DNA from: Planctomycetota bacterium
GTDB lineage: Bacteria > Planctomycetota > Phycisphaerae > Phycisphaerales > UBA1924
Direction of reading: 5' to 3'
Length of the DNA stretch: 64,000 bases
Assembly: GCA_033763975.1 (NCBI GenBank)
Contig: JANRJM010000017.1
Span: 62,001 to 126,000 of the forward strand
Below, piece by piece: positions 1-64,000 of the stretch (the first letter of the stretch is position 1; each line of letters begins with the position of its first letter). The position numbers were made by a program, and so were the translations under genes. The notes beneath the pieces were generated by a model. It was not told the origin of the DNA, made no database searches, and saw only the letters and a list, made by a program, of their open reading frames with translations.

Positions 1-1880
1 AGCACCAGTTCCCAGGCGCCGGCGACGGACTTGCCCAGGTACCGCCCGGCAACAGCGGCCCGCTCGCCCAGCGTGGAGCCGCGGATGGTCTCGATGACGC
101 GGACGGGCGTGTCCGACCAGTCGAGCACGCCGCCGCGAGAGGACGCGCGGTACACCACCGACGCGCGCGGGGCGTCGGCGGCGGGCGGGGCGACGCGTTC
201 GTCGGCGAGCGCCGGGGCCGGTACGGGTTCGAACCAGTCGGACGGCAGGTCCCGCCACTGCGTGCCCGAGTCGTCGGCGACGGGGATGTCGAGATACGTG
301 GAGACGCCCGGCGCGGCCGAGGCGGTGTAGATCGCCTCCGCGCCCAGCGAGGCGGAATACACCGAGCCCGCGTCGTACCACGGCACGGCGGGCTCGCACC
401 ACGCGCTGTACGCGGGGACGGCCGGAATCACGGCGCAGTACGACACGGGGCGGCAGATTACGACGGGCGTGCACCACGCGCCGCACGGATCGAACCCGCA
501 GCGGTGCCACGAACGCCAGGACGGCGGGCAGGGGGCGTAGTGGTAGCGGTGCCCGTACCAGTGCGAGCGGTACGACACGGTCGTGTACCACGGGTCGCAC
601 CAGGGGTCGCGATACCAGTGCGACCAGCCGCTGGAGTACCCGACCGAGACGCCCCACCCGGCGGAACCGAAGCCGATGGAGATGCCCCAGCCGGAGGAAC
701 GGGGACGGATCCAGTCGCAATCGTCTTCCCAGTGCCGGTAGCCGCGGGAATGCCGGTAGTGGGCGTACGAGCCGTGCCCGTGCCCGTAGCCGCGGTGGTC
801 ATCGTGATGATCCCAGTGCCGCTCGGAATGGTGGCCCCGGTACGAATCGTGCCCGCGCCCGTCGTGGAGACGCTCGGGCGTCTGGGCCGCGACGGCGACC
901 GATCGCTCGACCATGCGGGCCCGCGGGTGCGTCGATGCGTACGTGAACGACTCGGGCGCGGTGCGCGTGCTCGGGGTCCGCTCGCGCGAGACGACCTCGA
1001 CCGCGTTGGGCTCGGCCTTCTCCGCGGGGCGAGTTGCGGCCCGGTCGATCGGCGTGAAGATGCGGCGTGCCGGGCCGGTGCGCGTGCTGGGATCGGTGCG
1101 CACGACCTCCGCCGGCGGGCGGTTCTGCGGGACGTTCTTCACCACGCCGTCGGGCCCGGTGAACGTGGAGGGCGGGGCGACGCGCGGCGCATCGGCGTTC
1201 GAGGCGGAGTCACGCGCGCGGTCCATCATTCGGAACCGCGGGTTGGTCGGCGCTCGCTCCACCGTCCCTCGCCCGACGGTGGAGCGGTCCATCTTGAGGT
1301 CGCTGGGCGGGGGCGTCGCCGGCCGGGTGGGCGCGCGGTCCGGCCCGGACAGGTCCGAGGGCGTGCTCGACTGCATCGGAGGCGGAGAAGTTCGCGGCTG
1401 AGGCCCGGTCCGCTCGAGCATGCGCTGGCGGGGGTTCGGGGGCGCGACGTACCCGCCCGGCACGCTGGACGAGGAGCGCGGCGCGGGACCAACCTGCGGC
1501 GTGCGCGCCCTGGGTGCCTGCGGCGCGGGGGCCGCCTGCGGCGCGCGAGGTCCCGGGGCCGGCGCGGCGCGGCGGTCGTCGGAGCGCGGCGGGGGCGTCG
1601 GGCCGGCACGCTCGATCATCCGGGCGCGCGGGTTCGAACTGGGCGCGGGACGCGAAGGCTCGGCGCGCGGCGGCTCGGCGCGCGGCGCGGGAGCCGCCCG
1701 GGGCGCCTCGACACGCGGCGCGGGACGCGGCTGCTCGGCACGCGGCGCCTGCTGGCGCGCGCGTTCCACCATCTTCGCGCGCGGGTTCTTGTTCTTGTCG
1801 TCGTCAGCCCTCGAGATCGGCGTGCCGGCGACCATCACCAGCGCGGCGCACGCGGCGAGCGGGATCCAACGGCTCTTCAT
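1..1880 (-). CDS. Secreted Pro/Ala/Arg-rich protein with five NPRxRM repeats (3' end outside window)
   Basis: The frame is open from an ATG at 1880 to the left edge of the window (626 codons), so the C-terminus is missing. A signal peptide (hydrophobic residues about 6-20) is followed by a Pro/Ala/Arg-rich region to about residue 330. This region holds five copies of a ten-residue motif, consensus NPRxRMxERA. A His-rich stretch (about 338-385) follows, then a Trp/Tyr/Cys/Gly-rich segment (about 385-490), then a more ordinary region to the edge. The start lies 8 bp after the stop of the zinc-ribbon membrane protein gene, so the two are probably cotranscribed. I do not recognise the family. The repeats look like short linear motifs in a disordered exported protein; the His/aromatic part could bind metal or surface polymer, which is a guess. 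Several long frames on the opposite strand are shadows of this gene. Confidence 0.75.
   Translation of the reverse strand, partial: MKSRWIPLAACAALVMVAGTPISRADDDKNKNPRAKMVERARQQAPRAEQPRPAPRVEAPRAAPAPRAEPPRAEPSRPAPSSNPRARMIERAGPTPPPRSDDRRAAPAPGPRAPQAAPAPQAPRARTPQVGPAPRSSSSVPGGYVAPPNPRQRMLERTGPQPRTSPPPMQSSTPSDLSGPDRAPTRPATPPPSDLKMDRSTVGRGTVERAPTNPRFRMMDRARDSASNADAPRVAPPSTFTGPDGVVKNVPQNRPPAEVVRTDPSTRTGPARRIFTPIDRAATRPAEKAEPNAVEVVSRERTPSTRTAPESFTYASTHPRARMVERSVAVAAQTPERLHDGRGHDSYRGHHSERHWDHHDDHRGYGHGHGSYAHYRHSRGYRHWEDDCDWIRPRSSGWGISIGFGSAGWGVSVGYSSGWSHWYRDPWCDPWYTTVSYRSHWYGHRYHYAPCPPSWRSWHRCGFDPCGAWCTPVVICRPVSYCAVIPAVPAYSAWCEPAVPWYDAGSVYSASLGAEAIYTASAAPGVSTYLDIPVADDSGTQWRDLPSDWFEPVPAPALADERVAPPAADAPRASVVYRASSRGGVLDWSDTPVRVIETIRGSTLGERAAVAGRYLGKSVAGAWELV
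900..1787 (-). repeat. Five-copy NPRxRM peptide repeat
   Basis: Five ten-codon repeats lie within the secreted protein: NPRAKMVERA (1758-1787), NPRARMIERA (1605-1634), NPRQRMLERT (1407-1436), NPRFRMMDRA (1215-1244) and HPRARMVERS (900-929). Spacing is 51, 66, 64 and 105 residues. The linkers between copies are low-complexity and do not align well, so the short motif is what is conserved. Confidence 0.85.
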
Positions 1881-1888
1881 CTCAGGGT

Positions 1889-2491
1889 TCATGAGAGTGT
1901 TTGAGGCGCGGGGAGAGAGGATGTTCCGAGATTCCGCGCCCCACCTTTGTACGGACGATATCCGTCCGGGTTTCCCGGGGCATCCCGCAGGGCGCCGGCA
2001 ACCGCGGCCTGGTGCGCGACAGGCTGGACGCCCCAGCCGCATTCCGGGCACATTCGCCCTGCGTTCGGGTGTGCGAGGGTGGGATGCTCGCAGCAGGGGC
2101 AGGCGCCGGCGAGGACGCGCCGAGCCCGGTACATCCCCCACCGCCGGGCCGCCAGAAGGCCGACCGGCACCGCGGCCACCCACAGGGGCACGTGCAAGTA
2201 CCTGTAGCCCGACGGGAACGGCCACGGCGCCTCGGCGACGTGGTACGGGCGCCAGTTCAGGCGCACCGTGCCCGCCCCGAACTGCCGGCACACGAACTGC
2301 AGAGGGCTGGCGACGGTGGCGTAGCGGCTGTACCCGATGACGAGCTCACCCTGGTTGACCGTCACCTGCGTCCCGCCGCTGGACGTCCTCGCCCACAGGC
2401 CGATCTGTCGGAACGCGCTGGCCCACACAGCCAGACCGAGCGCGCAGGCGATGAACGTCCAACCCCAGGGCGCGGTGCCGGTGTGGCGCAT
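1889..2491 (-). CDS. Small membrane protein with C-terminal zinc-ribbon motif
   Basis: A 200-residue protein. The ATG at 2491 is chosen because a GGAG Shine-Dalgarno sequence precedes it; a longer in-frame extension reaches 3016 but runs antisense to the next gene. Hydrophobic segments at about 11-27 and 101-115 suggest two membrane passes around a roughly 75-residue extracytoplasmic part. After the second segment come Cys131, Cys133, Cys134 and Cys148/Cys151, a plausible cytoplasmic zinc ribbon. The layout resembles small planctomycete hypothetical proteins; no function can be assigned. It diverges from the lipoprotein gene at 2598 across a 106-bp gap and is followed after 8 bp by the NPRxRM protein gene. 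Confidence 0.75.
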   Translation of the reverse strand: MRHTGTAPWGWTFIACALGLAVWASAFRQIGLWARTSSGGTQVTVNQGELVIGYSRYATVASPLQFVCRQFGAGTVRLNWRPYHVAEAPWPFPSGYRYLHVPLWVAAVPVGLLAARRWGMYRARRVLAGACPCCEHPTLAHPNAGRMCPECGWGVQPVAHQAAVAGALRDAPGNPDGYRPYKGGARNLGTSSLPAPQTLS

Positions 2492-2597
2492 GAAACGAGC
2501 CTCCGTTTGAGATGAACGATCTCTCAGGTTGATCGGGCATCGGCGCCGTCCGTCTCGACGATTCATCCGATCGTCCGGACGCGCGGTACGCTTTCGC

Positions 2598-3383
2598 ATG
2601 AGAACGTCCATCCTGCTGGTGCTGGCGATGTGCGTTGCGGTCCTCCCGGGGTGCGTCGCGTGGGAGATCCGCGACGAGATCCGCGGTGCCAACGCGAAGC
2701 TCGACTCGGTGCAGTCCACGCTCGGGCAGACCAACGAGCGACTCAACTCTGTCGAGGACAAGCTCACCCGACTGGAGACCACCAACGCGCTGCTCGGGAA
2801 TGTCGAGCAGGGGCTGGGGCGGATCGACTCCACCAACTCGTCGCTCTCCACCCTCGAGCAGCAGCTCGCGGTGCTGAACTCGATCAACACCTCGCTCCAG
2901 CGGCTGGACTCGCACCTGGCCTCGCTGCGCGGCACCATCGGGCGGATCGACAGCGTGATGCCCTTCCTCGACCTGGGGGGCGGGCCGGTGGACGTCCCGC
3001 CCGCGCCGCCGGCCAACGCCGAGGGCTCGCCCGAGGGGAGCCCCGCGGACGGCGGAACGCCCGGCGGCCAGGCGGCACCCGCGCGACGCGATCCGCTGCT
3101 GGGGGCGTGGGTGAGCGTCTACCCCGACGGCACAATGGCGCTCGTGTTCTTCACCGACGGAAAACTCGTCTACGCGGCGCAGGGGCTCGGAGCGCACGAC
3201 TGGACGTGGAGGCGCGACGGGGCGAACCTGGTCCTGGTGGAGCCCGCGCGCCAGGCGCAGGACCTCAACGGCGAGGTGACCACGATTCCGGCGCGGGAGC
3301 GTACGTTTGTTGTGGAGGCGGTGGCGGCCCGTTCACTGGTGCTGCGCGAGGGGAACGTTCTGCGGATGTTCTCAAGGCCGTAG
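2598..3383 (+). CDS. Lipoprotein with long coiled coil
   Basis: A 261-residue predicted outer-membrane or periplasmic lipoprotein. The start at 2598 places a typical lipoprotein signal directly at the N-terminus, with lipobox LPGC and the lipidated Cys at residue 19; the frame also opens upstream but gives an Arg-rich, unlikely leader. Residues about 25-115 are heptad-like and rich in Leu, Ser, Asn and Glu, as expected of a coiled coil. A Pro/Gly/Ala-rich linker follows, then a compact C-terminal domain of about 100 residues beginning near PLLGAWVSVYPDG, which looks like a small beta-rich domain. There is no good Shine-Dalgarno. Function unknown; the shape recalls cell-envelope tethering lipoproteins. 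Confidence 0.75.
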   Translation: MRTSILLVLAMCVAVLPGCVAWEIRDEIRGANAKLDSVQSTLGQTNERLNSVEDKLTRLETTNALLGNVEQGLGRIDSTNSSLSTLEQQLAVLNSINTSLQRLDSHLASLRGTIGRIDSVMPFLDLGGGPVDVPPAPPANAEGSPEGSPADGGTPGGQAAPARRDPLLGAWVSVYPDGTMALVFFTDGKLVYAAQGLGAHDWTWRRDGANLVLVEPARQAQDLNGEVTTIPARERTFVVEAVAARSLVLREGNVLRMFSRP

Positions 3384-3471
3384 TGGGAGCGATCGGGCTC
3401 GCGTCGCACGGAGACGGGCCCTCGCCGGCGCTCCGGGCGTTTTCAGAGGGCGGATCGGTCAGGGCCGGCGC

Positions 3472-4623
3472 CTATTCCAGCCAGTCTTCGGCGGCGAGCC
3501 GCTCGGGCACGTACGTCTCGGTCACGTACGAGATGTCCTTGTTAAGCATGGCTTCGACTTCCATCTTGAAGCCGTTGTCGAGGAGCATGCGGATCTCCTT
3601 CTGCCAGCCCTTGTGCTCGGCGAACCAGGGGTAGGCGAGGATCTCGTTGGCGCGCTTGATGTCGGTGTCCTTGAGCTCGATCTTGACGGCGTCGGAAAGA
3701 TCGCACTCGACGAAGTCCTTGGCGCGAACGCCCAGAAACTTCGCCTCGGGGATGGCGAGGCGTGAAGACTCGAACGCCAGCGAGATCGAGCCCTGCTTGA
3801 TGACGCTGTAGATGTAGTGCCCCCAGGGATCGCAGTCGAGCAGGCAGATGACGGGGAGTTTGAGCTCCTGGTTGAATCGCTGGAGGAGCCGCCGGACGCC
3901 CCGGGGGGGCTGGCCCCCGCCGTGGGTGAGGATGCAGTTGTGCTTCTCCCAGAAGCGGTCCTCGTTGAAGCGATTCCAGACGGTGCCCTTCTCCACATGC
4001 AGGACGAACTCGGCCTCGCACTTGCCGAACTCGAAGATGTCGGGCTCGACGATGCTGGGGATGCCGTGCCCGCCCCGCCCGGTCTGGCGGCAGTCGATGA
4101 CATCGCCCCCGTCGACGATGGTGATGTTGCCGGCCATGACGCCGCGGTTCTCGGCGAAGATGTGCAGTTCCTCGCGCAGGGCCCCGAGCGAGACCTCGAG
4201 GTCTTCGAGGATGGGGTCGGACTCGTCCTGGGTGTCGAAGGTGTTCTCCTTCGTGCCCGCGACGGTGTGCTTGGCGATGTAGAACACACCTCGCAGGCTG
4301 GAAGTCTTGCCCTCGTCGATGAGCTTCTTGATCGTGCTCGCGTGGAGCATGGTCTGCATGAACTGCTTGGCCTGGTTCAGGTTGAACAGCTCGCGCTCGG
4401 CGGTGGCGTCGCCCATCTGCAGGATCTTCTGCTTCTTGCTCCACGTCGTGTTGCTCTTGGTGCGCAGCGGGATGTCGAGGCGGGGCTCCTTCCCGGCTTT
4501 GGCGGTCTTCGCCACCGTGGAGGCCAGCCCCGTGAGCTTGCCCAGGGTGACGCGGTCTCGCTCCTTGAGGGCGGCGCCCCCCGCCTTGGCGTCGGACTTC
4601 TTCGGGGCGGCTTTCTTGGCCAT
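3472..4623 (-). CDS. top6A: DNA topoisomerase VI subunit A (Spo11-like)
   Basis: A 383-residue protein matching the DNA-cleaving subunit of topoisomerase VI (type IIB), which makes ATP-dependent double-strand breaks together with subunit B. The 5Y-CAP region carries SSLRGVFYIAKH, with Tyr115 in the place of the catalytic tyrosine. The Toprim domain has Glu211 (HVEKG) and the acidic pair D263-x-D265 in LLDCDPWGHY. The C-terminus has the family-typical KMEVEAML...YVPERL...DWLE ending. The N-terminus is a Lys/Ala-rich tail. The ATG at 4623 is preceded by GGAG. No B subunit lies next to it, unlike in most archaea. Topo VI is sporadic in bacteria, so a separately encoded partner or a partnerless nuclease are both possible. 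Confidence 0.9.
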   Translation of the reverse strand: MAKKAAPKKSDAKAGGAALKERDRVTLGKLTGLASTVAKTAKAGKEPRLDIPLRTKSNTTWSKKQKILQMGDATAERELFNLNQAKQFMQTMLHASTIKKLIDEGKTSSLRGVFYIAKHTVAGTKENTFDTQDESDPILEDLEVSLGALREELHIFAENRGVMAGNITIVDGGDVIDCRQTGRGGHGIPSIVEPDIFEFGKCEAEFVLHVEKGTVWNRFNEDRFWEKHNCILTHGGGQPPRGVRRLLQRFNQELKLPVICLLDCDPWGHYIYSVIKQGSISLAFESSRLAIPEAKFLGVRAKDFVECDLSDAVKIELKDTDIKRANEILAYPWFAEHKGWQKEIRMLLDNGFKMEVEAMLNKDISYVTETYVPERLAAEDWLE

Positions 4624-4717
4624 GCGTTCGCACTCCGTTGCTGGGGCCCTGCGGCTGGAAGGTCCAGTGTAGAAGCGGGCGGCGGGCGCGGGCCGCCCGC
4701 GCGGTATGCTGGTCGCC

Positions 4718-5581
4718 ATGAACCGGATTCTCGTGTGCGTGGCGTTCGCGGCGTGCGGCGCGTCGGCCCTGGCGCAGTCCATGGCCCCCGCGACCGACCC
4801 GGGCCAGAAGCAGTCGCCGAGCGCCGAACCGCCCCCCACCCTGCGCGGGCCCGACGTGCCCCGCGAGGTCAAGACGACGCTCGTGCAGCGCGACGCGCGG
4901 GGGAACCTGCGGCGGGTGGAAGGGCGCCCGGAGGACGCGGCGCTGGCGCTGCTCGATCTCGAGCCCGACGTGCGCGAGCGCGCCAAGAGCGTGGCGTCGG
5001 ACCGGGCCGTGCGACTGGGCACGCGCATGATCGAGGACATCGAGCGGGTGCGGGTCATCTCGGACGCGACGCAGGCGGGAGACCGCGAGCGTGCGGCCGA
5101 CCTGGTCCGCGAGTTCTGGCACGAGTTCGAGGCGGGCGAGCCGCGCGAGCCCCTGCTGGCGGAGATCGCCGGGATGCTCACCACCGAGCAGGCGGCGTCG
5201 CTGCGCCGGCTGACGGACGAGTACTGGAACGCGTGGATCGACTGGGAGCTGCGCAACAGCAAGGACACGTCGGAACGCGCGCGAGAGCGCGTGCGCACGC
5301 GCCTCGCGTTCCAGCTCTTCCAGGACGAGGTGCGCCAGGCGTACGAGCGGATCATCAAGCCGTATCGCGATCGCATCGAGGGGCTGTACGGCGCACTCGA
5401 CCCGACGCCCGAGCAGCGCGAGGCCATCCGCGACGTGGTGATCGCGTACGTGAAGGAATCGAAGGCCAAGCCCACGCCCGAGCAGCGCCGGGCGGTGCTG
5501 GGAAAGATCTACCGACTGCTGGACGAAGAGCGGCGGGCGAAGTTCTTCGACCTCGTGGCGCGCGACGTGTCGAATCCATAG
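4718..5581 (+). CDS. Exported helical protein, unknown function
   Basis: A 287-residue protein starting at the ATG at 4718, which gives a clean signal peptide ending in ALAQS; the ATG four codons upstream (4706) is also possible. The mature part is charged and almost entirely helical, rich in Arg, Glu and Ala, with repeated short motifs such as EQREAIRDVV and EQRRAVLGKIY in its second half, reminiscent of Spy/LTXXQ-type periplasmic helical proteins. That likeness is weak. It is transcribed divergently from the topoisomerase VI A gene and followed 41 bp later by the DUF1801 gene, so the two may share a transcript. Confidence 0.7.
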   Translation: MNRILVCVAFAACGASALAQSMAPATDPGQKQSPSAEPPPTLRGPDVPREVKTTLVQRDARGNLRRVEGRPEDAALALLDLEPDVRERAKSVASDRAVRLGTRMIEDIERVRVISDATQAGDRERAADLVREFWHEFEAGEPREPLLAEIAGMLTTEQAASLRRLTDEYWNAWIDWELRNSKDTSERARERVRTRLAFQLFQDEVRQAYERIIKPYRDRIEGLYGALDPTPEQREAIRDVVIAYVKESKAKPTPEQRRAVLGKIYRLLDEERRAKFFDLVARDVSNP

Positions 5582-5610
5582 CATGCGATGTCGCGGACGG
5601 CGTCGCGGTG

Positions 5611-5616
5611 GAGGAG
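5611..5616 (+). promoter_or_regulatory. Shine-Dalgarno fixing the DUF1801 start
   Basis: GAGGAG lies six bases upstream of the ATG at 5623 and is absent before the other in-frame starts. Confidence 0.7.
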
Positions 5617-5622
5617 TTTCGC

Positions 5623-6135
5623 ATGGCGGAGCAGGCGAAGAAGAAAAAGAAGAAGAAGGCGAAAAAGAAGTCCGCCGGGGCTTCGGGCGGGCGCATGAAG
5701 AAGGCGGCCCCTCGCCCCACGCGATCCGGCTCGACGCACGCCTTCCCATCGAAGGCTCCCGCGAGCGCGACGAGACGATCGGACTATGGCGAGCCCGGGC
5801 ACGTCGCGATCGATCGCCTGCCCGAGCCCCATCGCTCCATCGCCCGCGCCGCCGACGCGATGATCGTGCGGGCTGTGAAAGGGTGCGAGTCAGTGGTCAA
5901 GTGGGGCAACGCGTGCTACTTCAAGGACGGGGTAGCGTTCGCCGCGCTCGCACGCACGAAGAAGGGCATCAACCTCGTGCTCCCCGGCGTGGGACTCGAC
6001 GACCCGCACGGGCTGCTCGAGGGCTCCGGGGCGTTCATGCGCCACATCAAGCTCCACGACGCGGACATGGCGACGCGGCCCGGGGTGGCGGCGCTCGTCA
6101 AGCAGGCGGTCGGCGTGGGGTTCGAGCGGATGTGA
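5623..6135 (+). CDS. DUF1801-family protein with poly-lysine N-terminus
   Basis: A 170-residue protein. GAGGAG at 5611-5616, six bases before the ATG at 5623, fixes the start. Residues about 5-15 are almost pure lysine (KKKKKKKAKKK), followed by a basic low-complexity linker. The C-terminal 110 residues match the DUF1801 (YdhG-like) fold: an ESVVKWGNACYF motif, a KGINLVLPG strand and an MRHIKLHD segment near the end. The family has no settled biochemical role. The lysine tail is a local addition that could promote nucleic-acid or ribosome binding, which is a guess. The gene converges on putA with a 40-bp gap. Confidence 0.85.
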   Translation: MAEQAKKKKKKKAKKKSAGASGGRMKKAAPRPTRSGSTHAFPSKAPASATRRSDYGEPGHVAIDRLPEPHRSIARAADAMIVRAVKGCESVVKWGNACYFKDGVAFAALARTKKGINLVLPGVGLDDPHGLLEGSGAFMRHIKLHDADMATRPGVAALVKQAVGVGFERM

Positions 6136-6175
6136 CGCTCGGCCGGACCCGCGCACCACGGCGCACCCACCGGGC

Positions 6176-9100
6176 TCACAGCTCGGGCGCGAACCCGCGG
6201 CGCATCGTGTTCTCGGCGCAGTTGCGCGGCTCGACGAAGTGGTACAGGTACTCGAGGCCCCCGGCCTTCGTGCCCACGCCCGACATCCCGAACCCGCCGA
6301 ACGGGTGGCGGCCCACGAGCGCGCCGGTGATGCCCCGGTTGATGTAGAGGTTGCCGACGCGGAACTCACGCCGGGCCCGCTCGATGTTCGAGGGCTTGCG
6401 CGTGAACACCCCGCCCGTCAGCTTGAAGACGCTGGCGTTCGCGAGGTCGAGCGCGTGCGAAAAATCGCGCGCGTGCAGGATCGCCAGCACCGGGCCGAAG
6501 ATCTCTTCCTGCGCCAGTTCGTGCTCGGGCGGCACGGGCCAGAAGACGTGCGGCGAGACGAACTCCAGCGATTGCGAAACGCCCGCCTTCATCGCCCCGA
6601 TGTCCGGCGGCAGCGGCAGCGACGCGAACTCCAGCCCCGACTTCTTCGCCCGCTCGATGTACCCCTCGATCTTGGCCTTCGCGTCGGCGTCGATCACCGG
6701 GCCGACGTCCGTCCCGGGGCGGGTGGGGTCGCCGATGACCAGGGCCTTCATGGCCTCGGTGAGCCGGCGGCGGAACGCGGTGAACGCCGGGCCGTCGGGC
6801 CCCTGCGGGTCCACCACGATGCAGCGCGAGCAGGCCGAGCACTTCTGCCCCTGGTAGCCGAACGCGGAGTACCGCACGGCGAGGACGGCCTCGTCGAAGT
6901 CGGCGCTCGTGTCGACGATCAGCGCGTTCTTGCCGCCCATCTCGCAGACGACCTTCTTGACGTGCGTCGGCGCCGGGGCGGGCGCGCCCTCGGCGCGGGC
7001 GAAGGGCGACGGCGGCGCGGCGGCGTTGAGGATGTCGAGCCCGACCTCGCGCGAGCCGGTGAAGGCGATGAGCGCCACGCGCGGGTCGCGGACGAGTGCC
7101 GCGCCCGTCCTGCTGCCCGGGCCCGGGCAGAACTGCACGATGTCGTCGGTGCGCACGCGGGCGCCGCCGGCCTCGGCCAGCACCTCGCGCAGCGAATCGC
7201 GCAGGATGTCGATCATGATGCTCGCGATGCCTAGCGTCTGCTCGCTGGGCTTCACGATGACGGTGTTGCCGGTGACGAGGGCGGCGACGGCCATGCCGCA
7301 GCAGATCGCGAGCGGGAAGTTCCACGGCGCGATGACGACCGCGACGCCCCGGGGCTGGTGCCACTGCTCGTCGAGCTCGCCGATGAACCTGCCGAGGCGC
7401 TGGCGCTGGAACAGCGGCACGGCGCAGCGCGCGTAGAACTCGCAGAAGTCGATGGCCTCGCAGACGTCGGCGTCGGCCTCGCGCCAGGCCTTGCCGGCCT
7501 CCTTGATCATGACGCCCGATAGGCCGTCGCGCTCGGCGCGCATGCGGGCGGCGGCACGCACGAGCACCGCGGCGCGGAGCGCCGGGTCGGCGTCGCGCCA
7601 GGCGGGGAACGCGGCCTCGGCGCGGGCGACCATCTCGCGCGCGTGCTCGGGCGTGCGGTCGTTGGCGATGCGCGGCACGGTGGCCTTCGCCACCGCCGCC
7701 CCGAACGCCTCGCGCTGCCTGGCGTCGGCGAAGTCGCGCAGGGGCTCGTTGAAGAACGGGCGGGGCGCGACGCCCGGCACGACCGGCGAGAGGTTGTGCC
7801 GCTCGGGCATCACCTCCGGCGAGAGCGTCAGCACGCCCGCGCCGGGCTCGCGCGCGGGCGGGGCGGGGGCGCGCAGCAGCACGGCGGGGTCGGCGTTGTC
7901 GAGGAACCCGGCCTTCAGCCAGCTCTCGTTGCTCGTGTTCTCCAGCAGCCGGCGCACGAGGTACGCCATCCCCGGGATCATCTCGCCCACGGGGACGTAC
8001 TCGCGCACGCGCAGGCCCATCTCGCCCGCGGCGTACTTGAGCTGGTCGGCCATGCCGTGCAGCATCTGGATCTCGATCGCGCTGTGCGGCAGGCCGCGAG
8101 ATTCGGCGCCCGCGAGCGCCGCGGCGATCGACCGCACGTTGTGGCTGCCCAGGGCCAGCTTCACGCCCCCCTCACCGGCGGTGCGCGGGCACGCGTCGAG
8201 GAAGACACCCGTCATGCGCTCGAAGCACGCGTCGGTCTGCCACTTCTCGCTCCAGACCGGCACGGGCCAGCCGTGCAGTTCGGCCTTGATCGTCTCGGCG
8301 TCCCAGTACGCGCCCTTCACCAGGCGCACCGTGACCTGCTTGCCCGTGCGGCGCGCCCACTCGCACACCCGGCGCGCGTCGTCGGGCCCGCTGCGCAGGT
8401 ACGCCTGCATCGCCAGCCCGCCCTGGAACTCCACCCGCTCGCGGCAGCGCATGAACAGGTCGATCGTGAGGTCCTTGAGCGCGTGGTGCTCCATGTCGAA
8501 GTTCACGAACACGCCCCGGTCGCGCGCCGTCTCGAGGATCGGCACGATGCGGCGCATCGCCTCGGCGATCGAGCCCTCGGTGTCGATCGGGTCGCACCGG
8601 GCCGAGAGCGCCGAGATCTTGATCGAGACGTTCGTCCGCGGGATCGGGCCCAGGTGGTCGCTCTCGAGGCGCGCCACGCCCGGCCAGGCGGCGACCGCGC
8701 CGGGCAGGTTCTGCACCAGGTCGAGGTACTTGCGCTGGTAGTGGTCCGCCTCTTCGTCCGAGACGCACACCTCCCCCAGCAGGTCGACCGAGAACGCGAT
8801 CCCGTCGTCCCACAGCGACTTGAGCCCGGGCAGGGCGCTCGCGGCGTCGGTGCCCGCGATGAACTTGCTCGCCATCCCCGTGATCTGCTTGCCGATCTGC
8901 GACGCCGCCAGCCCCTTCGCCAGCTTGCCCGCCTTGATCGCCGCGTCGATCACGCCCGGCACGGTGACGCCCGGCTGGCTCAGGTAGTCGGTCAGGTGGT
9001 CGTAGATGTCCTCGGGGGTCTTGAGCATCGGGAAGCAGTCGACGAACCGGAACAGTTGGACCTTGAAGTTGGGGTCCTTCATGGACCATTCCATCAGGGC

Positions 9101-9292
9101 GTCGCTGTAGAACCTCGACGACAGCAGGCTCGACTTGTGCGCCCGCGCACGGGCGAGCATGTCGCCCCCCAGTTCGAGCACCCGCGCCTCGCTCCCGCCC
9201 GTCGAGGCGGGGCCGGCAGCGACGCCGGCGGAGGGGGCTGGAACGACGACGACCGCCTGCGGCTGCTTGGACTTGCGCGAGAAGAACGCCAT
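6176..9292 (-). CDS. putA: Bifunctional proline dehydrogenase / delta-1-pyrroline-5-carboxylate dehydrogenase
   Basis: A 1,038-residue enzyme that oxidises proline to glutamate in two steps. The N-terminal half (about 60-480) is the FAD-dependent proline dehydrogenase barrel; signatures include SIKISALSARCDP, VNFDMEHHALKDL and VRLVKGAYWD. The second half (about 520-1030) is an aldehyde dehydrogenase with VIAPWNFPLAI, the Glu-containing CEMGGKN and the nucleophilic Cys in GQKCSACSR. There is no N-terminal ribbon-helix-helix domain, so unlike the E. coli protein it is not expected to repress its own promoter. The start at 9292 follows GGAGG. It diverges from the lipoprotein gene at 9401. A Pro-rich loop before the catalytic Glu ([15 protein letters not shown]) looks like a lineage insertion. 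Confidence 0.95.
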   Translation of the reverse strand: MAFFSRKSKQPQAVVVVPAPSAGVAAGPASTGGSEARVLELGGDMLARARAHKSSLLSSRFYSDALMEWSMKDPNFKVQLFRFVDCFPMLKTPEDIYDHLTDYLSQPGVTVPGVIDAAIKAGKLAKGLAASQIGKQITGMASKFIAGTDAASALPGLKSLWDDGIAFSVDLLGEVCVSDEEADHYQRKYLDLVQNLPGAVAAWPGVARLESDHLGPIPRTNVSIKISALSARCDPIDTEGSIAEAMRRIVPILETARDRGVFVNFDMEHHALKDLTIDLFMRCRERVEFQGGLAMQAYLRSGPDDARRVCEWARRTGKQVTVRLVKGAYWDAETIKAELHGWPVPVWSEKWQTDACFERMTGVFLDACPRTAGEGGVKLALGSHNVRSIAAALAGAESRGLPHSAIEIQMLHGMADQLKYAAGEMGLRVREYVPVGEMIPGMAYLVRRLLENTSNESWLKAGFLDNADPAVLLRAPAPPAREPGAGVLTLSPEVMPERHNLSPVVPGVAPRPFFNEPLRDFADARQREAFGAAVAKATVPRIANDRTPEHAREMVARAEAAFPAWRDADPALRAAVLVRAAARMRAERDGLSGVMIKEAGKAWREADADVCEAIDFCEFYARCAVPLFQRQRLGRFIGELDEQWHQPRGVAVVIAPWNFPLAICCGMAVAALVTGNTVIVKPSEQTLGIASIMIDILRDSLREVLAEAGGARVRTDDIVQFCPGPGSRTGAALVRDPRVALIAFTGSREVGLDILNAAAPPSPFARAEGAPAPAPTHVKKVVCEMGGKNALIVDTSADFDEAVLAVRYSAFGYQGQKCSACSRCIVVDPQGPDGPAFTAFRRRLTEAMKALVIGDPTRPGTDVGPVIDADAKAKIEGYIERAKKSGLEFASLPLPPDIGAMKAGVSQSLEFVSPHVFWPVPPEHELAQEEIFGPVLAILHARDFSHALDLANASVFKLTGGVFTRKPSNIERARREFRVGNLYINRGITGALVGRHPFGGFGMSGVGTKAGGLEYLYHFVEPRNCAENTMRRGFAPEL

Positions 9293-9400
9293 ACGCCTCC
9301 CGGATACAGACTTGCGCAAGCGTATCCCGACGCACCGGGCGCCCGCCCTCCCGCAACCGCCCCCGCAACCCGTTCGGCCTCGTGGCGGTACGAGTCCCGC

Positions 9401-10045
9401 GTGCCTGACACCCATCCATTCCGACGAGCCCCCGTCCGCGCGCTGGCATTGGTCGCCGCGGGGATGCTGCTCGCCCTGCCCGCGTGCAAGCCCTCCGACC
9501 CGGCCTTCCGGGCCAGTACCCTCGCGGCGTCGCCGGCCGGCGGGCGAGCGGCGGCTGCCCAGCAGATCGCGGCGGACTGGGCCGCGGGGACGCTCCGCCT
9601 CGACGAGTGCATCGACCTCGGGCAGGAAATGCTGGAATCGGCGGCGAGCGGGTCGCCCTTCCGCAACGGGCCCCCGACGCCCTCGGCCGACGCCACGGCG
9701 TTCGCCGGGGCCGTGCTCGACGCCGCCTCGCTGCTCGACGCGAAGCTGCCCAAGGACGACAACTCGCAGTTGTTCTGGATGCGCCTGGGGCGCCTGGCGT
9801 TCCGCGGTGCCGAGGAAGCGCACGCCGCCGGGCGCCTCGCGGAGGCGTCGTCCATCATGCTCGCCGGCCCGCAGCGCTGGCAGGGCGAGGGGTACTGGTA
9901 CATGTACCCCGACCACGACGGGCTGGTCGCGGTGATCCTGGCGAAATCCGGTCGCCGGAGCGAGGCGATCGCGCGGCTTCAGAACCGCGTAGACCTCAAG
10001 GGCGTCGCCCTCGAGGTCTACGAGATGCTGCAGCGCGGGCAGTAG
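9401..10045 (+). CDS. Lipoprotein, unknown function
   Basis: A 214-residue protein starting at a GTG. This start places a lipoprotein signal (RALALVAAGMLLALPAC) about 27 residues into the protein; no good Shine-Dalgarno is visible, so the exact start is uncertain. The mature part is helical and TPR-like in character, with ALA-rich helices and a C-terminal pair ending in SGRRSEAIARLQNR. It probably faces the periplasm. It is divergent from putA and 99 bp upstream of the DUF4139-like gene. No family recognised. Confidence 0.65.
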   Translation: MPDTHPFRRAPVRALALVAAGMLLALPACKPSDPAFRASTLAASPAGGRAAAAQQIAADWAAGTLRLDECIDLGQEMLESAASGSPFRNGPPTPSADATAFAGAVLDAASLLDAKLPKDDNSQLFWMRLGRLAFRGAEEAHAAGRLAEASSIMLAGPQRWQGEGYWYMYPDHDGLVAVILAKSGRRSEAIARLQNRVDLKGVALEVYEMLQRGQ

Positions 10046-10144
10046 CCGCCCGTGTCACGCACGCGTCACAAGCAATCGAACACGTGTGCGGCGTCGCGCG
10101 TCCGATGAGTACGCTGTGCGCGCCGCACACCCAGGAGACACCCC

Positions 10145-12328
10145 ATGCGCGTCCCGACGTTGCTCGCCCTTGTCGCCGGCACCACCCTCGCACTCGCCGC
10201 GTTCTCGCCCGTGAGCCACGCCCAGCCGGCGCCGCGCGCTGCCGCAGGCAGCGCCCCCGCGGGCGGCGCGGCTCCCGTCGCGCAGGCCGCCGACCTGCCG
10301 ATCCGGCGCATCACCCTGTACCGCTCGGGCGTGGCCTCGTTCGAGCGGCGCGGGCTGGTGCAGGACGACGTGTTGATCCAGCTCCGCTTCAAGACCGACC
10401 AGATCAACGACATCCTGAAGTCCATGGTCGTGCTCGACCTCTCCCGCGGCAAGGGACGCGTCGACGGCATCTCCTACGCCTCGCGCGAGCCGCTGGACCG
10501 GCGCCTTGCCTCCTTCGGCGTCGACCTGTCCGACAACCCCACGCTCCCCGCCATGCTCACCCGCCTGCGGGGCTCGGGCGTCACGCTCGCGCTGCCCGAG
10601 GGCAACCTCAGCGGCACGATCATCGGCACCGAGATGCGCGCCCAGGCGATGGGCAACGCGCAGCAGCCGATCAGCGTGCCGTTCCTGAACGTCCTGACGC
10701 CCACCGGCATCCGCAGCGTCAGCCTGTACGACATCCGCGGCGCCAAGCTCGACGACGCGGCCCTCGCCGACGAACTCGCCAAGGCTCTGGCCGCCCTGGC
10801 CGAGCACCGCGCGGACCGCACGAAGACCGTGGACATCCACCTCTCGGGCGAGGACGCGCGCGAGATCGTCGTCGCGTACGTGCAGGAATCGCCGGTGTGG
10901 AAGACCAGTTACCGCCTGGTGCTGCCCGACGCGCCGCAGACCGGCCCCGGCGATTCGGCCTCGCCCGCCGACCGCTTCACGCTGCAGGGCTGGGCGATCG
11001 TCGAGAACACCACCGACGAAGACTGGACGAACGTCGGGCTGTCGCTCGTCTCGGGGCGGCCGGTGAGCTTCCGCATGGACCTGTACGAGCCGCTGTACCT
11101 TGATCGCCCGGAACTCGCCGTGCCGACCGAGGCCGGGGCGCTCGCGCGGGCGTACGACGGAGGCGAAGAAGCCGCCGCCGAGCTGGCGGAGGTCGACGCC
11201 GCCCCGGGGCGCTCGCTCCAATCCCGCGGCAGACGTGACGAGGCCTTCTCCATGGGCGCGCCCGTCGCCCCGGCGCCCGCCGCCGGACGTGCCGCCGAGA
11301 TGCTCGACAAGCGCCTGTCCTCGGGCGAGATGGCCGACTACGCCGGCGCGGGGGTCGGGCGGGGCGTCGAGACCGGCGAGGTCTTCCAGTTCGAGATTTC
11401 CCACCCCGTCACCGTCGAGCGCCAGCGCTCGGCCATGCTGCTCATCACCAACACGGGCATCGACGGGCGACGCGTGAGCATCTACAACGCGGCCGACAAC
11501 CCCGCGCACCCCATGCGGGGCGTGCGCGTCACCAACTCCACCGGCGCGCCGCTCATGCCCGGCCCGATCGCCGTCTACGACGCGGGGACGTACGCCGGCG
11601 ACGCGGTTGTCTCGCACGTGCCCGCGGGCGATGATCGCCTGCTCGCCTACGCCGTCGACCTCGACGTGCGTGCCGAGACCACCTCGCGCCCGACGCAGGA
11701 ACTCCAGAAGTTCCGCATCGCGGGGGGCCTGCTCGAGAGCTCCACCCTCGTCACGTCGCGGACCATCTACGCCATGTCCAACAAGGACACGCAGCGCCCG
11801 CGCACGATCCTGATCGAGCACCCGAAGATGGACGGCTGGGAACTCGTGGGCCCCGCGAAGCCCGCGGAGACGACCGCCGACACGCTCCGCTTCTCGCTCG
11901 ACGTGCCCGCCGGCAAGGCCGCCTCGCTCGACCTCGCCTTCCGGCGCGTCGAGCGCCAGACCTTCGCGATCGTCTCGTTCGATCTCACGCGTCTGGCGGC
12001 GTACGCCCGCCAGGGCAAGGTCTCCGACGCCGTCGTCGCCGCCGTACGCGACGCCGCGAAGCGCCAGAGCGACATCAACGCGCTCACGCAGCGACTCTCG
12101 GCCCTGGAGACGGAACGCCGGGAGATCGGCGAAGACCAGAGCCGCGTGCGTCAGAACATCGGCAGCATCGACCGCACCAACGAGCTGTACTCGCGCTACA
12201 TGAAGAAACTCAACGACCAGGAGACGCGCCTGGAAGCCATCGAGAACGACCTCGCCCAGACCCGGGCGGCCCAGGAAAAAGCCCAACGCGACCTCGCGAC
12301 GTTCATCGCGTCGCTCAACGTGGAGTAA
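10145..12328 (+). CDS. Exported DUF4139-like protein
   Basis: A 727-residue protein with a signal peptide (ALAAFSPVSHAQ). An AGGAG lies close before the ATG. The N-terminal domain begins ITLYRSGVASFERRG. The middle carries the hallmark of DUF4139: PVWKTSYRLVLPD, then WAIVENTTDEDWTNVGLSLVSGRPVSF, as in mucoidy-inhibitor-A-type proteins. The C-terminal about 110 residues form a coiled coil with many Glu, Arg and Gln. The family is periplasmic or surface-associated and has no defined enzymatic role. A hairpin in the convergent gap at 12430 lies beyond its stop, but its T-run faces the other strand. Confidence 0.8.
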   Translation: MRVPTLLALVAGTTLALAAFSPVSHAQPAPRAAAGSAPAGGAAPVAQAADLPIRRITLYRSGVASFERRGLVQDDVLIQLRFKTDQINDILKSMVVLDLSRGKGRVDGISYASREPLDRRLASFGVDLSDNPTLPAMLTRLRGSGVTLALPEGNLSGTIIGTEMRAQAMGNAQQPISVPFLNVLTPTGIRSVSLYDIRGAKLDDAALADELAKALAALAEHRADRTKTVDIHLSGEDAREIVVAYVQESPVWKTSYRLVLPDAPQTGPGDSASPADRFTLQGWAIVENTTDEDWTNVGLSLVSGRPVSFRMDLYEPLYLDRPELAVPTEAGALARAYDGGEEAAAELAEVDAAPGRSLQSRGRRDEAFSMGAPVAPAPAAGRAAEMLDKRLSSGEMADYAGAGVGRGVETGEVFQFEISHPVTVERQRSAMLLITNTGIDGRRVSIYNAADNPAHPMRGVRVTNSTGAPLMPGPIAVYDAGTYAGDAVVSHVPAGDDRLLAYAVDLDVRAETTSRPTQELQKFRIAGGLLESSTLVTSRTIYAMSNKDTQRPRTILIEHPKMDGWELVGPAKPAETTADTLRFSLDVPAGKAASLDLAFRRVERQTFAIVSFDLTRLAAYARQGKVSDAVVAAVRDAAKRQSDINALTQRLSALETERREIGEDQSRVRQNIGSIDRTNELYSRYMKKLNDQETRLEAIENDLAQTRAAQEKAQRDLATFIASLNVE

Positions 12329-12337
12329 GCCTCTGCA

Positions 12338-12407
12338 CGAGCCCGGCGGAACGAGCCCGGAGCGCGAGCGAGCCAGACCCCAGACCCGCGCCGGCGCTTC
12401 GGGCTCG
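12338..12407. repeat. REP-like intergenic element (CGAGCCCGRAGCG, inverted pair)
   Basis: Direct copies of CGAGCCCGG begin at 12338 and 12352 (the second continuing AGCGCGAGCGAG), and an inverted copy GCGCTTCGGGCTCG lies at 12394-12407. The two orientations could form a hairpin. The same core recurs in the gap at 14639-14680. Confidence 0.55.
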
Positions 12408-12429
12408 CATGAACGAAACCCCCAAAAGA

Positions 12430-12459
12430 CAACGCCCGGACCTTTCGGCCCGGGCGTTG
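12430..12459 (-). terminator. Rho-independent terminator of the prepilin-type gene
   Basis: CAACGCCCGG at 12430-12439 pairs perfectly with CCGGGCGTTG at 12450-12459 around a ten-base loop. Read on the minus strand the stem is followed by TCTTTT, so it terminates the gene ending at 12496. It sits between two convergent genes and may act weakly in the other direction. Confidence 0.8.
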
Positions 12460-12495
12460 GGATCATTCACTCAGCCGATCGGGTGATCGGGTGAT

Positions 12496-13530
12496 TTAGT
12501 CGAACCAGAACTGGACGTTGCCGGAGGACGAGATCGCGCCGCCCGGGTTGGTGAAGGTGGTGCCGGTGTGGCTCCAGTTGCGGAGGAAGTTGTTGGTGGC
12601 AACGTTGTCGGCGCTGGTCATGGTCGCGCCCGTGCCCGTCTGCAGGCGGGTGTTGTCGTTCTCGTTCACGAAGATGTTGTCGAACTGGGTCTTCTGCCCG
12701 GCCGGGAGGCTGTTGAAGGTGAAGGGCAGGGTCTCGGGATCAGCGCGGGTCTCGAAGTTGACGTGGTTATCGTTGTAGCAGACGTTGCCTTCCCAGGTGG
12801 TGCGGCCGCCGTGGATGAGCAGCGTGTTCGAGTTGATGCCGACGGGCGTGGCGAAGTTGGCCGTGTCGATGGTGCCGGTCGAGCTCAGCACCCACGTGAG
12901 GGTGGCGCCGGAGCCGTTGGCCGTGTAGCCGGGGCCGCGGTTGCCGAGGATGGTCTCGGTGGACTGGAACGTGTTGCTCCACTTGGCGCGGCGGCCGCCC
13001 AACGGGATCTGGTAGGCGTAGGAGAAGCCACCCGGATCAGTGACCTGCTGCGCGGGCGTGCCGCCGGTGATGGCGGCGTCCTTCGGCAGGGCGCGGAAGC
13101 GGGGGTCCCACAGGGCGAGCTTCTTGTCCGTGGCGGCGGCGCCGGCGGGCTCGGAGTACTCGTACTTGTCGTAGACCTTGATGTCGCCGTTGACTTCGGC
13201 GGGGCTCACGCACAGCTCGGGGCTGAAGAAGCCGTTGTAGATCATCACCGAGGTGATGTGGCGCGGGATGTCGCGCGGCTGCGCGGGGTTGACCGTCGCG
13301 GTCGCGGCGGTCGTGCTCTTGTCGATGGCGCTCGGGAGGGGGTACTGATCGTTGTTGTTCTGCGCCCAGAGGACCATGCCCTGGTGGACGCCGCGGACCT
13401 GCGTGCTGTCCTTGATCTGGCGGGCCGAGGCGCGCGCCTTACCGAGGGCGGGGAGCAGGATGCCGATGAGCAGGGCGATGATCGCGATCACCACCAGCAG
13501 CTCGATCAGCGTGAAGGCCTTCTTCTTCAT
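12496..13530 (-). CDS. Prepilin-type N-terminal domain protein (H-X9-DG-like)
   Basis: A 344-residue protein. AAGGAG precedes the ATG at 13530. The N-terminus is a class III prepilin signal: three lysines, then [20 protein letters not shown], with Ala rather than Gly before the predicted cleavage site and Glu at +5. The long C-terminal part is globular, with many Asn, Thr and Gly. Near residue 260 it has [12 protein letters not shown], a variant of the NVxxxDGH motif of the planctomycete H-X9-DG prepilin family, with Asn replacing Gly. Such proteins are numerous in planctomycetes, are probably processed by the same peptidase as the Gsp pseudopilins, and may be exported or displayed at the surface. 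It lies far from the gsp locus. Confidence 0.85.
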
Positions 13531-14107
13531 GGGAACTCCTTGGCCCGGGTCCTGATTGCTCAGGGGTCCGGCGCGGGACACTCCGCCCCGCGTACACCCG
13601 GATGTGGGCCACACGTGCGAACATCGACGACCGCTTCCGCTCGTTCCCGACCTGAAGCCGCGCCTGGCTCGCTGCCGACCGGCCCCGCAAGGGGCTGGGT
13701 GGCGGGGCGAACCCGCGGGCGGCACGTCGTGAACGGGCCTGCCTGACTCGGCGCGACGGGTGAAAACACAACCCGCACGCCGGCTGTGGAACGCGAGACG
13801 TGTCGCTCGGCGGATCGTCGATATGCCGGCGACCGCGACGCGCGTTCCAGTCCGAGATGTCGGCAGGCTCCGGTGCGGTGTCCCGTGCGGGAACAAGTTC
13901 GGCAAGGGCTCAGCCTCGCCAACCAGAGCATTGAACCATCGGATGCACGTGAGACCGTCGTGAACCTGCCAGAAGGGGCGAGAATACCAGATCCGCTACG
14001 CGAGTCAAGGCGGGGGGTTGCGGGATCCTCCCAGAGTCGTCAGGATTTCGACGCGGCCCCCGCCGCCCTGCCCCCACCCACCCGACTCACCGACTCGAAA
14101 GGACATC
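13531..14107. other. 577-bp gap with no gene seen
   Basis: This stretch separates the divergent prepilin-type and RidA genes and must carry promoters for both. Open frames on both strands have Arg/Ser/Pro-rich, shadow-like composition, no homology that I recognise and no ribosome binding sites. I found no tRNA, no strong hairpin and no convincing promoter boxes. Confidence 0.6.
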
Positions 14108-14578
14108 ATGGGATCCCACACATCGCCCGAACAATCGCTGGCCGCACTCGGCCTGGTCCTGCCGGCGGCCCCCGCACCCGTCGCCGCGTACACCCCCACC
14201 CGGCGCGTCGGCAACCTGCTGTGGGTGTCCGGGCAGATCGCGCTGCGGGACGGGAAACTGGTCGCCAGCGGGGCGGTGCCGAGCGTGGTGGGCCTGGAGG
14301 CCGCCCGGGAGTGCGCGGTGCAGTGCTGCCTCAACGGCCTGGCGCAGATTCGTGCGGCCGCGGGCACGCTGGACGCGGTGCGGCAGGTCGTACGCCTCGG
14401 GGTGTGGGTCTGGTCGGACGCGACGTTCACCGAGCAGCCCAAGGTGGCGAACGCGGCGAGCGAACTGCTGGTGCAGGTGTTCGGCGACGCGGGGCGGCAC
14501 GCGCGGGCGGCCGTGGGGTCGGTCGCCCTGCCGCTGGGCAGCCCGGTGGAGATCGAGTTCCTGGTAGAGGTGGCGTGA
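14108..14578 (+). CDS. RidA/YjgF-family protein (probable enamine/imine deaminase)
   Basis: A 156-residue protein. AAAGGA lies a few bases before the ATG at 14108. It shows the Rid pattern: GNLLWVSGQIALRDGKLV near residue 40, AARECAVQCCLNGLAQIRAA in the middle, VWVWSDATFTEQPKVANAASEL, and a closing HARAAVGSVALPLGSPVEIE that keeps the substrate-binding Arg. RidA hydrolyses reactive 2-aminoacrylate-type enamines made by PLP enzymes. The spacing (AALGL... start, GSVALPLG) is closer to the Rid subgroup with an N-terminal extension than to E. coli RidA, so the precise substrate is open. Confidence 0.88.
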   Translation: MGSHTSPEQSLAALGLVLPAAPAPVAAYTPTRRVGNLLWVSGQIALRDGKLVASGAVPSVVGLEAARECAVQCCLNGLAQIRAAAGTLDAVRQVVRLGVWVWSDATFTEQPKVANAASELLVQVFGDAGRHARAAVGSVALPLGSPVEIEFLVEVA

Positions 14579-14638
14579 CAGGGGTTCACGGGCCCGGCGC
14601 GCCGGCGGCGGGCGGAACCAAAGACAATCCTTGAAATC

Positions 14639-14680
14639 GGCCCTCGCTGGCGCTTCGGGCTCGTTCTCGCTTCGGGCTCG
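14639..14680. repeat. REP-like intergenic element, second copy
   Basis: Two copies of CGCTTCGGGCTCG in the same orientation lie at 14651-14663 and 14668-14680, preceded by GGCCCTCGCTGG. The core matches that in the gap at 12338-12407. The element lies between convergent genes, as such repeats often do. Confidence 0.55.
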
Positions 14681-14688
14681 TGCCGACA

Positions 14689-15336
14689 TCACCCGCCGAA
14701 AGCCTTCTTGTAGTCGGCGACGAAGCGCTCGATGCCGATGTCGGTGAGCGGGTGGCGCATGCACTCCTGGATCACCTTGAGCGGGCAGGTGGCGACGTCG
14801 GCGCCGGCGAGGGCGCAGTGCAGCAGGTGGTTGGTGTGGCGGATGGACGCCGCGAGGATCTTCGTGGGCATCGCGTAGTTGTCGTACACGGCCCGGATGC
14901 TGCGGATGAGTTCCATGCCGTCCTCGCCGACGTCGTCGAGGCGACCGATGAACGGGCTGACGAGGAACGCCCCGGCCTTGGCGACGAGCATCGCCTGCAG
15001 GGGCTGGAAGCACAGCGTGAGGTTGGTCTTGATGGCGCGCTCGCTGAAGGCCTTGCAGGCCTTGAGCCCGTCGAGCGTGCAGGGCAGCTTCACGACGATG
15101 TTGGGGGCGATCCGCGCGTGCGCCTCGCCCTCGCGCATCATGCCGGCGAAGTCGGTCGCGACGACCTCGGCGGAGACCGGGCCCTTGCAGACCTCGCAGA
15201 TCTGCGCGAGGCGCTGGGCGTAGTCGACGCGCTCCTTGGCGATGAGCGAGGGGTTCGTGGTGACGCCGTCAAGGATGCCCAGGTCGTGGGCGGCTTTCAC
15301 TTCGTCGAGCGAGGCCGAATCGAGGTAGATGTGCAT
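14689..15336 (-). CDS. Transaldolase / fructose-6-phosphate aldolase family
   Basis: A 215-residue protein of the small transaldolase class (TalC/FSA length, not the 310-residue TalB type). Signatures are DGVTTNPSLIAK near residue 23, SAEVVATDFAGM, the Schiff-base Lys83 in NIVVKLPCT, and RLDDVGEDG. In the pentose phosphate pathway it would transfer dihydroxyacetone units between sugar phosphates, or cleave and form fructose 6-phosphate; which activity applies cannot be told from sequence alone. The start at 15336 (MHIYLDSASL) matches the family N-terminus exactly; upstream in-frame codons encode Arg/Pro-rich junk. It converges on ridA. Confidence 0.93.
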   Translation of the reverse strand: MHIYLDSASLDEVKAAHDLGILDGVTTNPSLIAKERVDYAQRLAQICEVCKGPVSAEVVATDFAGMMREGEAHARIAPNIVVKLPCTLDGLKACKAFSERAIKTNLTLCFQPLQAMLVAKAGAFLVSPFIGRLDDVGEDGMELIRSIRAVYDNYAMPTKILAASIRHTNHLLHCALAGADVATCPLKVIQECMRHPLTDIGIERFVADYKKAFGG

Positions 15337-15438
15337 TGGGCGATGGTACGTGCGACGGTGCGCGGGCGCTGTCGATTCGGTGTCCGGGGCACGCACAGGC
15401 CTCGCCCACGGATGCCAGCACCGCCCCGGAAGGCGGGG

Positions 15439-16899
15439 CTAGACGCGATCCCGCAGCTCACGGCGCAGGATCTTGCCCGTAGGGTTGCGGGGCAGCACGT
15501 CGATGCGGCGGATCTGCACCGGCACCTTGTACCCCGCGAGGTGCTGGCGGCACCAGGCCTTGAGCGCCCCCTCGTCGAACGACGCACCCTCGCGCAGTTC
15601 GACGAACGCGAGGGGGAGTTCGCCCCGCATGGGGTCGGTCATGCCCACCACCGCCGAAGCCTGCACGCTCTCGTGCCGGTTCAGGACTTCCTCGATCTCG
15701 CGGGGGAAGACATTCTCGCCCCCGACGATGATCATTTCCTTGATGCGCCCCGTGATGTACAGGTGGCGGTCCTCGTCCTGGCGCCCCATGTCGCCGGTGC
15801 GGAAGAACCCGTCGGGGGTGAACGCCGCGGCGGTCTCGGCCGGCAGGCGGTAGTACCCCCGCATGATGTTGGGCCCGCGCATCTGCACCTCGCCCTCGGC
15901 GCCGATGGGGAGCGCGCGTCCGGCGTCGTCGGCGATGCGTTGCTCGATGCCCGCCAGGGGCGAGCCGACGCTGCGGGGCTTCCACTCCTGCGGACGGCAC
16001 CAGTTCGTGACCGGCGAAGTCTCGGTCAGCCCGTAGCCCTCGTTGATCGTCACGCCGAATCGCTCGCGGAACTTGCGGAACGTGGCCTCGGGCAAGGGCT
16101 CGCCCCCGGAGACGACGTAGCGGAGCGACGCGAAATCCTCGGGCGAGGCGTCCTTCACGCTCAGCAGCGCGGTGTACATGGAGGGGATCGCGACAAAGAC
16201 CGTGGGGCGATGCTCGCGCAGGAGCTTGATGATCTTCGCGGGAACGAACCGCGCCGTGTAGACCGCGCGCAGCCCGCCCGCGAGGGGCATGAGCGTGAGC
16301 ACCGTGAGCCCGAAGGAATGGAACTGCGGGAGCACGCCGAGGATCACGTCCTCGCGCCCGATGTCGATGAAGCCGAGAACCTGGCGCATGTTGGCGGTGA
16401 TGTTCCCGTGCGAGAGCATGACGCCCTTGGGGCGACCGCTCGTGCCGCTGGTGTAGAGCAGCACGCCCAGGTCGTCGTCGTCGAAGGTCGCGGGCCAGAC
16501 GGGCTCGGGCACGCTCTTGAAGTTCATCTCGTCGAGGTAGAGCAGCCGCTCGCACGGGGGCTCGTACCCCATGTACTCGATCATCGGGCGTGCGGTGAGG
16601 ATCACGTCGGTGCCGCAGTCGCGCACGACGTACTCGAGTTCCTCTCGCTTGAGCAGGTAGTTGAACGGGACGACGACCTTCCCGGCCCACCACGCGCCCA
16701 GCGCCGCGAGCGGGAACCCGCCCCCGGTGGGGAGCAGGATCCCCACGGTCGGCGTTGCCGAGACGCCCCGCAGCGTGCCCGCGACGTGCAGCGCCCCCAC
16801 GAGCAGGTCGATGGCGCGGAACGTGCGGGTGTCGTCAACGAGCACGGGGCGCGTCGGGGTACGGACGAGTTGCCTGATGATCGGCCAGTGAATGCTCAC
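15439..16899 (-). CDS. AMP-binding enzyme, long-chain acyl-CoA synthetase-like
   Basis: A 486-residue member of the adenylate-forming superfamily, slightly short for a FadD. It has the phosphate-binding motif LLYTSGTSGRPKGVMLSH, the A5 motif GYGLTETSPV, the hinge region FRTGDMGRQDEDRHLYITGR, and the C-terminal catalytic Lys in NPTGKILRREL. It should activate a carboxylic acid to acyl-AMP and then a thioester; an acyl chain fits best but chain length is unknown. The N-terminal substrate domain begins directly, MSIHWPIIRQLVR, without the usual leader. The Shine-Dalgarno is weak. It is 102 bp upstream of the transaldolase-family gene on the same strand and could be cotranscribed. Confidence 0.9.
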   Translation of the reverse strand: MSIHWPIIRQLVRTPTRPVLVDDTRTFRAIDLLVGALHVAGTLRGVSATPTVGILLPTGGGFPLAALGAWWAGKVVVPFNYLLKREELEYVVRDCGTDVILTARPMIEYMGYEPPCERLLYLDEMNFKSVPEPVWPATFDDDDLGVLLYTSGTSGRPKGVMLSHGNITANMRQVLGFIDIGREDVILGVLPQFHSFGLTVLTLMPLAGGLRAVYTARFVPAKIIKLLREHRPTVFVAIPSMYTALLSVKDASPEDFASLRYVVSGGEPLPEATFRKFRERFGVTINEGYGLTETSPVTNWCRPQEWKPRSVGSPLAGIEQRIADDAGRALPIGAEGEVQMRGPNIMRGYYRLPAETAAAFTPDGFFRTGDMGRQDEDRHLYITGRIKEMIIVGGENVFPREIEEVLNRHESVQASAVVGMTDPMRGELPLAFVELREGASFDEGALKAWCRQHLAGYKVPVQIRRIDVLPRNPTGKILRRELRDRV

Positions 16900-16995
16900 G
16901 CGTGCGCGTCCGTGCGGGGTGCCATGACAGCCTCGGGGACTATGCTACCAACTGCCCGGCATGGCGGCCGGGCGTTCTCCGCCTGGGGGCGAGTC

Positions 16996-17850
16996 ATGAC
17001 GATTCATCGCACGTTGTGGGACCGTGTCCGTTACCTCGGGTTCGCCCTGGCGCTCGTCGGAGGCGTGCTGGCAGGCCTCGCGGCGCCCGGGTGCGCGAAG
17101 TCGCGTGCCGAAACGCCCGCCCAGGGGTACGCCGCCTTGTACGACCAGGGGCGCTTCGCGGAGGCGTACGACGCCGCGTCGAAGGAGGCGTCGTCGCGCG
17201 GCGTGCGTCGAGAAACCGCGGCCCTGTACGCCGGGCTGTCGGCCTATCGGCTCGGACGCGCGGGCGACGCCCAGCGACACCTGACGCCCCTCACCGAGAA
17301 CGCCGACCCGGGGATCGCCGGACGCGCCAACGCCGCCCTCGGGTCGCTCGCGGCCGAGCAGGGCACGCACGGCTCGGCGGCGACGTACTTCCTGCGGGCC
17401 TCGACGCGGCTGACGGGCGACGACGCCGCCCGCGCGCTGATGTACGCGGGTGATGCACGCCACGCGCAGGGCGAGAAGGCCGAGGCCCGCCAGTTGTGGG
17501 AGCGCGCCCGCGACAAGGTCGCGTCCGACGTTCAACTGCGCGTCGCGATCGGCGATCGCCTGGCGGGCAACATCCCGTCCTTTCCTCCGGCGGCGGGCTC
17601 TTCGGGCTCGGCGGCGTCCGGGGGCATGCACACCGTGCAGGTGGGCGCGTTCTCGACGCGGGCCGCGGCGGACCGGGCGGCGGCGGGCGTGCGGGCCCGG
17701 GGCGAGGTGCGGGTGGTGATCATCCGCGACAGCCGGGGCCGCCTGCTGCACGCGGTGCGGGTGGGGCGATACTCGACCAAGGCCGCGGCGGAGGCGGTGC
17801 GGACGTCGATCGGCGGCCGCGCCATCGTGACGACGACCGCCGGGGAATAG
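16996..17850 (+). CDS. Lipoprotein with TPR-like helices and C-terminal SPOR domain
   Basis: A 284-residue protein. The lipoprotein signal ends in LAAPGC (Cys near residue 34). Residues about 45-195 are Ala-rich helical hairpins resembling TPR or Sel1 repeats (YAALYDQGRFAEAYDAA, ALYAGLSAYRLGRAGDAQ). The last 70 residues are a SPOR domain (MHTVQVGAFSTRAAADRAA ... LLHAVRVGRYSTKAAAEAV), which binds denuded septal peptidoglycan. It probably acts at the division site or cell wall. The gene diverges from the acyl-CoA synthetase-like gene and is followed 59 bp later by another exported protein gene. Confidence 0.85.
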   Translation: MTIHRTLWDRVRYLGFALALVGGVLAGLAAPGCAKSRAETPAQGYAALYDQGRFAEAYDAASKEASSRGVRRETAALYAGLSAYRLGRAGDAQRHLTPLTENADPGIAGRANAALGSLAAEQGTHGSAATYFLRASTRLTGDDAARALMYAGDARHAQGEKAEARQLWERARDKVASDVQLRVAIGDRLAGNIPSFPPAAGSSGSAASGGMHTVQVGAFSTRAAADRAAAGVRARGEVRVVIIRDSRGRLLHAVRVGRYSTKAAAEAVRTSIGGRAIVTTTAGE

Positions 17851-17909
17851 CCCCCGGCCCCGCGCCAAACCGCGGGAACGAAGTACGCCCTCGGGCGTCG
17901 AAGGAGTTC

Positions 17910-18962
17910 ATGCCACAGTCCAAGCCGCTCGCGTGTGTGTTGCTCGTTTCCGGTGCGCTCGCCACCCTGCTCGGGCCCCTGCCGGCGCTGGCGCAGCCGG
18001 ACGCCCCGGCGCCCGCGGCGGGCGCGGAAGAGGCCCCGGAATGGATGAAGCGCCTGGCGATCGACCCCTCGAGCAGCGTCGCGAAGCGGTACGCCGAGCA
18101 GCAGAAGGCCCGGGTCGCCGCGGAGAAGGAACTCCGCAAGATCCGCGCGCGCCACTTCGGGACGATCCGCAACGTGCAGATGCGCCAGGAGGGGATCGTC
18201 AAGGTCCGTGAGTTCACGGACCCCGCGATCTTCCCGAGCATGATCACGCTGTTCGAGAAGGAGAAGGCCGACGTCCGCACCGCGCTGCTCGATCACTTCC
18301 AGGACGCCGCCTCGCGCGAGGGCGACGCGGCCATCGCGTGGATGGGCGTGTTCGACGCGGACGAGGAAGTTCGCGCCGACGCGGCCCGCCGCCTCAAGGC
18401 GCGCGTCGCGGCGCAGGGGCAGATCCCCGATCCCGTCAAGTACTCGATCTTCGAAGGAATGCGCGCCGGCAACCGCGCGACCCGCGTCTCGGCCGCGAAG
18501 CTCGCCGGCGGGATCGACATGTACGACGCCGTGCCCTGGATGATCGCGGCGCTCATCACCGGGCAGCCCGCGTCGGCCCCGCAGGCGCAGACCGCCGGGT
18601 TCGGCGTCGGCGGGCCGAACGGCTCGCTGGGCTGGATCATGGTCGGGCAGCAGACCGCGTTCGTGAGCGACCTCACGCCGGTCGTGGGCCCGAACGCCGT
18701 GGCGTTCGATCCGCAACTCAGCGTCGTGACCGAGGGGGTCGTGCTGCGGGTGATCGACGCGGTGGTGGTCACGTATCACGTCGACATGTTCACCACGCTC
18801 ACCGATTTCACGTCGCGCGTGATGGGCGCCCCGACGAAGCAGCTCGGGTGGGACGTTCCCGCGTGGCGCGAGTGGTACGCGAAGGAGTTCGTGCCGCACG
18901 TCGAAGCGCTGCGTGCGAAGCAGGACGCCGCCCGCGCCGCCGGCACGCCCGCGCCGAAGTAG
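17910..18962 (+). CDS. Exported protein with HEAT-like helices
   Basis: A 350-residue protein with strong AAGGAG upstream of the ATG at 17910. The signal peptide ends LPALAQPD. The mature part begins with a basic helical segment (RYAEQQKARVAAEKELRKIRARHFG), then about 120 residues of HEAT-like pairs (FPSMITLFEKEKADVRTALLDHF, DADEEVRADAARRLKARV), then a region with VTEGVVLRVIDAVVVTYHVD. I know similar planctomycete hypothetical proteins but no function. A periplasmic scaffold role is possible. It follows the SPOR lipoprotein and may be in one transcript with it. Confidence 0.75.
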   Translation: MPQSKPLACVLLVSGALATLLGPLPALAQPDAPAPAAGAEEAPEWMKRLAIDPSSSVAKRYAEQQKARVAAEKELRKIRARHFGTIRNVQMRQEGIVKVREFTDPAIFPSMITLFEKEKADVRTALLDHFQDAASREGDAAIAWMGVFDADEEVRADAARRLKARVAAQGQIPDPVKYSIFEGMRAGNRATRVSAAKLAGGIDMYDAVPWMIAALITGQPASAPQAQTAGFGVGGPNGSLGWIMVGQQTAFVSDLTPVVGPNAVAFDPQLSVVTEGVVLRVIDAVVVTYHVDMFTTLTDFTSRVMGAPTKQLGWDVPAWREWYAKEFVPHVEALRAKQDAARAAGTPAPK

Positions 18963-19007
18963 CCCGCCTCCGAGGCTTGCTCGCGAGAAGCGACGCTCGC
19001 CCAGGCG

Positions 19008-19400
19008 TTACGCGCCGCCATCCCCAACCGCGATCGCGGACGCGATCGCGTGCGTCTTGGTGTGCGAGATCGAGAGCAGGATTTCCCGGACGCCCTGCAA
19101 GGCAGCCTGGGCCGCCGCCGCCCCGTGCAGCCGCACCAGCGGCTTGCCGGCGCCGTCGCGCACGACCTCGACGTCCGTCCACGCGATGCCCTGCGTGAGG
19201 CCCGTGCCCAGCGCCTTGAGCACGCCTTCCTTCGCCGCGAACCGGCCGGCGAGGTGCTCGACGCGCCGGCGCTGCGGCATGGCGTCGCAACGCTCCTGCG
19301 CCGTGAACACGCGCTCCGGGAAGCGGTCGGGATGGCGCTCCAGCATCGCGCCGATGCGGGCGATCTCGACCAGGTCTACGCCGTGCCCGATGATCCGCAC
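19008..19400 (-). CDS. acpS: Holo-[acyl-carrier-protein] synthase
   Basis: A 130-residue phosphopantetheinyl transferase of the AcpS type, which moves 4'-phosphopantetheine from CoA to ACP. The GTG at 19400 gives the family-typical start (RIIGHGVDLVEIARI). Magnesium and CoA-binding signatures are Asp9 of GVDLVEI, the FTAQERCDAM segment, the AGRFAAKEGVLKALGTGL helix and the SISHT near the end. Length is normal. It lies 28 bp downstream of the FmdB-type gene, completing the dnaJ-grpE-fmdB-acpS run. Confidence 0.93.
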   Translation of the reverse strand: MRIIGHGVDLVEIARIGAMLERHPDRFPERVFTAQERCDAMPQRRRVEHLAGRFAAKEGVLKALGTGLTQGIAWTDVEVVRDGAGKPLVRLHGAAAAQAALQGVREILLSISHTKTHAIASAIAVGDGGA

Positions 19401-19428
19401 CGCCGCACCGCCTGTCTGGGTTCGTTGC

Positions 19429-19884
19429 TCACCGCGTGCGCTTCGCGCCCGAGCGCGCGGGCTTCTTCCTCGCCCGGGACATGCTCCCCGACTTCGCATC
19501 CGAGGACGAGGGCGACCCGGCCGCGGGCGACTTGGCCGGCGCCTTCTCGGCGGCTCCCTGCGTTCCCGAGGTCTCGGGCTTGCCCTTTCCGTTCGCCGAT
19601 GCGCCCGCCGGAGCGCTGGCGGAATCCGGCTTGGGGGCGGGCGCGTCCGCCGCCGTCGCGGCGGGCGGGGCGTCCTTCTTCGCCGCCTCGCGGTACGACT
19701 CGGAGCGGTAGTCGGTCTGGTAGAACCCGGACCCCTTGAAGATCACCGCGCCGCCGGTGCCGATGAGGCGCTCGAGCGCCTTCTTGCCGCACGACGGGCA
19801 GGTGCGCAGCGTCGGCGCCTTGATGGACTGGAACTGCTCGAACTCGTGGCGGCACGCGGTGCAGCGGTACTCGTACGTGGGCAT
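19429..19884 (-). CDS. FmdB-type zinc-ribbon protein with Ala/Lys-rich tail
   Basis: A 151-residue protein. The N-terminus is a canonical FmdB zinc ribbon: MPTYEYRCTACRHEFE with CxxC at 8/11, then CPSCGKKALERLIG, and a GSGFYQTDYRSESY segment typical of the family. The remaining 85 residues are a low-complexity Ala/Pro/Ser/Lys tail ending in basic residues. The family is linked to regulation and to nucleic-acid or metal binding but is poorly defined. It sits 23 bp after grpE. Confidence 0.88.
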   Translation of the reverse strand: MPTYEYRCTACRHEFEQFQSIKAPTLRTCPSCGKKALERLIGTGGAVIFKGSGFYQTDYRSESYREAAKKDAPPAATAADAPAPKPDSASAPAGASANGKGKPETSGTQGAAEKAPAKSPAAGSPSSSDAKSGSMSRARKKPARSGAKRTR

Positions 19885-19907
19885 CGAGAGCGAACTCCAG
19901 GGCCCGC

Positions 19908-20438
19908 TTACGGGGCCACCGCCACCTTCGCCGGGCGCAGGACGCGGTCGTTCTCCATCGCGTACCCGGCCTGGAACGTCTGCACGATGTGACCGGACGG
20001 GACGTCGTCGGAGGGCATCTGCACGACGGCCTCGTGCTTGCCGGGCTCGAAGACATCGCCCGGCGCGGGCGAGATGAGGCGCACGCCGTGCTGCCCGATC
20101 GCCTTGATCAGTTCCTCGCGGATGACGCGGACGCCGTCGACGATCTGGGCCGCGCTCGCCTTGCTGAGGTCGGCGGTGAGCGCGACGTCGAAGTGGTCGA
20201 TGACGCCGACGACGCTCTTGACCACCGTCGCGACGCCGTCGACGCGCGCCTGGCGCTCGTTCTGGAGCGCGCGGCGCTGGTAGTTGTTGTAGTCGGCCAT
20301 GACGCGCAGCGTGCGGGCCTTGGCGTCCTCGAGCTCGTTGACGAGCTGGCCGATGCGCCCCTCCAGCGACGAGGTGTCGCCGGTGTCGGAGATGTCCCAC
20401 TCGCGCGGGTCGGGTTGATCGGGTGTGTCGTCGGGCAT
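19908..20438 (-). CDS. grpE: Nucleotide exchange factor GrpE
   Basis: A 176-residue cochaperone that releases ADP from DnaK. It shows the long N-terminal helix (LVNELEDAKARTLRVMADYNNYQRRALQNER), then GVIDHFDVALTAD, the IREELIKAIGQHGVRLI helix and a C-terminal beta wing with FEPGKHEAVVQMPS and ending ENDRVLRPAKVAV. The acidic start is short. It is 29 bp downstream of dnaJ. No dnaK lies in the window. Confidence 0.95.
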   Translation of the reverse strand: MPDDTPDQPDPREWDISDTGDTSSLEGRIGQLVNELEDAKARTLRVMADYNNYQRRALQNERQARVDGVATVVKSVVGVIDHFDVALTADLSKASAAQIVDGVRVIREELIKAIGQHGVRLISPAPGDVFEPGKHEAVVQMPSDDVPSGHIVQTFQAGYAMENDRVLRPAKVAVAP

Positions 20439-20467
20439 GGTGTCGCCTCCGTCGCGGCCGCCGCCGC

Positions 20468-21616
20468 TCAGCCTCCCAGCAGGTCGGTCACGCGTTTCCA
20501 GAACCCGGTGCTCTCGGGGAGCACGCTCTTGTCCTCCGTCTCAGCGAAGTCGCGCAGGAGCTTCTCCTGCTTGGACGACAGCTTGCGCGGGATCTCGACC
20601 TTCGCCGCGACGAGCAGGTCGCCCCGTCGCCCGGTCCGCAGGTTCGGCAGCCCCTTGTCGTGGATCCGGAAGGTCGCGCCGAACTGCGTGCCGCGCGGGA
20701 TCGTCAGGTCCGCCCGCCCGTCGAGCGACGGCACCTGCACATCCGCCCCGAGCGCCGCCTGGCTGAAACTGATCGGCATCTCGAGGAGCAGGTTATCCCC
20801 GTCGCGCACGAACATGTCGTGCTCCTTCACCCGCACCGCCACGTGCAGATCGCCCCGAGGCCCCTGCCCGCCTGGCGAGGCCTCCGGCGGCGGGGGCTCG
20901 CCCTCGCCCTGCACCCGCACCGCCTGCCCGTCGCGGATCCCCGGGGGAATCTGCACCACCAGCGCACGCTTGCGTGGCACCCGGCCCTTCCCGCGGCACG
21001 ACTCGCAGAAATCACGGATCACCTGCCCCCGTCCCGCGCACGCAGGGCACGTCGTCACCATCCGGAACATCCCGCCCAGCCCGGACTGCTGCACGCGCCC
21101 CTGCCCGCCGCACGTCGGGCACTGCACGGGCTTGCTCCCGGCCTTGGCCCCCGTGCCCGTGCAGGTCTCGCAGACGTCCAGGCGCGTGAACTGGACCTCG
21201 CGCTCGCAGCCGGACAGCACTTCCTCCAGCGAGATGGAGACTTCGGTCTCGAGGTCAAAGCCGCGGGCCGGGCCGCGGCGCGCCCGCTGCCCCGCGCCGG
21301 CCCCGCCGAAGATGTCCCCGAACATCGAGAAGATGTCCTCGATGTCCATGCGCGTGAAGTCGTGCGTCGCGGGCCCGCCCGTGGCGCCCTTCAACCCCTC
21401 GCGCCCGTACTGGTCGTAGATCTTCCGCTTCTGGTCGTCGGAGAGAACCTCGTATGCCTCCGCGCACTCCTTGAAGCTCTTCTCGGCCTCGGCGTCGCCC
21501 GGGTTGCGGTCCGGGTGGTACTTCATCGCCAGGCGCCGGTACGCGCGCTTGATCTCCTCCGCGTCCGCGGTCTTCTCGACGCCGAGCACTTCGTAGTAGT
21601 CGCGTGCGGTGGGCAT
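20468..21616 (-). CDS. dnaJ: Chaperone protein DnaJ
   Basis: A 382-residue class I DnaJ that stimulates DnaK ATPase and holds unfolded clients. The J domain (1-70) has HPD at 34-36. A Gly-rich linker follows. The zinc-finger domain has four CxxCxGxG motifs: [24 protein letters not shown] and CESCRGKG. The client-binding and dimerisation domains follow to DLLGG. Full length. It starts a run dnaJ-grpE-fmdB-acpS. Between its start and the groEL1 stop is a 164-bp gap that probably holds its promoter; I see no CIRCE-type repeat there. Confidence 0.96.
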
Positions 21617-21780
21617 CGAGTGGGTACGTCCGAGAGTGGCGTTGGTGTTCCACCGTCTCCGCCGGCCGGCGATCCGGAGCGGGTTCGTGCGGCCCGAAGC
21701 CGCCCGTTGGTCAATCGAGCCCGACCGTGTTTACGGTCGAGCCCGCAAGGTTGCAACGCGTGCGCGTGCGAGGGGCGCGG

Positions 21781-23406
21781 TTACGCCACCGCGCCTTCCG
21801 CGGGCGCCTTCTCGTCCTTGAGGTCGGTCACGAGCACATCGGTGGTGAGCATGAGCCCCGCGACGCTGGCGGCGTTGACGAGCGACGTCTTGGCGACGAG
21901 GGCGGCGTCGATGACGCCGGCCTTCACCAGGTCCGTGTACTCGCCCGTCGCCGCGTTGAAGCCGTACGCGTTCCCGCCCTTCCCGCCTTCCTTCACCGTC
22001 TCGACGACGAGGTCGCCGTCGTACCCGGCGTTCTCGGCGATCTGGCGGCAGCAGGCCTCCACGGCGCGGGCGACGATCTCGTAGCCCAGGCGCTCGTCCG
22101 GGTTCTTCACCTTCTTCGACGCCGCGAGGATCGCCTCCTGCGTGCGGAGCAGCGCGACGCCGCCCCCGGGCACGTACCCCTCCTTCGCCGCGGCCCGGGT
22201 GCTCTTGAGCGCGTCGTCGACCATGTCCTTGGCGGCCTTCATGGCGATCTCGGTGGCGCCGCCCACCGAGACGATCGCGACCCCGCTCGTGAGCTTCGCG
22301 AGGCGCTCCATGAGCTTCTCGCGGTCGTAGTCGCTCGTGGACTTGTCGTGCTGGGCCTTGATCTGCTCGGCGCGCGCCTTGATGTCGCCCTTCTTGCCCG
22401 CGCCCTCGATGATCGTCGTGTCGTCCTTGGTGATGATGATCCGCTTCGCGCGACCGAGCTCGGACAGCTCGATGGACTCGATCTGGCGGCCGATGTCCTC
22501 GCTGAAGAACGTGCCGGCGGTGAGCACGGCGATGTCGCCGAGCATGGCCTTGCGACGGTCGCCGAACCCCGGAGCCTTCACGGCGCAGATCTTGAGCATG
22601 CCGCGCAGGCGGTTCACCACGAGCGTCGCGAGCGCCTCGTTCTCGACTTCTTCGGCGATGATGAGCAGGGGCTTGCCGACCGTCACGACCTTGTTGAGCA
22701 GGGGGAGCAGGTCGGGCAGGCTGCTGATCTTCTTCTCGTAGATCAGGATGTACGCGTCCTCGAGCACGGCCTCGCCGGTCTTGGGGTTCGTCATGAAGTA
22801 GGGCGAGAGGTAGCCCTTGTCGAACTGCATGCCCTCGACGTACTCGAGCGTGGTCTGGGCGGCCTTGCCGTCCTCGATCTCGACCACGCCGTCGGCCCCG
22901 ACGCGGTCGATCGCCTCGGCGATCGTGTCGGCGATCTCGGTATTGAAGTTCGACGACACCATCGCGATCTTGCGGTAGTCGTCCTTGCCCTTGCACTTGG
23001 TGGCCATCGCGTCGATCGCCTCGGCCGCGACACCCGCCGCGCCGTTGATCCCGCGGTGGAGCTGCACCGGGCTCGCCCCGCTCGCGACGAGGCGCAGGCC
23101 CTCGGTGAAAATCGCGTGCGCGAGCACGGTGGCGGCGGTGGTGCCGTCGCCGGCCTTGTCGGCCGTGCGCTTCGCCACCTCGTGCACCATCTTCGCGCCC
23201 ATCGCCTGGAAGGGCTCTGGGAGCTCGACTTCCTTCGCGACGGTCACCCCGTCCTTGGTGATGTGCGGGGCGCCGTACGACTTCTCGATCACCACGTGGC
23301 GCCCGGAGGGGCCCATCGTGCACTTGACGGCGTCGGCCAGGCGATCCACGCCCCGCTTCATCTCGGTCAGGGCCGTGTCTTTGAACAGCAGTTGCTTCGT
23401 GCTCAT
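21781..23406 (-). CDS. groL: Chaperonin GroEL, paralog without the GGM tail
   Basis: A 541-residue GroEL. ATP-site landmarks [13 protein letters not shown] and VPGGGVALL are intact, as are [15 protein letters not shown] and [15 protein letters not shown]. It differs from its neighbour at 24836 by ending in KAPAEGAVA without Gly-Gly-Met repeats and by a divergent N-terminus ([19 protein letters not shown]). It lies 99 bp downstream of groES, with AAAGGA before the ATG, and so is the paralog physically tied to groES. Missing GGM tails are known in second chaperonins of several phyla and usually go with specialised clients; that is inference here. Confidence 0.95.
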
Positions 23407-23422
23407 GTCAACCAGTCCTTTC

Positions 23423-23494
23423 AACGCGAAGGGCGCGAAGCACACGAAGCGGGGAAGAGGCTCTGCTCTCCGCGGCCTTCGCGGTCTTCGCGTT
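23423..23494. repeat. Inverted repeat in the groES-groEL1 gap
   Basis: AACGCGAAGGGCGCGAAG at 23423-23440 is matched at 16 of 18 positions by the reverse complement of 23477-23494, giving a long hairpin with a 36-base loop just upstream of the groEL1 start. The GCGAAG-rich sequence looks like a mobile intergenic repeat. It might alter the groES to groEL1 expression ratio. Confidence 0.6.
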
Positions 23495-23505
23495 CAGATC
23501 CGTCG

Positions 23506-23796
23506 CTAGCCCTCGATCACGCCCAGCAGCTCGGTCTCGCGCAGGATCAGGTGCTTCTCGCCCTTGATCTCGACCTCGGTCCCGGCGTACTTCCCGTACA
23601 CCACCGTGTCGCCCCGGCGGACCGACATCTCGCCGCGCTTGCCGTTGTCCAGGCGCTTGCCGGGGCCGACGGCCACGACCTCGCCCTTCACGGGCTTCTC
23701 CTTCGACGCCTCGGGGAGGTAGATCCCCGACGCGGTCTTCGTCTCGGCTTCGGCGGGCTTCACGAGCACACGGTCTTCCAGCGGCTTGATCGCCAT
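23506..23796 (-). CDS. groS: Co-chaperonin GroES
   Basis: A 96-residue co-chaperonin that caps GroEL. It begins MAIKPLEDRVLVKP, contains the mobile loop (EAETKTASGIYLPE) and PVKGEVVAVGPGK, and closes with HLILRETELLGVIE. Full length. AAGGAG overlaps the stop region of dedA, and the ATG is only 4 bp past that stop, so groES is translated from a transcript that also carries dedA. Only one groES serves two groEL genes in the window. Confidence 0.96.
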   Translation of the reverse strand: MAIKPLEDRVLVKPAEAETKTASGIYLPEASKEKPVKGEVVAVGPGKRLDNGKRGEMSVRRGDTVVYGKYAGTEVEIKGEKHLILRETELLGVIEG

Positions 23797-23800
23797 GTTC

Positions 23801-24535
23801 CTACTCCTTCTCAGTTCCTGGGACGGGCCTCGGGCCCGAATCGGCCCGTTGCGCCCTGCGAGCGATGATGACCGACCGCAGCCACCCGATGATCATGGGC
23901 AGCAGCGACACGAAGATGACCCCGAGCAGCACGGACTCGAAGTTGCGTTTCACGAACGGCAGGTTGCCGAACACGTACCCGCCGCCCACGCAGACCACGA
24001 TCCACGCGATGGCGCCGGTGATGTTGTACCAGATGAACTTCCCGTAGTGCATCGCGCCCGCGCCCGCGACGAACGGGATGAACGTGCGGATGATCGGGAT
24101 GAACCGCGCGAGCACGACCGCCTTGCCCCCGTGGCGCGCGTAGAACACGTTGGCCTTGTCCAGGTAGTCCTTGCGAAACGCGCGCGACAGCACGCGGCGC
24201 CACCACGGCGCGCCCGGCGGGGCGTGCAGCTCGCCCCGGAAGATCCGCGGGCCGAGGAACTTCCCGATGTGGTAGTTGACCGCGTCCCCCACCACCGCCG
24301 CCACGAAGATCACCGCCGACACGATCCAGACGTCGATCGGCTTCTCCGGGCTCGCCGCCAGCGCGCCCGCGGCGAACAGCAGCGAATCGCCCGGCAGGAA
24401 GGGCATGATCACCACGCCCGTCTCGAGGAAGATGATCGCGAAGATCAGCGCGTACACCCACCCCGCCCCGTGCTCGCTTGTGAACGCGGCGAGGTGCTTG
24501 TCGACGTGCAGGAAGATGTCGAGAATCTGCTCCAA
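23801..24535 (-). CDS. DedA-family membrane protein
   Basis: A 244-residue inner-membrane protein of the DedA/SNARE-associated family, linked to membrane homeostasis and lipid-carrier flipping. Family landmarks are FLETGVVIMPFLPGDSLLF, GDAVNYHIGKFLGPR and the ARFIPIIRTFIPFVAGAGAM motif with its conserved Arg residues. Hydrophobic segments lie at about 27-47, 68-86, 146-166, 172-190 and 205-225. The start MEQILDIFLHVDKHL is normal. The gene is unusually placed directly upstream of groES. Confidence 0.92.
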   Translation of the reverse strand: MEQILDIFLHVDKHLAAFTSEHGAGWVYALIFAIIFLETGVVIMPFLPGDSLLFAAGALAASPEKPIDVWIVSAVIFVAAVVGDAVNYHIGKFLGPRIFRGELHAPPGAPWWRRVLSRAFRKDYLDKANVFYARHGGKAVVLARFIPIIRTFIPFVAGAGAMHYGKFIWYNITGAIAWIVVCVGGGYVFGNLPFVKRNFESVLLGVIFVSLLPMIIGWLRSVIIARRAQRADSGPRPVPGTEKE

Positions 24536-24597
24536 TCACAGGGCCTGCCATGACTCCTCCGGGCCTGCCGTTTCGGAAGGCGCGGGTCCCCCTCGCG

Positions 24598-24810
24598 TCA
24601 GACCTTCGGCCGCGCCGACGACCCGCCACCGCCGCCCTTGGCCTTCCCGCCCTTGCCGGCGTGCACGTCCGGGCCGTGCCCGCGCTCGGGCGGGCGGGCG
24701 GCCCCGGTCAACTCCTCCTTGACCGGGGTCGCCTCGGGCGCGGGCTGCGGGAGAGGACTCCCAAAGCCCGCGCTGCCCGACTTGTTCATGAGGTCTGACG
24801 CCTTCGCCAT
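24598..24810 (-). CDS. Small hypothetical protein between groEL2 and dedA
   Basis: A 70-residue protein. AAAGGA lies a few bases before the ATG at 24810 and the position between two same-strand genes favours a real gene; an in-frame ATG at 24861 overlaps the end of groEL2. The sequence starts MAKASDLMNKSGSAGFG, continues with Pro/Glu-rich and HGPDVHAGKGGKAKGGGG segments, and is probably disordered. No family recognised. It may be a chaperonin-linked accessory or simply a small Gly/Lys-rich protein. Confidence 0.55.
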   Translation of the reverse strand: MAKASDLMNKSGSAGFGSPLPQPAPEATPVKEELTGAARPPERGHGPDVHAGKGGKAKGGGGGSSARPKV

Positions 24811-24835
24811 GCTGAGGTCCTTTGTCGCGAGCGTG

Positions 24836-26551
24836 TTAGAAGCCCATGCCACCCATGCCACCCATGCCGCCCATGCCGCCCATCCCGCCGCCGGGGCCGC
24901 CCGCGGGCGCTTCCTTGGGCTCGGGCTTGCTGGTGATGATGCAGTCGGCGGCGAGCAGGATGCTCGCGACGCTCGCGGCGTTGATGAGCGCGAGGCGGTC
25001 GACCTTCGCGGGCGTGATCACGCCCATGGCAACCAGGTCGCCGTACTCGCCCGTCAGGGCGTTGTAGCCGAAGTTGCCCTTGCCTTCGGAGACCTTGCTG
25101 ACGACGACCGAGCCCTTGGCCCCGGCGTTGTCGGCGATGGTCTGCAGCGGGACGCTCAGGGCGCTGAGCACCGTGCGGATGCCCGCCGCCAGGTCGTACT
25201 TGAACCGCCCGATGTCGTCGCTGGTGGCTTCTTCGTTGCGTCCGAAGGCGGCCCGGAACTCCTTGAGGTTCTCCAGCGCCTTGCGGGCGCGGATGAACGA
25301 CACGCCGCCGCCGGGGACGATCCCCTCGGCGACCGCGGCGCGGGTCGCGTGCAGCGCGTCCTCGATGCGGGCCTTCTTCTCCTTCAGTTCGGCCTCGCTC
25401 GCGGCGCCGACCTTCACCACCGCCACGCCCCCCGCGAGCTTCGCCAGTCGCTCCTGGAGCTTCTCGCGGTCGTAGTCGCTGGTGGCCTTCTCGATCTCGG
25501 CGCGGATCTGGCCGATGCGCGCCTGGATGGCCTTGGTCTCGCCCGCGCCCTCGATGACGGTCGTGTTGTCGGCGTCGACCTCGATGCGCTTGGCCATGCC
25601 CAGGTGCTTGATCTCGACCTTGTCGAGCTCCAGGCCCAGGTCCTTCATGACGGCGGTGGCGCCGGTCAGGATCGCGATGTCCTCGAGCATGGCCTTGCGA
25701 CGGTCGCCGTAGCCGGGGGCCTTCACGGCGCAGATCTGCACGGTGCCGCGCAGCTTGTTGATGACGAGCGTGGACAACGCCTCGCCGGTCACGTCCTCGG
25801 CGATGATCAGCACGGGCTTCTTGGCCTGCATGACCTTCTCGAGGAAGGGCACGAGCTTGGTCGCCGACTCGATCTTGTCCTCGTGGACGAGCACGAGACA
25901 CTTCTCGTACTCGGCGGCCATGCCCTCGACGTCGGTGACGAAGTTCGGCGAGAGGTACCCGCGGTCGAACTGCATGCCCTCGACGACCTCGACGACGGTG
26001 TCGATGTTCTTGCCCTCTTCGACCGTGATGACCCCGTCCTTGCCGACCTTCTCGAAGGCGTCGGCCATGATCTTGCCGATCTCCGGGTCGTTGTTGGCCG
26101 AGATGGCGGCGACGTTCTGGATGTCGCCCTTGCCCTTGACGGGCGTGGCGAGGTCGTCGATCTCCTTGGCGGCGGTCTCGACGGCGATCTTCATCCCGCG
26201 GACCAGCGCGTTGGCGTCCACGCCCGAGGCGATGTGGCGCAGCCCCTCGCGGAACAGCGCTTCGGCGAGCACGGTCGCGGTCGTCGTGCCGTCGCCGGCC
26301 TCGTCGCTGGTCTTGCTGGCGGCCTCCTTCACGAGGCGGGCGCCCATGTCCTCGTTCTTGTTCTTGAGGCTGATCTCCTCCGCGACCGTCACGCCGTCCT
26401 TCGTGACGGTCGGCCCGCCCCAGGACTTGTCGATCACGGCGTTGCGCCCGCGGGGGCCCAGGGTGGCTTTCACCGCCCGGGCGAGCTTCTCCACGCCGGC
26501 GAGCAGGGACTGACGGGCGTCAAGGTCGAAGACGAGGTCTTTGGCTGCCAT
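24836..26551 (-). CDS. groL: Chaperonin GroEL, paralog with GGM tail
   Basis: A 571-residue GroEL with all standard landmarks: [70 protein letters not shown] and VPGGGVSFI. The C-terminus has five Gly-Gly-Met units ending in GMGF, the classical flexible tail inside the folding chamber. It starts the minus-strand run groEL2, small gene, dedA, groES, groEL1. The 287-bp gap to the divergent nuoA contains no CIRCE repeat that I can see. Which paralog is the housekeeping one is open: this one has the tail, the other has groES. Confidence 0.96.
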
Positions 26552-26838
26552 CGAGGGAGTTCCCGTTCGTGAGGTCGGATGCGCTGCGAGGTCGGCCCGC
26601 GCCGGCCCGGCGTGCGTCATGGCCCGCCGCGACCGCGTGCGGGCGAAGGACCGATTGGCAACGCTCGTGCCAACCCGGCCCGCCGAGGCACGCCCCGCAG
26701 GACGCCCCCGGACGCATCGCGGGTGGTATGGGTGGTTCGCGCGTGGCCGGAGGCTGCCGGATTGGCAGGCGCGGGTGCCGACAGGGCCCGTCTCGTCGGC
26801 GCGTGCCGCCGCGGGTGCGCACCCGCTATCATGGGCCC

Positions 26839-27240
26839 ATGCTCTCAGCGACCGTCGGCCGCACCGACCTGCCTTCGTACCTTCCCGTCGCCCTCATCGT
26901 GCTCATGGCGATCACGTTCGGCGTGGCGAACGTCGTGCTCAGCCAGATGCTCGGACCCCGGCGCGCCGGACGCGTGAAGGGCCAGTCGTACGAGAGCGGC
27001 ATGAACCCGGTGGGCACGGCCCGCAAGCGGTTCAACGTGCGGTTCTACCTCATCGCGATGGTCTTCCTCGTGTTCGACGTCGAGATCATCTTCCTCTATC
27101 CCTGGGCGACCACCTTCCCGAACCTCGAGCCGATGTCGTCCGAGTCGTTCCTGTGGCTCGGGCGCATCCTGTTCTTCCTGTTCACGACCGTGGTGGCGTA
27201 CGTCTACGGGTTCCGCAAGGGCGTGTTCAAGTTCGACTGA
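26839..27240 (+). CDS. nuoA: NADH-quinone oxidoreductase subunit A
   Basis: A 133-residue membrane subunit of respiratory complex I. It has three hydrophobic segments (about 12-38, 68-90, 103-124), the loop motif [24 protein letters not shown] and the conserved acidic [15 protein letters not shown]. The ATG at 26839 is chosen because an ATG eight bases upstream is in another frame. The usual partners nuoB-nuoN do not follow; the next gene is a DUF2752 protein. The rest of complex I must lie elsewhere. Confidence 0.94.
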
Positions 27241-27252
27241 TCGCCGGACCGC

Positions 27253-27780
27253 GTGCGACGGGAGGCCACCCGCTTGGCGAGCACCCCGTTCAGCCCGGAT
27301 CGCACCGGCCCCGCCCCCGGGCGCGGCGGGGGACGCGTATGCGCGGGGCTGGGTGCGCGTGCGGCGGGCGTTCTGCTGGCGGTCCTCAGCATCACGATGC
27401 TCGCGGTCGGCGCATCGCTGGCGCCCGCCGCGGAGGGGCACGGCACGCACCGGGGCCTGGGCCTGCCCGCGTGCGGGTGGGTGGTGGCGTTCGACAAGCC
27501 CTGCCCGACGTGCGGGATGACGACGGCGGTGGCGCACGCCGCGGACGGGAACCTGGTGCGGGCGTTCGTGGCGCAGCCGATGGGGCTGGTGTGCGCGCTG
27601 ACGGCGGCGACGCTATTCTGGTTGTCGCTGCACGTGGCGGTCACGGGCTCGCGCCTGGGGACGGTCGCGGGGCGGGTGATCACGCCCCGCGTGCTGTGGG
27701 TGCTCGCGGGGCTGACGATCGCCGCGTGGGCGTACAAGTACGCGACGTGGCCGGACGGGGCGAACGCCCCCGTGCCCTGA
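27253..27780 (+). CDS. DUF2752-family membrane protein
   Basis: A 175-residue protein starting with a GTG 12 bp after nuoA. After a Pro/Gly/Arg-rich leader it has hydrophobic segments near 35-53, 105-125 and 140-158. Between the first two is the DUF2752 signature, here KPCPTCGMTTAVAHAADG (usually PCPGCGLTR), a cysteine pair that may bind metal or a cofactor. The family is small, membrane-bound and of unknown function. The long leader suggests that the true start could be slightly downstream. Confidence 0.82.
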   Translation: MRREATRLASTPFSPDRTGPAPGRGGGRVCAGLGARAAGVLLAVLSITMLAVGASLAPAAEGHGTHRGLGLPACGWVVAFDKPCPTCGMTTAVAHAADGNLVRAFVAQPMGLVCALTAATLFWLSLHVAVTGSRLGTVAGRVITPRVLWVLAGLTIAAWAYKYATWPDGANAPVP

Positions 27781-27811
27781 TGAGCGGCGGCACGACACCC
27801 GGAGAGCACCG

Positions 27812-28501
27812 ATGCGCGGACACAGTGCGACAAGAATCTGCAGGCTGATGATCGCCGGCGGGCTGGGCGCGGGCGTCGTGCTGGGCGCGGGGCTGGGCGG
27901 ATGCTCGCTGGTGGGCGCGGTGGCGGAGAACTACCGCAAGGACGCGACCAAGACGGTGGAAGCGGAGAGCGACGTGCTGGCGGGGCGGTCGTTCGCGGTG
28001 TTCGTGTCGGCGCCGCGCTCGGTGCAGGGGGACTTCCCGCTGCTGGTCGAGACGCTCGCGACGCGCGCGGTGGACCGGCTGTCGGCGGGCACGAACGTGC
28101 CGCCCGCGGGCGGGTACGTCCCGGCGGCGTCGGTGCTGCGGTACCAGTACAACACGCCCGCGTGGGCGCTGGCGCCCAAGGCGGAACTGGCGGAGGCGAT
28201 GGGCGGGGTCGATCGGCTCGTGCTGATCGAGGTCACGGAGTATCGCCTGCACGCGCCGGGCGACGCGTACACGTGGGACGCGGTGGCGGCGGCACTGGTC
28301 TCGGTGTACGACCCGCGCTCGGGCACGCCCGAGATCGCGATCTTCGAGCGCACGGTGCAGGTGAAGTTCCCCGACAAGCGGGGCGACGGGCCCGAGCAGA
28401 TCCGGCGCGAGGTCGTGCAGTCGGCGCTGCTGTCGCGCCTGATCGACCGGGCGACCTGGCCCTTCTATGCGCACGAGGAACCGTACTACCCGACGTACTG
28501 A
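27812..28501 (+). CDS. Lipoprotein, unknown function
   Basis: A 229-residue protein. GGAGAG lies six bases before the ATG. The lipoprotein signal ends in LGGCS with Cys at about 31. The mature part has a well-ordered alternating pattern (RSFAVFVSAPRSVQGDFPLLVE, VDRLVLIEVTEYRLH) and ends in Tyr/Pro-rich PYYPTY. It resembles the next gene product in signal, size and layout, so the pair may be diverged paralogs or partners. Both look like planctomycete LPP-type lipoproteins that contribute to an envelope complex; that is inference. Confidence 0.75.
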   Translation: MRGHSATRICRLMIAGGLGAGVVLGAGLGGCSLVGAVAENYRKDATKTVEAESDVLAGRSFAVFVSAPRSVQGDFPLLVETLATRAVDRLSAGTNVPPAGGYVPAASVLRYQYNTPAWALAPKAELAEAMGGVDRLVLIEVTEYRLHAPGDAYTWDAVAAALVSVYDPRSGTPEIAIFERTVQVKFPDKRGDGPEQIRREVVQSALLSRLIDRATWPFYAHEEPYYPTY

Positions 28502-28526
28502 GCGGCCCGGCGCGGAGAGAACTGGC

Positions 28527-29192
28527 ATGCGGACGACGACATGGCGAAGGACGACCATCGCGGCGCTGGGGGGGCTGTGCGTCATCGGCACCGTGCTGCC
28601 GGCGTGCAACATCCTGGGCCCCGCGTACATCATCGCGAAGGGCGAGCCCAAGACCCCCGCGATGCACACGCTCGAGCGTGAGCGGATGACGCTGTTCTTC
28701 GTGGACGATCGCGGGAGCCACCTGCCGCGCCAGACGCTGCGTCGCACGATCGCGCAGACCGCGGGCGACGTGCTGCTGGAGAAGCGCGCGCTGACGCAGG
28801 TGCGCGACCCCGGGGCGGGGCTGGCGGTGGCGTCGGGCGAGAACCGTGCGGAACTGCTGGACGCCGCGACGATCGGCTCGAACGCGCAGGCGGAGGTGAT
28901 CGTGCTGATCAGCGTGAAGAGGTTCCAGCTCACGTCGGACCGTCAGTCGATCGAGCCGTACGCGAAGGTGCTGGTGCGGGTGGTGGACTGCGTGAACCCG
29001 GACGGGGTGCGCTGGCCCGCCGCGCCGTCGGCGGGGTACGAGCTGGAGGTGCGGATGACGCCCCCGGCGACGAACCCGGTGAGCATGTCGGAGGTGGCGC
29101 GCCTGGAGGAGGACTTCGCCAAGCGGGTGGGGCTGAGCGTGGCGCGTCTGTTCTTCGAGTACGAGACCGAGCGGGGCATCGGGGCGAAATAG
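28527..29192 (+). CDS. Lipoprotein, unknown function (second of a pair)
   Basis: A 221-residue protein. The ATG at 28527 follows GGAGAG and gives a signal ending VLPAC (Cys about 26). The mature protein begins NILGPAYIIAKGEPKTPA and contains EVIVLISVKRFQLTSD and VLVRVVDCVNPDGVRWP, a beta-rich pattern like that of the preceding gene product. It closes with a helical segment. The stop is directly followed by the GTG of the next gene, so translation is probably coupled. Confidence 0.75.
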   Translation: MRTTTWRRTTIAALGGLCVIGTVLPACNILGPAYIIAKGEPKTPAMHTLERERMTLFFVDDRGSHLPRQTLRRTIAQTAGDVLLEKRALTQVRDPGAGLAVASGENRAELLDAATIGSNAQAEVIVLISVKRFQLTSDRQSIEPYAKVLVRVVDCVNPDGVRWPAAPSAGYELEVRMTPPATNPVSMSEVARLEEDFAKRVGLSVARLFFEYETERGIGAK

Positions 29193-30191
29193 GTGCGATC
29201 TCTGCTCCACGTGTTCGACGCCGGCGCCTCGACCGGCGCTTGCGCGCGCGACGAGACGGTCTTCGCCGCGATGCGGGCGTGCGCGGCGCTGCGCGAGATC
29301 GACACCGCCCGCACGCACCGCGCGCTGGTCCTCGGCGGGACCGATTCGGTGCGCCACGCCCGCGGGTGCGCGCTGCGGGTCGACGCGCGGATCGCGCCGC
29401 CCGCAGGCGTGCCCCGGCTCGCCCGGCGGGGCGTCGAGCGCGTGCTCGACATGATGGACCCGGACGGCGTGGTGTGGTGGTCGGCGGGCGTGCGTCGGGC
29501 GCTGAGCGCCACGCCCGGCCTGCCGTCACGCCGCCTGCTCGTGCGCCTGGACGAGGGGTCGTGCGAGGCGCGCGTCGTGAACCCCGAGAGCGGCGAGCTG
29601 ACGTCGTGCCGACGGACGCTCGCGCCCGGGCCGACGGGGCTTCCCGCCCCGCGCCCGCGCCGCGCGCGCAGGGCGGGCGGGGCGCTGCGGATCGGGCTGG
29701 TGGGCGCAACGCCCGATTCGCCCGCGGCCCTGACGCTGGTGATCGGCATCCTCACGGTCGCGGGCATCGCGTGCGAGGGCGTCGCGGACGCGCGCACGCC
29801 GGGGATGGACCGCGCCGAGCGCCACGTGCGCGAGGGCGGGTATCTCCGCGCCATCCGCGTGGCCGACGGGCCCGCGGCGTCGTTGTTCGACGCGTGCGAT
29901 GTGGTGCTGATGGCCGGCCTCCGCGGCGCCGAACCCTCGTTCGCGGCGTGGTGCGACGCGCACGACGCACTCGCGTGGGGCGTGCCGGTCATCGTGCCCC
30001 CGCTCGCGGGCGCCGCGTCACTGGGCGGACGAGCGCTGCTTACCCGCGCCGACCGTCCCTCGGAGTTCGCGCGGGTGATCCGCGAAAGGTTCGCCTCGGG
30101 GCACGCGCCAGAGCCCACAGCGCCGGCCGGGGGGGCCTCGATCGCGGGGGCGATCGAGGCGGCGTTGCACGAACTGGGGAGCATGGAATGA
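29193..30191 (+). CDS. Hypothetical protein, possibly GT-B-fold
   Basis: A 332-residue protein whose GTG start abuts the stop of the upstream lipoprotein gene. The first 150 residues are Arg/Ala-rich and contain a paired Cys pattern. From about residue 165 the sequence turns to alternating strand-helix segments (RIGLVGATPDSPAALTLVIG, FDACDVVLMAGLRGAEPSFA, WGVPVIVPPLAGAA), reminiscent of the C-terminal half of a GT-B glycosyltransferase, including an E-x(7)-E-like region replaced by GAEPSFAAW. I would not assign an activity. It overlaps the phosphatase gene by ATGA, which argues for joint function. Confidence 0.55.
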   Translation: MRSLLHVFDAGASTGACARDETVFAAMRACAALREIDTARTHRALVLGGTDSVRHARGCALRVDARIAPPAGVPRLARRGVERVLDMMDPDGVVWWSAGVRRALSATPGLPSRRLLVRLDEGSCEARVVNPESGELTSCRRTLAPGPTGLPAPRPRRARRAGGALRIGLVGATPDSPAALTLVIGILTVAGIACEGVADARTPGMDRAERHVREGGYLRAIRVADGPAASLFDACDVVLMAGLRGAEPSFAAWCDAHDALAWGVPVIVPPLAGAASLGGRALLTRADRPSEFARVIRERFASGHAPEPTAPAGGASIAGAIEAALHELGSME

Positions 30192-30703
30192 GCGTTGGGC
30201 CGACGCGCGTGCTGTTCGTGTGCCTGGGGAACATCTGCCGCAGCCCGATGGCGAAGTGGGTGTTTGCCGACATGGTGCGTGCGCGAGGCCTGGCCGGGGC
30301 GTTCCACATTGACTCGTGCGGGCTGGGAGGCTGGCACGAGGGCGAGGACGCTGACCCGAGATCGCGGGCGGTGGCGGAGCGCCTGCGCCTGGCGTGCGAG
30401 CACCGCGCGCGCCAGATCCGCGTGCCGCAGGACTTCGAGGCGTTCGATCTGCTGGTGGCGATGGACCGCGAGAACCTGCGCGGGCTGGCGAGGATCGACG
30501 CGCCGCGCGAGCGTGTGCGTTTGCTGCGGTCGTTCGACCCGGCGATGGCGGGTCTGCCCGAGGTGCACCTCGACGTGCCCGACCCGTACTACGGCGGGGA
30601 CGAGGGCTTCGACCGCATGCACCAGATGATCGTCGCGGCGTGCGCGGGGATGCTGGAGCGGCTGGCGCCGCCGACGGGGCCGACGCGCGCGACCGCGGGC
30701 TAG
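30188..30703 (+). CDS. Low-molecular-weight protein-tyrosine phosphatase
   Basis: A 171-residue phosphatase. The P-loop is Cys12 to Arg18 in FVCLGNICRSPMAKW (CX5R), and the general acid is the Asp of DVPDPYYGGDEGFDRMH. Such enzymes dephosphorylate tyrosine kinases of polysaccharide export or small-molecule phosphoarginine; the partner is not in the window. The ATG overlaps the preceding stop. The protein is slightly longer than usual because of a Pro/Thr-rich tail. It is the last gene of the run that begins at nuoA. Confidence 0.92.
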   Translation: MSVGPTRVLFVCLGNICRSPMAKWVFADMVRARGLAGAFHIDSCGLGGWHEGEDADPRSRAVAERLRLACEHRARQIRVPQDFEAFDLLVAMDRENLRGLARIDAPRERVRLLRSFDPAMAGLPEVHLDVPDPYYGGDEGFDRMHQMIVAACAGMLERLAPPTGPTRATAG

Positions 30704-30732
30704 CCGACGAGCGCTCCGCCACACCCGCCCGA

Positions 30733-31998
30733 TCACACGCCCAGCAGCAGGCGCGAGGGATCCTCGATCGCGTTCTTGATGGCGACCAGGAACTGCACGG
30801 CCTCGGCCCCGTCGATGAGCCGGTGGTCGTAGCTGACCGCGAGGTACATCATCGGGCGCAGGGCGATCTGCCCGCTGCCGGCGGGGTATTCCACCGGGCG
30901 GTTCTTGATCGTGTGCATGCCGAGGATGGCGCTCTGGGGCGGGTTGAGGATCGGCGTGCTCATGAGGCTGCCGAAGACCCCGCCGTTGGTGATGGTGAAC
31001 GTGCCGCCCTGCATCTCGTCGAGCGTGAGCTTGCCGTCGCGGGCGCGGGTGGCGACGTCCTTGATCGACTTCTCGATGTCCGCCATCGAGAGCGACTCGC
31101 ACCGGCGGATGACGGGCACGACGAGCCCCTTGGGGGTGCTGACGGCGACGGCGATGTCGCAGGTATCGTGGCGTTCGATCGCGGGGTGCCCGTTGTCGTC
31201 GACGATGGACGCGTTGACGAGGGGGAAGGCCCGCAGGGCCTGCACCGTCGCCTTGACGAAGAAGCCCATGAAGCCCAGGCCGATGGCGTGCTTCTTCTCG
31301 AAGTCGTCCTTGTAGCGCTTGCGGAGGTCCATGACGGCCCCCATGTCGCACTCGTTGAACGTCGTGAGCATCGCGGCGGTGTGCTGGGCCTGCACGAGCC
31401 GCTGGGCGATCCGCTGGCGCAGGGGCGACATGCGCTCGCGCGCGGGCTGCCCGTTCGACGGGGCCGGGCGGGCGGCCTGCGGTGCGGGGGGCGTGGCGCG
31501 GGCCGGGGCGGCGCTCGACGCGGACTCGACGAAGGCGAGCACGTCCTGCTCGCGCACGCGCCCGCCGGCGCCCGAGCCGTTGATCTTCGAGAGATCGACG
31601 CCGTGCTCCTGGGCGAGCTTCTTGGCGAGCGGGGTGGCGCGAACGTCGCCGCCGTCGGCCGACGCGCCCTCCGGGGCGGCGGCGGGAGCGGTGGCGACCG
31701 GGGCGGGCTGCGCGGCGGCCTTGGCGGCGGGCGCGGGCTCTCGCGCGGGGGCGGGGGCGCCCTCGGCGTCGATCATGCCCAGCACCTGGCCGATGGCGAC
31801 GGTGTCGCCGGGCTTCACGCTGTGCGAGGCGATGACGCCCGCGCTGGGCGCGGGGACCTCGAGGTTGACCTTGTCGGTCTCGACCTCGATGACGGTCTCG
31901 TCGCGCTTCACGCTGTCGCCGGGGTTCTTGAGCCAGCGGGAAACCACGCCGCTGGAGACGCTTTCACCGGCCTGGGGCATGAGGATCTCGACGGGCAT
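30733..31998 (-). CDS. sucB: Dihydrolipoyl succinyltransferase, E2 of 2-oxoglutarate dehydrogenase
   Basis: A 421-residue E2. The lipoyl domain (1-80) carries Lys43 in [11 protein letters not shown] long Ala/Pro linker leads to the E3-binding domain (about 130-168, [20 protein letters not shown]). The catalytic domain ends with [16 protein letters not shown], holding the active-site His and Asp. It transfers the succinyl group to CoA in the TCA cycle. The start follows GAGAGA. sucA is 42 bp upstream. The E3 gene lpd is not in the window. Confidence 0.94.
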
Positions 31999-32040
31999 CG
32001 TGGGGGTCTCTCGGGCGTGCCCTTGGGGCACGCGGTGGGG

Positions 32041-34836
<2,796 letters not shown>

Positions 34837-34955
34837 GGGCCTTCCTGCATGCCGCCCGCCCCGCACAAAGACCGTTCCTGGGGGAGGCGGATCGGCGCGA
34901 TGGTAGGCATCCGGATCGGATGTTCAGGGCCCCGGCATGGGGCGGACCGCGTGGA

Positions 34956-35486
34956 TTATGGGCGGCCGGAACGCCCGATCCGCACGGAGTTCGAGACGGA
35001 CGAGAGCGGACGCCCGTCGGCGAGACGGATCTCGGCCACGAGTTCGCCCTTGAGATCGTCGATGACGTCCGTCCCGCCGTTATCGAGCAGGGAGAGAACG
35101 AAGACGAATCCCGGGCCGACCGGCCCGCGTCGCACGAGGCGCGCGGTCTCGTCCTCGGTGTACTTCCATTCCCGGATCACGCGCCCGTCGCGCGTGGTGA
35201 GGCGCAGCGAGAGCGTGCCGGGGACCATGATCGAGGCATCGCTGTACGCGTCCGAGAAGAGGTAGATGGTGACGCGGCTGGAATCGAGGTAGCCGTTGCC
35301 GTTGGTGTCCTCGAAGAAACTGAAGTACGGCAGCACCTGGGTGGGCTGGATGTCCGCGGGCGGGGGACGCGCGGGGCCCTTCTTCGGGGCCGACTGGCAC
35401 CCGACGAGGATCATCGCCAACATCGCCAGCACGAGCGACGGGCGCGCGGCGCGGGGCGCGGGGGCGGGCGAGACGTTGATGGTCAT
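34956..35486 (-). CDS. Lipoprotein coupled to the giant secretin gene (candidate pilotin)
   Basis: A 176-residue protein. Its ATG overlaps the secretin stop (ATGA). The lipoprotein signal ends VGCQS, with Cys at about 30. The mature part contains FFEDTNGNGYLDSSRVTIYLF, a calcium-loop-like Asp/Asn pattern, and a beta-rich C-terminus that ends RIGRSGRP. The overlap means that it is made with the secretin, and lipoproteins that guide secretins to the outer membrane (pilotins) often sit beside them. It is not similar to the known pilotins I can recall, so this is a positional inference only. Confidence 0.7.
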   Translation of the reverse strand: MTINVSPAPAPRAARPSLVLAMLAMILVGCQSAPKKGPARPPPADIQPTQVLPYFSFFEDTNGNGYLDSSRVTIYLFSDAYSDASIMVPGTLSLRLTTRDGRVIREWKYTEDETARLVRRGPVGPGFVFVLSLLDNGGTDVIDDLKGELVAEIRLADGRPLSSVSNSVRIGRSGRP

Positions 35487-38400
35487 CGCGGCGTCCCCGC
35501 GGGGGGCGTGGCGCGAGAGCCGCCGGGGATGAGGACCGACCGCGGCGGGGGCTCGACGGGCGTGCGCAGCGGCTCGTAGCCACCACCGGGCGCGGGCGGA
35601 TCGCCCGGCGCGGGGTCCGGCGGCTGTTCGGGCGAGCCCTCGCCCGCGTCGGGCTCGGGCGGGCGACGGGGCGCGACGTACCCGTGCTTCTCACGCTGCT
35701 GCTTCACTTCCTGGCGGATGCGCTCCAGGAACTCCTCGACGCGCGTGGGGTCGTTGAGCTGCTGCACGGTCTGCTCGGTCACGTCGCGCACGAGTTCGTC
35801 GGTGTTGGCGGTGTCGCTCGGGATGACGCGCGGCGTGAGGATCACGAGCAGTTCGGTCTTGGTCTGCGTGTTCTGCTTCGTGCGGAAGGGGATGCCGAAG
35901 AACGGGATGTCGCCGATGAGCGGCACCTTGGAGCGGCGCTGCTCGTCGGCGGTCTGGATGAGCCCGCCGATGACGACGGACTGGCCGTCCTTCACGGTGA
36001 CGACGGTATCGACGGTGCGCTTGGTGATGATGGGGGCGGTCTGGTCGCGGTTGATCTGGGTGGTGCGCTGGGTGAGCGAGGAGATCTCGGGGGCGATCTC
36101 CATGCGGACGAAGCCGTCGGCGGAGATGGAGGGCGTGACCTTGAGGGTGATGCCGACGTCCTTGCGTTCGACGGTGGAGACGATGGTGTCGGAGCCGAAT
36201 CCTCGCTGGGTCTGGCCGGCGAGGCCGATGTCCTCGACGACCTTGATGGTGGCTTCCTTGTTGTTGTTCGCGAGGACCTGGGGGTTCGAGAGGATCTCGA
36301 GCTTGCCCTGCAGTTCGAGCGCACGGATGAGGATGCCGAAGTCGGCGCTGGTGACGGAGAGGTTGGGCACGCCGATGGCCGTGGCGACGCCGACGCCCTG
36401 CGCGGTCGAGCCCACGCGGTAGCCCTCGCCCCCGAAGGGCCCGACGGTGACGTCCATGCCCCACTGCTCGCTGGAATCGACCGAGACCTCGGCGAGGAGC
36501 ACCTGGATCATGACCTGCGGCGGGGTCTGGTCGAGCTCTTCGACGATCTTGAGGACCGACTCCATGTAGCGGGGCGAGGTGGAGATGACCAGCTTGTTGC
36601 TGGACTCGTCGCCCACGACGGTGACTTCCTCCTCGAGGCGCCGCATGAGCGACCCGCTGCGCTCGGCCCCGAGCACGAGGCGCTCCTTGTCGGACTCGCC
36701 CTGGAAGTAGGACCGCAGCGTGAGCTCGATCTCCTTGGCCTTCGCGTTGCGGAGCTGGTAGACGCGGCGCTCGCGGTCGTTCGCGCTGATGGAGTCGAGC
36801 TCGACGACGACCTTGCGCACGAGGTCGAGGTACTCGGGCGTGCCGGAGACGATGAGCGAGTTCGTCCGCTGGTCGACCGCGATGGACAGGGCCATGCGCT
36901 CGTCGGGCACGGGCGTGACGCCGGACCCCGAGAGCCCCTCGCCCGCCAGCGCGGACGGGTCGTCCCCGAAGTTCGACGGCACGAGCACGAGCGCGTCGCC
37001 CTGCTGGCGCATCTGGAAGATGTCGCGGAGCAGGTCGCGCATGCGGACGGCGTCGGCGTTCAGCAGGCGGAACTGCTCGATCTTCCGAGCGCCCGCGCTG
37101 GACTGCTCGATGTCCTCGATCATCTCGGAGATGAGCTGCGTCATCGGCTCGGGTGCGGTGATCCACACCGAGTTCGTCCGCGCATCGGCGTTGAGCGTCA
37201 CGAGGTCCTTGATCGCGCCGTCGATGTCGGCCTCGCTGGGCGGGGTGGCGCGCTGCCCGAGCAGGTCGGATCGCATGCGGTCTCGCAGGAACTGCAGACG
37301 CGTCGCCTGCCGGCGCGATTCCGGGCTGGTCCCGCCGCTCACCGGGCGCCCGGCCAGCACGCTCTGCAGCAGGCGGACGACCTCGCCGGCGTTCGCGCTC
37401 TTGAGCTCGATCCACTTGATCTGCTGGCGCTGCGCCACCTCGACCGAGTCGATCTTCTTCGCGAGCGCCCGCAGCTCGACGATGTCCTGCTCCGACCCGC
37501 TCACGATGAGCGCGTTCAGCCGCTCGTTGGGCACCACGCGCACGGTGCCCTGGCCCCGGCGCTCGTTCTCCTTCTCGACGTAGAGCTGCGTGAGCGACTG
37601 GGCGGCCTCGGCCGCGCGGGCGCGCGAGAGCTGCACGACGTCCACGCGCTCGCCCTGCGCCAGGCGGTCGCTGCCGGCGGTCACGGCGGCGAGCAGTTCC
37701 TTCACGACGACGAGGTTCTCGTCGCTGCACGACACGATGAGCAGGTTGTTCACCGTGTCGGGCTCGATGCTGAACGCGTCGAGCGGGTTGCGGATGCCGC
37801 CGGACTGCGCCGCCGCCTGGATGCGCTCGCGCATGAGGCGTTCGATGCGCGGGGCGAGCTGGCGGACGTCGCCGCTGGAGACCGGGAGCACGTGCAGGCC
37901 GACGGAGAAGTTGGTCTGTTCGCCGTCGAGGTTCTTGAGCAGGCCCTCGACGATGGAGAAGCCGCGCTCGCTGGTGGAGACGACGAGCGCGTTGGTCCGC
38001 ACGTCGGTCGTCACGATCAGCCGGTCTTCGGGGCGCTCCTGCGCCAGGTCGGCGCGCTGGCGGAAGACATCGCGGAGCACGCCCGCGACGCGATCGGCGG
38101 CGGCGTAGCGGAGCGGGAAGAACCGCACGCTGTTGGCGGCGGACGCGCCCGCGACGTCGAGCTGCGCGACCATCGCGCGGATGACCTGGATGTTCGCGGG
38201 CGTGCCCACGACGATGAGCGCGTTCATCGCGGGCTCGGGCGTGACGGTGAGCCCGGTGACGGGCGCGAAGAGGTCGGCCGCCACGGGTGCCGCGCCGGCG
38301 GGCGCGCCATCCTGCGCCACGCGGAGGCGCCCGAACTGGCGCTGCAGCCCGGCGGCCTCGGGCGAGGTGTTGACGCCCCGCACCAGCACGTCGTTGAGCG

Positions 38401-41400
38401 TCTGCGCCAGGCGGGGCGCGTCGGCGTGCTTGAGCGCGATCACCACCGGCTCCACCCACTTGCTCACGCGGTCGGAGTCGAGATCCTTGACGAGCACCTC
38501 GACGAGCGCCACGGCCTCCTCGCGCCCCGCGACGATCATCGTGTTCGTGCGCTCGTCGACGGAGATCGCGATTTCCCCGGCGAGGGCCTGGCCCGTCGCG
38601 GTCGGGGGCACGCCGGCGCGCTGCGTGCCCGGGAGGCGACGCAGCGCCTCGCCCTGCGCAAAGAGCTGCTCGATCACGGTCTTGAGGCGCGTGGCGCCGG
38701 CATTCTCGAGCGGGAAGATCCGCATCACCACCGCGTCGCCCCCGGCCAGCGTGTCCAGCGCCTTCACCACTTCGCGCAGGGCGTCGATGTTGCCCTGCGT
38801 CGAGGCGATGATGAGCGAGTTGGACGTGGCGTCGGCCAGGACGCGCACGGGCTTGGTGAGGTCCACCGCGTGCTGGGGCTGATCGACCCCCGCCTTCACC
38901 ATCTGCAGGCGCCGGACCTGCTCGGCAAGCGCGCGGGCCGGGCCCGTGACGCCGGACGCGGGGTCTTCGACCTTCAGCATCGCGTTGAGCGTCGCCGCGA
39001 GGGTCTGCGCGGACGCGACCTTCACCGGGACGACCATCACGAGTTGCTGCGGATCGAGCGGGGCGCCGTCGATCGCGCGGACGACGGCCTCGACCGCGCG
39101 CCCGTCGCCCGGTGCGCCGACGACGGCGATCGCGCGCCGCGACGACAGCACGGTGATGGTGACCGCCTCGGAGACGACGCCGGGCCGGTCGGCGGGCTGC
39201 TGGGCCGTCACGCCCATCTCGACCAGCACGCGCCGGATGTCGGCGGGGTCGTTGTTCGCGACATCGATGATCGTGACGGTCTGGCCCAGGCCGGGCACGG
39301 CGGTCTCGCCGGGCTCAGCGCCGCCGACGGGGCGGTCGAGTTCCTCGACGATCGCGCGGACCTGTTCGAGCAGACGCGGGCTGCACGCGACGACGAGGGC
39401 GTTGCCGGAGCGATCGACCTCGACGGCGATGGTCTCGCCCTGCGACCGGGCCGTTTCGGTAAAGGTCGCGAGGATGGTCTGGCGGAGGCGTCCGGCGGCG
39501 ATGTGCTTGAGCCGCAGCACGTGCGGGGCGACGCGTCCGGCCTCGCCCTGCTGCTCGAGCGTCGAGGCGAGGACCTTGATCTGCGCGAACTTCTCGTCGT
39601 CGGCGCGGACGATGAGCGCGCCGGTGGAGTCGTCGCCGATGATCACCACGGCGCGCGGGCCGCCGGCACGCTCCGTGCCCGGGCGGTTCAGGTACATGTC
39701 GCGGATCGTGGCGGCGACGGCGGAGGGCTTGCCGGTCTTGAGCGGGATGATCCGCGGGGTCGGCATGTCGGCGAAGCCGGTGACGTCGAGCTGGCGGACG
39801 ATCTCTCGGATGCGCTCGAGCTCGCGCCCGCCGGCGAAGACGATCAGCGAGTTGGTCTGCACCTCGGCCGAGACGGTGGGCACGCCCTCGGCGTCGACCA
39901 GCACGGTGGGCTCCTGGCGCTGGTCGCCCGGGCGCTGCCCCTGGCCGGCGCGGGCGCGTGCGTCGCGCACCTGCGCCTGGCGGAGCTGCTCCTCGAGCGG
40001 GGCGCGCAGGCCTTCGTTGAGCGCCCGCGCGACGCTCGTCGCGTCGGCGTGCACGAGCGGGATGACCGCCAGTTGGCGCGTCGTGTCGTATTCCTCGGTG
40101 TCGAGCTTGGCGAGCAGCGCGCGGATGCCCTCCCACTGCGTCGCGTCCGCCCGGATGACCAGCGAGTTCGAGAGCGCGTCGGGGAGGATCGTGACGTTCC
40201 GGGCCGCGGGAGAGGCGGCCTCCGTTGCGAAGCGCCCGTAGAACACGCGGAGCGCGCCGGCGGCCTGGGTGGCGTTCGCGAACTTGAGCTTCACGAACTC
40301 GGTCGTGCGTTCCTCGGCCGGCGCCTGGTCGAGCTCGCGGACGATCGTCTCGATCTCCTCGATCTGGTCGGCGGGGGCGTAGACCGTGAGCGTGTTGTCG
40401 GCCCGGGCGTAGTCGATGCTCGGGGAGGGCTCGTTGGGGCTCTTGGGGCGGGCCCGCAGGAGCTGGTCGACGGTGTACGAGACCTCGCTCGCGTCGGCCG
40501 CCACGAGCTTGAACCGCCGGAAGACGAGCCCCGAGCGCACCGGCTCGGTGTCGATCTTCTTGATCTGGTCGAGCACGATCGCGATGGCCTCTTTCGAGCC
40601 CGTGAGCATGAGCGAGTTGCTCCGCACCACGGGCGTGACGGTCACCTTCACGTTCGCGGGCAACGCCGTGCGCAGCGCCTGCGCCACGTCCTGCGCCCGG
40701 GCGCTGGTCAGGGCCACGGTCTCGATGTTGGTCTCTTCGGCCTTGGGGGCGGCGTCCAACTGCTGGAGCAGCGCGACGACCTCCGGGTAGACGCCCGCCG
40801 GGGCCGAGATGATCACGGCGTTGGTCGACGGCTGGGGCGTGATGACGACGCGCTCGTCCTCGCGCGTGCCGCGTGCGAACATCGCGCGCAGGGAGTTCGC
40901 GACGTCCGCCGCGGTGCCGTTGCGCAGCACGATCACGTCGACGCGGCGGTCCTTGCCCCCGTCGGGCTGGTCGATCTGCGCGACCAGGTCCTTGAGCACG
41001 GCGAGGTTGTCGGGCTCGCCCGAGGCGATGATGACGTTGCCGTCGGCCGAGCCCACGACGCTCACGCCCGGCTGGTCCATGCCCTGCGCGCGGGCGCGGT
41101 CGGCGAAGAACTGACGCAGGCTGTTCGCCGCCCGGTCCGCGCGGGCGTGCTCGAGCGTGATGCTCTCGACCGCGAGGTTGCCCCCCTCCGGGCCGGCGTC
41201 GAGGGCGGTGACGTACGCCTCGGCCTGCTTCACGCGTTCGGCCTTGCCGACGAGGATGAGCGAACGCTGCGTGCGGTCGATCTCAACAGTGATGGCCTCG
41301 GGGTCCGGGCCCTGCCACGAGCGCCAGCCGGGCGTGGCGAAGGCGCGCTGCAGCACGGTGCGCAGGGCCGTGAGGTCCGCGCCGCGGACCTTCACGCTGC

Positions 41401-44400
41401 GGACGGTGACGGCGGCGCGCTCGGCGTCGGGCAGGTCGAGCGTCGCGATGACCTTCTCGGCCAGGGCGATGGTCTCGCCCCGCCCGACGATGACCACGCT
41501 GTTGGTGCGCTCGTTGGTCTCGATGTGCACCTGCACGCGTTCGTCGCCCTCACGCGGGCCCCACATCGTCTCCCAGCGCATCTCGTCGACGATCGTCTTG
41601 ATCGTGTTCGAGACCTCGCTCACGCGCGCGTGCTTGAGCGTGACGACCTTGAAGACGAGGTCCTGCGACGGCGCGGGCGTGTCGAACGTCCTGACGAGTT
41701 CCTTGACCTGCTCGAACTCCTCGTCGGGGGCCGAGACCATGATCGTGCCGGTGCGCGTGTCGCCCACGACGGCCACGCGGTTCACGCCCCGGGCCCCTGC
41801 GCGCCCGGACGCACGCTCGCGGAAGAACTGCTGCAGCGCCCGGGCCACCTCGGCGGCGTTGGCCCGCTCGAGCTTGATCGAGCGCAGCGGGAGCCCGCCG
41901 GTCTCGGCCTGGTCCACCTGCGCGATGATCGCGCGGACCTCGGCCAGGTCATCCTTGGACGCGCGCACGACCAGCACGCTCGAGCCGTCGTCGCCGGCGA
42001 TCTGCACGCGCTCCTTGCGGCCCGGGTCGCGCCCGCCGATGACCTCGTCGACGATGCGGCGCACGGTGCTGGGCGCCGCCTGGCGCAGGGTGATGATCGC
42101 GAGTTCCTGGTCCGGATCGGTCAGGGCCGCGTCGGCCTGCTTGAGGAGGGCCGTCGCCTCGCGGTGCTGCCCCTCGCTGGCGGTCACGAGCAGCGTGTTG
42201 GTGCGGGGCTCGGCGATGAACCGCGCCTGCGGGATCTCGCCCCCCGCGCCCTGGCGCTGCGCATCGAAAAGCGTCTGGAACGTGCGGGCGAGTTCCTCGG
42301 CCTTGGCGTGCGTGACGTCGTACCGCCGGATCGCCAGGCGTCCTTCTACGGGGCTCTGGTCGATGGTGGCGATGAGGCGGTCGATGACGGGAATCGCTTC
42401 GTCGGGAGCCGCGACGATGAGCCCCGCCCCGCCGGGGTCGCTGGCGAGGCGCACGAGCGCGGGGTCGAGCCGGCCCGAGACCACGCCGTCCTCGCCGGCG
42501 AGGGAGAGTTCGACCTCGCGCACGCGCCGGGCCTGCGCCCCGCGGGGCGCGTTCGAGAACAGGTCCTGCACCGACTGGATGGCCCGCTGGGCCGTGATGT
42601 TCGCGAGCGGGTAGACCTTGATCGTGACCTTCCCGCCGGCGGGCGTGGCGCTGAAGGTGGCGAGCAGCGTGCCGACGGTCTCGAAGTCGGTGTCGTTGCA
42701 CAGCACGATGAGCGAGGACCCGGCCGGATCGACCGCGACGCTGACCGGGCCCGTGAAGCCGCCCGCGTTGCCGGGCGACATCCGCCCGATCTGCGAGACC
42801 GTCTGGCGCAGCGTCTGGGCGATCTGCTCGGCGTCGAGGCTCGCGGGCGTCGGCACGATGCGCACGCCCACGGGCTCGGCAGGCAACTGCGATTCCAGCG
42901 CGCGCGCCAACTGCAGCAGCCGGTCGGTCTGGCGGGGCGAGCCCACGACGATGATGCTGTTCGTGGACTTGTCGACCGCGATCGTCAGCCCGCTCTCCGC
43001 ATCGAACGCGTCGGGCGGGGTCGGGGCGGTGTCGTCCGGCGCGGCAGGAGCAACCGGCGCGGGCGGCGGCTCGGAAGGCTGATCGTCCGGTGCCGCGTCC
43101 GGTTCGTCGGCCGGCTCATTCGGCAACTCGTCGCCCCGCGCATCGCCGGGCAGGAAGTCCTCGGCCGGGGTGGCGGGCGCTTCGAGTGCGCCCGGGTTGC
43201 CGATGATCGACGCCAGCACCGCGCCGACGGTGGCGCTCACTCCCCGCCGTCGAGACCCCCGATCGTCCATGGTGCGGGGCTTGGCGGGCGCCTCGCCCGC
43301 GGGGCGGGCGCGCTTCAGCAGGTCCTCGGTCGAGATCACCTCGACCTTCATGCCGCCCTGCTGCTCCATCAGGCGCTGCAGCGTGCGGGCCAGCAGTTCG
43401 GCGTCGACACGCGACGGATCGACGGCGATGGTGCGCATCTGCCGGCTCGACGCGACCGCCGCGGCGTCGAGCGTCGAAGCCAACTCCTCCACCGTCTTCA
43501 TCTGCGCGTCGCTCGCGCGGACGACCAGCGCGTTGCTCGCGCTGTCCACGCGGATGACCGGCGGCAGGTCGCCCCCCGGCGCGTCCTTGAAGATCGCCTC
43601 CAGGCTCTGCGACAGTTCCCGCGCGTCGGCGTTGCGCAGCGTGATCACCCGCACCGCGCGCGACGGCTCGGCCCCCGCGCCGCTCACGTCCAGCTCGCGC
43701 ACGACGTCCTCGGCCATGTCCACGACCGAACGCGGCCCGCTCACCACCAGCGCGTTCAGGCGCGGGTCGGCCACCACCCGCACCCGGGGCGGCTCGGGCG
43801 TCCCGCGCGACAGCACCTGCGCCCGCATCCAGTCGGGCATCCGGTCGAGCGCCGACTCGCGCGCCAGCACGCCCTCCAGCACGGGCGCCAGCACCTCGGC
43901 CCGCGCGAACTTCAGCGGAATCGACCGCACGCCCAGCCCCTCGCGGTCGACGCTCGCGTCGAGCTGCTCCACCAGCTTCGCCGCGTGGTCCAACTGCTCG
44001 CTCGTGCCGACGACCACCACCGTGTTGCTCGCCGGCTCGGCCGAAACCGTCGCGGGCGATGCGCCCGGCTTGTCCTGCGCCTTGAGGGCCGTGGTGAGCG
44101 CCCCGGCGACGCCCGACGCGTCTCCCTTCTGCAGGCGGAAGACGCGTACCTCGGTCGCGCTCGCGACAGACTGCTGATCCAGCGCCTTGATGATGCCGTC
44201 GGCGACCGCAAGCACCGGCGCCGGGGCCGACACGATGATCGTGTTCGACGACGCGTCCGACGCGACCTCCACCAGGCGCTCGCCCTCGGGCACCGCCTTG
44301 CCCTCCAGCGCCCGCATCTCGCGCGCCCGCGTCGTCAGCACGCGCTCGACGATCGTCGCGATGCGATCGGCCCGCGCGGCCGTCAGCGCGTACAGCTTCA

Positions 44401-47400
44401 TGTCGGTCGGGGGCAGGTCCGCGCCGACGTCGACCTTCGCCAGCACCTCTTCGACCGCCTTGAACACCGGCGCGGGCCCGCTCACGATCAGCGTGCGCGT
44501 CGGCGCGTCGGTCGAGATCGTCACCGGGCCGATGCTGCCCGCGTTGCCCAGCGCACCCTCGGACGCGAGCGCCCGCAGCGTGCTCGACAACGCCGCCAGG
44601 TCGGCCCGCTGCACGCGGTAGGTCCGCACCGTGACCGAGTCTGAGAGCTTGGCCTGGTCGAGGCTCTTCACCAACTGCTCGAAGCCCGAGAGGCGCTTCG
44701 ACGGCGCGTCGACGATCAGCGAGTTGGTCGCCCGGTCGGCACGCACCACCACCTCACGCGGCGGTCGCAGGTCCGGGCGGGGCTGGCGCGTCCGCGGGTC
44801 CAGCGGGATCGGCGGGTCGGGGTACATCTGGTCGATGGTCTGGGCGAGTTCCTCGGCGCGCGCCACCTTCAGCGGGAAGATGCGGATCTCGCGCCCCTCG
44901 GCGTCGGCCGCCTGCGTCTCGTTGAGCTGCGTCGCGATCGCCTCGATCTCGGGCAGCACGTCCTCGTGGGCCGACACGATCAGCGTGTTGGTCGCCGGGT
45001 CGGCCTCGATCGTCACCGGGCGGCGCCCGCGATCGTCGGGCGTGCGTCCGTCGTACGAGCGCTGCAGGACCGACGCGAGGTTGGCCGCGTCGGTCGAGCG
45101 CAGGCGGATGATCCGCATGGGCGGGCGTTCGCCGCCCGCCTTGGAATCGAGGCTGCGGGCGAGCGACTCGATCACCAGCATCTGCGACGGCTGGGCCGCG
45201 ACCATGATCTGGTTGGTTGACTCGATGACCTCGAAGACCGGCGAGGCGCCGCCCCGCATGGTGAACGACTCGCTGGACTCGACCAGATCGCGCAGGAAGC
45301 CCACGACGTCGGGCGCCTTGGCCACCTTCAGGTCGATCAGGCGCACCTCGCGCGCCGGGCCCGCCTGGCGGTTCAGCTCGTCCATCACGCGCGCGAATCG
45401 CTGCATGCTCTCGGCGTCGGCGACGACCATGAGCGAGTTGCTGGTCTCGTCGACCGTCACCTCGATGGGCGTCGCCCCGGGCACCTGCGCCACCTGCGCG
45501 TCGTAGATCTTGACCGCGCGCTCTCGCACGCCGCCGGCCTTCTCTGCCACCACCGGGAAGATCCGCAGCGACTTCTCGATCGGCACCAGCGACAGGTCCT
45601 TCAGCAGCTTCTCGACCGTCTCGAACGTCTTCGCGTCGCCGGCGACGATCAGCGTGCCGCTCTTGGGCTCGGGCTCGATGAGCACCTGCACGGGCGGCTT
45701 GCCGGGCTGGGCGATCTCGGTCAGCACGCCCCGCGACGCCATGCTCTGCAGCGTCCGCGAGACCGCCTCCAGGCTCTGCGTCGGAACGCGGAACGTCCGC
45801 AGCACCGCCTGCGGCGGCAGTTCCACGCGGTCCAGCTTCTCGGCGAGTTCCTTCAGCGATTCCATCCGCTCGGGCGAGGCGTCCAAGATCAGCGCGTTGC
45901 TGTTGGGCTCGGCCGAGACGAACACGTCCTTGGGCTTGCGCAGCCAGGGCTGCGGGCGCCCCAGCCGGTCGACCGGCATCGGGGGCTCGGGGAAGAGCCG
46001 GTCCATCGCCGTCGCGACGTCGGTCGCCTTCGCCACCTTCAGCGGGAAGAGCTCCGTCACGCGCTCGGGCTGGTCGCGCTTCTCCTTGTTGATCTCCTCG
46101 ACGAACGCTCTGATCTCCGCGAACAGGTCCTCGTGCGCCGACACGATCAGCGTGTTCGTCGTCGCGTCGGCGCGCACCTCGACGGGCTTGGCGAGGCGCT
46201 CGGCCTGCGGACGCTTGCCGTACTGCTCGGTCAGCATCCCGGCGATCGCCGGCGCGTCGGCCGTGCGCAGCTGCAGCAGCTTGAGCGCGGGCAGCACCTG
46301 CTCGTCCGGGCGGTCGAGGCGCGCGATGAAATCGCCGACGAGGCCGTGCTGCGCGTCCTCCGCCGTCACGAGCAGCGAGTTCGTCCGCTCCACGACCTGG
46401 ATCGTCGGCTCGGGCACCGCGCGCGCGGGGTCGATCGGGTCGGCGCTCTTCACCATCTCCCGCACCGACTCGACGATCGTCTTCGCGTCGGTGTTCCGCA
46501 CGTCGATGACCCGCGTCGTCCGCGCGGGCGGCACGAGCTGCTGCGCCTGCGCCAGCGACTCGGCGTATACGCGCACGTCCGCCGGGCGCCCGCTCAGCAC
46601 CACGTTGCCCGTGCGCGTGTCGAACTCCACGCCCACCGCCGGCGCGCCCGCCTCGCCCGACCCGGGCACGCGCGTCTCGTACAGCTTCTTTGCGCGCGCC
46701 AGCAGCGCCTGGGGCTCGGCCCCGCTGAGCCGGATCACCCGCACGTCCTGCCCGCCGGCCTCGGCCGCGTCGAGCTGGCGGATCAGCGCGTCGAGCACCT
46801 GGAACTGCGAGGGCTGCGCGCGGACCACGAGCATGCCCAGTTCGTCCGCCGCGTCGAACGCCGGCTCGGCGTAGGCCCCGCCGTCGGAGGGCGCGAGCAT
46901 CGCCCGCGCGAGGCGTGAGGCCTTCCCCGCGACGCTGCTCGGTGTCGCCCGCTGCAGCGTGTACCGCCGCGACTCGGTGGTGGAACCCGTCGTCGCCTGG
47001 AGCTGCGAGAGGATCGCGTCGAACTCGCCCAGCGCGGTGCGCGAGCCCACGAGCGTGACGGTGCGTGACGAGGCGTCGAGCGATGCCGTCACCGGCTCGC
47101 GCTCCGCCCGCCCGCTCTCCTTGTACAGCGTCTGCGCGCGCTCGAGCATCGCGCCCGGCTCGCCGCGCGAGATGGTCACCAGCCGCACGTCGCGGGGCGT
47201 CGTGCCCGGCACGTCGATCGCGCGGAGCAGGTCTTCCACGCCCCGCACGTCCGGCTCCGGACCCATCACGATCAGCGACGTGCCGTCGGGCCCGGGCGCC
47301 ACCTTCACCGTCTGCTGCACGCGGGGCGTGCCAAGGCGCGTCAGCAGCCCCTCGGCCACGGCGGGCGTCACGTTCGTCAGGCGCACGATGGACGCGAGCC

Positions 47401-48727
47401 GCTCCGCGTTGCCCCCGCCCCCGGCCGCGGCCCCGGGGTCCAGTTCGCTCAGCAGCATCGACGCCTGCGCGACGAACCCCTTCGACCCTACGAGCGTGAT
47501 CTTCCCCGCGCTCGCCAGCGGGAGCACCGCCGGGCGGCGCTTGGGGTCCAGCGATGCGAACAGCGCGTTCACGTGGCGGGCGGCCTCGTCGGGCGTCACC
47601 GTCACCAGCGAGAACGTCCGCAGCTCGACGCCCGAGTCCGGGTCGCCGGCGGACGCGATGCCCGTGCCCTCCGGCACGTCCAGCAGCTTGATGACCTCTT
47701 CGACCAGCTTGATCTTCGCCTCGGGCCCCACCGCCACGATCGAGTTCGTCCGCGGGTCGGACGCGAGGTTCAGCCCCTGCATGGACTGGTCCTGCACCAC
47801 GCGCTGCCCGCCGTCCTTGTCGACGATCACCGTGCTGCGCTTCTCGGAGATCAACCCCCTGAGCGCGTTGAGCACCGCGTCGCACGACGCGTGCTTGAGC
47901 GGGAAGAGGCGGAACGCCGCGTCGGCCGGGCGGCGCGCGTCGATGGACTCCACGACCTCGCGGATGCGCCGCACCTGCCCGACGCTCTCGACCACGATCA
48001 GCAGGTTCTGCGCCGGGATCGCGACCACGCCCCCGAAGGGCCCGATCATCGCCTTCACCTGCTCGGCGACCTGGTCGGCCTTCGCGTTCTCCAGGGGGAT
48101 GCTGACGGTCACGATCTGGTCGGGCGTCATCGCCGCCAGACCGTTCTCGTCGACCGGGCGCGAGCCGGCGCGCTTCATCGAATCGGCGAGCGTCGCGAGG
48201 TACAGGAAGTTGCCCTCGTGGCGCAGGTGCACGCTGAACCGCGCGAGGTTCAGGTTCAGGATCGAGAGCGCTTCGCCGAAGGTGTACGACGACCCGCTGA
48301 CGAACGTGACCGAGCCCTGCGGGATGGCGGCCTCGTAGATCACCGGCACGCCGCTCTCGCGCGCGAAGATGTCCAGCACCTGGTCGACCGGCGCGTCCTT
48401 GAAGTTGAACTTCACCCCGTCGCGCGGCCCGCCGGCGGCCTTCGGCGCCGGCTGCTCGACCGGCTTGTCGAGGGGCTTGTCGAGGGGCTTCTCGGCGGTC
48501 GCGTCCGCGGGCTGGGCCGCTCCGGGCTGCTCGGCTACGGGTGCGGCGGCGAGCGCGGCGGACGCTCCGTCGACCGGCGGCACCGGGTCCGGGCTCGCGG
48601 GAAGATCCGCCGGCGGCTGGGGTTCGGGCGCCGGCACGGCGTCCTGCGCGAACACGGAAATCGGCCACCCGGCGACACTCAGCATCGCGGCGGCGACGAC
48701 CACCCGAGAAGCCTTTCCACGGGGCAT
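35483..48727 (-). CDS. gspD: Giant type II secretion secretin with about 46 tandem N domains
   Basis: A 13.2-kb gene for about 4,414 residues, against roughly 650 for ordinary GspD. Order: signal peptide (ending ISVFAQ); Pro/Ala-rich linker to about 100; N0-like domain (105-185, VKFNFKDAPVDQVLDIF); an array of about 46 secretin-N domains (207-4069), each about 84 residues with an xIPLxxA(K/R)A start, a TNxLIV core and a closing LD; then one secretin domain (about 4070-4305) with VVIGGLI and VPLIGDIPFFGIPFRT; and a Pro-rich tail. A Pro/Asp-rich linker interrupts the array at 1798-1910. GGGAGG precedes the ATG at 48727. The frame is open throughout with uniform composition. It should form the outer-membrane channel of the locus. 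The role of the extra domains is unknown. Confidence 0.93.
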   Translation of the reverse strand: MPRGKASRVVVAAAMLSVAGWPISVFAQDAVPAPEPQPPADLPASPDPVPPVDGASAALAAAPVAEQPGAAQPADATAEKPLDKPLDKPVEQPAPKAAGGPRDGVKFNFKDAPVDQVLDIFARESGVPVIYEAAIPQGSVTFVSGSSYTFGEALSILNLNLARFSVHLRHEGNFLYLATLADSMKRAGSRPVDENGLAAMTPDQIVTVSIPLENAKADQVAEQVKAMIGPFGGVVAIPAQNLLIVVESVGQVRRIREVVESIDARRPADAAFRLFPLKHASCDAVLNALRGLISEKRSTVIVDKDGGQRVVQDQSMQGLNLASDPRTNSIVAVGPEAKIKLVEEVIKLLDVPEGTGIASAGDPDSGVELRTFSLVTVTPDEAARHVNALFASLDPKRRPAVLPLASAGKITLVGSKGFVAQASMLLSELDPGAAAGGGGNAERLASIVRLTNVTPAVAEGLLTRLGTPRVQQTVKVAPGPDGTSLIVMGPEPDVRGVEDLLRAIDVPGTTPRDVRLVTISRGEPGAMLERAQTLYKESGRAEREPVTASLDASSRTVTLVGSRTALGEFDAILSQLQATTGSTTESRRYTLQRATPSSVAGKASRLARAMLAPSDGGAYAEPAFDAADELGMLVVRAQPSQFQVLDALIRQLDAAEAGGQDVRVIRLSGAEPQALLARAKKLYETRVPGSGEAGAPAVGVEFDTRTGNVVLSGRPADVRVYAESLAQAQQLVPPARTTRVIDVRNTDAKTIVESVREMVKSADPIDPARAVPEPTIQVVERTNSLLVTAEDAQHGLVGDFIARLDRPDEQVLPALKLLQLRTADAPAIAGMLTEQYGKRPQAERLAKPVEVRADATTNTLIVSAHEDLFAEIRAFVEEINKEKRDQPERVTELFPLKVAKATDVATAMDRLFPEPPMPVDRLGRPQPWLRKPKDVFVSAEPNSNALILDASPERMESLKELAEKLDRVELPPQAVLRTFRVPTQSLEAVSRTLQSMASRGVLTEIAQPGKPPVQVLIEPEPKSGTLIVAGDAKTFETVEKLLKDLSLVPIEKSLRIFPVVAEKAGGVRERAVKIYDAQVAQVPGATPIEVTVDETSNSLMVVADAESMQRFARVMDELNRQAGPAREVRLIDLKVAKAPDVVGFLRDLVESSESFTMRGGASPVFEVIESTNQIMVAAQPSQMLVIESLARSLDSKAGGERPPMRIIRLRSTDAANLASVLQRSYDGRTPDDRGRRPVTIEADPATNTLIVSAHEDVLPEIEAIATQLNETQAADAEGREIRIFPLKVARAEELAQTIDQMYPDPPIPLDPRTRQPRPDLRPPREVVVRADRATNSLIVDAPSKRLSGFEQLVKSLDQAKLSDSVTVRTYRVQRADLAALSSTLRALASEGALGNAGSIGPVTISTDAPTRTLIVSGPAPVFKAVEEVLAKVDVGADLPPTDMKLYALTAARADRIATIVERVLTTRAREMRALEGKAVPEGERLVEVASDASSNTIIVSAPAPVLAVADGIIKALDQQSVASATEVRVFRLQKGDASGVAGALTTALKAQDKPGASPATVSAEPASNTVVVVGTSEQLDHAAKLVEQLDASVDREGLGVRSIPLKFARAEVLAPVLEGVLARESALDRMPDWMRAQVLSRGTPEPPRVRVVADPRLNALVVSGPRSVVDMAEDVVRELDVSGAGAEPSRAVRVITLRNADARELSQSLEAIFKDAPGGDLPPVIRVDSASNALVVRASDAQMKTVEELASTLDAAAVASSRQMRTIAVDPSRVDAELLARTLQRLMEQQGGMKVEVISTEDLLKRARPAGEAPAKPRTMDDRGSRRRGVSATVGAVLASIIGNPGALEAPATPAEDFLPGDARGDELPNEPADEPDAAPDDQPSEPPPAPVAPAAPDDTAPTPPDAFDAESGLTIAVDKSTNSIIVVGSPRQTDRLLQLARALESQLPAEPVGVRIVPTPASLDAEQIAQTLRQTVSQIGRMSPGNAGGFTGPVSVAVDPAGSSLIVLCNDTDFETVGTLLATFSATPAGGKVTIKVYPLANITAQRAIQSVQDLFSNAPRGAQARRVREVELSLAGEDGVVSGRLDPALVRLASDPGGAGLIVAAPDEAIPVIDRLIATIDQSPVEGRLAIRRYDVTHAKAEELARTFQTLFDAQRQGAGGEIPQARFIAEPRTNTLLVTASEGQHREATALLKQADAALTDPDQELAIITLRQAAPSTVRRIVDEVIGGRDPGRKERVQIAGDDGSSVLVVRASKDDLAEVRAIIAQVDQAETGGLPLRSIKLERANAAEVARALQQFFRERASGRAGARGVNRVAVVGDTRTGTIMVSAPDEEFEQVKELVRTFDTPAPSQDLVFKVVTLKHARVSEVSNTIKTIVDEMRWETMWGPREGDERVQVHIETNERTNSVVIVGRGETIALAEKVIATLDLPDAERAAVTVRSVKVRGADLTALRTVLQRAFATPGWRSWQGPDPEAITVEIDRTQRSLILVGKAERVKQAEAYVTALDAGPEGGNLAVESITLEHARADRAANSLRQFFADRARAQGMDQPGVSVVGSADGNVIIASGEPDNLAVLKDLVAQIDQPDGGKDRRVDVIVLRNGTAADVANSLRAMFARGTREDERVVITPQPSTNAVIISAPAGVYPEVVALLQQLDAAPKAEETNIETVALTSARAQDVAQALRTALPANVKVTVTPVVRSNSLMLTGSKEAIAIVLDQIKKIDTEPVRSGLVFRRFKLVAADASEVSYTVDQLLRARPKSPNEPSPSIDYARADNTLTVYAPADQIEEIETIVRELDQAPAEERTTEFVKLKFANATQAAGALRVFYGRFATEAASPAARNVTILPDALSNSLVIRADATQWEGIRALLAKLDTEEYDTTRQLAVIPLVHADATSVARALNEGLRAPLEEQLRQAQVRDARARAGQGQRPGDQRQEPTVLVDAEGVPTVSAEVQTNSLIVFAGGRELERIREIVRQLDVTGFADMPTPRIIPLKTGKPSAVAATIRDMYLNRPGTERAGGPRAVVIIGDDSTGALIVRADDEKFAQIKVLASTLEQQGEAGRVAPHVLRLKHIAAGRLRQTILATFTETARSQGETIAVEVDRSGNALVVACSPRLLEQVRAIVEELDRPVGGAEPGETAVPGLGQTVTIIDVANNDPADIRRVLVEMGVTAQQPADRPGVVSEAVTITVLSSRRAIAVVGAPGDGRAVEAVVRAIDGAPLDPQQLVMVVPVKVASAQTLAATLNAMLKVEDPASGVTGPARALAEQVRRLQMVKAGVDQPQHAVDLTKPVRVLADATSNSLIIASTQGNIDALREVVKALDTLAGGDAVVMRIFPLENAGATRLKTVIEQLFAQGEALRRLPGTQRAGVPPTATGQALAGEIAISVDERTNTMIVAGREEAVALVEVLVKDLDSDRVSKWVEPVVIALKHADAPRLAQTLNDVLVRGVNTSPEAAGLQRQFGRLRVAQDGAPAGAAPVAADLFAPVTGLTVTPEPAMNALIVVGTPANIQVIRAMVAQLDVAGASAANSVRFFPLRYAAADRVAGVLRDVFRQRADLAQERPEDRLIVTTDVRTNALVVSTSERGFSIVEGLLKNLDGEQTNFSVGLHVLPVSSGDVRQLAPRIERLMRERIQAAAQSGGIRNPLDAFSIEPDTVNNLLIVSCSDENLVVVKELLAAVTAGSDRLAQGERVDVVQLSRARAAEAAQSLTQLYVEKENERRGQGTVRVVPNERLNALIVSGSEQDIVELRALAKKIDSVEVAQRQQIKWIELKSANAGEVVRLLQSVLAGRPVSGGTSPESRRQATRLQFLRDRMRSDLLGQRATPPSEADIDGAIKDLVTLNADARTNSVWITAPEPMTQLISEMIEDIEQSSAGARKIEQFRLLNADAVRMRDLLRDIFQMRQQGDALVLVPSNFGDDPSALAGEGLSGSGVTPVPDERMALSIAVDQRTNSLIVSGTPEYLDLVRKVVVELDSISANDRERRVYQLRNAKAKEIELTLRSYFQGESDKERLVLGAERSGSLMRRLEEEVTVVGDESSNKLVISTSPRYMESVLKIVEELDQTPPQVMIQVLLAEVSVDSSEQWGMDVTVGPFGGEGYRVGSTAQGVGVATAIGVPNLSVTSADFGILIRALELQGKLEILSNPQVLANNNKEATIKVVEDIGLAGQTQRGFGSDTIVSTVERKDVGITLKVTPSISADGFVRMEIAPEISSLTQRTTQINRDQTAPIITKRTVDTVVTVKDGQSVVIGGLIQTADEQRRSKVPLIGDIPFFGIPFRTKQNTQTKTELLVILTPRVIPSDTANTDELVRDVTEQTVQQLNDPTRVEEFLERIRQEVKQQREKHGYVAPRRPPEPDAGEGSPEQPPDPAPGDPPAPGGGYEPLRTPVEPPPRSVLIPGGSRATPPAGTPR
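36520..48109 (-). repeat. Array of about 46 tandem secretin-N domains
   Basis: My count from residue 207 to 4069 is 46 repeat units by the recurring start (hydrophobic-x-hydrophobic-L/V, then Ala-rich helix), the TN-hydrophobic-hydrophobic-V strand and the closing LD. The mean unit is about 84 residues; loops vary from about 60 to 110. Units are diverged, so the repeat shows at protein level but hardly at DNA level. The exact count could be off by one or two. Confidence 0.85.
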
Positions 48728-48821
48728 CGGTACCTCCCTGTCTGCGCGTTCCCCGTACGGAACCCGGCAATGAACCACGCCAACGAGCGCGATCGCCCGC
48801 GACACCACCCGGCAGTCTACC

Positions 48822-49823
48822 TCACCCGAGCGGACGACGCGCGGCGAGTGTCTGTCCGTTGGTCACCTCGAACCGCTTCCCACCGATCTCGAACACGGCG
48901 CGCTCGCCCGACCCTTCGACGAACACCGCGTCAAGCACCGCACCGCCCACGCCCACGGTCATCTTCGCGCCGGTCTTTGTGTTCACGAGCAGCACGCTCG
49001 GCCCGAGCCGCCCCTCGAACACCCCGTGCAAGTGCCAGTCCTCGTACGGCGCGAACGCGATGACGGGCGGCGGTGGCGCCGGCGTCACGGGCGCGACCGC
49101 GATGATCTCCGGGGGCGCGTCGGGCGCCGCCGGCGCGGGCTTGCGGAAGACGTTCTTGCCCGCGACGAGCACCGCCGCGCTCGCGAGCGCCTCGGGCGTG
49201 GGCTCGATCGTCGGCTCGAACGCGCCCACGCCGCCGAGCCGCGCGATCGCCGGGGCGAGCATCGTCGAGACCTCGGCGCGCAGTTCCACGACGTCGCGCT
49301 GCTTGCCGCTGGCGCGCAGCGTCACGCCCTCGACGCGCGCGACCCACGCCTGCGACTGCAGCGCCGCGAGCGTCGCCATCGCCTTTTCGTACGGGCCGGT
49401 GCCCCGCACCGTGCCCCGGATGATCGCGAAGTCGGCGTCTTTGCGCAGATCGCGCTTCAGCGAGGTCGGCACGCCCTTGACGCCCAGCAGCGGGTTGCTC
49501 GCGTCCTGCGGGCGCGCCGTGTCCACCGTCACCCCGCGCAGCCCGTGCTGCTCGGCCAGGCGCGCGAGCCCGTCGCGGAACCGCGCGCTCACGTCGTCGG
49601 CCTCGACCCCCAGCAGCCCGGCGCCCATCGCCCGCGCACGCTCTCGCACCTGCGTCCCTGAGTCCAGCGTCCGCTCGAGCGACGAGATCGACGACTCGAT
49701 CGACGCCAGGTCGCGCCGCAGGGCCGCCCGCGGCGACAGGTACACCGAGTCCACCGCCATCCACAGGACCGCCGCGACCACCAGCGGCACGCCGGCCTTC
49801 AGCACCACCGGGGGAATCTTCAC
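48822..49823 (-). CDS. gspM: GspM/PilO-like protein with C-terminal GspC/PilP-like domain
   Basis: A 333-residue inner-membrane protein; the GTG at 49823 overlaps the gspL stop. One membrane segment (about 9-28) is followed by a coiled coil (ASIESSISSLERTLDS) and an alpha-beta domain typical of GspM/PilO. After a Pro/Ala-rich linker (about 235-258) the last 75 residues, starting EDWHLHGVFEGRLGPSVLLV, run as short beta strands with GVGGAVLDAVFVEG, closely like the homology region of GspC or the PilP domain that docks on the secretin N0. This would explain why no separate gspC is present. The fusion is inference from pattern; the GspM part is more secure. Confidence 0.75.
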   Translation of the reverse strand: MKIPPVVLKAGVPLVVAAVLWMAVDSVYLSPRAALRRDLASIESSISSLERTLDSGTQVRERARAMGAGLLGVEADDVSARFRDGLARLAEQHGLRGVTVDTARPQDASNPLLGVKGVPTSLKRDLRKDADFAIIRGTVRGTGPYEKAMATLAALQSQAWVARVEGVTLRASGKQRDVVELRAEVSTMLAPAIARLGGVGAFEPTIEPTPEALASAAVLVAGKNVFRKPAPAAPDAPPEIIAVAPVTPAPPPPVIAFAPYEDWHLHGVFEGRLGPSVLLVNTKTGAKMTVGVGGAVLDAVFVEGSGERAVFEIGGKRFEVTNGQTLAARRPLG

Positions 49824-51355
49824 GGCGCACCGTCCTTTCCGCCCGTCGCCGGCGCCGTCGCCGACCGCGTCCGCAGCACCAGCCGGAACCGCTCGGGCAC
49901 GTCCGCCGTCGGCGTCTCGACCGTGTACCCGCCGCGGCTCAGCAGCGTCTCGCGCAGGTCGGCCCCGACCTGACGCCCGGAGATCGTCCCGTCCAGATCG
50001 ATCGTCACGTCCACCCGCGACGACCACTTCCCCGACGGGAACGACTTCTTCTCCTCGAGCGCGTACACCCCGTCGCCCTTGGCGCGGGCGCTCAGGTCGT
50101 CCAGCACCGCCGGGCCGGGTTCGGGCATCGTCCCCGTCACGTGCGCGATGTGCGAAAGCCAGTCCGCCCGCGCGTCCTTCCACCGCTCGGCGTGCGCGAC
50201 GCGGGCACTCTCGCGCGCCAGTTTCTCGGATTCACGGCGCAGCCCGGCCTCGCGCGTTCGCAGCACCCCCAGCGTCGACCGCATCGATCCCAGTTCGCGG
50301 TCGGCCCAGACGTACCCCGCGCCGCAGAGCACGATGAGCCCGAGCACGCCGCCCAGGGCCGCCTGTCGCAGTCGGGCGCGCGTGTCCGGGGCGCGCCGGG
50401 GGTTCGCGAAGTCGAGCGAGACGCGTCCCTGGACCGTCTCGAGCGCGAGCCCGAGCAACGCCGCGCAGTCCGATCGCATCGCTTCGGGCATCGCCGAGGG
50501 AACGCGGACCAGCACGCCCGGGCCCACGCTTTGGCCGGGCGAGTCGAGGGCCGCCCCGCACAACCGCGCGACGCGATGGCACAGTTCGCCCTCGCCCATG
50601 ACGAAGACACCCTCGACCCCCGACGAGGCTCGCCCGGCGCGGAAGCTGCCGAGCGTGCGCCGCGCCTCGACGCTGATGCGCTCCGCGAAGGCTTCGAACC
50701 CGCCCTCGCCATCGGGACGCGCCAGGTCGATCGCCCGCGCCATCGCCACCCCGCCGCGTTCGACGAGCACGAGGTCGGTCGCGTGGGCGCCGACCGCCAC
50801 GCCCAGGATCGTGCCGTCGCGCCGGTCCGACAGGTCGCCCAAGATCGCGCCCACGCCCAGGCAGCGCAGCGCGATCCGGCGTACACCCATCCCCGCCGCC
50901 CCGGCCATCTGGTCCCACCACGCACGCCGCTCGGCCGGCAGCGCACCGGCGAGCACCTCGACGCCCGTCCCGGCGCTGCGCAGCGGGACGAAGTCGATCG
51001 GCGTGTCCTCGGTCGTGACCGTCAACTGGCGCGACATCTGCAGGCGCACCATCCCGCCCAGGTCGCTCTCGCGTAGCGGGCCGTCCGCCGGCGCGGGGAA
51101 CATCAGCGGCTTCAGAACGACGTCATTTCTCGGGATGACCAGCACGACGCGCCCGAGCGGCACCTCGGCCTTGCGCAGTTCGTCGCGCACCCACTGTCCG
51201 ACCTCCTGCGCGCTGTCCGCCTTCACGTGCGCCGGGCGGTCGGCCGCGTGCCACACGCGTACATCCACCTGGTTCGTGCTCAGGCGGACGCCGACCGCCG
51301 TCAGGCGTCCGCCGTCCAGTTCGACCAGCGACATGTCGCGCGCGCCGCCCATCAT
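49820..51355 (-). CDS. gspL: GspL/PilM-like protein
   Basis: A 511-residue protein. The start is set to 51355 because GGGGAGG lies six bases upstream and the ATG overlaps the gspK stop; an in-frame ATG at 51373 lacks such a site. The first about 320 residues have the actin-like fold of cytoplasmic GspL and PilM (SLVELDGGRLTAVGV, RVVLVIPRNDVVLKPL, GTILGVAVGAHATDLVLV). A membrane segment (about 330-350, GLIVLCGAGYVWA) precedes a periplasmic ferredoxin-like part. It links the ATPase to the inner-membrane platform. The cytoplasmic domain is longer than typical. Confidence 0.82.
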   Translation of the reverse strand: MMGGARDMSLVELDGGRLTAVGVRLSTNQVDVRVWHAADRPAHVKADSAQEVGQWVRDELRKAEVPLGRVVLVIPRNDVVLKPLMFPAPADGPLRESDLGGMVRLQMSRQLTVTTEDTPIDFVPLRSAGTGVEVLAGALPAERRAWWDQMAGAAGMGVRRIALRCLGVGAILGDLSDRRDGTILGVAVGAHATDLVLVERGGVAMARAIDLARPDGEGGFEAFAERISVEARRTLGSFRAGRASSGVEGVFVMGEGELCHRVARLCGAALDSPGQSVGPGVLVRVPSAMPEAMRSDCAALLGLALETVQGRVSLDFANPRRAPDTRARLRQAALGGVLGLIVLCGAGYVWADRELGSMRSTLGVLRTREAGLRRESEKLARESARVAHAERWKDARADWLSHIAHVTGTMPEPGPAVLDDLSARAKGDGVYALEEKKSFPSGKWSSRVDVTIDLDGTISGRQVGADLRETLLSRGGYTVETPTADVPERFRLVLRTRSATAPATGGKDGAP

Positions 51356-52938
51356 CGAGAACCTCCCCGCCACCGTCCGATCCGCCGATCCTGCTTCGCG
51401 GGGGGCCCCGCCGGCTGCTCGGGCGCGCCCCCGTCCGCGACATCGACCGGACGATTCTCCGGCGCTTGATCTTTCTCCTCCCGCGCGCCCGGCGGGCGGT
51501 CGTCGGCCTTGGCCGGCTCGCGCCCGGGCGACGGCGGCTCGGGGGCGCGCTCGCTCGACGGCTCGGGGCGGCCCGCGCGCGCCGGGCGCGCCCGGCGGAT
51601 CTGCGCCGGCACGTGCGTCACGTCGACGACGTCGGCCAATCGCGCCTCATCACCCGCGGCGTCGATCACCGCTTCCCATTCCGCCTGGCGCTCGACGCGC
51701 GCCGCGTCGCCCTCGCGCTCGCCCGCGCGTTCGATCGACGCCTCCACCCGCACGCGCCACACCATCGACCGGGACGTCACCCACGGGGCCGCCGCCGCAA
51801 ACGCCTCGGGCGTCAGCACGCTCTGCGTCACCAGCCAGACGGGCGATCGCAGCGTCTCGGCGGTGAGCCCCTGTCGCACGGAGACGGCCCGATCTGCCGC
51901 GCTCTCGTCAAAGCCGGGGATGCACCCGAGCACTTTGCGCGGCGCGCGGCCGACGTCCACCGTTCCCAGGCGGAACTCGTTGTCGGTCGTCGTGACGACA
52001 TCGAGCACCTCGGCCCAGGTCTCCGTCGCGACGCCGGCGGCGATCATCGCCGCGACAACATCGCTCTCGCTCGCGAGCTTGCCTCGCGACAGCACGAGCG
52101 CCAGGGCGTCGAGGCACGCCGACGACACCTGCCCCTTCAGCTCGTCGCGAACCTCGTCGCTCCACCCCGCCGACGCGTGCACCCGCTCGCGCCCGCGCTC
52201 GCCCCGCCCTTCACGTGAGATGCCCACCCACGTGTCGGGATCAAAGGCGAACGTCGTCACGAGGTGGCGCATCCCGCGCCCGTCTGGGTTCTGCGCCGAG
52301 TCGTCCGGGGCGCCGTCGCCGGTCGCCGCCGCGTCGTCGCGGGCCGAAGTGCGCCCGCCGCCGCTGTCGCGCCCGTCGCTCGACTCCTCGCCTTCTTCGC
52401 CCTCTGCGCCGGGCGAAACGCCCCAGAAGGCCCGCGCGTCGACGCCCGCGACTGCCCCGAGCGACGCGGGCGAGGCGAACCCCGCCGCGCCGCGTGCCGC
52501 GACAATCGCCCGCGCCAGGTCCTCGCCAACGCCGGGCAGTTTCGCGAGCATGGGGGCGTCGGCGCGGTTGAGATCGAGTCGCGCGTTCTCGCTCGCGGCG
52601 ACATCACCGGGCGTGTCCGAAATCTCCAGCAGGCGAACGACGCCGCGGCGCCCGCCCTCTTCCCACAGCACCCACTCGCTGGTGAGCTGCGGCGACCCGC
52701 CGTCGAGGATCGCATCGCGCTGGGACTGCACCTCGGCGAGCGCGCCCCGCACGCCCGACCACGCGAGTGATCGCAGGCGCAGATCCTCGGCGCTCGCGAC
52801 GCTGACGCTGCGTTCGGCGTCGGATCGCACGAGCATGGTCGTGCCCGCGAGCGCACCCATGGTGATCACCACGAGCGTGAGCATCAGCACGACGCCGCGT
52901 GACGTCGCACGCCCGGAACCGGCCGTACGGGCGATCAT
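51352..52938 (-). CDS. gspK: GspK-like minor pseudopilin
   Basis: A 528-residue protein whose ATG overlaps the gspJ stop. The N-terminus is a prepilin-like hydrophobic helix (GVVLMLTLVVITMGAL) without Glu at +5, as usual for GspK at the tip of the pseudopilus. The SAM-like domain shows ARLDLNRADAPMLAKLPGVGEDLARAIVAARG, a helix-hairpin-helix pattern typical of the family. Between about 180 and 220 is an acidic Gly/Ser/Asp-rich insertion. The C-terminal 75 residues are Pro/Arg/Glu-rich and probably disordered. That extension is not seen in standard GspK. Confidence 0.82.
   Translation of the reverse strand: MIARTAGSGRATSRGVVLMLTLVVITMGALAGTTMLVRSDAERSVSVASAEDLRLRSLAWSGVRGALAEVQSQRDAILDGGSPQLTSEWVLWEEGGRRGVVRLLEISDTPGDVAASENARLDLNRADAPMLAKLPGVGEDLARAIVAARGAAGFASPASLGAVAGVDARAFWGVSPGAEGEEGEESSDGRDSGGGRTSARDDAAATGDGAPDDSAQNPDGRGMRHLVTTFAFDPDTWVGISREGRGERGRERVHASAGWSDEVRDELKGQVSSACLDALALVLSRGKLASESDVVAAMIAAGVATETWAEVLDVVTTTDNEFRLGTVDVGRAPRKVLGCIPGFDESAADRAVSVRQGLTAETLRSPVWLVTQSVLTPEAFAAAAPWVTSRSMVWRVRVEASIERAGEREGDAARVERQAEWEAVIDAAGDEARLADVVDVTHVPAQIRRARPARAGRPEPSSERAPEPPSPGREPAKADDRPPGAREEKDQAPENRPVDVADGGAPEQPAGPPAKQDRRIGRWRGGSR
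51362..51368 (-). promoter_or_regulatory. Shine-Dalgarno fixing the gspL start
   Basis: GGGGAGG on the minus strand ends six bases before the ATG at 51355, deciding that start over the in-frame ATG at 51373. Confidence 0.7.
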
Positions 52939-53657
52939 GGCGCGCCCTCCTCGTCCGGCGCGGCGTCGGCGCCGCCCGCGTCGGGGATCACGATGACGCG
53001 GATGCGATCCGGCAGGCCCCACGCGCTCTCGTCCTCGTCCTCGTCGGGCGGAGCCGCCTCGGGTTGTTCCGCGGGCGCACCGTCCGCGGTCGGGTCGGTC
53101 GTGTCCTCGCCCGGCGCGAGCGGGCGGTCGGACGAGCCATCCGCGGGGACCGGGGTCGGCGCGGGCCCGAGCCAGGCCCGGATCTCGACGCAGACCGGCA
53201 GCGTGCCGCGTGCCGCGCTGTCGAACTCGGCGAGCCACTCGCGCCCGTCGTAGTACCGCAGCCGAAGGCGCGAGATTCGGCCGATCTCCGCTGGCGCCTG
53301 CCCGGCCTCGGCGAGGAACGACCCCATGACCCGCCCGGTCGCGTCGTCGAACGAGACTTCGCTGCCGGTTCGGGCGGCGTCGCCCGCGCCGGCGGGCACG
53401 CGCCGCCGCACGATCCGCAGCGACGTGCGCGTGCCGCGCAGCCCGGCGCTGCCGTCGGCGTCTTGCACAAACGTCGAGACGAGGTCGCTCTCGATGCGAT
53501 CGATCACCGCGTTCGCCGCGCCGTCGGAGCGACAGCGTTCGAGCAGACGCTCGCGGCGCGCGATGACGTCGTCGACGAACGCGTAGAGCGCCGCCGTCAG
53601 CCCGAGGATGAGCCCGAGCGACACCAGCACCTCGACGATCGTGAAACCCCTCCTCAC
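52935..53657 (-). CDS. gspJ: GspJ-like minor pseudopilin
   Basis: A 240-residue protein. The GTG at 53657 overlaps the gspI stop. The prepilin signal is short, RRG then FTIVEVLVSLGLILGL, with Gly before the cleavage site and Glu at +5. The globular part has ANAVIDRIESDLVSTF and SRLRLRYYDGREWLAEFDS, as in GspJ. Then comes a Pro/Asp/Glu-rich insert (about 175-220) before the final strand RIRVIVIPDAGG. It forms the pseudopilus tip with GspI and GspK. Confidence 0.82.
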   Translation of the reverse strand: MRRGFTIVEVLVSLGLILGLTAALYAFVDDVIARRERLLERCRSDGAANAVIDRIESDLVSTFVQDADGSAGLRGTRTSLRIVRRRVPAGAGDAARTGSEVSFDDATGRVMGSFLAEAGQAPAEIGRISRLRLRYYDGREWLAEFDSAARGTLPVCVEIRAWLGPAPTPVPADGSSDRPLAPGEDTTDPTADGAPAEQPEAAPPDEDEDESAWGLPDRIRVIVIPDAGGADAAPDEEGAP

Positions 53658-54103
53658 GGCGTCCTCCCCGTGAGGCGCAGCGCCTCCACAAGCGTGAACG
53701 ACGCCGTCTCCCGATCCGACCCCTCGGCCTCCAGACGGAACGCGCGCACGGTGACCTTGGTGAGCCCACCCACGCCCAGCGGCTCGGTCGAGACGTCCAG
53801 TTCCCACAGCGTCGGCGTGTCGTCGCCCGCGCCGCCGGCGTCCGTCAATCCCAGGTCCGTGGCCCGCACCGGGCCCGTCAACGTCTCGGGCGACGCCATC
53901 CCCGCCTCGATGCGGCTCATCGCGCTGCGGGCCACGTCGGCCGCCCGGAGCTGCGCGTGCGAACGCGCGACCGAGCCCGCGGCCAGGTCGATCATGCCGA
54001 AGATCGTGAGCCCCGCGCCGACGAACAGCGCGAGCGCCAGCAGGCACTCCAGCAAGATCGAGCCGCCCCGCGGGCGTCGCTCAGCGCGTGCCTCCCGGCG
54101 CAT
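53654..54103 (-). CDS. gspI: GspI-like minor pseudopilin
   Basis: A 149-residue protein. The basic leader ends RPRGG, followed by SILLECLLALALFVGAGL with Ser at +1 and Glu at +5, an unusual +1 residue in place of Phe or Met. The rest is a small domain with RSAMSRIEAGMASPE and VTVRAFRLEAEGSD. Its start lies 23 bp inside the gspH reading frame. Order and size support GspI. Confidence 0.8.
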   Translation of the reverse strand: MRREARAERRPRGGSILLECLLALALFVGAGLTIFGMIDLAAGSVARSHAQLRAADVARSAMSRIEAGMASPETLTGPVRATDLGLTDAGGAGDDTPTLWELDVSTEPLGVGGLTKVTVRAFRLEAEGSDRETASFTLVEALRLTGRTP

Positions 54104-54866
54104 CCTCGTCCTCCTCCGTGGGTTCGTCGCCCGGCTCCTGCAACGCCGGGCCTTCCTTCGCCTTCTCGGCCGGGGTCTTGCGCGCCTTCTCGACGGGCGC
54201 CTTGGGCGCGTCGGCCGACGGCGCGTCGCGCGCCGGGCGCTCGGCGGGCGGCTCGTCAGCCGCCGGCTCGGGCGTCTCCTCGTCGTCCGTCAGGGCCGCT
54301 TCGTCGCCATCTCCGGCGGGCAGTTCGTCGTACTCGAGCGCGCCCGTCCACGCGTTGAGGCGCGGGCGGAGCACGTACGCGCCGGCCACGTCGAGCGCCC
54401 ACGGCTCGACGAGCTCGCCCACGCCGTCGGGCCAGAACCGCACGAGCACGTACGCCCGCGCGGGCGCGTCGGGGTCCGTCGCCTCCTCGGACGCGTCCAG
54501 CGACGACTCGTCCGGCGCCGGGAGATCGAACTGCAGGATGTCGGGGACCTCGCCCAGGTCTTCGGCGGGGCGTGCACCGCCCTGGCCGTGCGCCCACACG
54601 ACAAGGCGTCGCTCGTCGACCGAGAGTTCGGTCACGACGCCCCGCAGGCGGGCCTCCGCCCGCGCGACGAGCACGCCCGCCGCGAGCTGCTCGCGCACGT
54701 CGCGGATCGCGCTCTCACGCCCGGCCGAGACGAGCGTGGGGAGGATCAGCGCTCCCATCGCCAGGAGCAGGAGGATGACGATGATGACCTCGAGCAGCGT
54801 GAACGCGCGCCGGGGCGTGGCCCGACGCGGCGTCACCGCCCCGCACCTCCGGCACGACCCCCGCAT
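54081..54866 (-). CDS. gspH: GspH-like pseudopilin with acidic/charged tail
   Basis: A 261-residue protein. The leader ends PRRA before FTLLEVIIVILLLLAMGAL, again with Ala instead of Gly at -1. The core (to about residue 180) has SAIRDVREQLAAGVLVARAEA and LVRFWPDGVGELVEPW. The last 80 residues are a charged low-complexity tail (KAPVEKARKTPAEKAKEG, then a Glu/Asp-rich end), absent in ordinary GspH. It starts 12 bp after gspG and overlaps gspI by 23 bp. Confidence 0.82.
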   Translation of the reverse strand: MRGSCRRCGAVTPRRATPRRAFTLLEVIIVILLLLAMGALILPTLVSAGRESAIRDVREQLAAGVLVARAEARLRGVVTELSVDERRLVVWAHGQGGARPAEDLGEVPDILQFDLPAPDESSLDASEEATDPDAPARAYVLVRFWPDGVGELVEPWALDVAGAYVLRPRLNAWTGALEYDELPAGDGDEAALTDDEETPEPAADEPPAERPARDAPSADAPKAPVEKARKTPAEKAKEGPALQEPGDEPTEEDEDAPGGTR

Positions 54867-54878
54867 GGGCGTCCTCCG

Positions 54879-55385
54879 TCAGCCGCCCGACGGGGGCGGC
54901 GTCGGCGATGACCCGCCCATGTCGTCCTCTTCGCCTTCCTTCTTCCACGACACGATGTCGTCGTCGGTGCCTTCGAGCTTGTCGCGCCCGTACGACCAGA
55001 TGTCGTAGATGCTCTCCTCGGAGTGCTCGGACTGCTGGCGATAGCCCCACTGGTTGCCGTAGCGGTCGGTGGGCATCGGCTCTTCGAGGAGCTTGGTCCA
55101 CTTCTTGACGACTTCCTCGTCGCTGGTGGCTTCCTTGTTCCAGAGCACCGCGAGCCCCTCGTCGTCGGTCGGGTAGCGGTTGTGCGTGAAGCGGAAGTCC
55201 TTGAGCGCCCGCTTCAGCGTGTTCATGTCGATCTCGACGAGCTTGTCGTCGGCTTCTTCCTTCTTGCCGAGCAGGTTGTACGCCACGAGCCCGCCCAGCG
55301 CGAGCACGATCAGGATCACGATCATGACCTCGATGAGCGTAAAGGCCCGCCGCATGCGGCGGAGAACACCACGTCCGTTCCTCAT
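54879..55385 (-). CDS. gspG: Major pseudopilin GspG
   Basis: A 168-residue protein with GGGAGG before the ATG at 55385. The signal RRMRRA is followed by FTLIEVMIVILIVLALGGL. The globular domain shows DMNTLKRALKDFRFTHNRYPTDDEGL, EEPMPTDRYGNQWGY and IWSYGRDKLEGTDDDI, all classical for GspG, including the calcium-binding loop. It ends in an acidic and Pro/Ser-rich tail. It is the main subunit of the pseudopilus. Confidence 0.93.
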   Translation of the reverse strand: MRNGRGVLRRMRRAFTLIEVMIVILIVLALGGLVAYNLLGKKEEADDKLVEIDMNTLKRALKDFRFTHNRYPTDDEGLAVLWNKEATSDEEVVKKWTKLLEEPMPTDRYGNQWGYRQQSEHSEESIYDIWSYGRDKLEGTDDDIVSWKKEGEEDDMGGSSPTPPPSGG

Positions 55386-55488
55386 CTGGACCTCCCTGCG
55401 TGTGCACATCGGGCGCCGGCCGACCGGCCCCGCCGCTGCATGATACCCCGCCCGCACGCTCGCCCCGGACTCGGGAGGGCCCCTCGGT

Positions 55489-56685
55489 CTACACCGCCGA
55501 GCTCAACTGGCTCATCGGCAGCAGCAGCGCGAACGCGACGATCGCCACCACCCCCGCCAGCATGAGCAGCAGCAGGGGCTCGATCAGCCGCACCGCGACC
55601 ATGAGCTGGCGGTCGAGGCGCGACTCGATCGTGTCGGCGACCTTCACCAGCACCTCGTCGAGGTTGTTCGCCGACTCGCCCACCGCGAGCATCTCGACCA
55701 CCTGCTCCTCGAACATCCCGCTCCGCGCCAGCGGGGGCGAGAGCGCCTCGCCACGGCGCACCGCCTCCGCCGCCTCGTCCACCGCCTCGGCCAGCAGCCG
55801 ATGCCCCACGCCGTCGCGTGCGATCTGCAGCGCGCTCAGCAGGGGCACGCTGTTGCTCAGCATCGTGCCCAGCAGCCCGCAGAAGCGCGCGGTCGCGAAC
55901 CCGCGGACGATGTTGCCCACGACCGGGATGCGCAGCAGCGCCCGGCTGCCCCACCGCCGCGCGCGCGGGTTTCGGCTCAGTCGCCAGGCCCCGATCGCGA
56001 GCGCCACGAGCAGCGCGCCGGTCACCGGGGCGTACGCCGTCACGACGTCGCTCAGGAAGAAGACGAACTTGGTGACGCCCGGCAGGTCGTCGCCGAGCCG
56101 CGCGAACATGCCGCGGAACTTCGGCACGAACACGCCGAAGATCACGGCGCCGATGCCCACGCCCGTGACGCAGAGCACGCCCGGGTAGATGAGATTGCCG
56201 ATGACCTTGCCGGTGAGGTCGGCCTGCTTGACGACCAGCCGCCCCAGGCGCGCGAGCACCTGCTCGAGGAAGCCGCCCCGCTCGCCCGCGCGGATCATCG
56301 CGACGTGCACCGTGGGGAAGACGCCCGTAGCCTGCTCCATGGCCGCCGCGAAGTCGGCGCCTTTCTCCACCGCCTCGGCCAGATCGCGGAAGACCTGCCC
56401 GACAGGGCCGCGCGACTTCTGCCCGCCGAGCAGCTTCAGCCCGCGCAGCAGGGGCACGCCCGCCCCCAGCAGGTCGGACAGTTGCTCGTACGCCTCGCCG
56501 AGGCGTCGCCCGCCCACACGACGCGCGCGCCCCGACCCGCCCGCCTCCGCGCGCGTGCGGATCTCCACGGGCGTCAACTGGCGAGACTCCAGCTCGGCGA
56601 GCACCGCCTGCTCGCTCGCGCCGGAGAGCACGCCGGTCACTCGCTGCCCGCCCGGGCTCAGGGCGACGTACTGAAAGAGCGGCAC
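55489..56685 (-). CDS. gspF: Inner-membrane platform protein GspF
   Basis: A 398-residue protein with the two-fold GspF/PilC design. It begins MPLFQYVALSPGGQRVTGVL. The first cytoplasmic domain has LSDLLGAGVPLLRGLKLLG, the second LLGTMLSNSVPLLSALQIARDGVG, each with the conserved Gly-Val-Pro/Ser-Val-Pro turn. Membrane segments lie near 162-190, 218-240 and 365-392. It is 29 bp downstream of gpx and 103 bp upstream of gspG. It anchors the ATPase to the pseudopilus base. Confidence 0.94.
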   Translation of the reverse strand: MPLFQYVALSPGGQRVTGVLSGASEQAVLAELESRQLTPVEIRTRAEAGGSGRARRVGGRRLGEAYEQLSDLLGAGVPLLRGLKLLGGQKSRGPVGQVFRDLAEAVEKGADFAAAMEQATGVFPTVHVAMIRAGERGGFLEQVLARLGRLVVKQADLTGKVIGNLIYPGVLCVTGVGIGAVIFGVFVPKFRGMFARLGDDLPGVTKFVFFLSDVVTAYAPVTGALLVALAIGAWRLSRNPRARRWGSRALLRIPVVGNIVRGFATARFCGLLGTMLSNSVPLLSALQIARDGVGHRLLAEAVDEAAEAVRRGEALSPPLARSGMFEEQVVEMLAVGESANNLDEVLVKVADTIESRLDRQLMVAVRLIEPLLLLMLAGVVAIVAFALLLPMSQLSSAV

Positions 56686-56714
56686 GCGGACACTCTACCC
56701 GTTCTCCGCCGGGT

Positions 56715-57422
56715 CTACTTGGCGTCGGACTGCTTCTCGCTCAACGCCGCCTCGATCGCCGCCTTCACCTGGTCGTTGTCCGGGCTGATCCGCGTGTCGA
56801 ACTTCGCGATGACCTCGCCCTTGCGGTTCACGAGCCACTTCGTGAAGTTCCACGAGGGCTCCCCGCCGTTTGCGCCGGGCTGCATCGCGAGCTGGCGGAA
56901 CAGCGGGTGCGCGTCCTTGCCCTTCACGTGCATCTTGGCGAACAGCGGGAAGGTCACCTTGTACTTGCTGTCCTCGGCGGTGCAGAACGCCTTGATGTCC
57001 CGGTTCTCGGCGAACTCCTGCTCCTTGAAGTCCCCCGACGGGAACGCCAGGACCACAAAGCCCTTGTCCTTGTGCGCCTGGTACATCGCCTCCAGCGTGC
57101 CGTACTGCCACGTATACCCGCACTTGCTCGCGGTGTTCACGATCATCACGACCTTACCCTTGTACTGCGACAGGTCGCGCTCGACCCCGTCGATGTCCGG
57201 GACCTTGTACCCCAGCACGTACGCCGACACGGGCACCGCCGGCGCGGCGTCGGGGGCAACGGGCGGCGTGGCCTCGGGGCGCGGGGGCGTCGCCGCGGGT
57301 GCCTGCGTGGGGGGCGCCTGCGTGGGGGGCGTCGCGGGTTTTTCGGGCTGCGCGGCCGCGCCCAGCATCGACACCCCGCCCGCGCCCGCCACGATCATCC
57401 AGAGCCAGTTCCGCGTTCGCAT
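56715..57422 (-). CDS. Exported glutathione-peroxidase-family protein
   Basis: A 235-residue protein. GGGAGG six bases before the ATG at 57422 decides the start; the ATG at 57428 has no space for it. A signal peptide and a Pro/Ala/Thr-rich linker (to about 75) lead to the thioredoxin-like GPx domain: VMIVNTASKCGYT with the peroxidatic Cys, and WNFTKWLVNRKGE with the catalytic Trp and Asn. The segment that is normally FPCNQFGxQEP reads FPSGDFKEQEF, so both the resolving Cys and the catalytic Gln positions are changed. It is exported, probably a periplasmic thiol peroxidase. It is the first gene of the minus-strand gsp operon. Confidence 0.88.
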   Translation of the reverse strand: MRTRNWLWMIVAGAGGVSMLGAAAQPEKPATPPTQAPPTQAPAATPPRPEATPPVAPDAAPAVPVSAYVLGYKVPDIDGVERDLSQYKGKVVMIVNTASKCGYTWQYGTLEAMYQAHKDKGFVVLAFPSGDFKEQEFAENRDIKAFCTAEDSKYKVTFPLFAKMHVKGKDAHPLFRQLAMQPGANGGEPSWNFTKWLVNRKGEVIAKFDTRISPDNDQVKAAIEAALSEKQSDAK

Positions 57423-57428
57423 GTGCAT

Positions 57429-57434
57429 CCTCCC
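57429..57434 (-). promoter_or_regulatory. Shine-Dalgarno fixing the gpx start
   Basis: GGGAGG on the minus strand lies six bases before the ATG at 57422 and directly abuts the alternative ATG at 57428, so the former is used. Confidence 0.7.
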
Positions 57435-57518
57435 GTGCGTCCGACCGTCGCTCCCGCCGCTTCGTCGCACGCCTCATTGTTCGCACGATTTCCCCGTTCC
57501 GATTCCCTACCCTCCCGC

Positions 57519-58334
57519 GTGGTCGAACTCGTCCGTCGTGTCCGGTTCTCGATCAGCCCCTCGCAGCCCGAGGACTCGCGCAACGGCTACGCCGGGCGCC
57601 CCGCCATGGACGGGGTCGGCGCGTTCTACGAGCTCGCCGTCGCGTGCGCGGGCGAGGTTGACCCCCGGCTGGGCTACCTCATCGATATCCAGCAGATCGA
57701 CCGGGCCGTGCGGGCGACGGTCATCCCCCGCCTGGAAGAGGCCGCCCGCGCGCGTCCGTCGGACCCGCCCGAGCACGCGCTCGCCGGGGCGGTCCCCGCG
57801 TTGCACGCCGCCCTGCACGGGCACGTGTCGGGCGTGTGCTGGCGGTTGTCGCCGTACTACTCCGTGGAGGTCCGCATGGCTGCCCCTGATGTCGCGCTGC
57901 TGCGCCAGAGGTTCGACTTCGCCGCGTCGCACCGCCTGCACTGCCCGGAGCTGTCGCCCGAGGAGAACCGGCGTGTCTTCGGCAAGTGCAACAACCCCAA
58001 CGGGCACGGGCACAACTACCAGGTGGAGCCGTGCGTCGAGGTGCCGGTCGGGCAGACGCCGGTGCTGCGCCTGCCGGAACTGGAGCGCCTCGTCGAGGAC
58101 GTCATCATCCAGCGCTTCGATCACAAGAACCTGAACGAGGACGCCCCGGAGTTCCGCACGCCCGGCGGGGTCAACCCGTCGGTGGAGAACATCGCGAAGG
58201 TGTGCTTCGAGCTGCTGGACCGCGCGCTCCGCGACGCCGCCCCGCGCGTCACGCTCCGGTCCATGACGGTCTGGGAAACCGACCGCACGAGCGCCGTGTA
58301 TCCCGCGCCCCACGCCGGGCCGACGGGGCGATAA
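57519..58334 (+). CDS. 6-pyruvoyl-tetrahydropterin synthase/QueD-family protein, two-domain
   Basis: A 271-residue protein, about twice the family length. The C-terminal domain (about 125-265) is complete: FAASHRLHCPEL with zinc-binding His, CNNPNGHGHNYQVE with Cys and the HGH pair, FDHKNLNED and a final VTVWETDRTSAVY. The N-terminal 110 residues look like a degenerate copy: VRRVRFSIS, GYLIDIQQIDRAVR, but with no HGH. The family makes 6-carboxytetrahydropterin for queuosine or related pterins. The start is a GTG without a clear ribosome site; an ATG at 57606 is an alternative. It is divergent from gpx. Confidence 0.85.
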   Translation: MVELVRRVRFSISPSQPEDSRNGYAGRPAMDGVGAFYELAVACAGEVDPRLGYLIDIQQIDRAVRATVIPRLEEAARARPSDPPEHALAGAVPALHAALHGHVSGVCWRLSPYYSVEVRMAAPDVALLRQRFDFAASHRLHCPELSPEENRRVFGKCNNPNGHGHNYQVEPCVEVPVGQTPVLRLPELERLVEDVIIQRFDHKNLNEDAPEFRTPGGVNPSVENIAKVCFELLDRALRDAAPRVTLRSMTVWETDRTSAVYPAPHAGPTGR

Positions 58335-58395
58335 CTCGCCGCTGCCGCACGTCGCGCTTGGGCGAGCCGGCCCCGCGGCGTACGATGGACGACGC

Positions 58396-60075
58396 ATGCC
58401 GATCGGCTCGATCCTTGTTTCCCGCGGCGTCCTCACCCACGACCAGCTCGACCGCGCCCTCGCCGAACAGGCCAGCACGGGCGAGCGGTTCGACCGCGTG
58501 CTGGTGCGCCTGGGCTTTGCCAGCGGGCGCGAGGTGCTGAGCGCGGTCGCCGAGCAGTTCCACATGCCCGTCATCGACCCCGGCACGCTCACCGTCGAGC
58601 CGGGCGTGCTCAACGCGATCCCGCCCAAGCTCGTCTTCAAGCACCGCTGCGTGCCCATCTCGCGCGAGGGGGGCGTGCTCACCGTCGCGACCCCCGACCC
58701 CTACGACGCCAGCATCGTCGACGAGCTCCGCCTCACCGCGAACTCGCCCATCGAGCTCGTCCTCGCCGACGAGGAGGAACTCTCCAAGTTCATCCGGGCC
58801 CACTACGGCGTCGGGGGCGACACGCTCGACGCGATGTCCTCGGGCCTGGACCGGGGCGCGGTCGAGCTCAAGCCCACCGACGAGGTCGAGCAGGCGCAGG
58901 AAGCCTCGGTCATCCGCCTGGTGAACGACCTGCTCACCGAGGCCGTCGTCGAGCGCGCCACCGACGTGCACATCGAGCCCTACGAGCGCGACCTGGTCGT
59001 GCGGTACCGCATCGACGGGGTGCTGCAGCGGGCCAACGTCCCGCCGACGATCTCGCGGTTCGCCGCCGCGATCTTGAGCCGCCTGAAGATCATGGCGAAC
59101 CTCAACATCGCCGAGAAGCGCCGCCCGCAGGACGGGCGCATCTCGTTCCGCGCGCGTCCGCCGGGCCAGCCCCCGCAGGAGTTCGACCTGCGCGTGAGCG
59201 TCATCCCGATGCTGTTCGGGGAGGGCGTCGTGCTCCGCGTGCTCTCCAAGACCGCGGTGCTCATGTCGCTGAACGACCTGGGCATGCCCGACCGCGTGCT
59301 GTCGCAGTGGGACACGCTCATCGCGCGCCCGCACGGCATTCTGCTCGTCACGGGGCCCACCGGCTCGGGCAAGTCCACGACGCTGTACGCCTCGCTCAAC
59401 CGCATCGTCTCCGACGAGGTCAAGATCATCACGGTCGAGGACCCGGTCGAGTACCACGTCCCGGGCGTCAACCAGATCCAGGTCAACCACAAGGTCGGGC
59501 TCGACTTCGCTGCGGGCCTGCGGTCCATCCTCCGCCACGACCCCGACGTCGTGCTCATCGGCGAGATCCGCGACAAGGAAACCGCCGAGACGGCCATCCA
59601 GGCCTCGCTCACCGGGCACCTGGTCTTCTCGACCCTGCACACCAACGACGCCGCCGGCGCCGCCACACGCCTGCTCGACATGGGCGTCGAGCCGTTCCTC
59701 GTCTCCTCGTCGCTCGAGGGCGTGATGGCCCAGCGTCTCGTGCGGCGGGTCTGCCGCGAGTGCGCCGCGTCCTACCGCCCTGATCCCGCCGACCTGCCCG
59801 AGAGCTTCGCGCTCGCCGATGGGGTCGAACTGCGTCGGGGCACGGGCTGTCGCAACTGCCGCAACACGGGCTACCGCGGGCGACTGGGCGTGTACGAACT
59901 GCTGCGCATGAGCGACGCGGTGCGCCACCTGATCACCGAGCGCAGCCCCGCGCCGCTCATCGTCGCCGAGGCCACCCGCCGGGACGAACTGTGCACGCTC
60001 CTCGCCGACGGCTACGACAAGGTCCGGGCGGGCGTCACCACGCTGGAGGAAGTCCTCTCGGCCGTCAGCGCGTAG
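58396..60075 (+). CDS. gspE: Type II secretion ATPase GspE
   Basis: A 559-residue ATPase. The N-terminal MshEN-like domain starts PIGSILVSRGVLTHDQLD. The core has RATDVHIEPYERDLVVRYRIDG, Walker A GPTGSGKST (320-328), the Asp box VKIITVEDPVEY, Walker B VVLIGEIRDKETAETA, the His box FSTLHTNDAAGA and a tetracysteine zinc site (CREC near 453, CRNC near 487). It powers pseudopilus assembly through GspF and GspL. It sits beyond the divergent queD-like gene on the opposite strand from the rest of the gsp genes. A type IV pilus PilB is the alternative, but the local pseudopilins favour GspE. Confidence 0.94.
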   Translation: MPIGSILVSRGVLTHDQLDRALAEQASTGERFDRVLVRLGFASGREVLSAVAEQFHMPVIDPGTLTVEPGVLNAIPPKLVFKHRCVPISREGGVLTVATPDPYDASIVDELRLTANSPIELVLADEEELSKFIRAHYGVGGDTLDAMSSGLDRGAVELKPTDEVEQAQEASVIRLVNDLLTEAVVERATDVHIEPYERDLVVRYRIDGVLQRANVPPTISRFAAAILSRLKIMANLNIAEKRRPQDGRISFRARPPGQPPQEFDLRVSVIPMLFGEGVVLRVLSKTAVLMSLNDLGMPDRVLSQWDTLIARPHGILLVTGPTGSGKSTTLYASLNRIVSDEVKIITVEDPVEYHVPGVNQIQVNHKVGLDFAAGLRSILRHDPDVVLIGEIRDKETAETAIQASLTGHLVFSTLHTNDAAGAATRLLDMGVEPFLVSSSLEGVMAQRLVRRVCRECAASYRPDPADLPESFALADGVELRRGTGCRNCRNTGYRGRLGVYELLRMSDAVRHLITERSPAPLIVAEATRRDELCTLLADGYDKVRAGVTTLEEVLSAVSA

Positions 60076-60136
60076 AGCCCGCCCGAAAGGCCTGGCGCAC
60101 GCTCGCCCCCGCCCGCGCGTGTGTACGCTCCGCCCC

Positions 60137-61150
60137 GTGCCGCCTCAGCGCATCCTCCTCATCCGCCCGTCCGCGCTCGGCGACGTCGCCCGCACCGTGC
60201 CCGTGCTGGTCTCGCTGCGCGACGCATTCCCGGGCGCGCACATCGACTGGCTGGTGCAGGACACCTTCGCGGACGTCGTTCGCGCCCACCCCGCGCTGTC
60301 GGGCGTCGTGCCTTTCCCTCGTCGCGAGTTCCGGCTCTCCCGCCCCGCGCGCGTCGTCGCGTTCCTTCGGTCGCTGCGCGCCCGTCGCTACGACGTCGTG
60401 ATCGACGCGCAGGGGCTGGCCCGCAGCGGGCTCATGACACTGGCCACCGGCGCGCCCCATCGCGTCGGGCACGCCGACGCGCGCGAAGGCGCCCGGCTCG
60501 CGTACACGCGGCGCGTGCCCGGCGACATCGAGACGCACACGGTCGACCGGATGCTCACCCTCGCGCGGGCGGCCGGCGCCGTGCCCCGGCGCGATGCCCT
60601 CGCGATGCGCCTCTTCACCCCGCCCGAAGCGCGCGGCGCGCACCTCGCGCACGGGCCGCTGGCCTCGGGCCGCTACGCCGTGCTCGCCCCCACCTCGCGC
60701 TGGCCCGCCAAGCAGTGGGCGGACGATCGCTTCGCCGCGCTGGCGCGCGTGCTCGCGGACGCCGGCACACCCGTCGCGCTGGTGGGGGGCGGCTCCGAGC
60801 GCGCACAAGTCCCCGCGTGCCTCGCGCTCGCGCAGCGCCACCCGCGCGTGGTCGACCTGCTGGGACGCACGTCGATCGCGCAGCTCATGGGCATCATCGA
60901 GCACGCGTCGCTGGTCGTCGCGAACGACTCCGCCGCCCTGCACATGGCGGTGGGGTTTGATCGCCCGCTCGTGGCCCTGTTCGGCCCCACACGCGTGCAT
61001 CGCGTCGGGCCCTACCGACGCGCGGGCGACGTCATCCAGCACGCCTCCGCGCGCGATCGCTTCTCGCATAAGGACGCGGCCTCGCGCGCGCTCATGGAAC
61101 GGATCACGCTCGCCGAGGTCGTCCAGGCCTGCCGGCGCCGACTGGCCTGA
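60137..61150 (+). CDS. ADP-heptose:LPS heptosyltransferase-family protein (GT9)
   Basis: A 337-residue GT-B enzyme of family 9. It opens RILLIRPSALGDVARTVPVL, the classical GT9 start; the GTG at 60137 is preferred, with a GTG at 60119 possible. Further landmarks are DVVIDAQGLARSGLM, VLAPTSRWPAKQWADDRFAALA, LVGGGSERAQVP, DLLGRTSIAQLMGII and VVANDSAALHMAVGFDRPLVALFGPT. It should transfer a sugar, probably a heptose, from a nucleotide sugar onto lipopolysaccharide core or a similar glycan. No other LPS genes lie in the window. Confidence 0.92.
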   Translation: MPPQRILLIRPSALGDVARTVPVLVSLRDAFPGAHIDWLVQDTFADVVRAHPALSGVVPFPRREFRLSRPARVVAFLRSLRARRYDVVIDAQGLARSGLMTLATGAPHRVGHADAREGARLAYTRRVPGDIETHTVDRMLTLARAAGAVPRRDALAMRLFTPPEARGAHLAHGPLASGRYAVLAPTSRWPAKQWADDRFAALARVLADAGTPVALVGGGSERAQVPACLALAQRHPRVVDLLGRTSIAQLMGIIEHASLVVANDSAALHMAVGFDRPLVALFGPTRVHRVGPYRRAGDVIQHASARDRFSHKDAASRALMERITLAEVVQACRRRLA

Positions 61151-61204
61151 CGCCACCCGCGGCCTGGCTGCTCGTTGCTCGGGCACGTGCGGCATCGAAC
61201 GAAA

Positions 61205-61229
61205 AACCCCGGGCGCGGCGCCCGGGGTT
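61205..61229 (-). terminator. Rho-independent terminator of the PEP-CTERM-like gene
   Basis: AACCCCGGGCGC and GCGCCCGGGGTT form a perfect 12-bp inverted repeat around a single G; inner bases must open to form the loop. On the minus strand the stem runs into TTTTTC. It lies 29 bp past the stop at 61259, between convergent genes. Confidence 0.85.
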
Positions 61230-61258
61230 CGTGGTCAACTCGTGATCTTCGCCCGCGT

Positions 61259-61960
61259 TCAGCGGCGACGGCGGAAGGCGACCAGCGCCGCCACGCCCGT
61301 CAGCGCGATCGCGCCGGGGGTGGGGACGTTCGCCGAGCCGGCCGTGTCCTGCCCGTCGACCGGGTTGAACTGGCCGATGTTCCACGCGCCCGAGAAGTTC
61401 GGGAAGCGGTAGACGTGCCCGGGGTGGAAGGTGCCGTCGGGGCCGACCTGGGTGCTGCTGTAGACCCGGTCGCCCGCGCCGTTGACGAGCGCGATCGAGT
61501 CGACGATGCTGCCCCACGGGGTGGAGTCGAGCACGCCGTCGTCGTTCGTGTCGAGGTCGACGTTCACCGCGCCGGTGAAGTTCGCCAGCAGCAGGTGCGT
61601 GACGTTGTCGGTGTTCTCGAAGTTCAGCGGGTTGGGGCCGCCGAGCACGGCGTCAAGCGAGCCGTAATCGCCGGTGAAGGTCGACTCGCCAGCGGAGAAG
61701 TACCCGTCGGCGGCGATCGAGTACGTGGACAGGTCGGTGACCGACTCCACCACGCCGCTGCCGCCCGTGCCGTCGCCGATCACGACGTACCACAGCCCCG
61801 CGAGCGAGGTGCCCGGCGCACCCGCCAGTTCGAAGTACTCGTCGTTATCGGCCCCGGTCTGATCGACGCGGATCTCGTTGATGCTGATCGTCGCCGTGCC
61901 GGCGTGCGCCACCGCCGCGAACCCGCACGCCGCCAGCGCGGCCAGAACTTCCATACGCAT
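61259..61960 (-). CDS. Exported protein with lamin-tail-like domain and PEP-CTERM-like anchor
   Basis: A 233-residue protein with GGAGA before the ATG at 61960. After the signal peptide (ending AAVAHAG) comes an ISINEIRVDQTGADNDEYFELAG stretch typical of lamin-tail (LTD) domains, then a beta-rich body with VDLDTNDDGVLDS, a calcium-loop-like motif. The C-terminus is VPTPGAIALTGVAALVAF followed by four arginines: a PEP-CTERM-like sorting tail (motif, one membrane helix, basic end). It is expected to be exported and anchored or processed at the outer surface by an exosortase-type system, which is not in the window. Confidence 0.85.
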   Translation of the reverse strand: MRMEVLAALAACGFAAVAHAGTATISINEIRVDQTGADNDEYFELAGAPGTSLAGLWYVVIGDGTGGSGVVESVTDLSTYSIAADGYFSAGESTFTGDYGSLDAVLGGPNPLNFENTDNVTHLLLANFTGAVNVDLDTNDDGVLDSTPWGSIVDSIALVNGAGDRVYSSTQVGPDGTFHPGHVYRFPNFSGAWNIGQFNPVDGQDTAGSANVPTPGAIALTGVAALVAFRRRR

Positions 61961-61991
61961 TGTCTTGTCTCCTCGTGAACGGACTACACCG

Positions 61992-62014
61992 CACCCGGGT
62001 CTCTCGGCCGGGTG
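61992..62014 (-). promoter_or_regulatory. Leader hairpin upstream of the PEP-CTERM-like gene
   Basis: CACCCGG at 61992-61998 pairs with CCGGGTG at 62008-62014 across a nine-base loop, about 31 bases before the ATG on the minus strand. It could stabilise the transcript or modulate translation. No known riboswitch class is recognised. Confidence 0.35.
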
Positions 62015-62170
62015 ATGAGCATTCCCGCGCGGCACGCGCCACGGGGGGCTCGGTCGGTTTCTAGCGGATCTCTCTCGTCAACTCCGACGCCCAGAGTACG
62101 CCCGGGCCCGCGCAAGGGCAACGTCCGCACCGCCGCCGGCAGCGCTAAGACTCCGTGAACAGCCCCCGGC

Positions 62171-63328
62171 CTACCCGTTGCGCTTCGCGAAGTCCCGCAT
62201 GAACTCCGCCAGCGCCCGGCACCCGTCCATCGGGAACGCGTTGTAGATGCTCGCCCGCATCCCGCCGGTGTTGCGGTGCCCCTTCAACTGGTCCATGCCG
62301 TTCTTCCCGGCCTCCTTCACGAACTGGTCATCCAGCGCCTCCGTCGGGCACCGGAACGTCAGGTTCATCAGGCTGCGGCAGTCGGGCCGCGCGTGCCCCT
62401 TGTAGAACGGCGTGGAATCCAGCACGTCGTAGATCACCTTCGCCTTGGCCACGTTGTTCCGGTGGATCGTCTCCAGCCCGCCCTGCGCCAAAATCCACTT
62501 GAACACGAGCCCGCTCAGATAGATCGCGAACACCGGCGGGGTGTTGTGGCGGCTCTGGTCCTTCGCCATCACGTCGTACCGCAGCATCGACGGCAGCGTC
62601 CGCACCGGCTTCAGCAGGTCCTCGCGGATGATCACCACCGTCGTGCCCGCCACGCCCACGTTCTTCTGCGCGCCCGCGTAGATGATCCCGAACTTCGTCA
62701 CGTCGATCGGGCGGCTGTACATGTCGCTGCTCATGTCGCACACCAGCGGCACGCCCTCGGGCACCCGCGGCAAACGGATCGAACCGTCCGCGTTGCGCCA
62801 CTGCGTCCCGTACAGCGTGTTGTTCGAGCACATGTGCACGTACACCGGGCGGTCCGCGTACGTAATCTCGCTGTCCGCGGGGCAGTGCGTGTGCTTTGTC
62901 GGCCGCCCGTCGAACGCCTCGTAGCAGCGGTTCGAATAGACCTTGCTCTCTTCCCACGTCCGCTCGGCCCAGTACCCGGTTGTCAGGAATGCCGCCACCC
63001 CGTTGTCGGGCAGGATGTTGGCCGGAACCTGGAAGTTCTGGCTCGTCGCCCCGCCCGTCAGGAACAGCACCTTGTAGTTCGCGGGAATCCCCGCGATCTT
63101 GCGGCAGTTCTCTTCCGCGTCGGCCAGCACCTTGTCGAACGTCTTGCCCCGATGGCTGTGCTCGAGGATCCCTACGCCCGTGGCGTCGATGTTCCAGATG
63201 TCCTGCTGCGCCTGGCGGAGCACCTCGTCGGCCAGGCACCCCGGCCCGGCCGAGAAGTTGAACACGCGGCCCGAGGCGGTCTGCTTGACGGCGGGTACAC
63301 CCATCGACGGTGCGGGGGCGGTTGTCAT
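62171..63328 (-). CDS. serC: Phosphoserine aminotransferase
   Basis: A 385-residue PLP enzyme that converts 3-phosphohydroxypyruvate and glutamate to phosphoserine in serine biosynthesis, and acts in pyridoxine synthesis in some bacteria. Landmarks are VFNFSAGPGCLADEVL, LEHSHRGKTFDKVL, LFLTGGATSQNFQVPAN, VCDMSSDMYSRPID and the PLP lysine in YAGAQKNVGVAG. The start at 63328 gives a short leader before the conserved N-terminus. The protein is slightly longer than the E. coli form because of an insertion with KHTHCPADSEITY. Confidence 0.95.
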   Translation of the reverse strand: MTTAPAPSMGVPAVKQTASGRVFNFSAGPGCLADEVLRQAQQDIWNIDATGVGILEHSHRGKTFDKVLADAEENCRKIAGIPANYKVLFLTGGATSQNFQVPANILPDNGVAAFLTTGYWAERTWEESKVYSNRCYEAFDGRPTKHTHCPADSEITYADRPVYVHMCSNNTLYGTQWRNADGSIRLPRVPEGVPLVCDMSSDMYSRPIDVTKFGIIYAGAQKNVGVAGTTVVIIREDLLKPVRTLPSMLRYDVMAKDQSRHNTPPVFAIYLSGLVFKWILAQGGLETIHRNNVAKAKVIYDVLDSTPFYKGHARPDCRSLMNLTFRCPTEALDDQFVKEAGKNGMDQLKGHRNTGGMRASIYNAFPMDGCRALAEFMRDFAKRNG

Positions 63329-63396
63329 GCGGAAAGTGTACCCCCGGCGCGCCCAATCCGTCGTCCCGGCGATGCGCCCGAGCACGCCCGGCCGCA

Positions 63397-64000
63397 TCAC
63401 GGAAACCCGACGCGCGCCAGCAACCCCCTGTGGTCGGACCCGGTCTTGCCGCCTTTTTCCGCGTGCCAGACCGCCAGCCCCCCACCGACGAACACGTGGT
63501 CGATCTTCACGCCGACCGCCGAGAAGAGCCCCGCGTCCACGGGCCACGTGTTTCCGGGGCCGAAGCCCCGCGCGTCCCACGCCTCACGCAGCCCGGCGCC
63601 TCGCAGCCATCCCGCGCCCTGCGACTCGGGCGTGCAGTTGAAGTCTCCCGCCAGGATCACGGGGCGCGGCTCGTTCGCCGCCCACGCCGCGAGCGCCCGG
63701 ATCAGCCGGCGCTGCTCGCGCAGGTGCTCCACCGATACCGGGGGCAGCGTGTGCACGCCCTGCACAACGACCTCGCGCCCATCGACGCGCACCACGCAGC
63801 GGATCTGGGGCTCGGTGAGCGCGACGCCGAGGTCGGGGTAGGCCCGCGGGACGTCCGCGAACTGGCGCTTCGAGAGTACCGCCATGCCGAAGGCGTCGTC
63901 GCGCAGCGATTCGAAGACGTGCGGGTAGCGCTCGCGCAGCGCGGGCAGCACCGCGTGCAGGCGCGGGTGGTGCTCGATGATGACCACGATGTCCGCGTCG
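63397..64000 (-). CDS. Endonuclease/exonuclease/phosphatase-family protein (5' end outside window)
   Basis: The frame is open to the right edge and codes for the C-terminal 200 residues. The edge reads DADIVVIIEHHPRL, the EEP pattern with the metal-binding Glu. Catalytic landmarks are VILAGDFNCTPESQG, KIDHVFV and a final GSDHRGLLARVGF with the Asp-His pair. Such proteins cleave phosphodiesters in nucleic acids, lipids or signalling molecules; the substrate is unknown. It lies 68 bp upstream of serC on the same strand. Confidence 0.88.
   Translation of the reverse strand, partial: DADIVVIIEHHPRLHAVLPALRERYPHVFESLRDDAFGMAVLSKRQFADVPRAYPDLGVALTEPQIRCVVRVDGREVVVQGVHTLPPVSVEHLREQRRLIRALAAWAANEPRPVILAGDFNCTPESQGAGWLRGAGLREAWDARGFGPGNTWPVDAGLFSAVGVKIDHVFVGGGLAVWHAEKGGKTGSDHRGLLARVGFP

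Follow-up and report, generated by a model that had tools for sequence, protein, structure and literature searches.

A giant type II secretion system secretin with 46 secretin-N units in the planctomycete order Phycisphaerales

The giant gspD gene and its gsp neighbours

The window is a stretch of 64,000 nucleotides from a genome of the planctomycete order Phycisphaerales, and coordinates are given in its numbering. A giant gspD gene on the minus strand (35483..48727) encodes a protein of 4,414 aa in one open frame, which starts at an ATG at 48727 preceded by a GGGAGG ribosome-binding site and ends at a TGA at 35483. With the N-terminal 27 residues removed, the product has a mass of about 468 kDa. 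Between the window gspD and that of genome G117, differences at the three codon positions amount to 0.204/0.132/0.415, a distribution typical of a conserved protein that is read on the minus strand. Very long antisense open frames also cover giant gspD, in the window at 35684-44644 on the plus strand, because of the high GC content.

The following features of the protein are all encoded on the minus strand. A hydrophobic N-terminus, judged by eye from the sequence, is a putative signal peptide (48647..48727). An N0-like domain lies at about residues 104-205 (48113..48418): a profile from ten giant N-termini matches GspD in the PDB, within N0 through N2 (5wq7, E 1.2e-17), and no Pfam N0 match was obtained in the window protein at 0.001. 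Residues 209-4067 (36527..48103) form the secretin-N array, in which an HMM derived from the units and iterated over 61 proteins recognises 46 units; Pfam reports Secretin_N in 35 significant stretches (E 0) and Secretin once, and a mid-array profile matches the N domains of GspD in the PDB (5wq7, E 1e-12). The linkers, measured as gaps between HMM matches, are 8-13 residues long in 40 of the 45 cases; the one large gap belongs to unit 21, which carries a long Pro/Asp-rich insertion (42890..43462). The array is followed by the secretin domain, i.e. the outer-membrane (OM) channel (35822..36514, limits set from motifs; PF00263, E 1.1e-46), and by a C-terminal tail (35486..35821) that is Pro-rich towards its end in the sequence. 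The C-terminal profile matches GspD in the PDB (5wln, E 7.8e-49).

The original prediction, made from the letters of the DNA, had described an uninterrupted frame of 4,414 residues with a good ribosome binding site, an N0-like domain, about 46 secretin-N units and one secretin domain. Each of these elements was recovered: the coordinates were right, with the gene on the minus strand, and the unit count that had been suggested as a check gave exactly the predicted number.

Genes for further components of a type II secretion system (T2SS) surround gspD. Upstream of it and on the same strand lie genes for a GspM-like protein (48822..49823; relatives in 74 of 80 giant loci), a GspL/PilM-like protein (49820..51355; a weak TIGR01175 match without a Pfam match, relatives in 75/80 giant loci), a GspK-like protein with a helix-hairpin-helix domain (51352..52938), three minor pseudopilin-like proteins, namely GspJ-like (52935..53657; prepilin-like start and position), GspI-like (53654..54103; weak ComGE match) and GspH-like (54081..54866; TIGR01708 at E 2.4e-6, below the cut-off), the major pseudopilin GspG (54879..55385; TIGR01710 above the cut-off) and GspF (55489..56685; PF00482, E 5.8e-51). 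The GspE ATPase is encoded on the opposite, plus strand (58396..60075; PF00437 T2SSE, E 7.5e-130, and MshEN). The gsp gene context that had been predicted is thereby confirmed, for E, F and G by family and for H, I, K and L by weak matches or by domain. The C-terminus of the GspM-like protein bears a putative resemblance to the GspC homology region; a profile of this region matches GspC weakly in the PDB (2lnv, E 1.4, rank 5), and there was no Pfam GspC match in 11 members of the GspM-like protein.

Downstream of gspD, a small lipoprotein is encoded on the minus strand (34956..35486), its start overlapping the gspD stop in ATGA; it has relatives in 65/80 giant loci. As a guess, it may be a candidate pilotin. 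The lipoprotein conserves a D-x-N-G-N-G-x-x-D-like motif reminiscent of a calcium-binding loop, and 59 of its 65 relatives have a cysteine within the first 60 residues as called.

In ordinary GspD, the ring-forming N domain usually occurs about three times. The giant has an N0-like domain, Secretin_N, a secretin domain and gsp neighbours in common with the GspD proteins of E. coli and Vibrio, XcpQ and PulD; it differs in having 46 N units where these have about three, and 4,414 aa where PDB GspD chains with a secretin domain measure about 390-660 aa. On sequence features that could be tested, we conclude that the giant protein is the T2SS secretin GspD.

Unit order, block losses and fold of the array

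Within the window protein, the mean identity between units is 22% and internal periodicity is weak, with lags 2, 5 and 7 slightly raised. Each of the 46 window units finds its best match in the 50-unit references at its own place, with positions 18-21 left unoccupied. Across the GTDB family (f1), units at orthologous places are 0.41-0.74 identical, compared with 0.21-0.23 for other unit pairs, and the positions are recognisable across 38 family genera. Of 61 proteins scanned, 60 had units, 32-50 of them when one broken array (L082) is left out; exactly 50 units were found in 21/60 and more than 50 in none. The counts over 59 proteins given below omit L082 (G104), the array of which is broken over frames, and L035 (G116), the longest frame of which, 4,634 aa, is not a secretin and has no units. 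Arrays are unbroken in the single-contig assemblies G063 (38 units), G074 (50), G150 (48) and G522 (50).

The losses of units are unevenly spread. In the 59 placed proteins they cluster at positions 5-12 and 18-21, and positions 1, 2, 24-26, 31, 32 and 35-50 are never lost. When 24 distinct loss blocks were placed at random, positions 35-50 were avoided in 0 of 20,000 trials, a count that is no formal probability, as the trials treat the blocks as independent and descent or recombination hot spots may repeat them. Loss and conservation showed no correlation across positions (rho -0.02), and block losses also affect positions 9-15, which are among the best conserved. Conservation is highest at positions 15 (mean identity 0.77) and 10 (0.70), which carry a Y-P-x-P-P motif. 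In the window, units 9-11 (residues 816-1046) and 14-16 (residues 1205-1434) show a resemblance between units five apart, and other genera have lost some of these units in blocks.

The 18 loci of families f4 and f5 share the f1 unit order. In 17 intact f4/f5 frames, 22-46 best matches lie on the path, compared with shuffled maxima of 10-16; the remaining locus (L101, G547), which is split over three frames and omitted from the ranges of unit numbers, has pieces with 11, 20 and 15 units on the path, compared with 7-9 after shuffling. The 17 intact giants have 29-52 units. In most f4/f5 arrays, two extra units lie between positions 45 and 46; the losses in some f4 arrays extend to positions 36-40.

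A structure model of the mid-array units 22-33 (921 residues, from 8 sequences) had a mean pLDDT of 72.1, while an AF2 model of the C-terminal part was poor (pLDDT 50.9) and was left unused. In 11 of the 12 modelled units the elements strand-helix-strand-strand-helix are present, in some with extra elements; the first unit, which lies at the cut, is without its initial strand. For this model, the eight top-ranking Foldseek matches are all chains of secretins (E 3.9e-10 to 5e-7), at an rmsd of 37-44 Å over 304-369 columns. With VIA-align, the listing of which does not exclude families that it leaves out, one modelled unit superimposes on a GspD N domain with an rmsd of 1.4-1.7 Å over 59-65 residues, and units 28-30 superimpose on the XcpQ N-domain crystal with Z 11.5 and an rmsd of 4.4 Å over 169 residues, whereas several domains together superimpose on chains of GspD ring structures at 10-22 Å over 129-198 residues. 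The mid-array model thus supports the N-domain fold class for 12 of the 46 units; the large rmsd values indicate that the predicted monomer differs in its arrangement from a solved ring stack. As to the original concern that most units might not adopt the N-domain fold, the fold was recovered in the 12 modelled units, but their arrangement is unlike that in the ring structures.

Distribution and origin of giant secretins

Among the 163 genomes of the family, 86 have at least 19 Secretin_N matches, and none of the remaining 77 has more than 12. A search with the C-terminal 405 residues found matching frames at E 1e-40 in 82/163 genomes; 69 of these frames are 3,300-5,100 aa long, and the other 13 are shorter than 3,000 aa, several of them beginning at a contig end or being interrupted. 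A survey for long secretins, proposed along with the original prediction, thus gave matches to this C-terminal query in 82/163 family genomes; intact giants, those of other families included, have 29-52 units. Since 77/163 genomes are without sign of a giant, the family can do without a giant GspD. When 392 genomes were drawn evenly from the phylum, the frames longer than 3,000 aa among the matches listed belonged to the same order. A contig titled Leptolyngbya sp. PLA1 (L031) also carries a giant gspD locus with 69% identity, and its title is probably a misfit.

Four ordinary secretins of the same order are 741-809 aa long with three units each. Twelve frames with secretin-N units from other classes of the phylum, probably Planctomycetia, measure 1,210-1,515 aa and have 4-8 detected units, compared with 29-52 units in intact giants; the window giant is outside that range. 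Two frames of intermediate size with Secretin_N units were found outside the order, one of 2,701 aa (L124, G311) and one of 2,208 aa (G463:C1:4114472-4120024).

In a secretin-domain tree (FastTree, midpoint-rooted), the giants form one clade of 80 sequences with a support of 1.0, and their join with nine other-class sequences has a support of 0.317. The tree leaves out L121 (1,515 aa) and L124, out of 13 other-class frames with secretin-N units, and L119 was dropped because it shares a contig with L118. Mahajan and co-workers reportedly described in 2020 that Planctomycetales have T2SS secretins with extended periplasmic parts, and that the membranes of Tuwongella are about 45 nm apart. An extended periplasmic part, as reported for the GspD of Planctomycetales, is a feature of the giants as well, and the other-class secretins that adjoin the giants in the tree probably represent this extended planctomycete GspD group.

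The three giants of family f3 have 52, 38 and 42 units. Their arrays agree well with each other (32/36, 35/37 and 31/36 units on the path; shuffled maxima 12-13); compared with the f1 order, 12/31, 10/24 and 9/28 units lie on the path, with a shuffled maximum of 10 in each case. All three have a last unit that best-matches f1 position 50 and a preceding unit that best-matches position 49. The last units of the other-class secretin L122 match giant positions 48-50, and such agreement at the secretin end was absent in the one ordinary secretin checked (L132). In G270, the f3 giant is preceded by genes for E, F, G, K and a PilM-like protein. A single ancestral array for all giants is not supported in the case of f3, as its order matches that of f1 barely or no better than shuffled arrays do. 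Because the f3 arrays agree clearly with f1 only at the secretin end, they probably represent a separate expansion. The simplest reading of these sequences would be a shared ancestor with a short extension, followed by two separate expansions; alternatively, the f3 array may have undergone complete turnover. In the f3 giant of G597 (L114), similarity between units is highest at lags 2, 4 and 6, strongest at 2, and units are up to 91% identical, which points to recent growth by two-unit duplication.

Envelope context and proposed role of the array

The genome that carries the window giant also encodes an ordinary T2SS-type GspD (C8) of 825 aa, which has N0, N units (four of them) and a secretin domain like the giant but is of ordinary length. 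Its gene adjoins T2SSK and PilN-domain genes in a cluster cut by a contig end, and the protein falls outside the giant clade. An 899-aa secretin beside a T2SSE/MshEN ATPase and a further secretin of 737 aa are encoded in the same genome. Near the ordinary T2SS-type gspD of this genome, L095:1870-6999 on the minus strand encodes a protein of 1,709 aa that contains an M48 peptidase domain.

Given an ordinary T2SS-type GspD in the same genome, a uniformly wide periplasm is unlikely, which favours a long-reach system for places with membranes far apart. Described Phycisphaeraceae are without crateriform structures, the strain described measuring 0.4-1.1 µm across (PMC8882080), and invaginations in Planctopirus lack the pits that touch the inner membrane (PMC5394234); both points argue against a long-reach system. 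The generally wide, invaginated periplasm that had been proposed at the outset is not supported by the 825-, 899- and 737-aa secretins or by these observations on Phycisphaeraceae and Planctopirus (PMC8882080; PMC5394234).

Among secretin complexes that we found in the literature, the longest is that of Thermus PilQ at about 35 nm; it is 350 Å long with six N rings and the secretin domain (PMC5745081). A second source gives a periplasm of about 70 nm for Thermus thermophilus, extra N rings (N0-N5) in PilQ and a movement of its N-terminal domains by about 30 Å upon opening (PMC4463427). PilQ is a type IV pilus secretin of 757 residues with six N rings, whereas the giant belongs to a T2SS and has 46 units. 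Listings of the open-access literature contained no report of a giant planctomycete secretin. The giant GspD is a new, extreme variant; extended GspDs of other planctomycetes were already known.

We consider a fixed-length T2SS conduit of more than 100 nm, for envelope regions in which the membranes are far apart, to be the best explanation of the array, with a confidence that falls just short of even. Tandem duplication would have enlarged the array to about 50-52 units in an ancestor of three families of the order, after which it would have stayed in register. By analogy with N1-N3 in ordinary GspD, each N unit would form one ring of the multimer. Stacked on one another, these rings would make a periplasmic tube of well over 100 nm that sits with its N-terminal end on the inner-membrane platform and with its C-terminal end in the OM. 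At 2.5-3 nm per stacked ring the array would already exceed 100 nm, and 46 rings at 2.5-5 nm each would span about 115-230 nm. Unit number would set the reach, and the divergence between units would keep the protomers in register. The giant system would then serve the parts of the envelope with membranes far apart and the ordinary T2SS-type system the narrow parts.

The retained ends, the T2SS neighbours, the fixed order, the uniform linkers and the inner losses suggest that the array joins two fixed points, and the short, uniform linkers suit a stack better than loose beads. A conduit is also favoured by the retention of neighbouring genes in 65-75 of 80 loci and by the separate array of 38-52 units in f3. 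Against it stand the secretins of ordinary length in the same genome, the 77/163 family genomes that do without a giant, and the model, which is unlike a solved ring stack.

The alternative that fares best, which we regard as possible but rather unlikely, is that rings form only at the N0-like domain and at the final few N units and that the middle units are a string or folded bundle, with binding partners such as cargo, peptidoglycan or further proteins of the envelope. The KH domain, which N units resemble (Pfam KH matches; KH chains among the VIA-align rows), is a binding fold, and the arrangement in the model is closer to that of isolated N-domain crystals than to that of ring chains. Moreover, the well-conserved positions 9-15 are missing in part through block loss, and this loss, together with the rho of -0.02, means that binding modules fit as well as spacers. 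Such a bundle is less easily reconciled with linkers that are short and uniform, with N-domain features and order being kept by all units, and with block losses that spare both ends of the array in the family.

Two further explanations are improbable. A ring stack that compresses or telescopes would combine long reach with adjustable length and follow membrane movements; the coexistence of giant and ordinary secretins in one genome is in its favour, as is the shift of the N-terminal domains of Thermus PilQ by about 30 Å on opening (PMC4463427), but the linkers of the giant are short. Slightly less probable still is neutral growth, in which duplication raised the unit number without benefit and purging was slow. 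The recent two-unit duplications in G597 (lag 2, up to 91% identical) and the spread from 29 to 52 units among intact giants fit neutral growth; however, each position is recognisable across 38 family genera, third codon positions account for most of the change in the one pair tested, the 60 family proteins have 50 units at most, and a second lineage reached a similar size. Finally, an assembly error or chance reading frame, for which one could cite the long antisense frames opened by high GC and the unit-free longest frame of L035, has practically no chance of being correct and is ruled out by the order conserved in 59 proteins, the arrays in single-contig genomes and the codon-position pattern.

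Returning to the fixed-length conduit, we tentatively envisage, at clearly less than even confidence, a channel well over 100 nm long made of about 45-50 stacked, distinct rings of one polypeptide, which would be a length-coded ruler that evolved twice to a similar size in one order, with long- and short-reach T2SS in one cell. A conserved GspD with 46-52 N units poses the questions of what limits secretin reach and of how many copies of a protein with 50 repeats come together in register. The natural series of 29 to 52 units is suited to testing the ruler and its match to envelope geometry, and the intermembrane distance in Phycisphaerales becomes a concrete question.
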